This document shows positions 1 through 64,000 of a stretch of 64,000 nucleotides of DNA, piece after piece; the stretch's first letter is position 1; each line of letters opens with the position of its first letter. A program made the position numbers and the translations under genes. The DNA is taken from contig CACVBU010000522.1 in assembly GCA_902728285.1 (NCBI GenBank), forward strand, positions 552,316 to 616,315. The letters run 5' to 3'. Origin of the DNA: Clytia hemisphaerica. Taxonomy: Eukaryota > Cnidaria > Hydrozoa > Leptothecata > Clytiidae. The notes below the pieces were generated by a model. That model did no database searches. It saw only the letters and a list, made by a program, of their open reading frames with translations, and was not told the origin of the DNA.

Positions 1-1924
1 TGCAACTTTGTAAACCCCTGATGCGTGCTATAGACAGTCTACCAATCAAAGATCAGTTTCCGAAGTCACATCTTGTGACGTACAGGTTTTTCGTTGGAAA
101 GAAATTCATGTTTGACGGCAACTACAAACAAGCTGATGAATATTTATCGTACGCCTTTGAACATTGTTTGAAAGAGAGCAAGAAAAACAAAAGAAAAACA
201 CTCATCTACCTACTGCCCGTAAAAATGTTGTTAGGTAAGTTTTTGCTGATAATCAATTTAACCTTACGTACCATTTAAAAATTTAGGTATACAGTGAACT
301 TTCTTTAACTCGAAACTCTATAACTCGAATGTCTCCTTAACTCGAACAAGTTTTATGGTCACTTAAGTTAACAACACTTTATAAACCTTGCTCCATAACT
401 CTAATCTTCCATAACCTGAATACATTGCGGGCCCATGTGTGTTTTCGAGTTATGGAGACTCTACTGTATATAGGTATGATGTAGTGTTCTTTTACAACTT
501 AATGAAAGGAAAAAGTCTGAAAAGAAGTCAAAAGCAAAAGTCGCTATTCTGCAACTTTCTCAGGATTCTTGTAAGAGCTTGTAGCAGACCATAATTGGAC
601 CTATTGGTACTTTTCTCTCTTCAGGGAAAATGCCAAGTGTGAAGCTATTAGAGCGGTTCAATTTGGAGCCATTTATTGACATTCGTGATGCGGTAACTAG
701 TGGCAACTTGTTGAAGTTGAACGAATCGTTGGAAAACCATCAAGTGTTCTTTATCAAGACAGGCACTTATTTGATTTTGGAGAAACTGAAGATTTTGACG
801 TACCGCAATCTGTTCAAGAAAACAAGTATTATTCTTGGCACGCACCAGCTGCCTATAGAGGTTAGTTTACATTTTATTAGCCCGGGGCCCACTTTTAAAG
901 CTTTTAGTTAGACTGGATGGTTAAGTGGCCTGGTAGTATGCTATCATCAATGTCGCGAAAAGGAAAAATTTTTCCTTGTCTGTGAAAGATATGCTTAAGA
1001 ACTTTCTTTACTCCTGGAATGTGGTTTACTAAAATATTTTATCTTTCGTTTACTTGTCTACTGTTGAGTCCGCCTTTATTGTCAGTCATAACAATCTCAC
1101 CCTCCTGAAAATAGTATTTTACTGGCAATTTGACACGGAGGTTCCTAATTGGTCCTAGATTAAGAACCATCATAAGTCCGCAGTCGATTCTAAAACTTTT
1201 GAATCCAATTTGGGGCATTTTATTATGACTTATTATGACAATTTTTTCAGTACAATCCCATGCAAAGTAGATTTTTAAAATGTTTTCAAAAATAATTACG
1301 TATTATCTTAAAAGATCATATAATGTAGATAGCAAAAGTGGCGTCATTTTTAAAATTTTGTCAATTAGACTCTTCACAAAAGTCCTAAATGGCACAAAAA
1401 TCTGCCATATTACCTGGTGACGTCATCAGCTACTCATTGAGATTTACTTTTTCAAACCAGGCCCAAAAGAAACTATCTGATGGCTAGAAAGATCACGAGA
1501 TATTAGTGAGGTTAAGTAAATCGCTAAAATCACGACGACGGACGAAAATGTAACAGGCTCAGTTTCAACCAATCAAATTTCGTAATTTGACTAGTCTGTT
1601 ACATTTTTCGTCCGTCGTCGTGATTATCCCGGTATACTTAACCTTACTATTAAAGTTTTTTTTTGACGTATGGTAAAGTATGCTAAATAAAATGTCTTCA
1701 TCTAGTAATCGTAACCGTATAAAAAGTGTTAAATTAATGTTTTGTTTCTCCAGGCCTTCAGAACAGCATTGCACTTCATGGGTGAGACAGACATGGACAC
1801 AGATGAGGTGCATTGCATTCTATCCAACCTCATTTACGAAGGACATATCAAAGGATACATCTCACTTCAACATCAGAAGCTTATCATCAGTAAGCAAAAT
1901 CCATTCCCTGACTTCAAGAAGTAA
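1..1924 (+). CDS. PCID2: PCI domain-containing protein 2, C-terminal half (partial gene)
   Basis: Three exons are visible: 1-234 (5' truncated by the window, reading frame begins at base 3), 625-860 and 1754-1924, ending in TAA. All junctions are GT-AG and phases agree, giving 212 residues. The protein closely follows animal PCID2 (Thp1 in yeast): the stretches [35 protein letters not shown] and the terminal SKQNPFP are hallmark segments of its PCI and winged-helix region. PCID2 belongs to the TREX-2 complex (with GANP and DSS1) at the nuclear pore and acts in mRNA export; this is family knowledge. The human protein is about 400 residues, so roughly the N-terminal half lies upstream of the window. 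An inverted-repeat MITE sits in each of the two visible introns (about 287-478 and 1506-1647). Identification is secure; exact exon ends are inferred from splice consensus. Confidence 0.93.
287..478. mobile_element. MITE with TAACTCGAA-type terminal inverted repeats
   Basis: Lies in a PCID2 intron. The left end reads TATACAGTGAACTTTC followed by several TAACTCGAA motifs; the right end, reverse-complemented, reads TATACAGTAGAGTCTC then CATAACTCGAA. A diverged relative lies at about 22440-22600. The flanks are TA-rich, which fits a TA target, but I cannot fix the duplication exactly. Confidence 0.6.
1506..1647. mobile_element. 142-bp foldback MITE with 5-bp flanking duplication
   Basis: Arms of about 50 bp form a near-perfect inverted repeat (GAGGTTAAGTA at the tip, ATCACGACGACGGACG inside), separated by a short loop. 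Both sides are flanked by TATTA (1501-1505 and 1648-1652), a likely target-site duplication. The tip GAGGTTAAG also occurs at the ends of the 1.8 kb element at 44764-46549, so the two may be related. Confidence 0.7.
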
Positions 1925-2784
1925 ACACTGCATTCTGCAAAGTCAAATCTCTGAGAACCAGTGAAAGTTTAAACCCTGGTGGAAGGTTGTCAACTTGTCA
2001 ATTTTGTGTTAAATTGTAAACCATGGAATAAGCTAGCCCCCGAGAAGCACTTCCCATTTCTTCAAGACGGAAACCTTTCTGTGATAAACCAGAGTTTAGG
2101 GTTGGCCTTAATGGAATTTTCGTTTACTAGGAATTTCTCAGGCATTGGTAAAATATTTCTCAACTTTTTTTCATGTCTTCTTCAACAAGAACCTGTAGTA
2201 TTGATCCGAACAGTTATCGCTTTTTTAATTTATTATCACATAGAAATGCATCAATTTTTACTTCGTTTTCGTTTTTTGGAACTTTTGTACATAGAATTTT
2301 TAATGATAAGTATTCAATATCGTAAGAAACTTTAAGTTGTACTTGAATCTGAATTCCAACACCCTCGCTGGGCTTTTTCGCTGCCCTTCAATCGGCTCTT
2401 CCAGAAAATGTTCGTACATGGAGGATATAGTATCCGGGGGTAGTGAAAAATCTGCAAAATTTACGTTGTCCGGGGGGTAAATTTGCTCTTTTTAAGGGTA
2501 ATTTTGAGTGTCCAGGGGGTCAACTAATGCTTGTCCAGGGGGGGGGGTCAAAAGTCACAATGTCCGGGGGTGAATTTCCAAAACATTTACATCGGGGCTC
2601 CATATTCAATTTTTTTCTGGAAAAACCCAATGAAATACTAAGTTGTCTTTAATCGATTTCTTCAATCATTCTAAATGTGGATGAAAAATGCAACACAATC
2701 AATGCTAATATATATTCTCACAATCGTGCTTCTCTTATATTTTCAGTGGAACAAAATAAATAAACAAAAATATTGAACAATAAC
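1925..2784. other. Intergenic: PCID2 3' side to WD40 gene start, G-rich repeat
   Basis: No convincing coding sequence. At about 2430-2580 there are four or five degenerate copies of a unit built on TGTCCGGGGG, separated by AT-rich spacers. The open frames here are low-complexity readings of that repeat. Other G-run elements of similar style occur at 33.5, 40.6 and 53.2 kb. Confidence 0.6.
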
Positions 2785-5700
2785 ATGTCGACTTGTAACG
2801 TTGTGGTGATTAGAAAACTGCGCAAGAAATTACGACAAATCGAAAATTTATCGAAATGTGATCGAGAGCTCACTGAAGACGAACAAAGAAAGGTACCAAT
2901 ATTTATTTGTTTTGCTTTAGCTGCACCAAAATAAGTTTATTGCTTCAATTGCAATCTGCCTTCAAGTTTCTTCAGAAGGTCTTAGGCTTAGCCACCATAT
3001 TGTGCTTTGGGATTTGCTACACCTTGAGTTGGCAATTATTTTGTTTGACCTTTTTTTAAAGTTGCATGACCTCTCAAAAAATAAAGTTATGATAATTCGT
3101 CAACTGATATCAAAATTGTGGCTTTACTTTATTTGAAGGGTATTGTCTCACTATACTATTGTCACTATTTTCATACAGAGAGTAAAATATTTTAAGTATC
3201 TCCATTCATTACGCTTTTGTATTCGTCCTCAAACTTTAAAGATTTTATCTTTTATCGTTGACTAGCCACAAAAGGTTATTAAACTTCGCATTATGTAATA
3301 AGAGGGTTATCGTACTACTCTGTTATGTAAAATGATGTAACTGTTAAAAGTTAAACGTGACCTCAATAAGGGTGCTTTTAATGAAAAGCCTCATTAAATA
3401 CTCATCAACATTTCTTGAGATTGGGTTTCGTCAAAAGTCCCTCTTTCCCTTATGGCAGTTAGGTCAAAAATGAAAATATCGAAGACGTGGACACTAATAA
3501 CCGTTTTCTTAACAAAAAATAGTCCTGTTTTCCCTAAGATTGGATTTTCAGCTCATTTTGATCAGGAAGATTCTGGTAGACAATTATAAGTAGCATCGGG
3601 GACGGTCAAAACTATGTCAAGTTCAAGGTATTGGGTCAAAAACTTTACTGTAAACGGGATACTTTGTGAAAATGATTAAGTTGTTTGACACGAGTTTTTA
3701 TTACATAAGCCATAATTTTACAAACTATTACTTTAACAAAAAGACCAAAAACATTCCAGTGAAATTGGGAGGTCTACTTTAACGTGAAAAAAATTGGAAA
3801 GCAGGAGGATTAAGTTTAAAGATGAATTATTTTACTGTAATCCTCCTTAGAAGAAAGGGTTAAATCTTTGTTTGTTTGAAAAATAATTTTTCAAAGATTA
3901 GAACAGGATTGAAAAGGGAGTACGATTAAAGTATCAACCCCCGTCTCTTATTTCAACTCAAAAATATTTTATTATTGTTGTGGCATTGAGATTTGAAGTG
4001 ATAAGAACTGAAATAATTTTTCTCTTAAAACCTTCAGATAAGCTTTAATACTTTTCAGACTTTGCATAACTTTCTTTCGTGGTGGTTACTAGCCTTTTAC
4101 AGAAAAAAATACTAAATTATAATTTTTTGAGCAAGTGTGACTTGTGGAGAGTTTTTTACAAGAGCGATTTTATTGAGATTTTGAATTAACGAGAAGATGA
4201 TTCGTACTTTGATGTTGGGCGCGGTCGCGTTGGACGAGATGCAATTATACAGCGGCGAACGTCACGCGAGCACGGATTCCGGGGTATTTGATGACGGACA
4301 AGTGGTGTATGATGATAGCGGACGGGTCGTGCAGAATGAAGTTTTGATGAAACCCGGTGTTGAGGTTTACCAGTCAGAAGAGGCGGAACTTGTGTACGGA
4401 CAGAACGGAGAAATTACGGAAATCGAAAACAACAACAACACGATAATGACATCATCAAACGAAATGATATTGGGAAGCGAGGGTGAGGAGACCGGAACAC
4501 CCGATGAATCGACGGACGAAGCGGAAGGGAGCCCACGTTCCGAAAGTGAAAGTGAGGTGGAGATCATTGACGATGATGAAGAAGAGATTGAGGAGTCTGC
4601 GGAGGAGATTGGTGAAAGCGAAAGTGAAAGTGTAGAAGAAGAATCGGGAGATGAAAATGTAAGAAATTTTTGGTTTCGTGAAAGATATCTTTATTTGTTG
4701 TTGTGTATTATTGTTTGTATCACTTCCCGCTTTTGTTGTTTTTAACTATTTTGCAAACGGGAGGTTAGGCATATACACCCTCATCTTCTCCTCATGTCCT
4801 TAGAGTGGTGGACAGTAAGCATTTAGATTCAGTGGACCGTCTGTCTAGTGTTGTTGTTTGTATCAAGCTTTCAGACAATAGTAAACAAAAATAATTCCAA
4901 TGCTTGCTCTCGATTGAAGACTTAAGTTTGGGACGAGATGGAGTTTATACAAGCTCTTATTTGATTTGGTTGGTCGTTAAACAGTAATAAAACAATTTTC
5001 CTTACTTTTCCTAAAGTACGCGAGATTTTTGGCCCAGCAGCGCAGCGTAGTGGGCCTTTCATCTGCACAGTGCCCGTACGTTTGTTAGTTAGTTACGCAA
5101 AGCAATTAGGCGGTGTTCCGCGAGAGTACATATATTTTCCAGGCTAAACTCAGCGCTATAATGTAAAGGGATCGACAGGGATCGTCATAGTCAATGTTGT
5201 CTGTCGGCTAGCATACAATTATCTATCCTCTAACAAAGCCGAGCAAAGCCATATGTTGATATATGGCTGAAGACCGTATCTTGTTATTGTCTGTATTTCG
5301 TATAGTCTACCACCTACATAGACTATCTTCAACTCAACGTGGAGTGTTCAACGTGAGCTCTTTTTCTCTCAAACAAAGACTGAGAAGTAAAGAGTTCAAG
5401 AAGTAAAGAGGATAAATCAAGATTTCACTGTCACTGACTGCTGCTGCCATTCATAAAGGTAAATCTCTATTGTGTGCTCCAGTAGTATCATAAGAATATT
5501 GGCCTTTTGCAACAAGACACTCTGGCTCTGGGAAATACAAAAAATCTGCAAGGTTAATTCTCAAATCCAAAGGGCTAGGTAGGGTAAGAATCAGGCAATT
5601 CCACTTATACAAAAAGTGCAGCGCAGGTCACTATTGGGTCGTTTGGCGTCTGCTTTTATTTTGAAAATAGCTATTCTATCGATTACGTTGGTCGGTCGGT

Positions 5701-8700
5701 CGATACTCGAAACCAGACGATCTCAACAAACGGAACCGATGATCAAGCCAATCGAACCAGATCGAATGCAATCGAACGATTAGAATTGATTGGCCTTTTG
5801 CAACAAGACATTCTCAAATTAAGGGCTAGGTAGGAGGGGTAAGAATCAGGCAATTCCACTTACAAAAAATGCAGTGCAGGTCACTATCGGGTTGTTTGGC
5901 GTATGCTTTGATTTTGAAAACAACTATTCTATCTATTACTTCCGTCTGCCAATAATAGGGTCGGTCAGTCGATACTCGAAACCAGACGATCTCAATCGAA
6001 CAGAACCGATGATTGAGCCAGATCGAACGTAAGCGAACGATTAAAATTTGATTGTTGAACGCAATCGAATCTCAATCGAATATTTGTTCGATTGAGATTT
6101 GATTGGGTTCGATTGTATTCGATTCAATGACTCGAACAAAAATCTTAATCAAGCGAATCAAATATTACCTAGAATTCGGTCGTTGGATTGAGATTCGATT
6201 GCGTTCGACAATCGAATTTCAATTCCGTTTGATTGAGATCGTCTGATCGAAATGGAGAAAAAAATTTTACTTGAGGTAGCAAAAACTTGAAATTCACCAA
6301 TTTCAGTTCTAACCAAAATTGATTCTTGCCGTCAATCATTAAAAAAAGGTAATAGAAAAGGAAGATTTGCCTGGCCATCCGCCAAAATAAGTTCTTGTCA
6401 AAATTTAAAATATATTCATTCACCAAAATTCGTTCTCACGAAGATAAAAATTTTTGCTGACTTTAGTTGTTTGCCAAATTAAGTTCTTGCCAAAAAATAA
6501 AAATGTTCCCTTAAAGGTATTACTCCAGGCCATGCCTAATGATTGTACTTTTTGTTAATAAGAATCATATTTGTTTTTCTTTTTGAACAGTTTTGGACCA
6601 TCATCTATATACATCAAGACTGTTATCGTACATCATATCCAGACTGATTGGTTCCCACTGATTGATTGATACCCAATCTTAAGGTGAGTTTGAATTTGAT
6701 TTTCTTCAGGATTTATCATTAAAAGGCTTAAGAACCTAATGACCTAAGTGAAAATCAAGTTGTGTATTACCATTTACTGCAAAATCTTTGTGAGGTTGGG
6801 GGAAGCGTGGTAAAGAGAAGCCCATTGTTGGTTATAGTCTAGAGAAGGATTTCTTTTTTTGATTCGTAATTTTTTTTGTCCTTTTTGTTTGAAACTTTTA
6901 AAGGGATAACCAGATAAAATATGAAAATTGGCTAAAAGATTCTTTCCACGGTCCTTAGTAAGCCCTCCAAATATTTTTGAGAAATAACATTCCAGATTCA
7001 TAATATGACAATTAGAAATCTCAGTTTTTCGTACCTCACACGTACCTCACGTTGAAATTCTATTGTTTTCCAGCAGAAATTAAAAATTAAAAAACCTAAA
7101 TATTTCGACTTTGAAAAACAAGTAGCCTGTAAAATTTGGAGGTTTTGCTAAGGACTATGGAAGGAATCTTTGGGCTGAATTTTATTTTTTATCTGGTTAT
7201 CCCTTTAAGGTAGCTGCCCTGGAAATGAGATTTTCACTTGTATTTGTAAAACATCATGATCAGATTTCATCTTGGGTTCTTTGTGTTGTGCGAAAAAATT
7301 GTGACCTACAAATGCTCCCACGCCTCAATTTTCAACAAAAAGCAAGTGTCTTCCTAAGGGGTGGACATAATTATGAAAGTCTTCCAGAACTTGGAACAAG
7401 CTTACGCTGCACTTGAGCTTTACGATTTATGAACATGGTAGTATACTCCAGTTGAACGCGACTGTTTGCGTAATTTCGTTTTTGTTTTTATTTTTCAGGG
7501 TTCATCATTCAGTGTATAGCTACTCTGGTCAATCTGGATTTATATTAGATAGGCTTGGTTATACAAAGCTAACTTGGATTTACACAGTTAACTCAGATTT
7601 AAAGGATTCCCCTCGATTCACTTGGCTCACCAGAATACACTTGGAATACTTTGTTTTACTCAGTTTATTTGGTTTTACACGGCTCAATTGATACTACTCG
7701 GCTCACTTGATATTACTCGGCTCACTTGATATTACTCGGCTCACTTGATATTACTCGGCTAACTTGATATTACTCAGCTAACTTGACACTACTCAGCTAA
7801 CTTGATATTACTCGGCTAACTTGATAGTACTCGGCTCACTTGATTCAATTAACTTGTGTTTCATTTGGGTAACTCATATTTTCGAGGCTAACCCGGAATT
7901 TATGATTTTTTTTTGACATTTCATTGGTTACCACTTACTTGCTCAGCTTTTTTAAAAAACAATAGGCTATTAAAATAAATATACATTATATTTGAAACTG
8001 ACGTATTTATCATTTTTTTAAATTCCCCTTTTCAAAACATGATATCAATCGAAGCATCCCGTAGTTCAATCGGCAACTTTAACGGGACAAGGCAATATGA
8101 TCTCCGCTCAATTTATCGTCATTTAGTAGTCAACTCTTCTATTTCAAGCAAAACTTCAAAACTTTCTTTGTCTGTGGTCATGGTAGAACTCTCCATATCA
8201 GACAACTTGTGAAATAGTGACGGGAGATTTTTTACTATCTTTACAAAGTGACAATCAATTTTGCAAACGAAGGGTACAATTTTCCCTTCAAAAAAAGGTG
8301 GGGGGGGTGGGGTGAAATAGTGAAGGGAGATTTTTTTAGTACCATTAAAAAGTGACAATGTCTAGATATATTACATGTTAAAAACTGCTATTGATATTTA
8401 CATATTCAGGAACTCTTGCTCGTCCAGTTGTTTGATCATCGATCCCTACAATGTGAAAAAAAAAACAGTAGACTCCCGGTTATTCGAAGCTCCAAGGGGG
8501 ATAAGAATTTACTTAGAATAACTGAAAAATTCGTTTTAAGATTAATCAATCAATTCGTTTTAATCAATCTACTGTAAGTCATAAGATAAAACAAAAGCGG
8601 AAATTATAGAAAATCAATTTTTGCGGATTATTTTTCAAATTAATCATGTAGCAAGTATCCTTGTATTTTGTCTCTATTACAGATTTTTTTAGCTGGGCCT

Positions 8701-11700
8701 TCACGCCCTTGGGCGCCTTGTTATTACTTCGAATGACCAATTATTAAAGTATCTTATAAAAACTCCATCTCATCTGTTAAATTTTAAGTCTTTTGCCAGG
8801 TCTCTTCCTTGTGTTCGTCTTTCTTTAGAGTTACACATCTTTTCATGTCATGAAATATATTTGATTTTATCATCAAAATCTCTGAGGCGACGTCTCAGAT
8901 TAACGTGGTTTATTTTATTGTTTCGCCTTTTTAATTGATTTTCTTTGTACCAGTAACTGTAAATTTCTTTGACCTACTCTATGAGTAGCAAAATATTTTA
9001 TGATTTATTAAAGAGAAAGGTAGGAAAGGCTAGCTTTCCTCTCAACTTTGTAAAACCTTTCAACAATTGTTAGCTTTCCTCTCAGTAGTATGAAATTTCT
9101 CTCATTCAATTACAACACGCTAAGAACACTTCCTTCGTCCAATGGCCCCCTTACTCACTTTGCTAAATCAAATTGATAATCTTTCTTTCTAATATTTTTG
9201 AATGAAATCGTGCTTCTTTTTAAAAATTGATGTTTTACAAACTATGTCTATGTAACATTTTTTTTTACAATAACCGAAATTGCTTTTACATTGAAAAAAG
9301 TTTGCAAACAAGGTCTCGTAGTGTTACAAAATCATTCAAACTTTGGTCTTAATACTTGTGACGAAATTAAGACCTATTCTTTGGATCTCATACCTCTTTC
9401 AAAATGCTTTAAAAACAACCTTCTTGTGAAAGTCTTGATCGCTTGTTAATGGTTTTAACAGATCTTTTAGAATAAGTTTGATTTTGAAGTTTCATTTAGA
9501 GTGAAATGATATATTTTGATATATTTTGATGGTCTTGAAAGACCTAGATATTTTGTTGTTGGAGTTTATTTTCTCTCGATGTTCTATTTGTCTGTTTAAT
9601 TTCATGTTTAGAAACGTGTTTTATTCTCAATGAAACGGAAAACACTTTTTGTTTGTCTCAACTGAAATCATGCCCACTCTTCACCAATTCATTGCAAAAT
9701 CTTGCAACAGTAGTTTAGCATACTTGCTTCTACTTCTTGAAGAATTTAAAGGGATGTTTTTTGCTTGTGTTTAATTGTTCTGTACATAAGGGTGCTCAAA
9801 GTTGTTTCGTAATAGATTTTCTAATCAGGGGTTCTTGAGTCGAGTGTTTGTTTTTTTTCTGAGGTTCTCGTCTCATGATCTTTTTGCAAATCAACGGTTG
9901 ATGACTCAACTTGCTTGCAAATTTCTCTGGGACTATCTTCTTGACAGATCTGAAGGCTTCTTGATTTTAGACTTTCGTTTTGGTATTTTTTTAGCCAATG
10001 ATATCCCATGCTCATTAAGCTAAACACCTTACTAATGTTATATTAACTATTGATCTATCCTACCCGCAGGTTGATACCAGAGAAAGTATTCGAAGTGAGT
10101 TACAAGATCTTCTTGCAGAAGAGGAAGCAGCTATGGTCAAACTGACGAAGGAAGTGGAATTGTCTGCCCTTGAAGAGAAGAGGATCGCCAACAAGTTGAA
10201 AGATGAACACGTCATCAAAGACGCCGAGGAAAACAAACACCATATGCCGAGTAAGGGTAATCTCTTGCTAAACTTGCGGAATATATTTATATAAAAAGGG
10301 GCTAATATTAGTCCAAATTATGTCTGCAAATGCTATTAAATTAAAATGGATAAGAGTCACTAGTTACTCTATTCATTCTTGTTTCTTTCATTTGACAGAT
10401 CCCGCTGAAGGATTATTAGGGATGAATGGAAATGGTGATGTTGTCTTGACAACCGAAAGCGATAACGAAATCACCAACGGGGCTGTCGAGAACGGCCATT
10501 CGTCCGCCGAGAGTGAAACAGAGGAACAACTAAATGGTGATGCGCAGACAGGCGAAGGAGAGAAGGTTGAAAATGAAGTAGCCGAACCTCAAGAACCAGA
10601 AGGAGTGCAAGAAGAGGTTGCTATGGAGACTGCAGAAGAGACTCCTTCACCCAAACCCGAAGAAACAAAAGAGGAGGTCATCGAGGTGAAACCACGCCGT
10701 TCAACGCGGATCAAGAAGGCGAAGAAAGTGAATAGCGACTTGTTTGTGGAGATGAACTTGAAAACCAATTTACTGGAGGGCCATCATCACGATGTCTGTT
10801 CTGTTGATATGTTCGGGAAATTCATCCTCTCCGCAGGGTAAGGTTTTATTGCCTATTTGGTCATATTTGTGTCGTCTTCCAATAGCTTACTGCTATATAC
10901 AACCTGTATCCTGACACTCTTAGGGAGGTCCTCGTAGATTTATGGCCTAATTTTTGAACATCTCTTATCCCTTTTGTTTAGACGCGATACCAGTTTGAAA
11001 TTATGGGATAGTTCAACAAATGTAGAGTTACAAAGTCTCGGAGGACACGAGAGTACCATAACTAAAGTCTTGTTTGCGACAGATCAAGATTTTGAGTCGA
11101 TACCTCCAGCACTTACTGCGTCCACTGATTGCTCTGTACGCTTATGGAATCTCGATGAAGGTGAGTAAAGAAAATCTATTGGTCAGAACCGGGTACCATT
11201 CTCACCCTCAAAAACGATATTGAGTGATGGAGATACGGGTGGTTCAGAATTATCTTATATTCGCAAGGTGTAGTCGGTGTTTAGTCGACCATAGGAATTC
11301 ACTTCGACCCTTTGCTTCATTATGTTTCATATCTATATTTTCGTCTTTTTTACTAAAGGCAAGATGACGAAATCGATCTACGTTTACAACACTGTCACAT
11401 GCATGGACTATTCCCATGGCAACATCCTCATCGGAACTGGTAAGTGAGAACGAAAAGTAGATAAAGATTCCTTAGAATAGAAGTTATAGGGTATACGAGC
11501 CAAAATTTTCGTTATAGTGACCATGCAGTCCACTTTGTTTGCTGGGTCCATCTTTTCTTATATCTCTTAACAAATCAATTTCAAATGAAACTCCTTTACC
11601 TCAATGACTCAACGTAATCCTTGTTGTTTCCCCCCTTTAGACGGTGGCAAAATGGAAGTTTACGAATTAGAGAGTGGGCAACAGAAATTCTCTGCCAATG

Positions 11701-14250
11701 CTTTTGAAGGGGTTGCCATCACTGAAGTCAAGGTAACCCTTGTTTCTTTTATCGCTTTCAGAATACTCATGACGTGATATTTTATACGGTGACACCTGAA
11801 ATAGCTCGGGCGTTTGTCACTAGTTTTATTGTTTGGCTTTAAAAACTAAGGGTCGTTCATTATAAAACATTACATCATGAATAGCACGAATTGGGATAAT
11901 GACAATTCTAACCGTCAGTAACAAACTAAGATTAAAATGTAACTATTACAAGAACGAAAATATACGAGATTCAAGGTAGAGAAGAACGCACAAGTCTTTT
12001 CGTCAGCCGTTCAAGCTTTAATCCTTTGAAATCCCTTTTGTCATTGTTTCAGTTCTTGGATGATACGAAGGCAGTTTGTGGAGGAGCAAACGGTGTGATC
12101 AGTATTTTCAACACGAATCCAACTGGAGAAGGAGGAAAGACACTCTTCACGCTGGACGGTGACAACGTCGCTGTGGTCTCAAACACTGAAGCAAACAGTG
12201 AACCTTCCGACGCGACTACCACCACATCAAAGTTGAACATGTCAAAGATCAATTGCATGGCTGTCTTTGAAGACTTGATTGTTTATGGTGATAATGGCTA
12301 CAACATTAAAATCCTCGATTATAAGAAAGGTAATTGACCTTGTTTTGGTTTACAAGGATCAGAAGGAAATTCGCTGTTTACAATTCTACAAGCCTTCTTA
12401 GAGTACTTTTGAAACCACCCCATATCAATTTCTTCTAATTACAAGCATCATTCAGACCACAAAACACCTCATGGCAAACTCGCGTTTCTATTCTCCCCAG
12501 TCCTGCTGCACAATCCAGTATGACAGGGCTGTTCCACATACCATTAAATGAACAGAGTATAATTGCTCCTTGCATTAAAACCCTTTTCTTTAGTCTACAT
12601 TTTAATTTCTGATTATCATTTTTACTTTATTTTGTTGTCCATGAGTTAAAGAAAATCGTTTACAGAGAATTTTAGAAAATGAAATTGTCTGCGTCGACTG
12701 TATAACTAAGCCTCTTTAGTCAAATCACCAGAAAAATGTTTTGCTTTCTTCCAGGTGAAGTTACAAAGATCAGGAACAACTTGAAGGAGTTTTGTCCGAC
12801 AGAAGCGTTACATATCGGACAGTTCCAATCATCGTCTTATTTATTCAGTGTGGGATCAGATGTTGATACGGGCGATGCTTATGTTAATAGTAAGTTTGTT
12901 TCATTAAACCTTCGGCGCGGAATTTTAGAGACCACGCACTTTCATTTAGGTATTAGCTAAAGACTTTTATCAATTTCGTGAAATCGAGGCAAACAGAACG
13001 ACTTTTAAAACAATTAAAAATCTCTTCTTTTTACTACCAAGAGAATGATTTCTAAATATGTATTTTCGAAGAAGATGCATATTACTCCATCATAAGGGTT
13101 ATAACCTTCAACATCTTATAACATTCTCTCTTTCCCTTCACAGTCCGTTCATTACCGGACCTCCAATACATGGGCACGATTCGGGACATCGAGACGAACA
13201 GTGGCTCAGTGACGTGCTTCACACAACAAGATATCAACAATAAACTTCATTTCGTCACTGGTGGTGCACAACTCAGGTTATGGAACCAAGTTGTCAGACG
13301 TGGAAGAAAACGAAAAAAGTGAGTCTTCAGTTTACTTTCCCATCTTCCTTTTTTGAAAAGAATACTTTACTCCTCCAAGACATAAAAGATCAAATTATTA
13401 ATTGGTATCAAAAATGCCACCGACATGACTTCCCATCAAACTTGAGCCTTGTGTATCGTCTTACTAATTTCCCACGCGTGGGTCAACCCGTGGGTCAACC
13501 ATCTTGGTTCGATTACAACTGATCAGACATCTGATTAGGTTACGATTACTTCATTTGTTTGCACGCCAAATATTTTTCTTGTGTGTGTTTCTCTCAAAAT
13601 ACGTCAAACCTTCTATAATTGTTTACTTTTACTGATTTTTGCTTTCCACGCTTGTGCAATTTCAACTTTGGAAGCATTTTTAGCAATCGTGTCTCATACT
13701 AGAGGGTTTTTCGTGTGTAAGTAAATGAAGATTAGTAAGGATTAACAAATATCGGACTCGGTATTGTTTTCTTAAATTATTATCTCGTACAAAACAATAG
13801 AAAAGCTCACGGAAATGGATTATAATCCAAAAATGGTTAAAATTCCCAAAAAACTACCAGTGCTTCTAGTGGAAAGGCCAAGAGAAACAACTTTTTTGTC
13901 TAAGAACAGCAGAAAAGCTTACAACCCGGATGAATAAGCCACGGCCAAATGTTGTGTGTGCTTACATCAGCGTTGCATCTTCTGTTAGTACGAGATACTG
14001 TAGGAGTAATTTCCAGTAAGATCCCAATCACTTGCTTCAAAATATTGCTTTCTTTCTTACCAGTTCGCCGAACGGAGATGTTGCGTACGTCCCTTGCAAG
14101 TACATCTGCAATTTCACCGACCCACGTGACTCCGAACCCGAAACGGATGACAACGAAACCGAATTGGAATCCAGCGGCGAACAAACGGGAAAATCGGAAT
14201 CAATTACAGAGCGAATACCAGCCGGTAAATCATGGTGTACTATTTTGTAA
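2785..14250 (+). CDS. WD40-repeat protein with N-terminal coiled region, acidic linker and CaaX-like end
   Basis: Ten exons: 2785-2892, 10070-10250, 10399-10837, 10982-11160, 11359-11439, 11641-11732, 12053-12329, 12755-12889, 13144-13318 and 14064-14250. All introns are GT-AG and the joined frame gives 617 residues. The N terminus is charged and helical (KLRKKLRQIENL, then a Glu/Lys-rich stretch). An acidic segment follows and then a basic cluster, PRRSTRIKKAKK, which could be a nuclear localisation signal. From there the chain is a beta-propeller: GRDTSLKLWD, DCSVRLWNLD and TGGAQLRLWN are typical WD blade ends, with GH dipeptides before them (EGHHHD, GGHEST). After a second basic cluster (RRGRKRKK) comes a short acidic tail ending KSWCTIL, which matches a CaaX prenylation box with Leu last. 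I do not recognise the family. The last exon could instead splice at GCCG|GTAAAT and continue. A polyadenylation signal AATAAA occurs at 14642. Confidence 0.8.
4197..4658 (+). CDS. Possible alternative first exon of the WD40 gene (acidic N terminus)
   Basis: An ATG-initiated open frame of 154 codons runs to a good donor (AAAAT|GTAAGA) at 4658 in phase 0. This is exactly the phase needed by the WD40 gene's acceptor at 10070, so it can replace exon 2785-2892 and give a 735-residue protein. Its base composition is clearly more GC-rich and codon-like than the flanking intron. The sequence begins MIRTLMLGAVALDEMQL, then is strongly acidic with Ser/Glu repeats (SESESEVEIIDDDEEEIEE), so it would make the N terminus much more acidic. 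It could instead be an internal exon after 2785-2892 (a weak acceptor ACGAG lies just before the ATG), or a separate small gene ending in the open frame at 4745. Confidence 0.5.
5501..6022. repeat. Direct duplication of about 250 bp
   Basis: The segment 5501-5763 recurs, diverged, at 5791-6022. Shared landmarks in the same order are GGCCTTTTGCAACAAGACA, GGGCTAGGTAGG, AAGAATCAGGCAATTCCACT, GCAGGTCACTAT and CGATACTCGAAACCAGACGA. The two copies are nearly adjacent, so this is an old tandem duplication inside the intron. Confidence 0.8.
6030..6240. repeat. AATCGAA-rich block with internal inverted repeats
   Basis: Many copies of AATCGAA, CAATCGAA and the complement TTCGATTG alternate over about 200 bp, so that either half can fold on the other (for example GAATCTCAATCGAATA against TTCGATTGAGATTTGATT). 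It directly follows the duplicated segment and continues its terminal CGAACC motif. Confidence 0.6.
6898..7208. mobile_element. MITE with about 70-bp imperfect terminal inverted repeats
   Basis: The left end reads TTAAAGGGATAACCAGATAA and the right end is its reverse complement (TTATCTGGTTATCCCTTTAA with small changes). The similarity continues inwards for about 70 bp, through a segment based on CCTTAGTAAG and CCTCCAAA. There is no open frame of interest inside, so it is non-autonomous. Confidence 0.75.
7681..7850. repeat. 19-bp minisatellite, about nine units
   Basis: The unit GGCTCACTTGATATTACTC repeats with a period of 19 bp. Later units carry a shared C-to-A change (GGCTAACTTG), showing sub-clustering by local expansion. 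More degenerate relatives extend upstream from about 7510. Confidence 0.85.
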
Positions 14251-14711
14251 AAAGAAAATTTTCTTCGGCGTTATATGTCGATCTGTGGAATCACGAAGCA
14301 CCGGTGCCTCCTGATTTGACCAATGACCTTTAGGCGGAAACCAGGGTACACAACTGGTGAGGCGCCACTCAAAGAACGCTGGCAAGCGATTTTGAAGGGG
14401 TATTTTTGTACATATATTACCCCGAAATGCAGTGGCAGAGTCGTTATGTTGGACGATTATTTTTGATAAAAGAGACACCTTCTAAAAGACTCAATGAACA
14501 TTTTTAAGAAAAGATGTGGAGCATCTCCCATTTGAACACTTCGTTTTTGTTTTATTTCAGCTTTTGTTAAAAGACTTTTGACAAAATTTGTACATATTAT
14601 TATTTTGAAAAAGAAAAGAAAAGAAAAGAAAATGACCATAAAATAAAATCAGGAAATTGTACCACATCAATCAATACACCAAACAAAGGAAAACTTCCAA
14701 TGAAGTCTCTT

Positions 14712-15620
14712 TTAGAAAATCTTCATGCTTCGTTTATTATCCCCAGTACCTGAAAAATGAAGACAAAATTTCAATAACATCATGATTTGTATCGATTTTC
14801 CCCTGGAATTGAAAATTTGATAGGCCCTGTAAGCGTTAGCATCCTTTAAAAGATTAATAAAATCGATTCTCAACTTTGAAAATTCTTAAATTATCCAAAT
14901 TCTCTTATAAGGGAGGTTTAGATCATGAATTTTGATTTCAAGTATTTTGTTGTGGAAGGCCTCAACCCCAGCCCTCGTTTTTGGTGATTGTCGGGTCCAA
15001 GCGGACTATCTTTCCTCACCAAATTAGTCAGCTCCTTCAGAGCTTTAGCGTCGTCAACCTACCATCGGAATATCAGATTAGTATATCGACTGACCTGTTT
15101 TATTGGCATCGGTGTGGCCTACATAGTGGTCGTCTTTACAGAGGAAGATTGCGGTGGCAGAACCATCTTTACATTTCAAAGCGAAACAAGGATTGTCTCT
15201 TGAAGGTAGCATGCTACCATTTTTGATGATTGTACCCATGACTGAAATTGAGAGAGTAGTGAGTACCCAATTTTCTGGGAAACCTTATTCGATAAATTAC
15301 AAGTTTTATGTAGATAGCCCACTAATCGAGGGCGATACTTTCAATATTTTCAAAATCAGCTAACTGTCAAAAGACTACTACATTGGACATTTTTTGTCGA
15401 AAATTCTCATTTCATAATAAGTATTGCTTGAAATGGCAATTTTTGTTTGAAATGAATTTTTAGTCATATATCTTAGGAAATGTGTGTTAAAAAAGCGTAG
15501 GGAAGGATTCTTACCATCACAGTCCTGGGATGCTTGGAGGGTTGGTAGCACAAAATAATAATGATCGCTTAAGATTGTCCCGAAGAAGCCACAAAATAGC
15601 AAAAGTTTTGTCAATTTCAT
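14712..15620 (-). CDS. Small secreted cysteine protein A (half-VWC-like domain)
   Basis: Three exons on the minus strand: 15620-15515, 15241-15095 and 14749-14712, all GT-AG with phase 1 at both junctions, giving 96 residues. Residues 1-18 or so (MKLTKLLLFCGFFGTILS) are a signal peptide. The mature part has DCD, then NPCFALKC, then FLCKDD: four cysteines spaced as in the first half of a von Willebrand type C / single-domain SVWC module, without the second half. The neighbour at 16762-17456 is a clear paralogue with the same intron position and phase. It lies tail to tail with the WD40 gene, only about 460 bp between stops. The third exon is short and less certain: reading through the second donor would stop after six further codons. 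Function is unknown; the name is a shape-based inference. Confidence 0.65.
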
Positions 15621-16761
15621 CTACAAATATATTAGAGATAGTTTAATCAAATACCATAGAAAATTCCGTACAGAAAAGTTGATTGTCCGCAAAAAAAACA
15701 CGTTCGAGATTTTAGTCAAAGCGGACATTTCAAACTAAGTGAATGTAATAATAAAATGACAAGTGATAAAAAATGTTACAGCTCCAGAAAAACCATAATT
15801 CACTACTTAAAAGCGTAGTCGAAAACCTACTGCAACCATTTTCAAGTGTTCTGAACTTGGGAAGATTTCATTAAATTTTTGACGAAGTTCGTGAGCGGAT
15901 GGAAGTACCAGTTTTTTCTTTTGTTGTGAGGTTCAATGACACGTAGGTGAGAAGAAGAGTTAATCAAATCTTTCAGTTTCAATTTTCGAATGAATCTTGA
16001 ATGCATTTGGGTTGGACTGTCTTTATCTTAAACATTTGGTTGTTGTTGTTGTTGTTGGTTCTCTTCCAATGAAAGTCATAATTAAAAGCTTCCATGAATT
16101 ATCTGGTCGTGGCTACTTTATGAGGAGCTAGAAAGGAAATGGGTTTCCCATAGGTTTTTAAATTGCAATATAATTTTGTTATTCTAAACAGTGGCCTTTA
16201 TTGTTCAACTAAAATTGCAGACGTTGTAGCTATGGTGAATTTTCACTTCCAGCATTAGTTGCTTTCAATGGACGCTTTAGAATTCCATGAGTAAAGGATC
16301 GAATTGGAAGGAGAAATTAAGTTTCGTTTCATTTCTCTTTAAGATTGTTAACCAAGTGTTACTTTTCTTTTATGAGACCAAAACGAAATCAGAAACTTTT
16401 TCTTCCTTTCACAAGGGATTGATAGACGCGAAGCGAATTCGATATATCTTAAAAATCTTTTTTTCATCAAGATGGACTATAGTAGTTCTTCTACTTTGCT
16501 AAAGAAATAAGAGATTTTTTATTTAGAATAAAACGAACATATTTCAGATAAATAATATATTTACAAGCGCGATATTTAAATTCTTGAGCCTTTGCAATAT
16601 GTTGAAATAAATATTTTCTACAGGCTGTAACATAAAAAACTAAAAAAATGTCTAGTGGTGGTACTCTTTAACGGATTTGACTTCGTCCAGCGAAGCGCTT
16701 TACTTTGAAGCTCTCTCCTAACCAGCTCCTTCGACATGCGAACAACATGTACTACAATATG

Positions 16762-17456
16762 TTAACCGTCGAAAACCACTATTTTTCTTTTCTCATTGTG
16801 AATGTTTTCTCCTAAATGGAACCCAGACCCTTCTTCATTGTGATTGATCGGTGGAGGTGTCGGGTAGGTCCTTTCTGTGGACGATCTTCTTGTGGTTGGT
16901 ATAGTCGGTGTATGTGTTGTTGTTCTTGTAGTTTTTGTTGTTCGGATTGTTTTCGTTGTCCGGGATGTTGTCGGGGTTGGTTTCGGTGTTGTGGTTTGAA
17001 GGTCATCACCATCGGGATCGGTACACAAATAAACGGCCGAATATATCCCTTTCTTGCATTTCAAACCGTAGCATGGGTTACCATCAGAAATCCACACGTC
17101 ACCGTCTAAGATGGTCACTCCAGCGACTGTTGGGAAAAGAAAATAAGGGTGTAAATTATTGAAGAAGGTTTTGATGAACAGAGGAGGAATATCGATATCC
17201 TCTCAAAGAAAGGTGGAAAACAGACAATCTGTAAATCTGCGTAGCTTATGACATCTTAGATATCATTTGTGAAATTTTATAAGCACGATAGTGTTGTCAA
17301 AGAATCTTTATGTAATATATGAAAATGAAAGTACTTACTTTCACAGTCGTTGCTAACTGCTTCTGAAGGTAGAACCCACGGCCTCGCTTCAATTTGATTG
17401 GTCGAAAATAACACCACAGCTAACGAGAAGATGAGGTTGTTGATTGCGGTTGCCAT
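16762..17456 (-). CDS. Small secreted cysteine protein B with Thr-rich mucin-like tail
   Basis: Two exons on the minus strand, 17456-17339 and 17126-16762, GT-AG and phase 1, 160 residues. A signal peptide (MATAINNLIFSLAVVLFS) precedes NDCE, NPCYGLKC and YLCTDPD, the same four-cysteine pattern as gene A and with the intron at the same place right after the first Cys. It then differs: about 45 residues of Thr/Pro repeats (TTTPKPTPTTSRTT and similar) likely carry O-glycans, followed by a charged C terminus ending IVVFDG. A TTTATT on the plus strand near 16519 provides an AATAAA signal downstream of the stop. The pair looks like a local duplication followed by gain or loss of the tail. A secreted, possibly surface or mucus-associated role is inference. 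Confidence 0.72.
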
Positions 17457-20400
17457 TTTCTTTATCTGAAAAAGGAAGAACGAATCTGTCAGGGCAGCTC
17501 AGCGAAAGTGCTATTGGCAAAAGTCAGAAACGTAAAGCTTTCACCGTTTCACGGCGAATAATCTTAATTATGATAATCGTGATGTAATGTTTTATACGGA
17601 AGCACCTAAAAGACCGGTAGTATTTGCCACTGTTTTTGGATATAAACAATTAAACTAGTTGCAGACGCCCGGGCTATTTTGAGTGCTTCTGTATAAAGCA
17701 TTACGTAAAATTGAATATCAGAATTGAAGTCTAAGCTACAGGTGGAATTGATTAGACACTCCAAAAAATCATAAAATATATTTAGTTGATAAGTACTCAT
17801 CAAATGTATTCAGTTCTTTGTTCTTCAAAACAAAAATTGAAAAGTATGATATTGATTAAATATCCTTCGACTGAACCCGCCTTCATAATATTAATTTTCA
17901 AAGTTATTTGATTTTAAAAGTCTAATTGCAATATTGAAACCGTGACCACCAACCAACTTACCTTCAAATTTAGATTTAGGTCTTTGATACTTTTTAAATA
18001 TCCCTTGAGACACGTTGAAGTTTATTCTTCGAAGGTCGTAATTGTTTAATGTCGTTTTAGAGAAATGCAGCCATTTATATACCATGGGAACTAAACTACG
18101 TGAAAAGCTTAAGTGCTCGTGAAATTCAAAATATCTCAAGAATTTAGGGTTTCATTTGCGAAGGTTTTAAATGAGTCGATTATCTGAATAAGGTCAATTT
18201 GCTCAAACTGTAATTGAATCTGTGCAAAGAATTTTTTGCCGGCCCACACAAAAATGGATAAAATTGAAATGAAAATTTATTGTATGCTTTCTGTCAATAT
18301 TGATTCTAAGTCATATGTCGCTCTCACACACTTGAATTTCCTTAAATATACGAATAATTCGATGCCATGCTTATTCCTTTAATTAGCTATACGATAACTT
18401 GATTTTCTGGATTCAAACTTTTTGTTTTGGGAATTTTCCAAGTTAGCCTTACAGCGCATCTCATCGGATTTTGCAATGAAATACTCATATTCATAGTAAG
18501 AGGATTTGACACGTGTGTCACTTAATGAAATGCGGCCCACACACCCACACACTTTACGATTATTCTCAGTTACTAATCTCAGCTTAGAGAGAATTTTCTC
18601 ATTCAGACATTTTTAGATTTTCCTACTCATTTGAAAACATTTTAAAATGCAAACTCATTGTAACTGGGTTTTGGTTTGATACTGAAGCCATGAACTTTGT
18701 GCTTTCGATCTATTCAGGTAGCCTCAAGTTTTGGAGATTAAGCGAAAACGAATTTCAACCTTTGCACTCAAGTGACCAGCAAATCTCGGGATTTTCAATT
18801 TCTAAAGTAACCTTTGACCTTACTCACAAATCTATAAACAGGCTGATCGTTGGACGTTTAAAAATTAAATCTAGCCTGTCAGTCATTTGAAAGATGATTA
18901 CTTCTCCAAAGTAAATATCGACCCCACGGTATTAAAACTCTATCGGATATATTCAATCTTTGTACTTTCACAGCTAATGATCTTTGACACAAAACTGGTA
19001 ATTATGAACCCCTTACGTCACTCCTAATTTAAAGAATCCTGAAGTAAAGTTGCCGATTCTCTAGCGCTTAAAAAAAACATACTGTACTCAAGATATTATC
19101 TGTCCAGTTTCATCTGCATAAAGGTTTTTTTACAAGCATTTTATTTTCAATAGTTTTGATAGTGAAAAGAAAAGGTTTTCACTTAAAAGTCCTAACCATT
19201 ATCCTGGTTGACCATTTTGTGAGCATTGAGATGGTGAAGGGAGGCAGCGTTAAAAACCGTGGTCAACATTCCGAATGAGAATTCAAATAATTCGCTTACC
19301 TTTTCAGGTTCAATGTAAATAATAACAAACCAAACTCAATCAGACGGCTCCACTCTGTGATGTTCTCCTTAATCCAAAAATATCGACGAAACCTTCCCTT
19401 TTCAAGACAAAACGTCCGATTTTTCTTCGGTTCAAAATTTTTGAAGAAATATCGAGAAATATTTTTCGTGCCTTCCCATCAAACTTTATTGTATGATCAG
19501 AAAATTGTGTTTGCTCGTAATAAGGTGAATTATATTCACTTATTGATTTGATTCGATTGTTCTTTACTTCTTGCTGGCAGCTGTATCTACCAAACCTTCC
19601 CCTTTTTTCAAGGTTTTGATGCTGGTAGAAGAGTGTTTGTTAAGTCATTGTACCAATGATGCAATCTTCTTCTTCTTTATTTACATGAATGTGGTCAATG
19701 AAGGCGTTGTACTATTTTTGAAATGTGCGTGGTATTTATGTTTCCCGTGAAATCTCGCCGAAATTCGCTGGTTTACAGTTTTTTAGGGAAATTCCAAACA
19801 AAGCTAGGAACCTAAAGACCTTATACAAGGTGTCCATGAAAGAAAGAGGAAATAGAGAAATAGTATAACATTTGAAAGAAATAGACACAATCTAGGATTA
19901 TTGTAATTTACGTAATCAGATTCGGTCTTTTTAATTTTTGTTCTGTTAGTTACAATGGAATATGGTCATAACTCCTGAACCAATTGAGATTTTTGACTCT
20001 AAATACTGAATGAAAATTATTAATAAAACTTCCAAAAAAGGCAAAAATCGCGCAAGACACCTTATGAGTATGACTATATGATAATCGGTAGATTGTAAGA
20101 TCCTTTTAAGGCTCTGTAAACACCCGATTTCTTAGGAAAATGGACAAAAATACTCAAAGAACATGTTAGGAACAATTTAGGCTTGAAACTCAAAAGTTAA
20201 GGAGATGTTTCAAAAGTTTTGGATGTTCTATTAAAAAAAGTGTGTTGAGTCCGCAATGAACTGCTGTTTCTTGTGTCGGGAACAAGGTTTTAAAGTGGCG
20301 CCATTTTTGAAATTTCTTCTGATTGGAGAAGCGATTAAGTAAAATGGCGCTTTGCGATATAGTTTACTCATTTTCTGTGTAACAAAGAGAGTTTGTTTTA

Positions 20401-20792
20401 AAAATTCGGTACAATAGAAGAACTCTTCATTTTCTTACAGCAGCTATTTCTGTGCGGCTTCAAGCAAAGGTTTTTCCAATCAGGAAAACCAGATATTTTA
20501 ACGTTGACATTTTTATTTCTGTGTTAAAATCAATCATAAACTGCTATGGTTAGATATAGGGTGGAACAAGATTGAGCTTTCCATTTGAAACTTCAGCAGA
20601 TATAAAGTTTAATGGATATCAATGGGTAGATGAAAACGAAACTGACTTTTTGAACATGTCAAACAAAAGAAACAGTTCATGCTGAACGTGAGAAAGTATG
20701 GAAAGGAAGAATATTCATTTTGAGGATGGTGATCAAAGTGAGTCTCTACAGGGAGAAGAAAAACATTTCAATGAGGAAATTCACGACACAAG
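17457..20792. other. Intergenic, no gene recognised; one diverged MITE
   Basis: Open frames here are short, AT-rich and without recognisable motifs. At about 20060-20246 there is a diverged copy of the CACGTTTTT MITE family (it ends TTCTATTAAAAAAAGTGTG, and shares AGGAAAATGGACAAAAATAC with the copy at 25.4 kb). A promoter for the minus-strand gene B would lie just above 17456 and one for the NXPE-like gene below 20793, but I see no diagnostic element. Confidence 0.5.
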
Positions 20793-22286
20793 ATGTTGTA
20801 CGGCAAAGAAAAGACATCGATCAAAATCAACGACATTACCATCACGAAAGCCGTTAAAATATCGGTCATACATTACGCATTGTTAGCGCTTGTTATTACG
20901 TGTATCATCTTCAGAGCTCAACAATCCAACAAAAAAACCGATAGTCAACAATTACAAAACTTCTTCTTTTCACTACAAAATGACACTGAAAGCCAGCAAG
21001 AAATCAAATTTGATAACTGTGCATATTTTGTTGATGTACCGGCCACTGTATTGCCGTGGCAACCGTTTGAGATCAACATTCGATACAAAAAGAGCCCAAA
21101 GATGGAATGCACGTTCGATGACCAGGACGGAGGCTCCGTTTTTCGTGTCCAGTTGTACAGCATTTACGAGATGAGCAGCCAGACCATAGTCTACAAAGGG
21201 AACGGTACTTACTATGTAAACATCACTCTGACCATCCCAACCAAATATATCGCTATGGTCTTTGTGACGTATGTACATCATCAGGGAGAAGAGACGCGGC
21301 GCCACGTTAACCCGTTGCTAAGGCAACTACGAGGAAGCCCTTTCGAATTACTAGTTCTGAATAGAAATCAATCAAGTCCTCCGTTAGGATATTCAAAGTA
21401 CTGCAGTCGAAACGAAAGTGGGGTAGTGGCTGGACGTTGGGTGAAATGCGGCGCTATTTTCCCAAAAGTTGAGCAATGTGGACCTTGGCAAAGTGCGGAG
21501 TTTGACTTTGATAAAATCAACGGTTTCCATTGGTTACCTTACACGTGTCAGTATCATTCGTTTACCAACGATGAAATGAAGAAATGTTTTGCCAAGAACG
21601 GTTGGGACAGTATTGTGTTTGCAGGAGATTCGCACATGCGCTACAGGGCGTATCATTGGGCGTCACGTTTGTACGGAGGGTGTACTTCGTGCGTGAAAAC
21701 ACATATTCAAATGATTTTTGAGAAGACGCCCCGCATTGAGTGGATTTTCGATGCACGTGGAACGCGATTACCGTTAAGCTTCCACAATATCAGTCTCCCT
21801 TTCGAAAAATATATTCATCAGAAAGTTCGCCGTTCAAAATTTTCAAAACCTTTCTCTCAGACAGCATTGAAAAGCCAACTATTTTTATTAAACTTTGGCC
21901 ATTGGGTTTTACGTGAAAGCCTTGATCGTGAGTTCATGGAAAAGAAATTGCATGCGTACGGCCGCGCGGCTCAAAAACTGATCGCTCAAAAGAAAGTTGT
22001 AATATGGGTCAACACAGTCAGTTTACCTTGGAGAATGGATCGAGCCGTTAAAAATTGGCGGGAAAACACTTCCCCATATCGGGTCAGACATTTCAATCAG
22101 ATAGCCGATCGCATTTTATCGGGTTACGGTATCCCGATTGTTGACGCTTATTCCGTTTCGGATTCAAGAATCGGAGCTACTCACGATCAGACACATTTTA
22201 CGAAAAGGATGCCGGGAAATGAATATGGCGGAGTTGTCGAAAATGCGATTTCAAATATTATTTTCAACAAACTATGTAATAAATGA
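20793..22286 (+). CDS. NXPE-family-like type II membrane protein with PC-esterase (GDS/DxxH) domain
   Basis: A single exon of 497 residues. Residues about 24-41 (ISVIHYALLALVITCIIF) form a signal anchor, so most of the chain would lie in the Golgi or ER lumen. Residues about 80-200 form an Ig-like filamin-type module as in neurexophilin/NXPE proteins. The C-terminal half carries the NXPE/PC-esterase signature: a Cys-rich stretch with YCSRNESG, CGPWQSAEF and LPYTCQYH, then GDSHMR (the GDS catalytic serine block), and near the end THDQTHF, which contains the DxxH partner motif. This GDS plus DxxH pair is the catalytic arrangement of the plant TBL acetyltransferases and related PC-esterases, so an acyl-transfer or esterase activity on glycans is a fair inference. 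Length agrees with vertebrate NXPE proteins (about 550). The ATG at 20793 is the first in frame. NXPE genes are often multi-copy in invertebrates, but only one is seen here. Confidence 0.85.
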   Translation: MLYGKEKTSIKINDITITKAVKISVIHYALLALVITCIIFRAQQSNKKTDSQQLQNFFFSLQNDTESQQEIKFDNCAYFVDVPATVLPWQPFEINIRYKKSPKMECTFDDQDGGSVFRVQLYSIYEMSSQTIVYKGNGTYYVNITLTIPTKYIAMVFVTYVHHQGEETRRHVNPLLRQLRGSPFELLVLNRNQSSPPLGYSKYCSRNESGVVAGRWVKCGAIFPKVEQCGPWQSAEFDFDKINGFHWLPYTCQYHSFTNDEMKKCFAKNGWDSIVFAGDSHMRYRAYHWASRLYGGCTSCVKTHIQMIFEKTPRIEWIFDARGTRLPLSFHNISLPFEKYIHQKVRRSKFSKPFSQTALKSQLFLLNFGHWVLRESLDREFMEKKLHAYGRAAQKLIAQKKVVIWVNTVSLPWRMDRAVKNWRENTSPYRVRHFNQIADRILSGYGIPIVDAYSVSDSRIGATHDQTHFTKRMPGNEYGGVVENAISNIIFNKLCNK

Positions 22287-22959
22287 AGCAAAACAATTCT
22301 CATTAGGTATCATTAATTTTGTAAAAATCTTTGTAAATAATTTCTTAGATTCAAAAACATTTGAAAATATTCTTCCATACACACGAGGAGCTTGCTTATT
22401 GTTTTACACAACGAAAATAACAAAGAAATTCGTGAAAATTTGGTATCGTGGACTCTCGACGCAAATTTATTCGAGTTAAGGAAATTTTGAGTTATGGAGT
22501 AAGGTTGGTAAGGTTTATAAAACATTTTCAAATGAGGGTACTAGAAAACTTGTTATAGTTAATGAGACATTCGAGTTACAATAGAGATTCCATTCCATGA
22601 TATATTTTTCTCTATATAATTTTCTTTGGTGCAAAACCTTCCTGCTTAAGTAAAAAAATCTGACAATATGATGACGTCATAATCTTATAAACTTCTGATA
22701 AAGTCTTATACGAAATGATATGATATGAGAGAGACCGCAAACTTTGTATATATGCTGGTTTTATGTGTAAAGAGCTATGGTCTGTTTCATGGTGGAGTGG
22801 GAATGTCGCTCGCTTCGATGGTCGTTTTGATTGGGAGTATACCCAACGACGGCGTTTATTTTGGATTAAGTTAAATTCATTATGAAACTTTTTGAGCTCC
22901 TGGAAATATGTATGTTCTCGATTAACGAACAATTAAATTAGATCCTATTTTAAATTAGT

Positions 22960-23515
22960 CATAGTCTTTATCACGTTCAATGCGATCATTTTTCGGAAAT
23001 CGAAAATTTGACCTCTTGGTATTTCTTCGAAAGTTTGACTTTCCAAGGCTCTGGCCTGTTTTTTACTTCAAATTCCTTCAAATTGTAAATCAAACAACGC
23101 AGAGATTTTCGTAGATTTCAAAAATGCAATAAAAAAGCAAGCAGAAGTTTCCTTTGATGTAAACCTGCATTTTGACCCCTCTACTACAAGCATACGCGTA
23201 GTTGGCAACAAAACGTGTTAACGAGACCTCATGAAAATCTTTTATGAGCTCTTATGGGTGTTTTTCATCATCAGACATGAGATGGAGGTGATTTGAACAG
23301 TTTTTGAGGTTCTTTGACATTTTTCATTGGACGTTATGTAATATGTTCGCTCTGCCTTTTTTTCGAAATTTAATCTCTTGGAATTTCTTCGAAAGTTTCA
23401 CTTTTAGAGGTTACTTTTGTCTAAGTTTTGCTCAAAATGCCTTTAATTTGTATATAAGTCTGACGCAGAATTTTACGTGGAATTTAAAATGCAATAAAAA
23501 AGCAAAATCTTCTGC
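22960..23515. repeat. Diverged direct repeat of about 190 bp, two copies
   Basis: 22960-23140 and about 23310-23515 share, in order, GATCATTTTTCGGAAATC-like sequence, CTCTTGGTATTTCTTCGAAA (with small changes), AATGCAATAAAAAAGCAA and intervening AT-rich sequence. The copies are separated by about 170 bp of unrelated DNA. Confidence 0.6.
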
Positions 23516-23660
23516 TTATCAAAAGAAATGGCTACAAGAGTATGCTTTCATATTCATGATGAAACTAGCCAAAAAAATTAAGAACATGCTAAGAATATCA
23601 CCATCATGGAACATGGTAACTGAACCTAAGAATGTTATTTTTAGAGCAATTTACCTGTTA

Positions 23661-23929
23661 CACGCTTTTTTTTTAATAAGAATGGTGTTTTTTCATTTCA
23701 TCATGGATATTCTTAACTTTTTGGCGAAAATCATCCAAAAATATTCTTACGGTATTCTTAGGTTAAGATCGAAATTGGCAATCTACAGGTTAAAATGCAT
23801 TAAAAATAGCATTCTTAGGTTCAGTTGCTAAATTCCATGATGGCAATATTCTTACCATATTCTTAATTTTTTGGCCATTTTCATCATGGACATTCTTATA
23901 AAGTGTATTCTTATAAAAAAAAAAGCGTG
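23661..23929. mobile_element. TA-flanked MITE, CACGCTTTTT terminal inverted repeats
   Basis: Starts CACGCTTTTTTTTTAATAAG and ends CTTATAAAAAAAAAAGCGTG, flanked by TA on both sides. The interior repeats the motif ATTCTTA many times in both orientations. One of at least nine related copies in the window (24.8, 25.4, 26.5, 27.0, 27.5, 39.6, 43.1 and 60.5 kb, plus a diverged copy at 20.1 kb). Confidence 0.8.
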
Positions 23930-24782
23930 TAATTGCCAATTATCCCCCAGCAATGCTAGAAGTTTTCATAAAAATGCCAAATTTTGACTTTGGGGTGTGT
24001 ATTACATGCTAGATTTAGACTGGGTTTGGATCCTACTCTAAGAATACCATAAGAATACTTTCGGATGATTTCCCCCAAAAAGTTAAGAATATCCATGATG
24101 GAATGAAAAACCACTATTCTTATAAAAAAGATGTAAATTATTGATTGGGATAGAGATCTTCGATTAATGGGAGAGTAGGTTATTCTTATTCTAAACCACA
24201 CCCCTGTCTCATTATCCCAGTGGATATATGGCCCACCGGACTTTGATACGAGGCAGAAAGAGAAATTTTGCTTAAATTCAATACGTCAGAATTATTTTCA
24301 CGCGCAGTCGCCGAGTTTTGTAACAACAGAATCTTTGTTGTTAAGTTTGAAACATATTTTATATTGACTTGAAGGAAAGTGTTAACACATTTAAAGGATT
24401 ATTTGTTCGCCACTTTCTTTTACTCTCATCTATCTTGACTTGTTTATGAGAAAGAAATTGTTTGGAGTTGATCGTGTTAGCTTGATGACTGGCTTTGATA
24501 AAAAAATTTCAAGATAAAATCAATAATGAGTTTATTTTGTTTTGAGTCTCATTTTGGAAGACTGAGCGCGATTATTTTAAGGAATACCAAAACCTTTGGA
24601 CGGATGGTATGAACATGTTTTTGCGTAATTTTCGATGTTTGGGGACGATTTTTTAGCTGGTATTTGGTATAGAAACTGTAGAAGTGGTAGATCTGAACGT
24701 TTTTGGGGGGTAAAAATCATCTGTCCTTATGAGTATGAGTCGCTCGTCATCATCCAGGACTGCAACTATTTGATATTTGATA

Positions 24783-24979
24783 CACGCTTTTTTTAAATGT
24801 TTTTTTCCATTTCAAACCCTGTCTAAATCTAGCATGCAATACCTACCTCCAGTTTAAACTTAGCATCTTTGTGAAACCTTTTAACATTGCTTGGCAATAA
24901 TTGGCAATTGGAATTCTTACCCATATTTTTAATTTCTTGGTCAATTTCATCATAAATATTCTTATAATAAAAAAGCGTG
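24783..24979. mobile_element. TA-flanked MITE of the same family, shorter copy
   Basis: Left end CACGCTTTTTTTAAATG, right end CTTATAATAAAAAAGCGTG, with TA on both sides. The interior shares AATTTCTTGGTCAATTTCATC-like sequence with the copy at 23661. Confidence 0.7.
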
Positions 24980-25353
24980 TATTATCACCATTGTTCGACC
25001 ATAGGCACTTGAAGTCAACCTTGTCCCCGTGTACACCAGGCTTTACATTTACGTTATAAACGATGCTATTGTCCGTTTAGAGGGTCAGTAAACGCGGGAA
25101 AGTAATATATGCGCAGAGTCAGGGCGTCAGGGCGATTTACGGGAAAAATAGTGGCAGTAGACACCTCCGCCACGAACTGAACTCCGTTTTCAAATTTAAC
25201 CCGCCTCCTGAATTATTCCGGAGGAATAATAATAGGATCGTCTATTTACGCTACTGATTGATGCCAGAGAATACCCTGTTGGCTGGTGCAGAGATGGGAT
25301 AGTATCAGCGATTTTTACATCTGTAAAACCTGCCGACCTCTCTCCCCTGCATA

Positions 25354-25598
25354 CACGTTTCTTTATAAGAACAAACTATATGAGAACGTAAGGCTTTGAT
25401 GGCAAAATGCTAAGAACAAGTTTAGAACAAGGCTTTGTGGACTCTAAAGCACCCAGTTTTTTTAGGAAAATGGACAAAAATACCCACAAATGGTCAAAAT
25501 AAGAACGTTTTAAGTACATTTTTGGGCTTAAAACTCGAAAAGTTAAAAGCATTCAAAGAGTTTGGAAAAATCTTTGGCGCTTTTATAAAAAACGGGTG
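25354..25598. mobile_element. MITE copy, CACGTTTCTTTATAAGAAC type
   Basis: Begins with CACGTTTCTTTATAAGAAC and contains the family landmarks AACAAACTATATGAGAACG, AAGGCTTTG and AAAATGGACAAAAA. Its right end is mutated (AAAAAACGGGTG), so the repeat is imperfect. Confidence 0.7.
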
Positions 25599-26412
25599 AA
25601 ACTTAGACAGTGAGATGTCTGGCTAACAGACAAACACGGAACATATTTTCTTGATTCATTCATTAGTTTCAATTGATTGGCTATTTCTCTCTAACGAGCT
25701 CATAATAGATATATAATTATCGGGCTGTAACCACCAGTAATTGTAAGTTTTTCAGATGATATTTTCAAAGAGATGTTTCCCAGAAGAGAGAAATGTGAGA
25801 GGTTTAATAACGATCATCACAGGTCGTTAATCCTTCTTTGATGAAAAATTAATTAAAATGAGATTTTCTGTGGAAATGTATCGCCACTGTTACAATGCTT
25901 GTTTCTGAACTGTGAGAATATCAGTGTATCGTTCTTGTAATTTTTTGATATTAAGTACAAATAAATATTAGTGGTATGATGTGTTTTAGAGTTCTTGTTT
26001 TTCATTTATGTAGTGGCCATCACGGACCATCACTTCTCGATTCAAGCAAAGGGGTTGTCAAGTCTTTTCCGTCAGGTGTAATCAGTCAGACTCGTAGACC
26101 CGAGATATCCGTTATAAGCCATGGACGAGAGTCAGAGGTTGGTTTTCCGAACTTTCAAGGTCTTCTTTACTTCTACCAACTTCTTTTTTCTAAGGGGCTT
26201 CTAACTACCAACTTTTCGTTCAGTCACTTCTTTGGTGAAAGCCACTCTCCTGTTTGGATTAATTCAACTTCTGATGACGTCATCATCATCACCATCGCAT
26301 GTTGTTCTAATTATTTTAGTCGACCATTTTCAATGAGATTTTAAAATGTTTATAGCTGAAAGTTTGTTGTGAAAAGAATCTTTAACGTTTAATATTGACG
26401 AAATTTGTTTTG

Positions 26413-26529
26413 TCAGACCTATTTTGAGCATTTTGTCATGGCGAAAATAAGAACAGGTCAAGAAAGTTTTTAGGCTTAAAGCTCAAAAGGTTAAAAACAT
26501 CAAATTTTGGATGTTCTTATAAAAACGTG
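26413..26529. mobile_element. Truncated MITE copy (right half only)
   Basis: Ends GATGTTCTTATAAAAACGTG followed by TA, preceded by the family's AAATAAGAAC and TTTTTAGGCTTAAAGCTC segment. No left terminus is present. Confidence 0.6.
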
Positions 26530-26644
26530 TAATAATGAATCAAACTATCACCAGCCACAGTAGTCATTGGTCATTCCAACATTTGCCTTTACCAAAATTT
26601 GAAGGATTTGACTATTCTTTATGGCATAGTCAGAAAGGGTCAAA

Positions 26645-26858
26645 TACCGTAAGTTGATTTAATTTCGACACCCTTCTTTAGAGATAGGAGTAATGGTTGG
26701 AATCACTGGTTGAAACTAATTTTCTTTGCTTAGCAATCAGAGAGGAATAAATCTTTTGTCTATCAGTGATTCCGCCCTTCTTATTATTCTTATCTATAAA
26801 GAAGGGTGTCGAAATTAGAAGAGGGATGTTGACATTAGACCAACTTACTGTACAGTAT
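26645..26858. mobile_element. MITE with ACCGTAAGTTG terminal inverted repeat
   Basis: The left arm contains GTAAGTTGATTTAATTTCGA and ACACCCTTCTTTAGAGATA. The right arm contains TATCTATAAAGAAGGGTGTC, then GAAATTAGA and ACCAACTTACTGTA. The arms pair over about 40 bp with one insertion in the right arm. Confidence 0.65.
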
Positions 26859-26989
26859 GGAACTACTTTATTGTCACGAATTCCAAGCTTACATTCCAGT
26901 TAATATAATTTCATAATGGTGAATTGTTCTGTGATTGCTCAGACACCAAGAACTCTCATACATTTCAACATATTGACTGATTAGGGGTA

Positions 26990-27245
26990 CACGTTTTTTT
27001 TTTTATAAGAACAAACTATATAAGAACATAAGGCTTCGAGGCCCAAAAATCTAAGAACATTCTAAGAACATACTAAGGCTTTGGAGACTTAAAAACATGC
27101 AATTTCTTAAGAAATTACATCAAAATGCTCAAAAAAAGCTGAAAATAAGAACATTTTAAAAACATTTTTAGGCATCAAATCCAAAAAACTAAGAACATCC
27201 GAAGGCTTCGAAAATTTTTGACGTTCTTATAAAAAAAAAAACGTG
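26990..27245. mobile_element. Complete TA-flanked MITE, best copy of the CACGTTTTT family
   Basis: Starts CACGTTTTTTTTTTATAAG and ends CTTATAAAAAAAAAAACGTG, flanked by TA on both sides. Internal landmarks are AACAAACTATATAAGAAC, GGCTTCGAGGCC, AAAAAGCTGAAAATAAGAAC and CTAAGAACATCCGAAGGC. It carries no open frame, so it depends on a transposase elsewhere; TA targets suggest a Tc1/mariner-type source. Confidence 0.85.
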
Positions 27246-27494
27246 TATGTTCAAGACATCAATGTCTTACATAAGCTGACGTCAATTCTCTCTCCATCAA
27301 ATCATATTACTGAGTGTAAACAAAGAATTAAGAAGGATATCAGATAATGACATTCAATACCAAATATTGACACACCACATGTTAAAACACGATTACAGTA
27401 CCGGCCAAAGTCACAATTGATATTATTCAATAGCACCTTGCCATTCTCAAATGATCCTGGGGTCTTAGAGAGTTTCCCAGGAACGGCTACTGTA

Positions 27495-28543
27495 CACGTT
27501 TTTTTTTTTATAAGAACGTCAAAAAATTTCGAAGCCTTCGGATGTTCTTAGTTTTTGGACCTACCCCGGTGGGCTGTAGGTCCTATAAATTAACCTTTGT
27601 CCGTCCGTCTGTCCGTCTGTCCGTTAGTTACCAGCTTTTCTTGAGATTGGCTCATTAGTTTTTTCTGATTTTTTGCACAATGATGCAAAACGGCAATGCT
27701 CAAAATGTGACGGAGCCCGATTTTCGAAAAAAAAATTTTTCCGGCCGAAAATGGCGGAAATATGCCGGAAAAACTGGTTTTTCGGCATTTTCTCGAGATT
27801 TCATCATTAGTTTTTTCTGATTTTTTGCTCAAAGATGCGTATTAACAATGCCCAAAACATGGCCTAGTCCAATTCTTGAGAAAAATTTTTTTCCGGCCGA
27901 AAATGCCGGAAATATGTCGGAAAATCGGTTTTTTGATATTTTCTCGAATTTTCATTTCTAGTTTTTTCCGATTTTTTTGCAGAAATATGCGTATTCGCAA
28001 TGCTAAAAACATGGCCGAGTTCGATTTTTGAGAAATTTTTCCGGTTGAAAATGCCGGAAATCACCGTTTAGTTTACTTATATTTATATGCTTTTCACACA
28101 AAAACATTATTCATAACAATGCTCACCATCAAGCATGATTCAATTGTCAATAAAACTGATTTTTGCGACCAGAACTTCCTATTTATTATTTCCCTACAAC
28201 CCTTCCCTCTCCCCCCATCAACAATCAATGATGAATTTATTGTGCTGTGTATTTTCGCTAAACGCTTATTTTCTGACTGATTTTTTTCATTTTTCTTTTC
28301 GCATTGCTATCTAACTTTCATCATCAGGTAAGGTAGGTCCATTCAGCATATTGCTTGTTTGGATTTGAAGCCTAAAAATGTTCTTAAAATGTTCTTATTT
28401 TCAGCTTTTTTTAAGCATTTTGATGTAATTTCTCTTAAGAAAATGCATGTTTAGGTCTCCAAAGCCTTAGAATGTTCTTAGAATGTTCTTAAATTTTTGG
28501 GCCTTATGCTCTTATATAGTTTGTTCTTATAAAAAAAAACGTG
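27495..28543. mobile_element. Inverted copy of the CACGTTTTT MITE, split by a nested insertion
   Basis: Read on the minus strand, the outer parts (27495-27559 and 28358-28543) match the copy at 26990-27245 end to end. The match is broken at GTTTTTTGGATTTG by about 800 bp of other DNA. TTTGGA occurs on both sides of the break (27554-27559 and 28358-28363), a possible target-site duplication. TA flanks the outer ends. Confidence 0.8.
27560..28357. mobile_element. Nested insertion with three tandem units of about 150 bp
   Basis: Lies inside the MITE at 27495-28543. The left end has GGACCTACC and the sequence near the right end has GGTAGGTCC, an inverted pair. From about 27631 to 28070 three units repeat: each has a TTAGTTTTTTCTGATTTTTTG-like start, then ATGCG, GCAATGC, AACATGG, then TTTTTCCGGCCGAAAATG. 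The gene-like open frames on the minus strand here are readings of this repeat. Confidence 0.65.
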
Positions 28544-30442
28544 TACATCAATACCTAGAACAGTCACTCACAGGCTTCTTCAGTTTCTGTCCACCCAATT
28601 CTCCTTACATGACATGTGTTAGTCCTGGAATAACATTCACTTGCCTAGGCTGCTGGCATCGCCTAACGGATTCGTGCTCCTTATATACTCCTTGCAGTTT
28701 TGTAGAGGTCTGCAATTCAGACTATCACTTGCCAAGCAGTGCCAAGTAAATAACAGCACCGAGTGGGAATCAAACACTGACTTCTTGTTTAAACAGCCGT
28801 ACTTTCAATCCTGCGGATTAAAACATTTCAGCCTATAAAAGATAATTTCATCTTAGCGGTCCCCTTTAATCGTTATGGTTGTCATCAATGGGGAGTGATC
28901 GCGATGGGGAGGGGGGGTTGGCCATTCTATATCTTAAGAATTCCGAATTCATCCGATCTTTTTTTCATCAACCTTTTGGAATTTTCTTTCACATCTTTTT
29001 AGTTTTACTTTCCTTCTTGGATAGCAAAAAAAAAAAACTCTATTATCTTCTGAACGTAGAATTTTGACAGTCGCTCCTCGATAAAGCTTCTAAATTATAT
29101 AATAATTGACAGTCAAATGGTGAAACAGTCATCTGAACAGTTTGAACATTCTCTGTCTGTATTAGGAGATATGTAGTATACTGCCAATAAAATGACACAA
29201 AAAAAGTTTTGAATGACTCAAAAAACAAAAATCTTTCATCAACTTGTCAAAAAATGCTTTGGTTTCGGGTTCGAATTACATTTGCTTTAGATAGAGCACC
29301 GTTGTTTGCAAATAAGTACAAAAAAATGAAGAGAAAAGAGAAAATTTAGAATGATGAATCCTTAAAGCGAATAAAATTAGTGTGTGTGTGTCTTACTAAG
29401 CCTGTGTGAAGTGACCTTTTACTGGTTTTATTTTATAGAGAAATATGAAAAAGTTGCTTCAGTGGAATGACGAAGGGTGAGTGATGGGTCAAAAATGTAC
29501 AGCACCTCAAATACTACAAGATGATGAAGTCTTCAAAAACAACTCAAAACAAAACAAAACAGGTTGGTGCATGTTCTCTCACATTTTGTGTTTTGTTGAC
29601 ATGGATAGATACATTTCATTTAATCTGCTGAAACCCGCCCTTCTTTGTCTGTTTACGAAATCCGCCCCGTTTCGTCTGTCCTTGATACCTGCCCGTTTTC
29701 TTCTTTTGTTTTTGAAACCCGCCTTTCTTTGTCTTTTTGGCATCATCAAGATTTGAGGTTGTTATCGCTTTTCACGGTTCGTCGATAACATTCAGTTAAA
29801 AAGGTTTTATGATTATATTTGAGGTATTCATATAAATGTGTCAGACAAAAATAATACTATTAGAGCGTCTTTATCGCGTATTCCCTTCGCTCGTTTCGTA
29901 ACAACTCGACAATTTGTAATGAAATTATACAAAACAAGAGCTTTTGAATGCTAAAAGTTCATTCATTTTGTCCTGTAAGTGAATACTTCAACTTATTTCT
30001 CATTTTGTCATATAAAGACAGTCGAGAAACTTGACCTCAAGGTTTTTTAGTAAAAGAAAAAATCTTTTGACGAAGGTTTGTTAATCCAAGATGAATTTAT
30101 AGTGAACGAAAAATGACAACTTCTTGTTTTGAAAAGTTTTATCAGAGATTTCGATCACTGGTTTTGTCTGTTAAAAGGAAATCAATGCATTAAGTCAAAG
30201 TTTTACGGAGAGCGCGGGAGAGTTGTCGAGTTGTTGTTTGATCAAACTTTAATGTCAACATTCGGAACAAAAAGGATACGTTTTATTAAAACAAATATCT
30301 CACTCCTCTTATGACACTTCAAATTTAATAAAACCACCAAGTCAAAACACAGTTCGCAAATAAAACTTCTTATGTGCTAATGCATGTGTTGTTTTGAGTC
30401 TTTATGAGAGAGTGAAGCTGTTCATAGCGCAAACACACCATC

Positions 30443-33400
30443 ATGAACTATACTCAATTTCTGTACGGTGGGATTTCAGTGGCTTTCATATTCGTTGTAG
30501 GATTTTATCTGACCAATCGGAACCGTCGTAAAAGTTCCACATCTGACCAAACCAAAGATGAGAAAAGGCGACGTCGTAAATCGTCCGCCAAAGAGACGCA
30601 AGACGGGGTGACGTTAAACGGAAGCGTCAGGAAACGCACGGGAGAGAAAAGTAACGGGAATACGGAAACGTTAACGGTATCACCATCCACAGATCAAGAT
30701 GAATTCGTGTTACAAACATTTTGTAAAAGTCCTTTAACTCCACACAAAAGGTTATCTATCCATCATGGACATGATGATTTTGCTTTCGATCGACCACAAG
30801 ATAAAGACGATGGAAAAATACGCCATGTTGATTTTGATGCTATTTCAATTGCAAAGGTCACGGAGGAACAATATGCAGAAAGTTTGGATGAAAATAGGAA
30901 TAGTGAGAAAATGAAAGATGTGACTATGGGCCAGGGACACGGTAAAGAGGATCAACTTGCTGAAAATGAACCTAAAACTGTTGAAAATGAACTAAGAACT
31001 GCTGGAAATGAACTAAGAACTGCTAAAAATGAAGAAGCAAAGCTTTATAAAGATGTTGATGCTTCAGAGATCATCTTTGAAGAGGATTCTCAGTCGAAAG
31101 ATGAATCAAAAAGTGAAAATTCAGAGGTACTCGTGAAAGTCAATGAATTTGTTGAAAGTAATGAAAATAAAATTGACGAGAAAGAGAGACAAATTGTTGA
31201 AACTGGAATTGTTGAAAGCGTGACCGAAAATGTTAATAGAGAGCCACCTGCAAAAAGATTAAGCAAATTTAAACTTTTCGTGTTTCAAGAATATGCAGAT
31301 CGAATGAGTGATCGTATCTTATCGAACACTTCCACGACGTTAGATCAGTTTCATGATTCACAAGTGGATTTCGCTGAAGACCTCTCGCTCACTGTTTTAT
31401 ATGAAGCCAGGAAAGAAGTTTATAACAACACGTCCACAAGCACACAGGCTAATGATGAGGAAAATAACAATAACGAAAGTACGCTTGACATGATAGCGGA
31501 TAAACTTGTCGATCAAATTTTATTTGGAAAAACTTCTCCTCAAAACAAACTTGCTTCAACTGCTACTATAGAGAAACCACCAGAACCTTCTGAAAAGGCT
31601 GCTATTCCCTCTGATTCAACAATATCTGTAGAAAATGATAATAAACTTGATGTCGAGGACGGAGCGATCAAAACGGACTATGGCCGCCCACTTTCTGGTT
31701 ACGCCAAAAATTTAGCAGATTTCCTCGCAGATGATGATGAATTTGAATTAAGCGATGCAGAGGATGAAGATGCAAAAGAGGAAATTGCTAGACCAAGGTC
31801 GGTTGGGGCAAGACCAAGCAGGGAGGGAGCTAGAGACAGTCAAGAGGAGAGTGATTACGAAGACACAGAAGATGACGAAGACGAGCTTTCGGATGACGAA
31901 GATGAAAGTTTTCTTGACGAGGAAAATGTTTCTTTTGAAAATGACGATGAAAGGACTACAATTTTCGTGAATGCTGATTTTGTTGATGATGAGGTAGCAA
32001 AGAAAGAAAAATTAGAAACAAAAGAATTTGAGACTCAAAAACTACAAGAACCTTTAGAAACGAGTGCTGTTGAAAAACAAGAACCTGAGATTAAGATAGA
32101 AACGGAAAACAAAAAAGCCAAAACATCACAATATGCTCCTGCAGTGAAGCGACGTCAAAATAATCGGCGCACGAGAGGAGAGCGTCCTAAGAGTTTATAT
32201 GAACAAGATCTACAGGAGATTTTCAACGAGATTAAGATGCCGGCAGACGAGGATGGCGGCAATGATGATCAAGATGACAGCAAAGAGGTTTTGGAGGATG
32301 GTATTAAGCCAGTGTCGGAAACGATGAACTTCTTGGAGAATCATATCGAAGCGAAACGAAACATGATGAAGAGAAACGAAGAAGAAGAAGAAGAATATTT
32401 GATGATGGACGAAGATGAACACGTTTCAAACAATTCAAGTGATTTGCTGGGTTGTCAAAAAACAAAGAAAGTCTCACAACAAAAACGTGAGTCTGCATTT
32501 TTGATATCCCTCTTCTCTCTTTTTGTTCAATCACTGATAAAGTTATATCATGTGGCGTTTATACCTACAAATACCTAAACTAAACCCTGCTTTAAAATAA
32601 AAATACAGTGGAAACGAAAAAGGGAAAATTTTGACAGACTTTATTCCGAAGAAAGCAGCCTGTTGATTATCCTCCGTTTTATCCTCCATGGTAAGCTTTC
32701 TGTGGCTTATTTTCCCAGCAATAGTGTCCTTGCTTTCATAAGCTTTCAGTCAGTTTATCGAGATCTAAAAAACATTGTTCTATTTTCTTTCAGCGCCAGT
32801 ACTTGGTCGCGCGGCCGTTATTGATTTTGGATGTGGTGCTCTGAAAGCAGGTCTTTCAGGGGATATCCGCCCGTCATGTTACTGTCCGTCAGTCATCGGC
32901 GTACCACGGAGGTTTTCTCAGGACGTCAGTAAAATGAAGAAAGGATTTTACGTTGGTGATGAAGCATGGGAGATTGCTGGTATGTTGCAGATCGGTAAGT
33001 TTGTTTGTTCACACATACATTCCAAAATTAATTATTACTAGTCCAATTCAAATTGGGGAATTCCATTGAAAAATTCCACTCACCCAAAGGATAAAGATTT
33101 CCGAAAAAATTGTTTTAAAGTTTAAACAGGTATACTCAATCACTATGATCGAGTTCAAGTTTTCCTTGGAGCACGTTTCCTCTAATTTTCCATCTTTTCA
33201 TTTAATGACGGTCTTACCTCCGCTCTTTTCTCCCTTTGTTCACAGAACATCCAATCAAACAAGAGATTAACAACTGGTCGGACATCGGCAACATTTTTGA
33301 ATATCTTTACGATGAAGAACTGAAGATCAACAGTAACGAACATCCCATGCTTCTCACTGAACCTGGCCTTACTTCCTCAACTCATCGAGAAAAGTTGATT

Positions 33401-36400
33401 GAGGTCAGTTCTTCCTTTACTCGGTGTTTCTCCTTTGAGGGCTGGTCATTTCTAGAATTGATACATGCCCATTAGATAACTGTGACTGAGGAAAAAGTGA
33501 TAGGATAGGAGCTTATGACATAGTGTCCTTCAGGGTCTCTCCCCCCCCATGCCTAGAATGAAAATTTTCCATTCCCCCCTCATTTTTCCCCACCCTGCCT
33601 CCAAAAATTTCTCTGTCCCCCCCCCTCAAGCAAAAAATTAAAAAGCTGTAATTTGATGAACTTAACGCTTATTGTTTTCCCTATGGTAGTTCTAATTCAA
33701 GAAGAAATGGAAAGGATGGTTGTTTTTAAACCATAATATTAATAAAACTAAGCATTATGCTATATCATCTCATAAAACTAGATGTTTTTCAATTTTGAAT
33801 TGATTTTGGTGAGTTCCCCCCCCCCATGCCTAGAATGAAAATTTTCCATCCCCCCCCCCCCCTCGTTTTTTCCCCACCCTGGCTTCAAAAAAAATTCTTT
33901 CCCCCCTATACGTCCTTTTGACCTCAAAACCCATTCCCCCCCCTAAATTCAGGGGGGGGAGGACACTATGTTATGAAATAAAGCTAGGCGAAAGTTTTTC
34001 CCATAATTTGATTTACCGATTTTAGTTTCATATAATAACCTATACCAGAGCGTTTCCATTAGGGTTTGGAATATTTCTGGTTGATTGGGAGAGATATTTC
34101 AAACATCTTTCTGCAATATACCAGCAGGGATCATAAACTTGCTTGTGCGAAAAAGAAGATATCTCTCCTTCAAGATTTCACACGTTGAATTTTTTCCAAA
34201 GATACATTTATATTCTCAATTTTCAGGTTATTTTTGAACGATTCAGCGCTCCATCTTTGATGCTGGCAAATCAGAGCTGTTTGGCGCTTTATTCAAAAGG
34301 TCTGGTGACAGGATTAAGCTTGAACTCCGGATTCTACTTCACACAATCAACGCCCATCTACGAAGGTCACGCCCTTCCGTACGCCACCACCCAACTGGAT
34401 ATCGGCGGAGACACAATAACTAATTATTTGAATCGGAACATCATGTCAACCCAGGGCCATCAGTTCAATACATCTTCAGAAAAATTACTCTTGAACTCTA
34501 TGAAACAAGATCTATGTTACGTAGCATTAGGTATGTAGCAAATTTATTTACTATTAACTTTCCTATGGATTTTCTAGTCTTCGAATAGACGTTTTCATAA
34601 ATTACGTCACGAACATCACTTGCCTCATATTCAAACAATTGCCATAGCGTGTGAGACATTAAATCGTTTTTTATGAATAAAAGTAGTTTTAATAAAATCC
34701 GCTTGGATTAAATCACCATGACAATAATTTCAAAACGAGGCAAGTGATGTTCGTAACGTAATTTATGAAAAGGTCTATCTTGGAGAAAATGTTATTAAAT
34801 ATAACATTTTCAATTAAGTTAGAGTTTACCTTGTGGGTAACAATATTATAATTTTCTTCGATTACATTGAGTTGATATGGGTATAAGGGTTTCGGACCCT
34901 GATGGTTTTTAGGGGTTAGGGGTAGTGATACAGGGGTGCTTTGAATCTTTACTTGGGAGGAATATTGGGGAACTTTGAAACTTGACATGGGTAGAGTAAC
35001 CACCAGGGTTGACAGGGCTGTTTGAAATATGATAGGAGTTTAGATATAGGGTATCTAAAGTTTGGCAGCAGTAGTAGTGGTATACAGTGGTATTTTGAGC
35101 ATTGATAGAACCAGAGACACGCATATGATTTGAACTTTGACAGATATACAGTGGTGTTTCAGATTTGACCGAAGTAGAGGAAAAGAGATGCATGGGATAT
35201 TTGTAGTTTTAGAGACACCGGATAAGGGGGTTTGTAGGGGTTCGAAATACCGTTTTCCCGTCAAAATTTTTGCTGAATCCCGGAATCCCGAAAATTGAAA
35301 AAATAATAACACCGTCACACCGGCTTGTACAGGGCAAAAATGTACCTAAATACCGTCACCGTCTGATTTTAAAATACCGTCACCGTCTGATTTTAAAATA
35401 CCGTTTTCCCGTCTCTTTTTTCGTCAAATCCCGTAATACTGTACTAAAAAAGGGCCAATCCCGTCACACCGTAAAAGTACAACCCCCCCCCCTGATAAGG
35501 GGATTTTTGAATCTTTACAGCTGTAAAAAACTATTGGCGTTTGGTGTTTAAGGTCTATCAGTTGAAGAGATGATGGATTGTTTGAAATCTCACATGAGTA
35601 TAGATACATTGTATTCAAAATTTGACATACTTGTTTGAAACTTAGAAGGTGAACCCTGATATGTGTGAAGATACAGGGGTGTACGAAATGGCGGTATTTA
35701 AACTCGACCGGTTTGTAGAGGAATAGCAGTGTTGTTCAACCTTTAAAGGAATAGAGATATAGGGTTGTATGAATGTCCGAGCAGATCCTGATGACTTTGC
35801 GCATGTCACGTATCCAAGGTGTGACTCTGTAGATCTGCCTAATTTCAGAGCACCGCTTTGATAATTTTCATCCACATTTGGGATATTAAATAAACTTTTG
35901 AGTGCAGTGATTTACCTATGCAAGAATTCGTCACTTAAAATCAAATATCAATAGATATAAACCTGAGAGTTAAGTCAATTTTGCTTTCGTTTTCAAGGAA
36001 AATGCGACGCGTTTTTGAGTGTTTCGTCTTAAGAAGCATCGTCAGATCGTCACATTCGCCATATCCCTTTAGAAGAGAGCGTGGTATACGCGTCAGAATG
36101 AATGATCTGTTATGAGATTAGATGTATGAACCTTAACATTTAATATTTTTGTATTTAACAATGATTCAGTGCTCATCTGACGGGTCCCTAGTCTTCATTT
36201 TTAAGGTACCCGAGAGTACTAAACATTTCATTTCTTTCGACAGACCCCTCATCAGAAGAGGAGAAATATCGAGACCATCCGGATAAAATGAATGAATCTT
36301 TCGCATTACCGGACGGTCAAGAAATCACCATCGGTCTCGAACGTTTTTCCACACCTGAAATCATGTTTGATCCTTTGCTGATCGGCATTCGGAATCAACT

Positions 36401-39388
36401 GAACGTCGTCGATACCGTGCTCGAGAGCTGCTCCAGGTAAGATTCACTCTTGAAGTGGTTGCGATTCTTAGCTGAAGAGAGGAGGAGACTTAATCTAATC
36501 ATCAAAATGTAGAGTGATGACTAGTGTGTATAGATTTCCTTTCTAGCCCGAAGGCAAAAAAAAGCCCCAAGCAAAAAAAATTGACTAATGCAAGAAAAAT
36601 AGTCGCTATTGTTTTCGAAAATCCGCGAAGCTTCTGATTAACTATTGTAATGTCACGTGACTTAGATAGGATTTCCTACCTAACCCCGACACAATTTTCA
36701 GCCAAAGCACGACACCTAGTCCTTCAGGCTTTATAAATCCGTGAGCTAAACAGTCATTGCATTTCTAGCGCATGCGCAGAATAATTATTCGCAACAAAAG
36801 AGTTGTTCCAAAGGGTTTGGTGGGCGGAGAGAAAAACATGCAAATTTCAATAGCTTCTTTAGCTACGATACACCAACGAAATCATTTTGATTGTCCTGTG
36901 AGCTGAAGGAAGTGAATACTGCTCAAAACTTAACTTGGTGATAATCACCTCCCTGTCATTTCCCCCAACTTTTTACGTAACTTGTTTGTTACAACAGAAA
37001 TTTTCAGGAGCAACGAACCAGAAGTGACAGTTTAAGTGCCTCATTAAAGAAATTAATGCCCCCCAGTCACTTAATTATCGATTGCATAGATCATGCAACA
37101 ATTAAATACCCTTCGATAAAATCTCTTACTTTCATGAACAATTCTTACACCATAATGAGGTGGTTACCATGGTAACATGGATTATTACTTCGGTTTTTGA
37201 CAAATCATCATGACGTTGCATCACATTAAATTCGCATTTTGGATCGTTAGTTTCACATTAGTATATTTTTCACTCACAGATCAATTATTATGTGACACGT
37301 AAATGAACTTTCTATGAACTATGAACAGTCCATCACTGTGGGAAGATAAACATTTTAAGAACCGATTAAAGGCGTCCCATTTTGAACTCTTCAAAGGTTA
37401 ATTTTAGTTCCTTAATTTTGTCCAGGGTCAGGGTGGAAGACTGCGACCTCGACTTAAAATTAAATGTCATTTCTCTAAAAGTATCTTTATAATTACTACA
37501 TCACACTGCGACTAGACTCTCTGCTGGAATAGTGAACCAGTCGAGGTTGTATTTGGCTTTTCCTTCAATTTTATATTCCATTAACACTGTTCTCTTAAAC
37601 CCTGGACATAAGCTTGTAGACTTTTCGAAAACCAATGAAGAACGATCTTTGGATGAACAGTACATCATTTTTGACTGAATATTCATAGCGGTAGTTGATG
37701 TTTTAAAATGTTAAGCGAAAACTCCTTAACTTAAAACCTCAAGTCTATGACCACATCAATTTTGCTGTTTTAGGCTCAATGAACTTACCAGAAAGTCATC
37801 AAAAGCTCCCAAGTTTTATGAAGATCGGAACCCTGATTTATGGCCCTTTCTGATTCCGAAAATGAAAATGCTCATAGTAGCCTAAAATAAAACTGAGTAA
37901 TCAGAAAAAGGCGCTGACGTCATCATTAAATTGCCTACTGTAGGCAATTTAATGATGACGGGTTATGTCTTGCGATGTTTATGCGTCTAGTATTTGAAGA
38001 ACTTTATATAGAAAAAGGTTTTGGCCATTTTGATCTTTATAGCTCATAGCTCCTGTACTATATGTGGAGCTACCAGAGCTACCACTAAAAAAATAAAGTC
38101 CCCGTTCAAACAATTTTCTTTTTTTACGCTGAAATAAGTAAAATGTCACAAACACCTTCGTCTGTTAGATCTAGATGTTAGATTTCACGTTCCAAAACAA
38201 AATGCAAAGTTTCAGTCAGAAAAAAGTGGAAATTATTTGACCTGTGACGTCATATTGTGTTTGCTTCGTTCTTCGTTTTCGTAGTGTGACCAAGGAAGGC
38301 AATCATGATTCTTCCCCGCTTTGAGCACGTGATCGTGGAAGTCAACAATGAAATAATAACATCAAAAATTTAATATGTTTATTATTTATTACATCTGATT
38401 CAATAAAACTGAAGGTCAGCCGTTCTAGTAGCCTTTTTTCCAATACAACTTTCTGATATATGCGACGATTCATTGATCAATAATTTAATAAAATACTATA
38501 GTTGTACAACTGTAGAAATTGGAGAAAATTCCTTCAAGTACTAATTTCCACACAAATTTTATCATACTTTATAATTTGAAAATTTACCACATCTGAAATT
38601 CAGATGTGGATCTATAGTAGTATCGATTTTCTGAGTGAGAGTTCAAGCAAAACAAAAAGAGGGGGCTTCAGGGGGTACCCGATTCCGCTATTCCACCAAT
38701 TTTTCCCCGATTTCTGTTAAGCCGTCTAAAAAAGGACCGAAAATTACCTTCGCAAGAATTTTTGCTAAAATCCGTTTTGCCGCATTAAAGTTGTCCAATT
38801 TTCCGTCTCCGGACCGAAATTCTGTCTAAAATTTCGTCAAATTCCGCCACTCCGCTCGAAAAAAGAGCCTATTCTAACACTCAATATAGTCTACAATTAT
38901 CGCGGTATTTCTCTAGTTGACTTAAGTGCTTTTAGTGGTCTCTTTTAGGTCACTTTTATCGCTTTTTATTGAAGGAGTATGGTCGAAAGGGTAAGAAGTC
39001 AATGAAAACAATTTTATAATGACCTATGACACTTCATGATTATAATTACTTGGGTCAATTTTTGATACCAGGACTGAATTAACCTTTTAAATCATCTTTT
39101 CACCTTTTCAGGGTTGATGAGGATTTGCGAGATATTTTGTTTGAAAACATCCTTGTTTCTGGCGGAAATTCAAAACTGAAAGGCTTCAATCAACGTCTGG
39201 AACACGAGTTGAAGAAACAGCCTACAGACTATAGGATTACCGCCTTGAAATACGCAGATAATGCTCTACTTTCGACTTGGGTCGGAGGGTCTGTGTTAGC
39301 GTCCATAGCAGGCTATCGAGATCAGTGGATTTCCATGGACCTTTATGCTGAATATGGCGCAAACATCGTTCATAAAATGTGCTTCTGA
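30443..39388 (+). CDS. Membrane-anchored acidic protein fused to an actin-related domain (predicted)
   Basis: Six exons: 30443-32486, 32794-32994, 33246-33403, 34227-34530, 36244-36436 and 39112-39388, all GT-AG, in frame throughout, 1058 residues. Exon 1 (681 codons) starts with a transmembrane segment (FLYGGISVAFIFVVGFYL, about residues 6-23) and a basic patch (NRNRRKSS), then a long acidic disordered region. Residues 348-359 (LDMIADKLVDQI) fit the consensus for PKA-RII anchoring helices. Exons 2-6 encode 377 residues, the size of actin: VIDFGCG (phosphate loop 1), YVGDEA, TPIYEGHALPYA, TIGLERF, ILVSGGNSKLKG, and the end GANIVHKMCF matching actin's terminus. Phosphate loop 2 reads NSGFYFTQ where actin has DSGDGVTH. 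The join is supported by matching phase (donor AAAC|GTGAGT to acceptor 32794) and by no ATG opening the actin frame. The alternative is two genes: see the cassette at 32609. Confidence 0.72.
32609..32690 (+). other. Possible cassette exon that would separate the acidic and actin parts
   Basis: An acceptor-like TACAG ends at 32608 and a good donor (CCATG|GTAAGC) follows 32690. If included after the donor at 32486 it adds LETKKGKF and a stop (TGA at 32632-32634), giving an acidic membrane protein without the actin domain. In another frame the segment is open and leaves in phase 1, matching the next exon, but it has no ATG. The acceptor lacks a pyrimidine tract, so I rate its use as doubtful. 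Confidence 0.3.
33518..33976. mobile_element. C-rich repeat element with ACATAGTGTCC terminal inverted repeat
   Basis: Sits in an intron of the actin-fusion gene. The left end has GACATAGTGTCCTTCAGGG, the right end CAGGGGGGGGAGGACACTAT. Inside, a segment based on CATGCCTAGAATGAAAATTT occurs twice (about 33550 and 33828), each followed by long C runs and CCCCACCCTG. Confidence 0.7.
34586..34777. mobile_element. MITE, 40-bp inverted repeats (CATAAATTACGTCACGAACA)
   Basis: Left arm TAGACGTTTTCATAAATTAC and onward to ACATCACTTGCCTC; the right arm is its reverse complement with a few changes, ending AATTTATGAAAAGGTCTA. The loop is about 110 bp. Confidence 0.75.
34860..35880. repeat. Degenerate intronic repeat tract
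   Basis: Loose units of roughly 40-50 bp based on TTTGAA, GATATAGGG and ACAGTGGT recur through the interval. They are interrupted at about 35235-35490 by another element made of ACCGTCACCGTCTGATTTTA units (two adjacent copies near 35357 and 35385) and C runs. All open frames on either strand here follow these repeats. Confidence 0.5.
36437..39111. other. 2.7 kb last intron of the actin-fusion gene
   Basis: No exon-like sequence was found. It contains a perfect short palindrome (37918-37960) and, at about 38640-38870, an element with many CCG and TTTCCG motifs that resembles the ACCGTCACC element at 35.3 kb in style. The remainder is plain AT-rich DNA. Confidence 0.5.
37918..37960. repeat. 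Perfect 20-bp-arm palindrome with 3-bp centre
   Basis: CGTCATCATTAAATTGCCTA is followed by CTG and then by its exact reverse complement. It can form a hairpin in DNA or pre-mRNA. It may be the remains of a foldback element. Confidence 0.85.
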
Positions 39389-39638
39389 TCTCTGCTGTTT
39401 GTTTACAGTGATTTTATCACAAATATTTAGTTGCTTGAAAAAAATAGAAGTTCTGAAGTTTTGAACATTCAAACAAAAGAGTAGCTGCTTAGCTAACTCA
39501 CTTTTTCCAAACAAAATCATTTTGAAAAATGTCAATTCTATGTTAATTGATTTTTATTCCGCGTGGACTGAACTTCCCCATAGATTGAGGCGTGGGTAAC
39601 GTCAGTATCAGCCGCTAGCACAACGTCAGAATTAACTA

Positions 39639-40000
39639 CACGTTTTTTTTATTAGAACACCTAAATTATGGCTGAGCCTGGATGTGCTAATTTTTTTAGC
39701 AGTTTTCAGCCTAAAATGTTCTTAGATGCGTTCTTGATTTTTCAGGCTACTCTAAATCGACAATATCATGCAAAATAAAGAGCACTTAAAATTGGTACAA
39801 TTTGGACAATATTTGACTCTCGATTTTAGAAAACCCATCCCTAAGTTCGATTAAAACTGCTCGAAAAGAGGGAAAATTGTAGTTTCTTGTCATTTTTTTC
39901 CAAAATGAGGCTGGGCATGTTCTTACGATGTTCTTAATTTTTCGACGAATTTCAGCCGAGATGTTCTTATAAACTGGGTTCTAATAAAAAATAAAACGTG
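39639..40000. mobile_element. TA-flanked MITE, long member of the CACGTTTTT family
   Basis: Starts CACGTTTTTTTTATTAGAAC, ends TTCTAATAAAAAATAAAACGTG, with TA on both sides. The interior differs from the 27.0 kb copy and uses AATGTTCTTAGATG and GGCTGAGCCTGG motifs, so this is a sub-family. Confidence 0.75.
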
Positions 40001-40558
40001 TATTTGTTCTATTTACATAGTTCCATTCCTTCGGATTGGGGATTTTTACAAGATACTTCACTAATTGGTCATTTGAAGTGATAGAGATGACGCGTTCTTT
40101 AGAAAAAGTAATAAGATTCTTTTATTATATCTTAACGACCAACCAAATCAAACAAGAGCTTGTAAAAACTCCAGCCTGTCCCTTGGATTGAGGAAATATG
40201 TAATAACAAAATCTATTCCAAATTTTATGTAATTTTTCAAAAGTTTTTTTTTGCAAATAAATTATAAAAAGATAATGTAAAATATTTTCATAAAATATTA
40301 TATAGATTAAAAATATTTTTTCATCGAATTTTTAAGAGATGGCAATTTTTTATGCCTTTCTTTCTAATGTTATTTTATTGAAATTCAATTATTTCCATCG
40401 AATTTGATGTTTCAAGACCAGAGTAATTTATCCGCAACTTTTAAATTGCCCCGATAAGATCCATTCGTTTTTTTCAACTAAAATAAACTTTGTCGCAACT
40501 GGAAATTTCGTCTGGAAGTTTCAGTAAGGGAAGTAAGAAGATTGTACAATTTTAGCAT

Positions 40559-40874
40559 CTTACTCTTAGGATCCAAATAAACCGCCCCCCCCCGCGCTGT
40601 TAATTTTTCGAAAATTTTCCAACCCCCCGGACTTATTAGGACCCCCCCCCCCGTTCATTAATCTCTAAGAATATTTTCAGCTGTCAAAGAGAAGGCCCCT
40701 TTTTTGCTCTAAATAGCCTGATTTTAGCCTATTTTACCTTATTTTTGGGTTTCAGAAGTACAATTTCCAACCCCCCCGGCAATTAGGTCCCCCCCGTTTA
40801 TTAAAATCTAGGAAATTTTCCAACCCCCCCCGTTTATTCGACCCCCCCCCCGTTATTTGGAACCTAAGAGTAAT
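40559..40874. mobile_element. C-rich element with TTACTCTTAGGATCCAAATA inverted repeats
   Basis: The left tip TTACTCTTAGGATCCAAATA matches the reverse complement of the right tip TTATTTGGAACCTAAGAGTAA except for one or two bases. The interior has several C runs with AATTTTCCAACCCCCC spacers. Confidence 0.75.
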
Positions 40875-42072
40875 CACGCTTCTAGAAAAAGTCAAATTAC
40901 AAGATGTAGTTAAATTGTTTTTCTCCGGAAATGAAAATTGATAATTACATTAAACAAGTCGTTTGGAATATTCGACAAAACCAGAAAAAAAATTGGCCTA
41001 TTTTTTAAAACAACAAGAATCTTAGCTTTTAAGATACTCAGAGAAAAACGAACCCCTTTCCACCCATAACTAGCCAGGTGCCGATAAGGTTTAAAATATT
41101 TTTTTCTGAAACTAAAAATATCCACAGATTATTAATAAGGATTTTGTTAAAAAGCGTCTGTTTCAAACTTAATATGTCTTTTCTTTTCAAGTTCAGTGAT
41201 GAATAGATATATTCGGGCCGTAGGCTCTTTGAGAGAGCAGGGTGGTCGTATCGCATGTCTGACGGACTGAAGTGAGAGGGCAGAGGTCAGAGTGCTACTA
41301 TTTGTTCAAAAATACTCTTTATAAAATACATCTTTTTATCTCCTTTTGTTCCTACAGATTAACTATTACAATTGATTAAAAATAAGAAAGAAAAAAATGT
41401 AGAATCAGAAATTGTCTTTTAACCTTCCGTAAAAATTTTTGAGACGTAACCACAGGAAAGTTTTGAGTGTGAAATCAAAAATGGTTGGACATCGTAACAC
41501 GCAAGCAAGCTAATATTTCAAATTCTCAATAGCTTTCAAAAAATTTCTTGGGTCTTATTCAAATATCATGGTTGTTGAAATTTATACTCTGGCTTTTGAA
41601 TGAATAATTTCTTGAAGGCATTGGTTTATGGGCAGGTGCTATATGGTCATTCGCTTGATACATTTTGATTTCTTTCAAACTGTCTAACAGGCATTTATAT
41701 ATTCGTAAACATTTCTTGAAATTTTTGTAGATCATAAAATCACGAAATTGTTTGCAGATACTTTGTATACATCGAAAAATTGCTGTAAAGTTGGTTTGGT
41801 TTACTAAAGACTTTGTAATTTGTTGGTCGGAATATTTGTTGAATTTATGTACAAAAAGTTGTTGAGCGTTTGCAGATCTACAATTGAACGGCGGGAGGTT
41901 AATTTCGTTTACAACCTCTGATCACAAATTCATTAACATCTCTTACTGTCTTGCTTGATCATATTTGCAATATAATATACAAGAAGAGGAAAGTTTTCAT
42001 TGCGTTTTACATACATTTCGTGTACTTCAATTTGTGTATTCAAAAATGTGGCTTGGGGTAGGTTTTCCAGAC

Positions 42073-45000
42073 ATGTATAGTAGCCATCACGTGACACAAA
42101 ATGACCAATACCTCCCGCCACACCACACGCCAATGAGTGAGCACCCTTCAATGATCACAGACTATAACCCACCAGTCATGAACGATTTCGTGCACTTCCA
42201 CCACCAAATGCTGACGTCAGCAAACTCAATGATGAGTAATAACCATCATCATCCCATCAACACAAGAGACATTCGACCTAATATCAATTCTAATTTGGCT
42301 CCCGTGCGTAACAGCGGTAGAGGCGAACGGCGGAGCGATCGACGTTACCGTGGAGGAGGAAGTGCGGGAAGAGGAAGTCGAGCCTCAGGTGATCGAACGT
42401 AAGTGAAGTCGTCGAAACATTTCAGTTATAGGTCTCAAATATTCTTGTCTCTCCATACACTCTCTGTCGGTTTTCACAGACAATCTTACAAATAAGTACT
42501 TGGCGTTCTCTTAAATTCATTTTCAATTCAAAATAAATTTATTTGATCTGATTTGAAAGGCAGAGACCACATTTGAAGTTTGAAACGGAAGTGCGCCTAA
42601 TTGAATTTAAGTTTTTCTCCTTTTTTGATGAGTTTTGCTCAGACACACTTATATGAAATTAAATATATTTTCCGCGGCAGAAAAAAGGTGTAGCTGTAAG
42701 GGCCTGTAAGACGAGAAAAAAGTACTTAAGTTTTATTTTTGGAGTAAGTGATTTGTTCTGTTCGAGAAAAAAATCGGTACTTTCCAATCTCTCGCTTATA
42801 TATAACTCATCAATTCATAAAAAAGGTGTTTGAAATAAATGTAGAATTCATGCACGTTACAAAAATTATTATAACTTGTTTAATTCGAAATTCGTGATCT
42901 ATTCATTCGAAAGATTAAATTGAGGGGAGAGACAAAAGGACTCTATCAACCAGTGGCGTTGTGGGAAAATTTTTCTGGAGGGGCCAAAGTCAATTTTTTT
43001 TAAATTGCGCCCCCTTCAATTTTCCAAAGTGGTGCCCCCACCCACCAGTTTCTAAACCTTTACTAATTCATTTGCCTAGACATAACGAGGAAGGAAATAT
43101 TTAGTGGAGAAGAGTAGATACACTTTTTTTTTTATAAGAACCAGTAAATTTTTGTTGAGGCTCGGCTGTTCTTATTTTTTTGGCACTTCGAGCCTCAAAT
43201 TGTTCTTATCCTGTTCTTATTTTTAGGGCAAATTTGGGGGTATTTTTGGGTTTGAACCCTAATTTCATTATAATTTGGCCCTTATTTTACCTAAAACTCA
43301 GCAACTCCAGGCTCAGGATTGTTCTTAAATTGTTCTTATTTTTTGGCATTTTTGAGCCTCATTGTTCTTATAAAATTGTTCTTATAAAAAAAAAGTGTAT
43401 ATCTTTGATGAATGGAAAAGCAGGCCCCACCATGGTTGGGGCCGACTAGAAAAAATTTAAAAATTGACTGTCAAGACACCCTAAATCACTAAATAAAAAT
43501 AGACAAATTTGACACTTGGTAGAGTGAAAAGAGACTTGAAAAAATGAAAAAATTGATGTTCTATGATTTCAATATTGTTGTCAACAAATTGGTCTTGGGG
43601 CACAGTTAGATTTTCATTTAATAATGCTATATTGTACACAAAAAAACTTATAAATTAGCTAGATTGCAAAGAAGTTACCAATTAAACTATATTGCGAGCG
43701 AAGCGAGCGAAAAAAAATTTTAAGTATTTTAAAATTATCTCAGTAAAGTTGGTCCTGGGCGCAATTTAAGGCGCATAAAGTATGATTTTTAAGATTGGGG
43801 CTTTTAAAAACATTTCTTTTGGCGCCCCTTGCTCTTCGGCGCCCCTTCAAAAAAGCTCCGCTGGGGGGGCCATGGCCCCCCCGGCCCCCCCTGCCACAAC
43901 GCCACTGCTATCAACATAAAAAACGGGCGTTTGATAAAACTTCGTTTCTAAAAATAGTTCCAAGACATCGAGAACGCATAAATGATCCATCGCTTCCCCT
44001 CTCTTTTTTCGTGCTCTTTATTCGTCTGTTTTCTCTCTCTATTCTATCAAGAAATAACATAGGCGTAGCAAGATACCCTGCAAAATTTATGAGGGAGTGC
44101 AGACGTTTATGACATATTCATTATCTTTTGATAAAACAAAGACAATACTTACAGTGCTGTAAAAACCGCTCTCATCCATAAATTTTGCTGGGTATCTAGC
44201 TACCCCTATGAATAATAAAAATTTGAGATGCTTACACAAAGACTCAGATATCATTACGATTTATTCTTTACTTCTCAAAAAGTTTCGATGAAACAGTACC
44301 CATGAACCTCAAATTAGAAAAGGCTTTTTATTAGCTTTTACTACACGCCCCATATTCGATCCCGCAAACGACGCCCTTTTGGGGCGGAATCCGAATGTCC
44401 CGGTTCTGAAACTGAAAATCCTCGGAACATCCATATTACGGAGCGGCCTTTGCAGATTTTCCATTTGCTTGCGAGTGATTTCTTTTTTTCGATTTTGACG
44501 GGGGCTTGCTTGTTTAATTCTAAATGAAAAAATAGATATTTAAAATATATTTTGATGATTTTTTTTAACCTTTACAAAAAGTTTTATAACAAAAACTACG
44601 AAATTCAGTATTTTAACAGTGATAAGTTTTCAAGAGTTTAGTTAAGATAATTAGTTTTTTTATTCGAACCCCCGGAATATTCACCATACTTCCTATCGAG
44701 CTCGGAAAAATTATTCCAGTGGAAAATTGGGGAAGAAAATGGAAGTTTCTCTACCAGAGAAAATAGCGAGGTTAAGCAAGAAGCTATCTATTACGTACGG
44801 AATCTATTACGTGAGTTTTTAGACTGGATCCGAGGCATTTTAGCCTGATTCCTAAAGCTTCACGGCATAGAGTAAAAAGAGGTTAAGCAAAAAAGGCGAT
44901 CTATTACGTATGACGTAATGTTTATTTTTCCGTATCTCACTTTCGGCCCCAACTTCGAAAATTTTCTTTTTCTTTCTTTCTTTTCCAGCTTTCTTGTTGG

Positions 45001-48000
45001 TGGTTTGGTCTATAAAATCCCCTTACTTTCAATCTTAATCTAAGTTTTTTCCCAATACAACTGTTTTCACAAAAATTAAAACTAGACAAGCATAGTCAGA
45101 GTTTTCTCTATATTACTTTTACTATTTTTATTCAACATTTTTATAAACAAAAAATATGTCTATGGACTTATCATTTCAATGAATTCTTAACATTGCAATA
45201 AAAATATATAATTTCATAATGTCATTCCTAGTTTACATAGGTACCAATCAGAAATTACTGCTTTATTTATAAACAAAAAAATAATCTGTAAGAGCATAGT
45301 GTATAGTATGTCATCCTTATTTAGCTAAATTTCTATATATGAATGCTTCACCATTAGCATTATTCAATAAAAACACTCTAATAAAAAAGTGTGCAAACCC
45401 AGTATCGTGTTTCATATATGGCAGGTGGTGGCAGGTGTTCCTTCTTCTACTTTTTTGCATTCCAAGGTATCAATATATCTATTTTAGGAAGGGAGATGTC
45501 TCTTTAGAATCAAACCAAACTTTCTGGAACGCTATAATGTTATAATGTCGAAGAAGTTGAAGGATGACCAGTCAATTAAAATTTTTCAGTAAAGGATTGA
45601 GAACTTAAAGCTGAAGCGGTTGTCCAGAAGATAGAGCTTCATATAATTTTTGAGAACGGTTTGAAGTTCAGCAGTTGTGCGACATCAGGTTCTTTAGCAG
45701 GCTGATTTGTACGTACAATATATAGTTGATGACTGGATGATGAAGAGCAGAAATTGAATCTCGTTGCTTAGTTGTAGCAGTAGAAATTTGAACAATAAAT
45801 AAAGATTTCTTCTGTTATGCTTCGGGTCGTGGAAGGGTAAATTTATTTGAGCTTGGCAGAGCAGTCTTTTTCGTGTTTTTGTTGCTTTGGGTGGGTGACA
45901 TTATAACTTTGGCTTCTTCGCACTTGATGATGGCACCAAAGAAACACTGAAAAACATGAAAAAGAAATATGGTTACATGCTGTTCATTGTAATGGGTACT
46001 TTGGATGTATTTGTAATTTGAGAGCATATAAAAAGCAAGATAAAGAAGAGAAGAAAAACTAAACACTAAAGAACCAGAAAGAAACTTCTGTTATTGTTTT
46101 AGTTTATAGGTTTGATAAAAAATTCAGCAAAGATTATATTATTACACTTACATCTTGACCTTCTTTTGTGCAATAAATCCTTTCACTTTGTTTGTATGCA
46201 TCATAGTTTCCACAGATGAGATGCAAAAACTTTCTTCTGTTAGTTTGCTCAGCTCAAACTTGTCAGAAAGCAAAAAAAATTATGTTTACATTTTTTTCGG
46301 TTGATTTTTGGTCCTAAACGATTCAGCCCAATCTCCGTAAGGTAAATTTCCCGTTATCATGCTTATATCCTAATCGATATCTATTACGTGAGATTGGAGA
46401 ATTTCGCGCAATAGATCCACTCCCCAAAATACGACGTACGGGTCAAATTTCACGGGACAGAGTTAGCCTTGAGATTCGGGCTCTAGCCCGCAAAAAACTC
46501 ACGTAATAGATTCCGTACGTAATAGATAGCTTCTTGCTTAACCTCGCTAATGTGACCTAGGTTAAGGCAAACAAAGCAAAGTCAATAAATACAAATCTTT
46601 TCAGTATTTACTTTTCAAATCTTTAGTATGTTTGATTGATAGTAGAGTTGATCTTTAATTATAATTGAGTTGGATTTATGCTTTTGAAATTATTGGACGA
46701 GTTGCGCCATCGTTACCTGTTAACATAACATAACATTAAAAACAAGATATATTTTCAATGTCAAACATGACCAAACTACAGGAGTCGTTGGTTGAGGAGT
46801 GTATGAACTTGAGCATTGAAAATGGCTCGTCCATAGTGAAAGATGTCAATGTTGCCAAAGGGAAAAAAAAGAAGACAAAGACTTCAAATAAGAAAGAGAA
46901 AAAGCCAAAGGAGCACAAGGAACCGAAAATAAATCAAAAGTATGGTTTTTCAGAGGCTTCACATGTTTGTTTAGATTTGTCTCTCCCTCTCACTCTCTCT
47001 CTTGTACAGTTTTCAAATATTTATATATTGCGACAGTAACTTCTTGGTCTTTCTGTTTTGTTTGAATGCATGAAAATGAAGAAAAATGCTTTGGCCGTTC
47101 GTAAAAAATAGTTTGGTTGCCGTCACCCGACCGACCCTAATTTTTCATCAGAAATAGCAGTCGGAGGGTCGGGAAGCTGGTTTGCCGCTAGGCTAGGTAA
47201 GGTATTTACCGTGAGTGGTCCTAAATTCGACAGCGCTGCCTAAAGTCTTTCAAAGATACAAACTAAAATAAAAACAAACCTTTCGCTGTGACGCGACGAA
47301 GATACCAAAGTGTCAACTAAACTGAGAGATTTGATACATTGAACCAATCAAACCAAATAACAATAATTGCTTCTTATACAAAACATAATTTTTTATTGCA
47401 ATATGTACAACGTCATAAATGACAACAATAGTAACTAACAGCATCATAAAAACGTAAAAAGTAATTATTTTTACAACTCTCACTTTTTTGATCACATTAA
47501 TTGACATCTTGTGACATAAAATAGTCATCTTGTTGGATGTTTTGTTTCAAGAGTTCTTGCAATAGTTTATCGTTCAACTTGGAGAGGGAATGTTCGTAAA
47601 CATAGAATTTTTTTCATAACAGTCATTTGGGGGGTCGGAATTAGGCAGGGCTGTCAGATTTAGGACCACTCACGGTATCTGCTAGGCTAGAACTCCTTCG
47701 TCACCCTCCGTCACAGTAATTTTACCGAGTTTATGTATCAGAGGATATTGAGGGCGACGGTAAGTGAAATCGATACAAAACAAAGTTGATAGTTGATGTA
47801 CGGCTCTATATCGCCTTTGCTCACCTAAATAGACAAGGGTATCTTGATGGTGTTTTTACCGTCGTCGAGCAAAGTGGACTGTGATTTCGGTCCTATTTCA
47901 GCTTTGCTTTATACCGTCCCCCTCGATTTATCTCGAATACTATCTCGAATACATAAACTCGCTTTTATCATACAGCGAGCGGCGCGACATATATTTCATT

Positions 48001-51000
48001 GTCACAGTACATAAAGTATAGACCTAAACTGATCACGCCAAATCTATGTCATCGAGTACCTAAAAGAAGAATATTAAGTATCTCGTTAATAAAATAAAAA
48101 CTCTAACTATTTTCGTCCCACACACCTATGGTGGGTACCTTAAGTGGATAAATTTTGGCAGGATTAAAATTGGCGAATTTTGCGAATTTTGCCAAAATTC
48201 GCCAAATTAAATCCTCGCCAAAATTTCTAAATTCGGCAATTCGCCAAATTAAATCCCAGCCAAATTTAACAAAAAGAGAATTATGGGAAAGATCACAAAT
48301 TTTAGGTATATTTTTGTGTAATTTTCACCCATTTCAGTGTGACAAAATTTCCAATTCGCCAAATTAAATCCTCGCCAAATTAAATCCTCGCCAACTTTTA
48401 CGAAATTGATCTATCACCAAATTAAATCCCCGCCAAAAATCGTATTTTGGCCAATCGCCAAATTAAATCCACGCTAAAATTTATCCACTTACAGTACAGT
48501 ACAGTACTGTAAGGTATATCTTTGACAGGCCGTTCTTCATGGGCGGAGATTTTATGTTTTAACGCCCATTTCGTAAATCCCACCCGACTCTCAGGGATAT
48601 CCTTTCCAACAGAAATTTTTTTTACGACCGACCGACCAAGAAATTTTTTTTACGACCGACCGACCAACAGAAATTTTTTTTACGACCGACCGACCAACCG
48701 ACTGACCGACCGACCGACCGACCCACTTTTTCAAAGTTGAATGACAGGAACCAAACAATATTTTACGAACGGCCTTTAATATGCATGCCATTCAAATGCA
48801 AATGCTGAGTCCAGAAAATTAACTTCTAGCTACTGTAAGAGTGTTAAACCCAAAAAATATTTAAAAATCTAATGAAATTTAATTAAGTAATTAAAATTTA
48901 TTTAAAATCCGATTAAATTTCAAAGACAAATTAAATAATAAGTAGCTAACTATTTAATTTTAACCATAATGACAAAGCTATTTAATTTTTCGAAAGCTAT
49001 TTTTACAGATTTTTAAAATCTCAAATGGTAAAATTTGGAGGAATAAACTTGCGAAAAAAGATGATAAAAATTTCACTTTTATCAAAATTACAATAAAAAT
49101 CTTCTTAAATTTTATTAGATTTTAAATATTTTTTTGGGTTTGTAGTGTGTGTGAGTTTTCGCAATCACAAATAACTTGTTCCGTTTTGGAGCCAGTCGGT
49201 CGGTCTGTTGGTCTGTCTTTCAGTCGGCAAAAAAAAATTGGGAAAAATGGATTCTCAAACTATGCATAGTTTATATATGCACAGATATGCATTGTTTTAT
49301 GCATATCAGAGGGGTAGAAATCAAATCTATCAAAAATTGAAAATGAACAACCCAACTGTTTTGCCATATTTATGTATATGGTCTGTCACTCCTGTCCTTA
49401 AACACATTCCCGCAAACCTATAGGCAGCTTGGAAAATGCTGTGTGTTTCCATAGAAATGTGTCGCAAGTCATCGATGATGCGCAAGTCATCGACGACGCA
49501 ATAAATCAACAAAAAATAAAAATAAAAGTTCAAAGAGAAAAGCCATGAGTCGGAAAAATGATTGTTTGCCAATCTTGGGGATTTGCCAAACTCAAAATTA
49601 AGTTGGCAGGTTTCATGAGTTTTCCTGTGGTATATATTCTGTTCAATCACAAAGGCTTGTGAAAGCGCTAAATATTTTATTATCCAATCATGGTGATATT
49701 GATTGCTTTATTTTGTTGACAATCAAAATATTGCCATATGATTGTTTAATATCCAATCAAATGAAGGTGAAGTGTTTTTATCCAATCAGAAAGGATTCTT
49801 TTAAAAAATAAGACTGGCATCAAATTCCTGCTTTCGTTTGAGAACTAAAGATAAGAAAAAATTCAACCATTAGAATCAACGTGATTCCATCATCTGTCAT
49901 CTTGAATTATATACAAAACAAAATACAGGCATGAAAAAGCTGTTCTGAATTTTATTGAAAAATATGCAAGACCAAGTTCATACAAAGATCATAAAACCCC
50001 AACCAAAGCATCTTAATAAGAAATAAGTAGCAAAAATGGGTCAAATAGCCTCCTTGCAATTCGATCAAATAGTAAACTGACCCACAAACAGCAATTCTTG
50101 ACTTTAACAATTTTCTAATTTTACTTCCAATTTTGTGAGTGACCCTTAATTTTGTGCAAAAATTAGCCAAAATTATGCTTTTTTATTTAATTTTACATAG
50201 TTCAAGGGGTTCAGTTGAGTTAGAATTGAGTGTTATCATAGTGAGCTAAATTCCAAAATTCACTTTCTTTGGATTAAAAAAAGCAAGGCAGTACACATAT
50301 CAATGGTTCAATTCTTATTCAATATTCTTTTACATCAAAGTCTTTTAAATAAAAAGTCAGCGCTTTTTCATTTGTAATCGTCCACTTAACATAATTGCGC
50401 GCACCTGATTGTTAGAGAGGGGTTTGAGGAGAAACTAACAAAGTTTCTGCATTTTGCAGACCAGAAGTTATTTTGTAAAACAGTTTCTTGCTAAGCCAAT
50501 GCAATAGTAATGTGAAATTTTGTGTGCAATCTGATTAGTGAATAAAATTTTCAAACTAAAAAGGTTCTATTTGGAAGAATAAATGGAAAAATGGCTTGGA
50601 ACAGAAAGGTTCCACCTAACTACCACTTAGCCAATCAAAATGTGTAAATGAGTCTATGATATAACCTCTTTGTTTTGTAAGAAAAGTTTTAACCAATCAA
50701 ATTGCATGAGTTTTCACTTTTGCATGTGACAACCACGAAATGTCAAATGGAACCCTTTTATTCCAAGGACGCGATGTGTCTGGGCTTTGACAGAAGACAT
50801 TGCTACGTCCTGATTTCATTATTCTGAATTTAAGCTTTGAGTGACGTCACTTTTTCAAATTTGTTTTTGCTTGTATATGCTCTACCTTTTCTTAGAAAAG
50901 CTCTTTCACATGTCTTGGTCTAATCATATTTGACGAATACCCAGGGGTCGCACATTTTAGTCACACAATAATTTTAACTATGAATCTCACTGACACTGAC

Positions 51001-54000
51001 TCTGACAAACTGCAAATTTATTCTTGTTCCTCTTGATCAGACGTCAATTATTGTACTCCAAAATGTGTAATAGTACATTGTATTATTAAACCTAGCTCCC
51101 TACTGCAACTGGTGAAAAGCCAGCTCTTTTGTTTTGATGATTTCTTTAACAACTCAACTGCAATGTATTTGCAAGCTCAGCTAGTTTTAATCGTACAGAC
51201 TTAGCTTACTGTCCATCCCTGATTTTCAGTAAATATTATATCTAGCATGAGTCATATTTATTTTATTTTATTTATCAATGAATTTCTCTATTCTAGATAT
51301 AACCAGTCGGTGAATCCATCAAAGCGCCATCGAGATCGTTTGAACAGTGAACTTGACAACCTAGCAAAACTTTTACCCTTCCCAGAAGATGTTATTGCAC
51401 GTTTAGACAAATTATCAATTCTAAGGTTGAGTGTCAGTTTCCTCAGAAATAAAAACTTTTTTAAAGGTAAGCCTACCTCTCATGCCTTAATTATAGGCTA
51501 TTCTTTCCCAGGTCTAATATTCTCAAATGGTACTTTATATTGTGCTTACTGTTCTAACTTTATTTACTATTGTTCCTAAATTTGTTGTTATATTTTGGTC
51601 ACAATTGAGCCTTACGTTCCTATGAAATTATCTTTACAAAGCATGTAAGTCTGAAAACCTTTTTAAATGTTCACGTATTGAACTTCTTTGTCATTACTGG
51701 CACCCAAAGACTTGAGTTTTTTTTGTCAAAGTCATTCTAATCACCATTAATTTAAAACTTTTAAAATTTAAAATGGGGGAAAAATTCATTCAAATTTGAT
51801 TTTTTGCGGTTAGTGTAAAACGCAGGTCACAGGTCGCAGGTCACAGGTCACAGGTCAATGATAACAGGTTAACTCTAATCAATGTCATTGCAGAGGAAAA
51901 TGTTTGGAAAACACAAAGAATTATCAAAAACATAATTCTCAAGCATTTTCATCCATATAAAACCATTTCAAACATCAAAATTTAACCATGTGCTTTTATC
52001 GATCTTTCGCAGTTTGCGCCGTGTATAACGCAGACCAGAAAATATTTGAAACCATATTATACGTATAACAGGTATATTACATATTGTAATGTTTGTAATG
52101 TTATATGATGGTTACATATAATAAAACAAATCGCTCTAAAACTACCTTCTCAGAGAACTTACGAGCTTCTGATTTGGTGTAATTTATATCCAGCCAATCT
52201 TGTTATAATCCACATCGGCATGCTGACTATTTTTGGTGTTTTTCTTTTGTAAGACATGATATTTTGTTATTCTGTCAATATTTTTGTCAAAAATTGTCAT
52301 TAAGTCATTAAGTCATTAAAATGACAATTGAATAATTATTTAGTTTCATCCTTCTAAAACCACTCTCTTAGGGACCTCACAAGCTTCTGATTGGTACCGT
52401 TTTATATCCATTCACACTATCTACATCACATTCTGTATTATAAATATTTTTCGTTTTTTTGTCTGTTCTTGCATCATATTTTATGATTCTGTTAATATTT
52501 TTGTCAAAAATTTTCATTAAGACATTAAAATAATAACTGAATAATTAATTAGTTCCATCCTTCTAAAACCACTCTCTTAGGGTCCTTGCAAGCTTCTGTT
52601 TGGTGCCATTTTATATCCATTCACACCATCCACATCACATTTTGTATAATAAATATTTTTCGTGCTTTTGTCTTGTTAGGCATCATATTTTATGATTTTG
52701 TCATTATTTTTGTAAGTAAGTGTCACCATGTCAAAATAGGCTGTTATTCTATTCAATTGTCATTTTATAATATCTAAATAGCATGTATTACTTTTTTTAA
52801 ATTTAATGCGCTATGTATTGATGTTATGTTATGTATATGTTATGATCTTATTTTTTTTCCGGTCTGCACTTTGTTGACCTGTGACCTGTGACCTGCGACC
52901 TGTGACCTGTGACCTGCGTTTTACACTAACCGGATTTTTTGCTAGAAAATTCAAGCAAGTCAAGCACTTCTATTTAAAAGCTTTTTTAAATCACTTACTT
53001 TTTGATTTTCATTTTTACACGTCTACCGGAATTTCTTTCTGGTTAAATCAAAATTTCATGGTAAATTTAAAAAGGCTACCCTTTTCACTCATTATTTATT
53101 TACAGGTGATTATTGTTATTGTTTTTACTCTCAGGTACCTAATAGCCGGGGGGGTTGGAATAAGCAGGGGGTTGGAATAAAAATGTCCTGGGTGGAAAAT
53201 TTTTGAAAAGGAGGCTAATACAGCTGAATTAGGACAAAAAAGGGAACTTTCAAAAACATTTTCCCAAAAATTGATAAGCGGGGGGTTGGAATAAGAATGT
53301 CCTGGGTGGAAAATTTTCTAAAAATTAATAAGCGGGGGGGGGGCGGCTATTAAGTACCCGAGAGTAAACAAAGATAATTGCTGGGTTTTCAAAGAAACTC
53401 CATTTTTGCTTTCAGGTGCTGTCAATGACAAAAAGGATTCAACGGCAAATGGGAAGACAGAAGTTACTGCCTCTAAAAATGACAATAGATTTAACCATTT
53501 TTTGAATAAGGTAACTTTAAACTTTGATACATATAGGTCTGATTTGAAAGTTTTTTTTTTTTTCACAAATGTTATAAGTTGTTATGAGTTCTAATCGCAC
53601 GATGGGTTATTTTTTCTTATTTGGCACAGCCTCAAAGAGAGCAATTAATCGTTAATTGCATTCTGTAGAGAGCAATTAATCGTTAATCACACTCTTCAAT
53701 GCAGAGCCAATGTTTACAAAATTGATTTTAATGTTCTTTCTTACATTTTTTTTGCATTGAACGTTTTAATTGCATTCGAAATTTATTTTGTGAGAAAGAA
53801 AATCAATAAACAACAATAAAATTAATAACAAAGAAATCACTCCTGCAGTTATATTCGAATTGCACTCGTTATCATGTGATTACATATACATATTCACATT
53901 TCAAACAGATAGGGGAGAAGACTACGTTTCCATCTGTCATTTTTAAGTAGCAATTTTCAATTCTGGTCAAAGTCTAGGTTTTAGCAGTTTCTACTCTAAT

Positions 54001-57000
54001 TCATTATAGATGATTTGTTTTATTTTTTCCCTTTTTGTATTCTTCAAAAAGTAATTAAAATAGACATAATCCTGAAAAGATGGTCAAGGGATTCTTCTCA
54101 TATAAAAATGTACTCAAGATTTGTTACATAATTTCAATTTTAGGCTCTAGATGGATTTATTTTAGTTGTTACTGTGGATGGGGAAATCTTTTTTGCTTCA
54201 GAATCTGTAAAAGATTACCTGGGGTACTCACAGGTAGGTAATTCACTTTGTTGTTGTATTCTTTACATTTGCATTATTTATCTTTTCTTCAAAAGTATTT
54301 TTTTGTCCTCTGGACTGTTTTGTCAATGGGACGGACTAAAGTTACATCACTTAGCATTTTTTCATGTTTTGATTTTAAACATAATTATTCATTTTTTATT
54401 CATATAATTGTTATTTATTTTTCAGTCTTCAGTTTTGCATCAATCTTTGGAAACGTTCGTTCATAATGATGATAAAGATGAACTATTGCTCTACATCAAG
54501 AGCATCTCCTCCAAAAAGGTAAAGCCTGACCTATTCAACACAATCTTGAACAACCTTCAATTATTATATTGTTTTTTTTTGGTGTTTTAATGTGATTTGA
54601 TTAACTACTGGAGTTTTTATTCTGTTATTTATTTATTTATTTCAATATTTATCATTTTCTTTTTTAATCTTTCGTGGCCCTCTGAGAATACACAGTAGAC
54701 AAATAAGAATGCCATCAATTATTGATGAATACTTATTTCTATCATTCAATAAAAATCATCCTATTCCCATAATACCTGGTATGCATGTACACTTCGTACA
54801 ATATAAAATATTTTGCTTGTTTAATATATTTCATGATTTTGTTTTCTGATTATTCATTCAGATTGTTGAATTGGATGAGAATAATCAAGATTTGATGGAT
54901 GATGGTATATTCTTATTTTATTTTCTCTTTTGCACACTTCCTGACGTCAAAATGTACCCTTTGGCCCTTTGCACTCTGCCCAGAATAAAATGGAAGCTTG
55001 ATCATGCTTACATGATACTATGCCTTCACTGCAGACCACCCACAGTGTACAGACGTTGTTCGCAATCACAATAATCTCTTTCCTTTTTTGATTGAATTAA
55101 ATTATGTACGTCTGAGATTTCATAAAAATACCCCACACAAGAGGTTTTTTAATTAAAAAGAATTATGATTTTTCATTGACTTGAAATTTACAAATCAGAA
55201 AAAGTGAGTTAAACTTTGGATATCTCCTTCTGATAGTATTCCATCAATTTCGTGTCAACTTTTTTTCACAGAGCCGGTTCTCTTTACTCCTTTACTCACA
55301 GATACCCTGATATTAATAGTAGCAGAGGATAGGGGTTTTGCAGAATATACTCGTCCTAACACACATGTGCTGGAGCTTGTTTTCAAAACTCTATATCATA
55401 CCTAGCCATGGAAACACTGTAATTAATGATCTTTGAAATATCTTTCTTTAACAAGCACTTTTTATTTAAGATCTATTATGACGGTCTCTTAGCGCACGTG
55501 TTTAATTAGAAGAAACGAATTTGGACGAATGTTTATTTTGGCCTTTTCTCTCTCTCTCCTGCCCCATCTATCACACAATGATTTCAATGTTTCGTTGAAG
55601 TAAATACAGAATGGTTCTCTAGAAATTTTCAAGAAAAAAAATATCTGACATCTTTGATAAAAATGTTGCCAATTTTTGTAGCAAAATCGGATCAGCAGTA
55701 CATGGCCCCCGGCGTGCGAATCGAATTGAGGGCCAAAAAAAGTAAAAAAAGTTAAAAAAAATTACTTTGCAAAATATTGGGGGGGGGCATGGGGGCCGTG
55801 CGGTAATGCTGAAAGTGAGAACTTTGGCTAGAAAAACTAACCATTCTGTAAAAGACTAACCAGGCACGTGATTAAAATGAAATATTGCATACTCCCTATC
55901 ACTGGTCAAAATATTTCCAGTAGTCAAAAGCTCTAGTAGTTCTATTTTACAGACCAGTTTACAAAGTACTACATACTCCTGGGACCTGGGACCAAATTCT
56001 TTAAGTTACTAGGCTCTTTTATTCAACAAATCAGCCTTCAGGAGCAAATTTCAGTTGAATTAAATCTGCCAATCAGTCAATACGTGGCCTTGAACCCCCA
56101 TTTCCCCCTAAGGAAAAAATAGGAAGATCCTCGAAGGGTTAAAAACTTAGTTTCGGTTTTTTTTTTAATTGATAGACGTGGAAAATTTCAGATTAAATAA
56201 CTCTTTCTCTCTTTCACAATATTTAATCTGCGATAATAAAAAACAAATAAAAATAACGGATCACGAGATTTTTTTACGAGTTTTGAGTTATTTTGAGCCA
56301 TTCGTGAAAGTTAATTCTCACAATATGCAAAATTTTCTGATGGTTTCTTTCCGCGAAAATTTTTTCTCACAAAGTATTTGACGATACTTTTTCATTACAG
56401 ATATGTTCAAAAAGGAGCACGAGTTCATCGTCAGACTGAAAAGCGTTCTCAATAATGGAACTTCAGATATGTACAAGGTAAGACCAATGTTCCCTTTACC
56501 GATGACCTGGATGGCTGTAAAAAGATGCGTTCAAACCAGTTCACACTTAATCTTCAATTCATTACCTAAAAGTATTCATCGAAAGTCCAGTTAATTAAAA
56601 TTATTTTTCTCTGCGCACGGAAATCAATTTTCCCATTACAATATTTGTCTTTTCCCTTTATGCAGCCGTTCAAGATCACAGGTCGAATTCGCAAGTTGAA
56701 CATGCAACAAGATATCGTTAACCTGAAGTACGCGCTCTTCGCAACGTGCACGCCCGCTCGAACATCCGTCTCCGTTCTCGAAATCAGAATGAAATCAACT
56801 CTTTTTTGCAGCAAAAACAGAATCGACTTGAGCTTTTTAGACTTGGATGCTAGGTTAGTTATGTTTTTAACGTTACTTATGTTTTTTAACGTTACTTGAA
56901 TGCAAGGCGAAATCTTTTGTCAATCTAATTTAGAATCATGTACTCGCTCATTTTACAGGTATACTCGCAACTTATTTCCCTCGTTTCTAAGTTTGATAAA

Positions 57001-59794
57001 TTATGACACTACCTTCTCTAACACAGGGGAAAGGAATACTTCGGATACAGCAAGAAAGATATTTTCGGTCGATCCAGTTACGTCATGGTACATCGTTTGG
57101 ACGTCCAACATGTTCGCTGTAAACACACTGAAAGTAAACGACCTTTTATGTATTGCATTACTGTTGTTTCTCTAATAATTTATTATATCCTTGCTCAGAG
57201 AAATGAGTTTGGGTTTGAAAATTGAAATTATGTTACTTGGTTTTTTGACTTAGGCAAGGTGGAAAAATTGGAAAATATTTTCTTTTACAATCGTAGTTCT
57301 CTTTTTTTATCTGCCGGACCTATATTGACGGTGTCGGCTTTTTGTAATCACCTTACAAATTGTAAAGTAGCGTTGACTTTTATTAGCCTTTGTTGCTACC
57401 TGTTCGTCAACTTGAAATAAACTATTACTTACATACATTACAAAAGGCTTGTACACACCATACCGAATAGCTAGAAAAGTTTGCCTCTTAGAATGGAATA
57501 TGAATTTTACATGGCCTGCTCAAGATGTTTTTTGGAAAGCATTAATATCGAAATTATGTTGAAAATATTTTAACCACCGGTTTACAAAATTATCACCGCA
57601 CAGTGGTAAGATAAAAGTGTTTTGCATTTTCTGAATGTTTTCTTTTCTAGTTGTGACCTGCGGTAAGACCAGCATCGGAACGTTTCGCCTGAAGAACAAA
57701 AACAATGAATGGAATTGGTTATCTGGCTATGGAAGGGTTCTTTACAAAAATGGAAAACCTGATTACATGGTCACCACCAATCGAGTTCTGAGGTAATCTT
57801 TTCCAATCCCTTACCTTAATTTCTCAGTGTTACCTTCACGCTTTTTTCTCTGAGACTTGTGCTTTGCTGAAGGTGAGCATTAGTCTTACTACTTTTCTGT
57901 TACTTTAACAATAGGGATATGGTTCTCTTTAACAATAGGCACATTGTTCGAAATTCGATTATCCTGATCATTCTATGGAGGTTTTCAGTTTGACTAAGTT
58001 CCGCCATTATGGAAGCAAACGTTCGATTTGCGTAAAGAAATAGCAAGTAACTTTAGAAAAACTCTATACTTAAAAAATCTGCCTGTGGCGATTCATTTCT
58101 TGATCGTGTTTTTTCACTCACTTCTTGTAGCGAGGAAGAAGGCAGAGCTATGATGAAATTGAGAGACGAAGCGGACCGCAAGGCACTAGAGGCTCTTGGC
58201 CTGGTCGAGCCAGAAGAAGAATCCAAAGCATTAGAGTTGGGTTTTCCAAAGAGACATCCAGGACCAATGAGTGCAAGTCTTTCGACATCGAGTGCTGACG
58301 AGGAGGGAATCCCAATGCCTTTGGGGAATTTCTTAGAAGGATTGGCGCAAAACCCTCCAGGTGGGCTTATATCTCTACTAATGTTTCGCTTTCCCATGTA
58401 AACTATACGTCAAATCACCTAGATTACTTTTTAAAAGTCATACCATGTTTTGCTCTCATTCTTATACAAAAATGTTTGTTTTATTTTAGATTTTGAGAAA
58501 GTCGGAGCTGCTGGTATGCCATTTGACACGAAGATGATAACAGACGACAGAGTACCCTGACAAAAAGACCTCCAGATGACAACCTACCTCTCTCTGATGA
58601 AACTTGAAACCTCTCCTCTGAACTTGAAAACTCTCGTTCACTCTATTGGTGGAAATTCCCTCTTCGAATCAAGCTTCTCGAGTTCTTCACCTTCAAGAAA
58701 CACAAAGTGTTACGCTCTTTTCTTATAAGCATAACTTACGCTCAAATTGGTAAAAAATAAACATGGTGCAAGGCATACCTCCTAGCTGAAATGTAAAAAA
58801 ATCGTGCAGCTAAAAGACAAAAAAAACACTTTTATTCTTTGAGACGAATCAATGTTCCGACTTAAAAGTTTGAAATTTCTATGAGCCCAAAGAAAATAAA
58901 CAAATCAATAAATCAACAAATCGAAGTCCAAGCATATGAACAAGCATAAATTAAGGCTGAAAATGAGGTTTTGCTAAGCATATCGAGCTTCGACATGCTT
59001 AGAAAAAAGAAGAGTGTATTGAATTCTTGTGTCTCGATAACTCGAACATGTGTTTGGAAATGACTTTCTAATCATTTTTGTTATCATCTTCAGGTCCCTT
59101 GAGCGATTATAATCTCCCGATAGAATTACAACAAGCCTTATCGGTTGCTAGTGGCGAATCAGCACATTCTCCGTTGCCAAGCAACATACCACAACAACAA
59201 CAGACACCTTCGGACTTGTTTCAGACAAACACTTCTTCAACTCATCAATTTTCTTCATTCGATCTTCCTTTGGACTATGACACTATGATGAGTACACAAC
59301 CTCCACCGCAACCTCGCTTCTCTTTTCTTCCGCCAGTCTCTTTCAATCAAACGAACGCCCAAACGCCCATGCAGCAAAACCGTCTCCCTGAAAACTTACA
59401 ACAACAATCACCTAGTCTATTTTCACCCAACATAGCACAACATGGTGGCGGTGGTGGACATAACATGGTGCGTGCCCAAACTTACGAACAGATGGTTGGG
59501 CCAAACGTTGCGCTTGCACCGCCCTCAGATTACATGTTTCACCACCATCATTCTATAAACACTCAACATCAACCCTTCATGCCTCACTTAATAGACAATA
59601 ATTATATGGCGCAGCATAATGGAACGATTGACTGGGCGAGGCAAAATGAATTTAGCAATACAAGCTCGATGTTTCACTTTCTAAATAACTCTAATACTTC
59701 ACCATCGTCGAGCGACGCGCATTCAGTGCACAGTGGAGGGGCGCAAACGGGAGTGCAATTCAACAATTATCCACCAACCACCCCTATACCATGA
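42073..59794 (+). CDS. AHR: Aryl hydrocarbon receptor (bHLH-PAS transcription factor)
   Basis: Thirteen exons: 42073-42398, 51297-51466, 53416-53510, 54144-54233, 54426-54518, 54862-54904, 56401-56477, 56666-56853, 57027-57133, 57651-57792, 58131-58360, 58490-58513 and 59094-59794. All are GT-AG with agreeing phases, 761 residues. [17 protein letters not shown] and [15 protein letters not shown] form the AHR-type basic helix-loop-helix. PAS-A has [18 protein letters not shown] and [13 protein letters not shown] has [19 protein letters not shown]. The last exon is Gln/Pro/His-rich, a likely transactivation region. In animals AHR pairs with ARNT on GCGTG-core sites; invertebrate AHRs generally do not bind dioxins (family knowledge). 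Exon 1 is His/Met-rich and ends Gly/Arg-rich; its ATG could be 42073 or 41965 in the same frame. The small exons 54862-54904 and 58490-58513 are the least certain. Confidence 0.9.
42951..43907. mobile_element. Non-autonomous hAT-type element with 8-bp TSD
   Basis: Begins CAGTGGCGTTGTGG and ends with its exact reverse complement CCACAACGCCACTG (14-bp TIRs). Both ends are flanked by CTATCAAC (42943-42950 and 43908-43915), an 8-bp duplication as hAT transposases make. The interior has G/C-rich stretches near both ends and no transposase. A CACG MITE is inserted at 43121-43397. Confidence 0.9.
43121..43397. mobile_element. CACTTTTT MITE nested in the hAT element
   Basis: Starts CACTTTTTTTTTTATAAGAA and ends TTCTTATAAAAAAAAAGTG with TA on both sides, a variant tip of the CACGTTTTT family. 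The interior repeats TTGTTCTTA and GAGCCTCA. Its position inside the 42951-43907 element shows that it inserted later. Confidence 0.8.
44059..44209. mobile_element. MITE with ATAGGCGTAGCAAGATACC inverted repeats
   Basis: The left arm ATAGGCGTAGCAAGATACC continues to AAAATTTATG; the right arm reverse-complements to ATAGGGGTAGCTAGATACCC and the same interior. The element is about 150 bp. Confidence 0.75.
44309..44519 (-). CDS. Possible terminal exon of an unrecognised minus-strand gene nested in AHR intron 1
   Basis: On the minus strand an acceptor (TTCATTTAG) at 44520 is followed by a 69-codon open frame to TGA at 44309. Local GC content rises sharply and the protein is basic and non-repetitive ([20 protein letters not shown] and [19 protein letters not shown]). 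It accepts phase 2. A candidate upstream exon at 46262-46150 ends at donor AAGAT|GTAAGT in phase 2, which fits. I do not recognise the protein. The 1.8 kb element lies between and around the two pieces, so the two exons may not belong together. Confidence 0.35.
44764..46549. mobile_element. 1.8 kb DNA element with perfect 57-bp terminal inverted repeats
   Basis: 44764-44820 and 46493-46549 are exact reverse complements over 57 bp; the tip reads TAGCGAGGTTAAGCAAGAAG and the inner part has CTATTACGT twice. TA may be the target duplication. Further inside, both ends carry more CTATTACGT motifs (44900 and 46380). On the minus strand the interior has exon-like pieces: 46262-46150 ([16 protein letters not shown], ending at a GTAAGT donor) and 45946-45815 ([20 protein letters not shown] to TAA, after a TTTTTCAG acceptor). 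Neither resembles a transposase I know. Identical arms imply a recent insertion. Confidence 0.8.
46758..46939 (+). CDS. AHR: Alternative first exon of AHR (Lys-rich N terminus)
   Basis: An ATG-initiated exon of 60 codons plus two bases ends at donor CAAAA|GTATGG, phase 2, exactly matching the AHR exon at 51297. The protein would begin [18 protein letters not shown], then a lysine cluster ([20 protein letters not shown]), and join to [15 protein letters not shown] basic stretch just before the bHLH is also found in vertebrate AHR, where it acts in nuclear import. This exon and 42073-42398 are mutually exclusive first exons, implying a second promoter inside the first intron. Confidence 0.62.
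47207..47677. mobile_element. MITE with TACCGTGAGTGGTCCTAAAT inverted repeats
   Basis: Left arm TACCGTGAGTGGTCCTAAAT continues through GACAGCGCTGCCTAA. The right arm is its near-exact reverse complement over about 36 bp, ending ACCACTCACGGTA. It is flanked on both sides by CTAGGCTAG-containing sequence, suggesting that it is nested in another repeat (about 47110-47750). Confidence 0.75.
48138..48492. mobile_element. Inverted-repeat element with CGCCAAATTAAATCC units
   Basis: The left end TAAGTGGATAAATTTTGGC and the right end GCTAAAATTTATCCACTTA form terminal inverted repeats. The interior has at least six copies of CGCCAAATTAAATCC in one orientation. Palindromic TACAGTACAGTACTGTA-like sequence lies just outside. 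Confidence 0.7.
48608..48724. repeat. ACGACCGACCGACC minisatellite
   Basis: Three units of about 35 bp, each AGAAATTTTTTTTACGACCG followed by ACCGACC, then a run of ACCG tetranucleotides. A related CGGTCGGTCTG motif lies at 49196. Confidence 0.8.
51807..52932. mobile_element. Mutator-like non-autonomous element, 9-bp TSD, AGGTCA-rich ends
   Basis: The ends are inverted: CGGTTAGTGTAAAACGCAGG followed by an array of AGGTCAC/AGGTCGC heptamers, and the complementary array followed by CACTAACCG. Both sides carry GATTTTTTG (51798-51806 and 52933-52941), a perfect 9-bp duplication as in Mutator-like elements. The inside has three tandem units of about 210 bp (52139-52760), with no transposase. Confidence 0.88.
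52139..52760. repeat. Three tandem units of about 210 bp inside the Mutator-like element
   Basis: Units start near 52139, 52353 and 52561. Each has CTAAAACCACTCTCTTAGGG (first unit more diverged), AGCTTCTGATTGG, TTTTATATCCATTCACAC, ATTTTATGATTCTG and TTTTTGTCAAAAATT. Units 2 and 3 are closest to each other. Confidence 0.8.
53126..53367. mobile_element. G-rich MITE with ACTCTCAGGTACCTAATAGC inverted repeats
   Basis: Left tip ACTCTCAGGTACCTAATAGC and right tip GCTATTAAGTACCCGAGAGT are reverse complements with two or three changes. The interior repeats GGGGGTTGGAATAA three times together with ATGTCCTGGGTGGAAAATTT twice. It lies just before AHR exon 3. Confidence 0.75.
54905..56400. other. AHR intron 6, no exon seen
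   Basis: No open frame has the right phase and a splice pair. At about 55695-55805 there is a G-rich repeat fragment (ATGGCCCCCGG and GGGGGGGCATGGGGGCCGTG, roughly inverted). The candidate acceptor at 56175 is discussed among the rejected items. Confidence 0.5.
58490..58560 (+). CDS. AHR: AHR exon 12 with read-through stop (short isoform)
   Basis: The exon begins DFEKVGAA after acceptor TTTTAG. Splicing at GCTG|GTATGC (58513) keeps phase 1 and leads to the Gln-rich last exon at 59094. If that donor is not used, translation continues [12 protein letters not shown] and stops at 58558-58560, removing the whole transactivation region. Skipping the exon also keeps frame, since the exon 58131-58360 ends in phase 1 and 59094 accepts it. 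Confidence 0.55.
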
Positions 59795-62100
59795 ACCGGA
59801 TACACTCTCCCATTGTGTTCTAAAGTTGACTGGGTGTCCTCCGTAGAGGTTCTCTTTGTTTTGTATGTTTCATTAAATCGGGTGATGAGAGTTGAACGGT
59901 GTAAAATTTAAAAGGGAAATCTTTAATCTCTTATCCTCTATCTTAAGTTGCTGTTTTTGTTTCTTTTTTTTCAAAATTGTGTACAAATTTTCGTAGGAAT
60001 TTTTGATTTTCTTTTTATACTTTTTGTTTATAATGTATGCACCCATTTTTCTTCTTTTTAAAAATTATATACCAGACCCCATCAATGCTCACTTCGAGAA
60101 CAAACAGCGTTACAAAGTATTGCCTCCGACGAATTCTTGGCTTTTTTTTTTCGAATTTGACTCCTTTTAGATTACTGTATTTCCTCAAATTAGCGCCGAG
60201 GTGCTCTTCAACAGATATCCGTGAATTTTACTGCAAAAGTTTCGGTTTTTGCTATAATTCTAATAAAAGAATCTATTCCGATATCTTAAACTTCTTACAA
60301 CCGTTCAATAGGATAGAATTGAAAGTCAATTTATGATAAGTCTATCAAACATTGACGCTCGTTCGATTTTTTCAGCTCTTACACCACGACGGTCATTGTT
60401 TGGGGGCGGGCCTAAATAGAGGAAATACGGCAACCTGAGTAACTACTCTAGTGACTAACAAGATTTTTTACAAGAACAAACTATATGAAATAAAATATTA
60501 AGAACAAACTAAGAACATCAGAAGGCTTCATTTTAGACGTTCTTATAAAAAAGACCGTTTACACACCTTATCGGGGAAAACTTCGTTGGGGAAAATTTTC
60601 GTCGATTGTTCTCAACCCTCTAAAAAGCAACGACGACATTCTACCTTGACTCTCCCAATAGACAATTTATAGACCTTGGGTGTGCATTATTTAGGGTACT
60701 GGGTTAATTTATGAACACTTTTCTACTTTATCTCCGCATTTTCCATCGTAACCACTTAACCGATTGAATATATACATTAACATTAACAAGTTGTTACAGA
60801 ATTAACATTTTTATTTTTGTCAGGTGCAATGATATCCATTCAATGATATGGACGAATTTTTTCTTCTTGTAAATATTAAAAACACATTATTATTGTCACA
60901 TTTATGGTTTGTTTATATTGAAAAAAATAACTGACCCCCAAGTAATTGATAAATTTAATATTTGTGAGTTTTTTTGTTTGTGTGATTGGACAAATGTGAA
61001 TCTCCAAGCGATTTTAAGTACATAAAAATCTTCCGGCTTGATACCGGCAAAACTTTCAATTACACTTGGAGGTTTCTGGAGAATTCGTAAATAGTAAAGG
61101 GACCGTCCACATAGTACGTACGCACTAAGGGGGGAGGGGGTCTTCTCAAAAGCGTATGCTTGCGTACAGGGGGAAGGGAGGGGTCAAAGGAAAATGTATG
61201 TATGTATTTCATGTGTATGAAATAAAGGTCCGAACAAAACGATTTGAATTCGAAATTTTCTTTAACCGAGGGGGGTTTGGGAATGAAAAAGTACGTACTT
61301 ACCAGGGGGTATAGCCATTTGCGTACAGGGGGGGGTACTCGATTTTCGACATTTTAGTGCGTACGTACTATATGGACGGCCCCAAACTGCATACTGATAC
61401 AGTCTGCTAGAATTAATATGGTAATATTTGCTCTTCATCTTTGATTCTATCTACAGTGATTAGATTCATACATGCGCGATAGAATTTCTATTATTGGTCT
61501 TCAGAGGTTGAATTATTCTTTAAAAAACTCAACCTCTGATACTCAGGGTAGTCTCTCTGTGTCATAACACTAAACCCCTGTCCGAAAACCCGTCTCATTC
61601 ATAAACCTCATCACCCGTGTCTCATAAATTTGCACCAATTTTTTTTCGGACACTTTGGTGTGATTTTCGGACAAATACGACGGTCTCAGGCAAAAATCAT
61701 AGGGTAAAAAATTAATGAAAATTTTAGCTTGAGAAAACGGAGACCTGTTGTATATTTTTATTGGAAAGCTCTCAAAAAATCAAGATTGGAGATATATTGC
61801 AAATATAGGCGATTTCTGTACCTAACTCGAGATATCAACCCTTAAAAACAGTGTTTTTCAGCCAGAAACAACTGTTTTGTCCAGTGTTTGCGCTTTTGGA
61901 AGCTCAATACGGTCAATATCTCGAGTAAGGTACTGAAATCCGAGCTGAAATCAAATTGATGATTTTACAAATTCCCCCCTAAAATGCCTGGTTCAAGTTG
62001 AATTATGTGATTTCAAACATAGAGAATAAAATAAAAGGTAAATCCATTAAAACAAGTGCAGATATTGTAAAATGAGCTAAAACCCAATCAAAGAAAAAAC
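59795..62100. other. Downstream of AHR: 3' UTR and repeat-bearing intergenic DNA
   Basis: The AHR 3' untranslated region should start here; AATAAA-containing sequence near 60259 is one possible poly(A) signal, with no other support. A partial CACG-family MITE lies at about 60460-60562 (AAGAACAAACTATATG, GACGTTCTTATAAAAAA). A short hairpin (CAGAGGTTGA and TCAACCTCTG) is at 61502-61540. No gene recognised. Confidence 0.5.
61099..61384. mobile_element. MITE with GGGACCGTCCACATAGTACG inverted repeats
   Basis: The left tip GGGACCGTCCACATAGTACG continues to TACGCACTA. The right tip, reverse-complemented, reads GGGGCCGTCCATATAGTACG and TACGCACTA, so the arms are about 29 bp with three mismatches. 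The interior has G runs and GCGTAC motifs. Confidence 0.8.
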
Positions 62101-62139
62101 TCACCATTCATATTTCAAATGCTATAGACAAGGTGTCTC

Positions 62140-62399
62140 CAGATTCTTTGCTGAGAGGGTGGTGGATGGGTCGTGGCTTCTTCATAAAGACGAAGACATA
62201 TCAATCTGGACTTTATTTCGTGCTTTCCAGTCTCTTGTTCGTAGTTTTTCGGACTTCCTGTTTCTATGAGAGTTATTTTCTATGTTTTTTAACTGACTGA
62301 GTGTCTTACCGCGAGAGATCGCCACCGGTGGTATTTGAACCCACCAAATGCAAAGCTCCATCGTTTGGAAATCCACTGCCTTATCCACTGCGCCACGGA
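62140..62399 (-). mobile_element. tRNA-derived SINE (or tRNA pseudogene), minus strand
   Basis: On the minus strand the segment begins TCCGTGGCGCAGTGGATAAG, a good tRNA 5' end with an A box (TGGCGCAGTGGATAAGG). About 50 bases later comes GGTGGGTTCAAATACCACC, a B box in a T-arm-like hairpin (62330-62345). The acceptor stem does not pair properly and sequence continues past the tRNA part, so a SINE is more likely than a working tRNA. A pure T run of more than 20 bases lies at 62491-62513. Confidence 0.65.
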
Positions 62400-62989
62400 T
62401 TGATGCCAGTCAAGTGTTTCTGACGGCTATTTATATTGTACAAACTACAAACCAGACTATATATAGCTTTTTTCGAGCTCCAACCGAACCCTTTTTTTTT
62501 TTTTTTTTTTTTTATATAAGTCTTTGCGATAATAACTTTGCCTAAAAAGTATACACGATGAAAATATTAATGATAGTGATTTAAAATAAAGAAGTCCTAA
62601 GAGCTAAAAACATTCGCAGGAGATAAAAGAAGACATCACTGTCTTTTCACCCATCCCCTTTTTCAGCGATGTTTATTTATGTACATTTAAATTACGGAAA
62701 AAAATAAAAGTAAAATGAATTTCCACAAATTATTTACAGTATTTAAACTTTTAATAATATTTTTCAATGTCTAGATTGATAATGTAGTTTTTGACAGATT
62801 TTAAGAAACAAAGCTTTGACTTTTTTGTACATGTTTCCTTTAAGTCATTGTTTAAATATTTCACATAAAAGGCCCTCTATAGTTAATAGCGAATCTCTTG
62901 GCCTTCAATCTAGCATCTTGTATTTTAAATGCATTTCTCGAATACCGCGTTCGATACTTGTGATTGATTTCAGGAATTTATCTGTAAAT

Positions 62990-63861
62990 AAACTGGACAA
63001 GTTTTAGTTTTGACGCTTTGCATTAAATGCAATTGTTTGGTAAATATTTAGCTGATAAACATTAAGCGCACCTATCTCTTTAAAGCGACAGGTAACGAAC
63101 TAAATTTGTTTACACCAAACATGATACGTAGTGCATGCTTCTGTTTACTGAAAAGCTTTTTAAGGGGGTTTTTAAAAGTACTACCCCATATTATATTACA
63201 ATAATTTAGATAGCTATGTATAAATGCAAAATAAAGTTTTTTAAGTGAGTCAAGTTCCAACACTTGCTTAGCTTTATAAATATTCCTAGATTTTTAGCAA
63301 TTTTATTTTCGACGTTTGCTATATGTTTTTCCACTTTAAAGATTCGTCAATAATAACCCCAAGAAAGCTTGTATCGTAAACTCGTTTTATTTCAGTGTTG
63401 TTAATGGTCAATGTCGGTAGTTTCAGAGGTAAGTCATCATTTTATTCTGTTTACAAAAAAAGTATGTATTAGTCTTTTTGACGTTTAAGATAGTTTATTG
63501 ACTATTAAACCATTCTTAATGAGATTTAGTTCGTTATTTACAATTTCGAAAAGTGTTTTTATGTTCTTACTAGAGAAAAATAGGTTAGTGTCGTCAGCAA
63601 ACAGTATAAAGTCAAGTAGTTAGATGTTTTGTGTAGATCGTTCACGTATATTAAAAATAGTAATGGTCCTAAGATTGATCCCTGAGGAACCCCACAGACA
63701 ATCTTTTTTGTCGTCGTTGTCAAATCGTCATATGCTACACATTGTTTACGTCCAGTTAAATAGTTCTTAAACCAGTCTAAGTTGGTACCTGTTATCCCGT
63801 ATTGTTCAAGTTTTGAGATTAGTATGTCATGGTCAACAGTATCAAATGCTTTTGAAAGGTC
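62990..63861 (-). pseudogene. Non-LTR retrotransposon reverse transcriptase fragment, frameshifted
   Basis: Minus strand, 5' end at 63861. In order it reads DLSKAFDTVDHD, then VPQGSILGPLLFLIYVNDL (the core RT block), then FADDTNLFF reached only after a frame change near 63620, then LYFAFIHSYLNYCNIIWG (C-terminal RT region). Another frame change near 63075 leads into a segment with LNVYQLNIYQT. This is the jockey/CR1-like class of LINE. At least two frame changes and no upstream part show that it is dead. Its 5' side is cut by a G-rich repeat at 63862. Confidence 0.85.
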
Positions 63862-64000
63862 CCGGGGGGGGGTACTTAGGCAAAAATGGGTGCTGGGTAT
63901 GTGCGTGCCTTAAGGGTAGGGTTTTTCACCCTCCCAAAGTCTCTCTAAGGGTTACCAAAACAACAAAAGTCAAAATCAGTCTCTCTAAGGGTCGGTTTTT
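63862..64000. repeat. G-rich repeat running off the window end
   Basis: CCCGGGGGGGGTACTTAGG, then GGGTGCTGGGTATGTGCG, then two copies of AGTCTCTCTAAGGGT. This replaces the reverse transcriptase reading frame abruptly at 63861/63862. Similar GGGTA-type repeats are common in several marine invertebrates. Confidence 0.5.

Follow-up and report, generated by a model that had tools for sequence, protein, structure and literature searches.

Few eukaryotic folds are as strongly conserved as actin, and it seldom serves as a module in multidomain proteins. The locus analysed here, from the hydrozoan Clytia hemisphaerica, raises the question of whether one gene encodes a single chain that carries an actin fold behind a membrane anchor, a long acidic region and a helix capable of docking PKA. 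The window, by which we mean the whole 64,000-nucleotide stretch of DNA that was analysed, corresponds to G000:C367:552316-616315 on the forward strand. Genome-wide searches were run against the organism's own assembly (417 Mb in 951 contigs).

A six-exon gene joins a long acidic exon to a complete actin domain

One six-exon gene lies within the window (Table 1). Its exons total 3177 nucleotides, a length divisible by three, and encode 1058 amino acids with a single, terminal stop; the five introns are all GT-AG. Exon 1 occupies most of an open frame at 30428-32578 (+) that spans 716 codons from stop to stop and 711 from its ATG, and this is the only frame of at least 150 codons that overlaps 24000-44000. 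The gene model is thus confirmed as observed in the sequence, including the 681-codon first exon with a phase-1 donor and the in-phase continuation at acceptor 32794 that the first-pass annotation had described. That annotation had further placed a full 377-residue actin domain behind this acceptor. Pfam family PF00022 (Actin) indeed aligns nearly end to end, from domain residue 7 to 377 against profile positions 6-410 (E 4.8e-90; 302.5 bits, cut-off 27), and this full-length match above the curated cut-off places the domain in the actin superfamily. The actin part also has no in-frame ATG of its own ahead of the first strand, as had been claimed, and the frame upstream of 32794 meets a TAA at 32766.

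Table 1. Coordinates of the gene, of candidate features within it and of related loci in the same genome. A slash marks the exon boundary at a splice donor.
Feature	Position	Strand	Details
Exon 1	30443..32486	+	681 codons + 1 nt; encodes the predicted anchor and the acidic, presumably disordered chain
Predicted transmembrane signal anchor	30458..30514	+	residues 6-24, basic RNRRK next
Weak further candidate PKA regulatory-subunit-binding helix	31283..31321	+	residues 281-293, FQEYADRMSDRIL; matrix score 3.45; post hoc pattern
Best candidate A-kinase-anchoring helix	31484..31525	+	residues 348-361, LDMIADKLVDQILF; matrix score 12.97
Second-scoring candidate helix	31691..31732	+	residues 417-430, LSGYAKNLADFLAD; matrix score 10.56, matched by 5.3% of shuffles
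Intron 1	32487..32793	+	307 nt, phase 1; disputed junction
Actin exon 2	32794..32994	+	begins about 5 residues ahead of the first strand
Actin exon 3	33246..33403	+	3' boundary at actin residue 121/122 (phase 0)
Actin exon 4	34227..34530	+	altered phosphate-2 loop, NSGFYFTQ replacing DSGDGVSH
Actin exon 5	36244..36436	+	part of the in-frame six-exon join
Actin exon 6	39112..39388	+	C-terminus and stop
Second orphan actin gene	L040:5773-9969, L025:544-6923 = G000:C687:684872-695922		donor ACA/GTAAGT, phase 0
Provisional third locus	L043:7961-8131 and 8424 onward = G000:C827, about 1269960-1270490		PH-like exon, actin-like exon

Exon 1 encodes a predicted membrane anchor, an acidic chain and a candidate PKA-anchoring helix

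A hydrophobic segment followed by basic residues is the pattern of N-out/C-in signal anchors of the endoplasmic reticulum (ER) or the mitochondrial outer membrane. Residues 6-24 have a mean Kyte-Doolittle value of 1.94 over 19 residues, the highest in exon 1, so that the membrane anchor proposed for this protein is well supported by sequence, as a prediction. The acidic chain that follows the anchor runs for about 650 residues and has no recognised domain. Because of the composition of exon 1 (13.8% glutamate, 10.1% aspartate) and the absence of any domain match, we infer that this chain is mostly disordered. Searches at E up to 10 found no Pfam family in exon 1, including any AKAP family, and no similar PDB chain; a search of the organism's own genome for an exon-1 paralogue (E up to 0.01, 26 candidates scored) returned the self-match only. 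A 21-base tandem repeat of 3.6 copies is present within the acidic exon at 30958-31033, with in-frame units reading NELRTAG/K.

The first-pass annotation had also assigned a PKA-anchor motif, without coordinates, to this protein. Candidate helices were scored on a matrix derived from eight presumptive AKAP helix sequences and compared with 3000 shuffles. The best candidate, at residues 348-361, has a score that is reached by 0.9% of the shuffles (p about 0.009), and two long open reading frames of another orphan actin locus in the genome, C687 (1456 and 1399 amino acids), score 6.75 and 4.39 on the same matrix. The eight AKAP peptides reach 19-29 on their own matrix, which makes the candidate weaker than known AKAP helices. 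A broad AKAP consensus matches the protein once, at residue 348, and matches 16% of 5000 shuffles as well. A PDB search with two helix regions returned no AKAP chain and one irrelevant match (E 0.75), and modelling residues 261-450 from the single sequence gave a structure too poor to be informative (mean pLDDT 43.6). On the side of a possible partner, the genome has five matches to the RIIa docking domain above cut-off; RIIa-type docking domains are also found outside PKA. A strict AKAP pattern and an RIAD-like pattern were drawn up with the sequence in view and carry no evidential weight here.

The proposed motif is plausible, with moderate statistical support at residues 348-361, but does not stand as an established one, given the frequency of chance consensus matches and the lack of an AKAP match in the PDB. 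We put the chances that a helix of exon 1 may bind PKA at about even. The fusion could also be real and unrelated to PKA, with exon 1 serving as a membrane tether and acidic spacer alone, a reading to which the moderate motif score, the presumptive peptides behind it and the chance rate of the broad consensus all lend weight. We nevertheless consider it rather unlikely, since the best helix scores above 99.1% of shuffles and stands well clear of the two other long reading frames.

The junction between exon 1 and the actin exons

The disputed junction pairs the donor AAAAAC/GTGAGT with the acceptor TCTATTTTCTTTCAG/CGCC, both in phase 1. Scored on a rough matrix drawn from textbook splice-site frequencies, the five introns of the gene have donors at 7.8-11.4 and acceptors at 8.0-11.5. 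The disputed donor, at 8.0, is the second lowest of the five and the disputed acceptor, at 9.6, is third; among all sites of the window they fall in the top 1.5% of 3369 GT and the top 0.9% of 3401 AG, respectively.

The frame of exon 1 remains open for 30 codons beyond the donor at 32486 and an AATAAA lies at 32596, inside intron 1 (expectation 0.42 per 300 bases in the window), which makes an exon-1-only product of 711 residues possible. Both features would fit a locus with two adjoining genes, namely a single-exon 711-residue membrane protein ending at 32578 and an actin-like gene with an N-terminus of its own, supplied by a true first exon, by a trans-spliced leader or by an internal start in the last part of exon 1. 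Hydrozoans are known to use spliced-leader trans-splicing, and this counts in favour of this arrangement, as do a strong donor within the gap at 32690 (score 9.2, with no upstream in-frame ATG) and the in-frame methionines near the end of exon 1. The last of these methionines begins the final 27 residues of the exon (counted by eye), and a transcript beginning within exon 1 could give a short, unanchored form.

Codon usage argues against two genes. A codon log-odds measure, trained on the first 600 codons of exon 1 against the later introns of the gene, averages +0.34 per codon over the last 81 codons before the donor, which were held out of training, and -0.40 over the 30 open codons after it. 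For comparison, 30-codon windows of exon 1 have a minimum of -0.27, and intron windows have a mean of -0.64 (5th to 95th percentile, -1.23 to -0.20), both sets of windows overlapping the training data. Codon usage thus drops into the intron range at 32486, and the coding sequence most likely ends at the donor. The actin exons themselves score -0.30 to 0.00, so that this measure cannot by itself tie them to exon 1.

The search for an alternative start of the actin part likewise speaks against separate genes. A scan limited to single exons lying within the gap yielded no credible one-exon ATG start among the 15 GT sites between 32487 and 32790; two of the 15 have an upstream in-frame ATG in the needed phase, and both are non-consensus donors. 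Trans-splicing at 32794 would put the first in-frame methionine at domain residue 48, which together with residue 64 makes up the in-frame methionines inside exon 2, both past the first strands. The same arrangement is also repeated at C687, though there too an in-frame ATG sits five codons before the donor. Taken together, these observations make two adjoining genes improbable, and the fusion of exon 1 to the actin exons is very probably real. The exon-level fusion suggested at first pass is in this respect well supported by sequence, with further support from the second actin fusion in the genome, whose N-terminal part is not recognisably related.

The actin domain has lost most of its catalytic residues

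Among the best 60 of 165 PDB sequence matches to the domain all are actins, with 4efh leading. Identity to the organism's own conventional actin is 39% over 368 columns. Identities to its own Arps, whose names are presumptive assignments from sequence, are 36% for Arp1, 36% for Arp2, 30% for Arp3, 31% for ACTL6, 28% for Arp6 and 23% for Arp10, and identity to the domain of the provisional third locus, C827, is 22%; the Arp2, Arp3, ACTL6 and C827 rows are partial, and Arp5 and Arp8 were left out of the comparison. A tree of 10 rows, comprising actin and the own Arps, has no supported branch. Of the earlier description as an actin-related protein, the actin fold is thus upheld, but by identity the domain is no closer to the Arp classes compared than to conventional actin, the highest Arp identity being 36% against 39% for actin.

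To place the domain functionally, we counted the positions kept relative to the own actin, with the own Arp1 as comparator, on position lists from the actin literature. At the catalytic, magnesium-binding and phosphate-2 positions (Q137, D154, G156, D157, G158, V159 and H161) the domain keeps two of seven (Q137 and G156), against seven of seven in Arp1, and carries the changes D154N, D157F, G158Y, V159F and H161Q. The phosphate-1 positions are better kept (4/6; Arp1 5/6), and D11, G13, G15, K18 and Q137 are all retained. The adenosine pocket keeps 4/11 positions (Arp1 7/11), the D-loop 3/13 (Arp1 5), the hydrophobic plug 4/13 (Arp1 5), the barbed-end groove 9/21 (Arp1 18/21) and the pointed-end and lateral contacts 12/24 (Arp1 16/24).

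With two of seven catalytic positions, the domain falls outside the ATP-hydrolysing actins as judged by these residues, and the replacement of most ATP-hydrolysis residues suggests that it is probably a pseudo-ATPase. Judged from the nucleotide site and the groove, polymerisation has likely been lost as well. By its D-loop and plug counts the domain cannot be told apart from Arp1, so that these counts do not show the loss. Arp1 itself forms a filament, and a domain that still polymerises and uses ATP, in a protein that seeds membrane-bound filaments, would fit with these similar counts, with the alignment of the whole fold to actin at 39% identity and with the retention of D11, G13, G15, K18 and Q137. 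The five catalytic-site substitutions and the poorer adenosine pocket stand against such an activity, which we regard as quite improbable. The keeping of just nine of 21 barbed-end positions at the same time weakens the idea that the domain binds actin regulators.

The introns of the actin part fall, in actin numbering, at 68 (phase 1), 121/122 (phase 0), 222 (phase 1) and 284 (phase 2). The phase-0 intron at 121/122 is common to this gene and the conventional actin gene on contig C516, which argues against a recent processed retrocopy and points to an intron-bearing actin as the source.

Other actin fusions in the same genome

The Pfam Actin profile has 43 exon-level matches in the genome. 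One locus, C687, combines a 1399-codon exon with six actin exons in frame, the junction running from 689068 to 689543, for a total of 5328 nucleotides and one terminal stop. Its actin domain is 45% identical to the own actin and 33% identical to the domain in the window, and keeps four of the seven catalytic positions. Codon usage falls across its donor from +0.35 to -0.55, the latter over 13 codons after the donor. The extension contains three NPF motifs, and a Pfam search of it (E up to 5) found no family. BLASTP (E up to 1) gave no match between exon 1 of the window gene and the two long C687 reading frames, so the N-terminal parts are either unrelated or unrecognisable as related. The ATG close to the C687 donor makes a short form possible there too. 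Upstream of this gene, on the same strand, there are more long frames, including ones of 485 and 1456 codons, which may belong to it.

With this second complete case at hand, the gene model in the window is less likely to be an accident. A pseudogene or an assembly join is extremely unlikely in any event, since the 681-codon frame and five more exons run without a stop or shift and every junction is near consensus.

At C827, one exon resembles the tail of a PH domain, weakly and below the Pfam cut-off (E 0.12), and ends at the phase-0 donor AAT/GTAAGA. An actin-like exon, NKDGTVIIDLGATTIRAGL, starts in phase 0 292 bases after this PH-like exon. We provisionally regard this locus as a possible PH-actin fusion.

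Relation to known actin fusions and anchoring proteins

The view taken at first pass, that no comparable protein has been described, was too strong, since filactin and the POTE-actins also place actin behind a long N-terminal part. The extension of filactin is filamin-like. Filactin of Dictyostelium discoideum is described as a conventional actin extended at its N-terminus by a long additional part, with an actin domain extremely homologous to conventional actin (PMC2441452). The protein in the window likewise has a long extension ahead of actin. It differs in that its actin domain, rather than being near-identical, is divergent (39% to the own actin) with a broken catalytic site, and in that the extension is a predicted anchor and acidic chain.

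POTEE and POTEF of primates are chimeric proteins that gained beta-actin by retrotransposition; they also contain a cysteine-rich domain, ankyrin repeats and helices, and POTEF is reported to lie close to the plasma membrane (PMC8292509). The window gene is likewise a chimera with an actin domain. In contrast to the POTE-actins, its actin part is interrupted by four introns and is 39% identical to the host actin, and the Pfam search of exon 1 (E up to 10) found no family. Long N-terminal fusions to actin are thus known, and the window gene is a variant on these. The conserved Arps and ACTL6 have the actin fold in common with it, and by identity the window domain is no closer to the compared Arps than to actin.

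AKAP1 carries an N-terminal anchor, and we know of no AKAP with an actin domain. AKAPs combine a targeting part with an amphipathic helix of 14-18 residues (PMC13025221, PMC4516873, PMC4562273), and the membrane-anchored smAKAP and AKAP1 (D-AKAP1) combine a membrane-targeting part with a short amphipathic helix (PMC13025221, PMC4516873). The predicted anchor and candidate helix of the window protein resemble this layout. Among the papers listed from an open-access library, no actin fold behind a transmembrane anchor or fused to an AKAP was recognised. The predicted transmembrane anchor and the PKA-anchor-like helix would therefore be what remains new in the literature searchable here.

A tentative model for a membrane-tethered pseudo-actin

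We propose that the gene gives rise to one 1058-residue chain with a hydrophobic N-terminus, an acidic chain and a C-terminal actin fold in which the residues that handle ATP are largely replaced. The anchor would insert into the membrane of the ER or the outer membrane of mitochondria in the N-out/C-in orientation and leave the remainder in the cytosol, where the amphipathic helix at 348-361 could dock a dimer of PKA regulatory subunits. The actin domain, presumably devoid of ATP hydrolysis and probably non-polymerising, might recruit or sequester actin regulators from its tethered position or cap filaments. If the pseudo-actin provides such a fixed binding surface or cap and PKA is docked on the same chain, PKA and actin machinery would be kept together at one membrane. 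We hold the whole mechanism, that of a membrane-tethered pseudo-actin with PKA docking, tentatively and at slightly less than even chances; a chaperone-binding role for the pseudo-actin is equally open.

The gene may have originated by the joining of a long exon to an intron-bearing actin copy, and the genome of this hydrozoan seems to have seen this type of event more than once. A broader reading, which we consider rather doubtful, is that hydrozoans repeatedly made signalling and membrane scaffolds by joining intron-bearing, non-catalytic actins to long modules that are disordered or bind lipids, and that the window gene is a membrane-anchored AKAP with its own pseudo-actin, coupling PKA and actin machinery in one chain. 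If true, a membrane-bound pseudo-actin with a PKA anchor would constitute a single-chain link from cAMP signalling to the actin machinery, and repeated fusions in one cnidarian would indicate that the actin fold lends itself to recruitment purely for binding. Gene knock-down in hydrozoan embryos has reportedly been published; some hydrozoans are open to laboratory manipulation, and studies of expression, localisation and knock-down are thus feasible.

Other features of the window and assembly

Several further features were observed outside the gene. A 503-amino-acid frame at 20775-22283 (+) has an N-terminal segment that is hydrophobic; a Pfam search at 0.01 gave no match, and the frame looks NXPE-like. 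A reverse transcriptase fragment (RVT_1, E 3.9e-13) lies at 63562-63909 (-), near the end of the window, which is also the contig end. Elsewhere in the assembly, contig C900:1-14551 (L038, L039) is mitochondrial, with mitochondrial reading frames under a code in which TGA is read as W and a cox1 gene interrupted by the contig end; ARAGORN finds no tRNAs on this contig other than tRNA-Met and tRNA-Trp. The gene set and its order read as hydrozoan and place the host in that group. Within the window, an exon at 51223-51576 (+) encodes a bHLH region (HLH E 5.5e-6) and belongs to a gene resembling the aryl hydrocarbon receptor; a 40-residue piece matches an AHR structure (2.7e-9), and a PAS-like exon is visible by eye near 54144.
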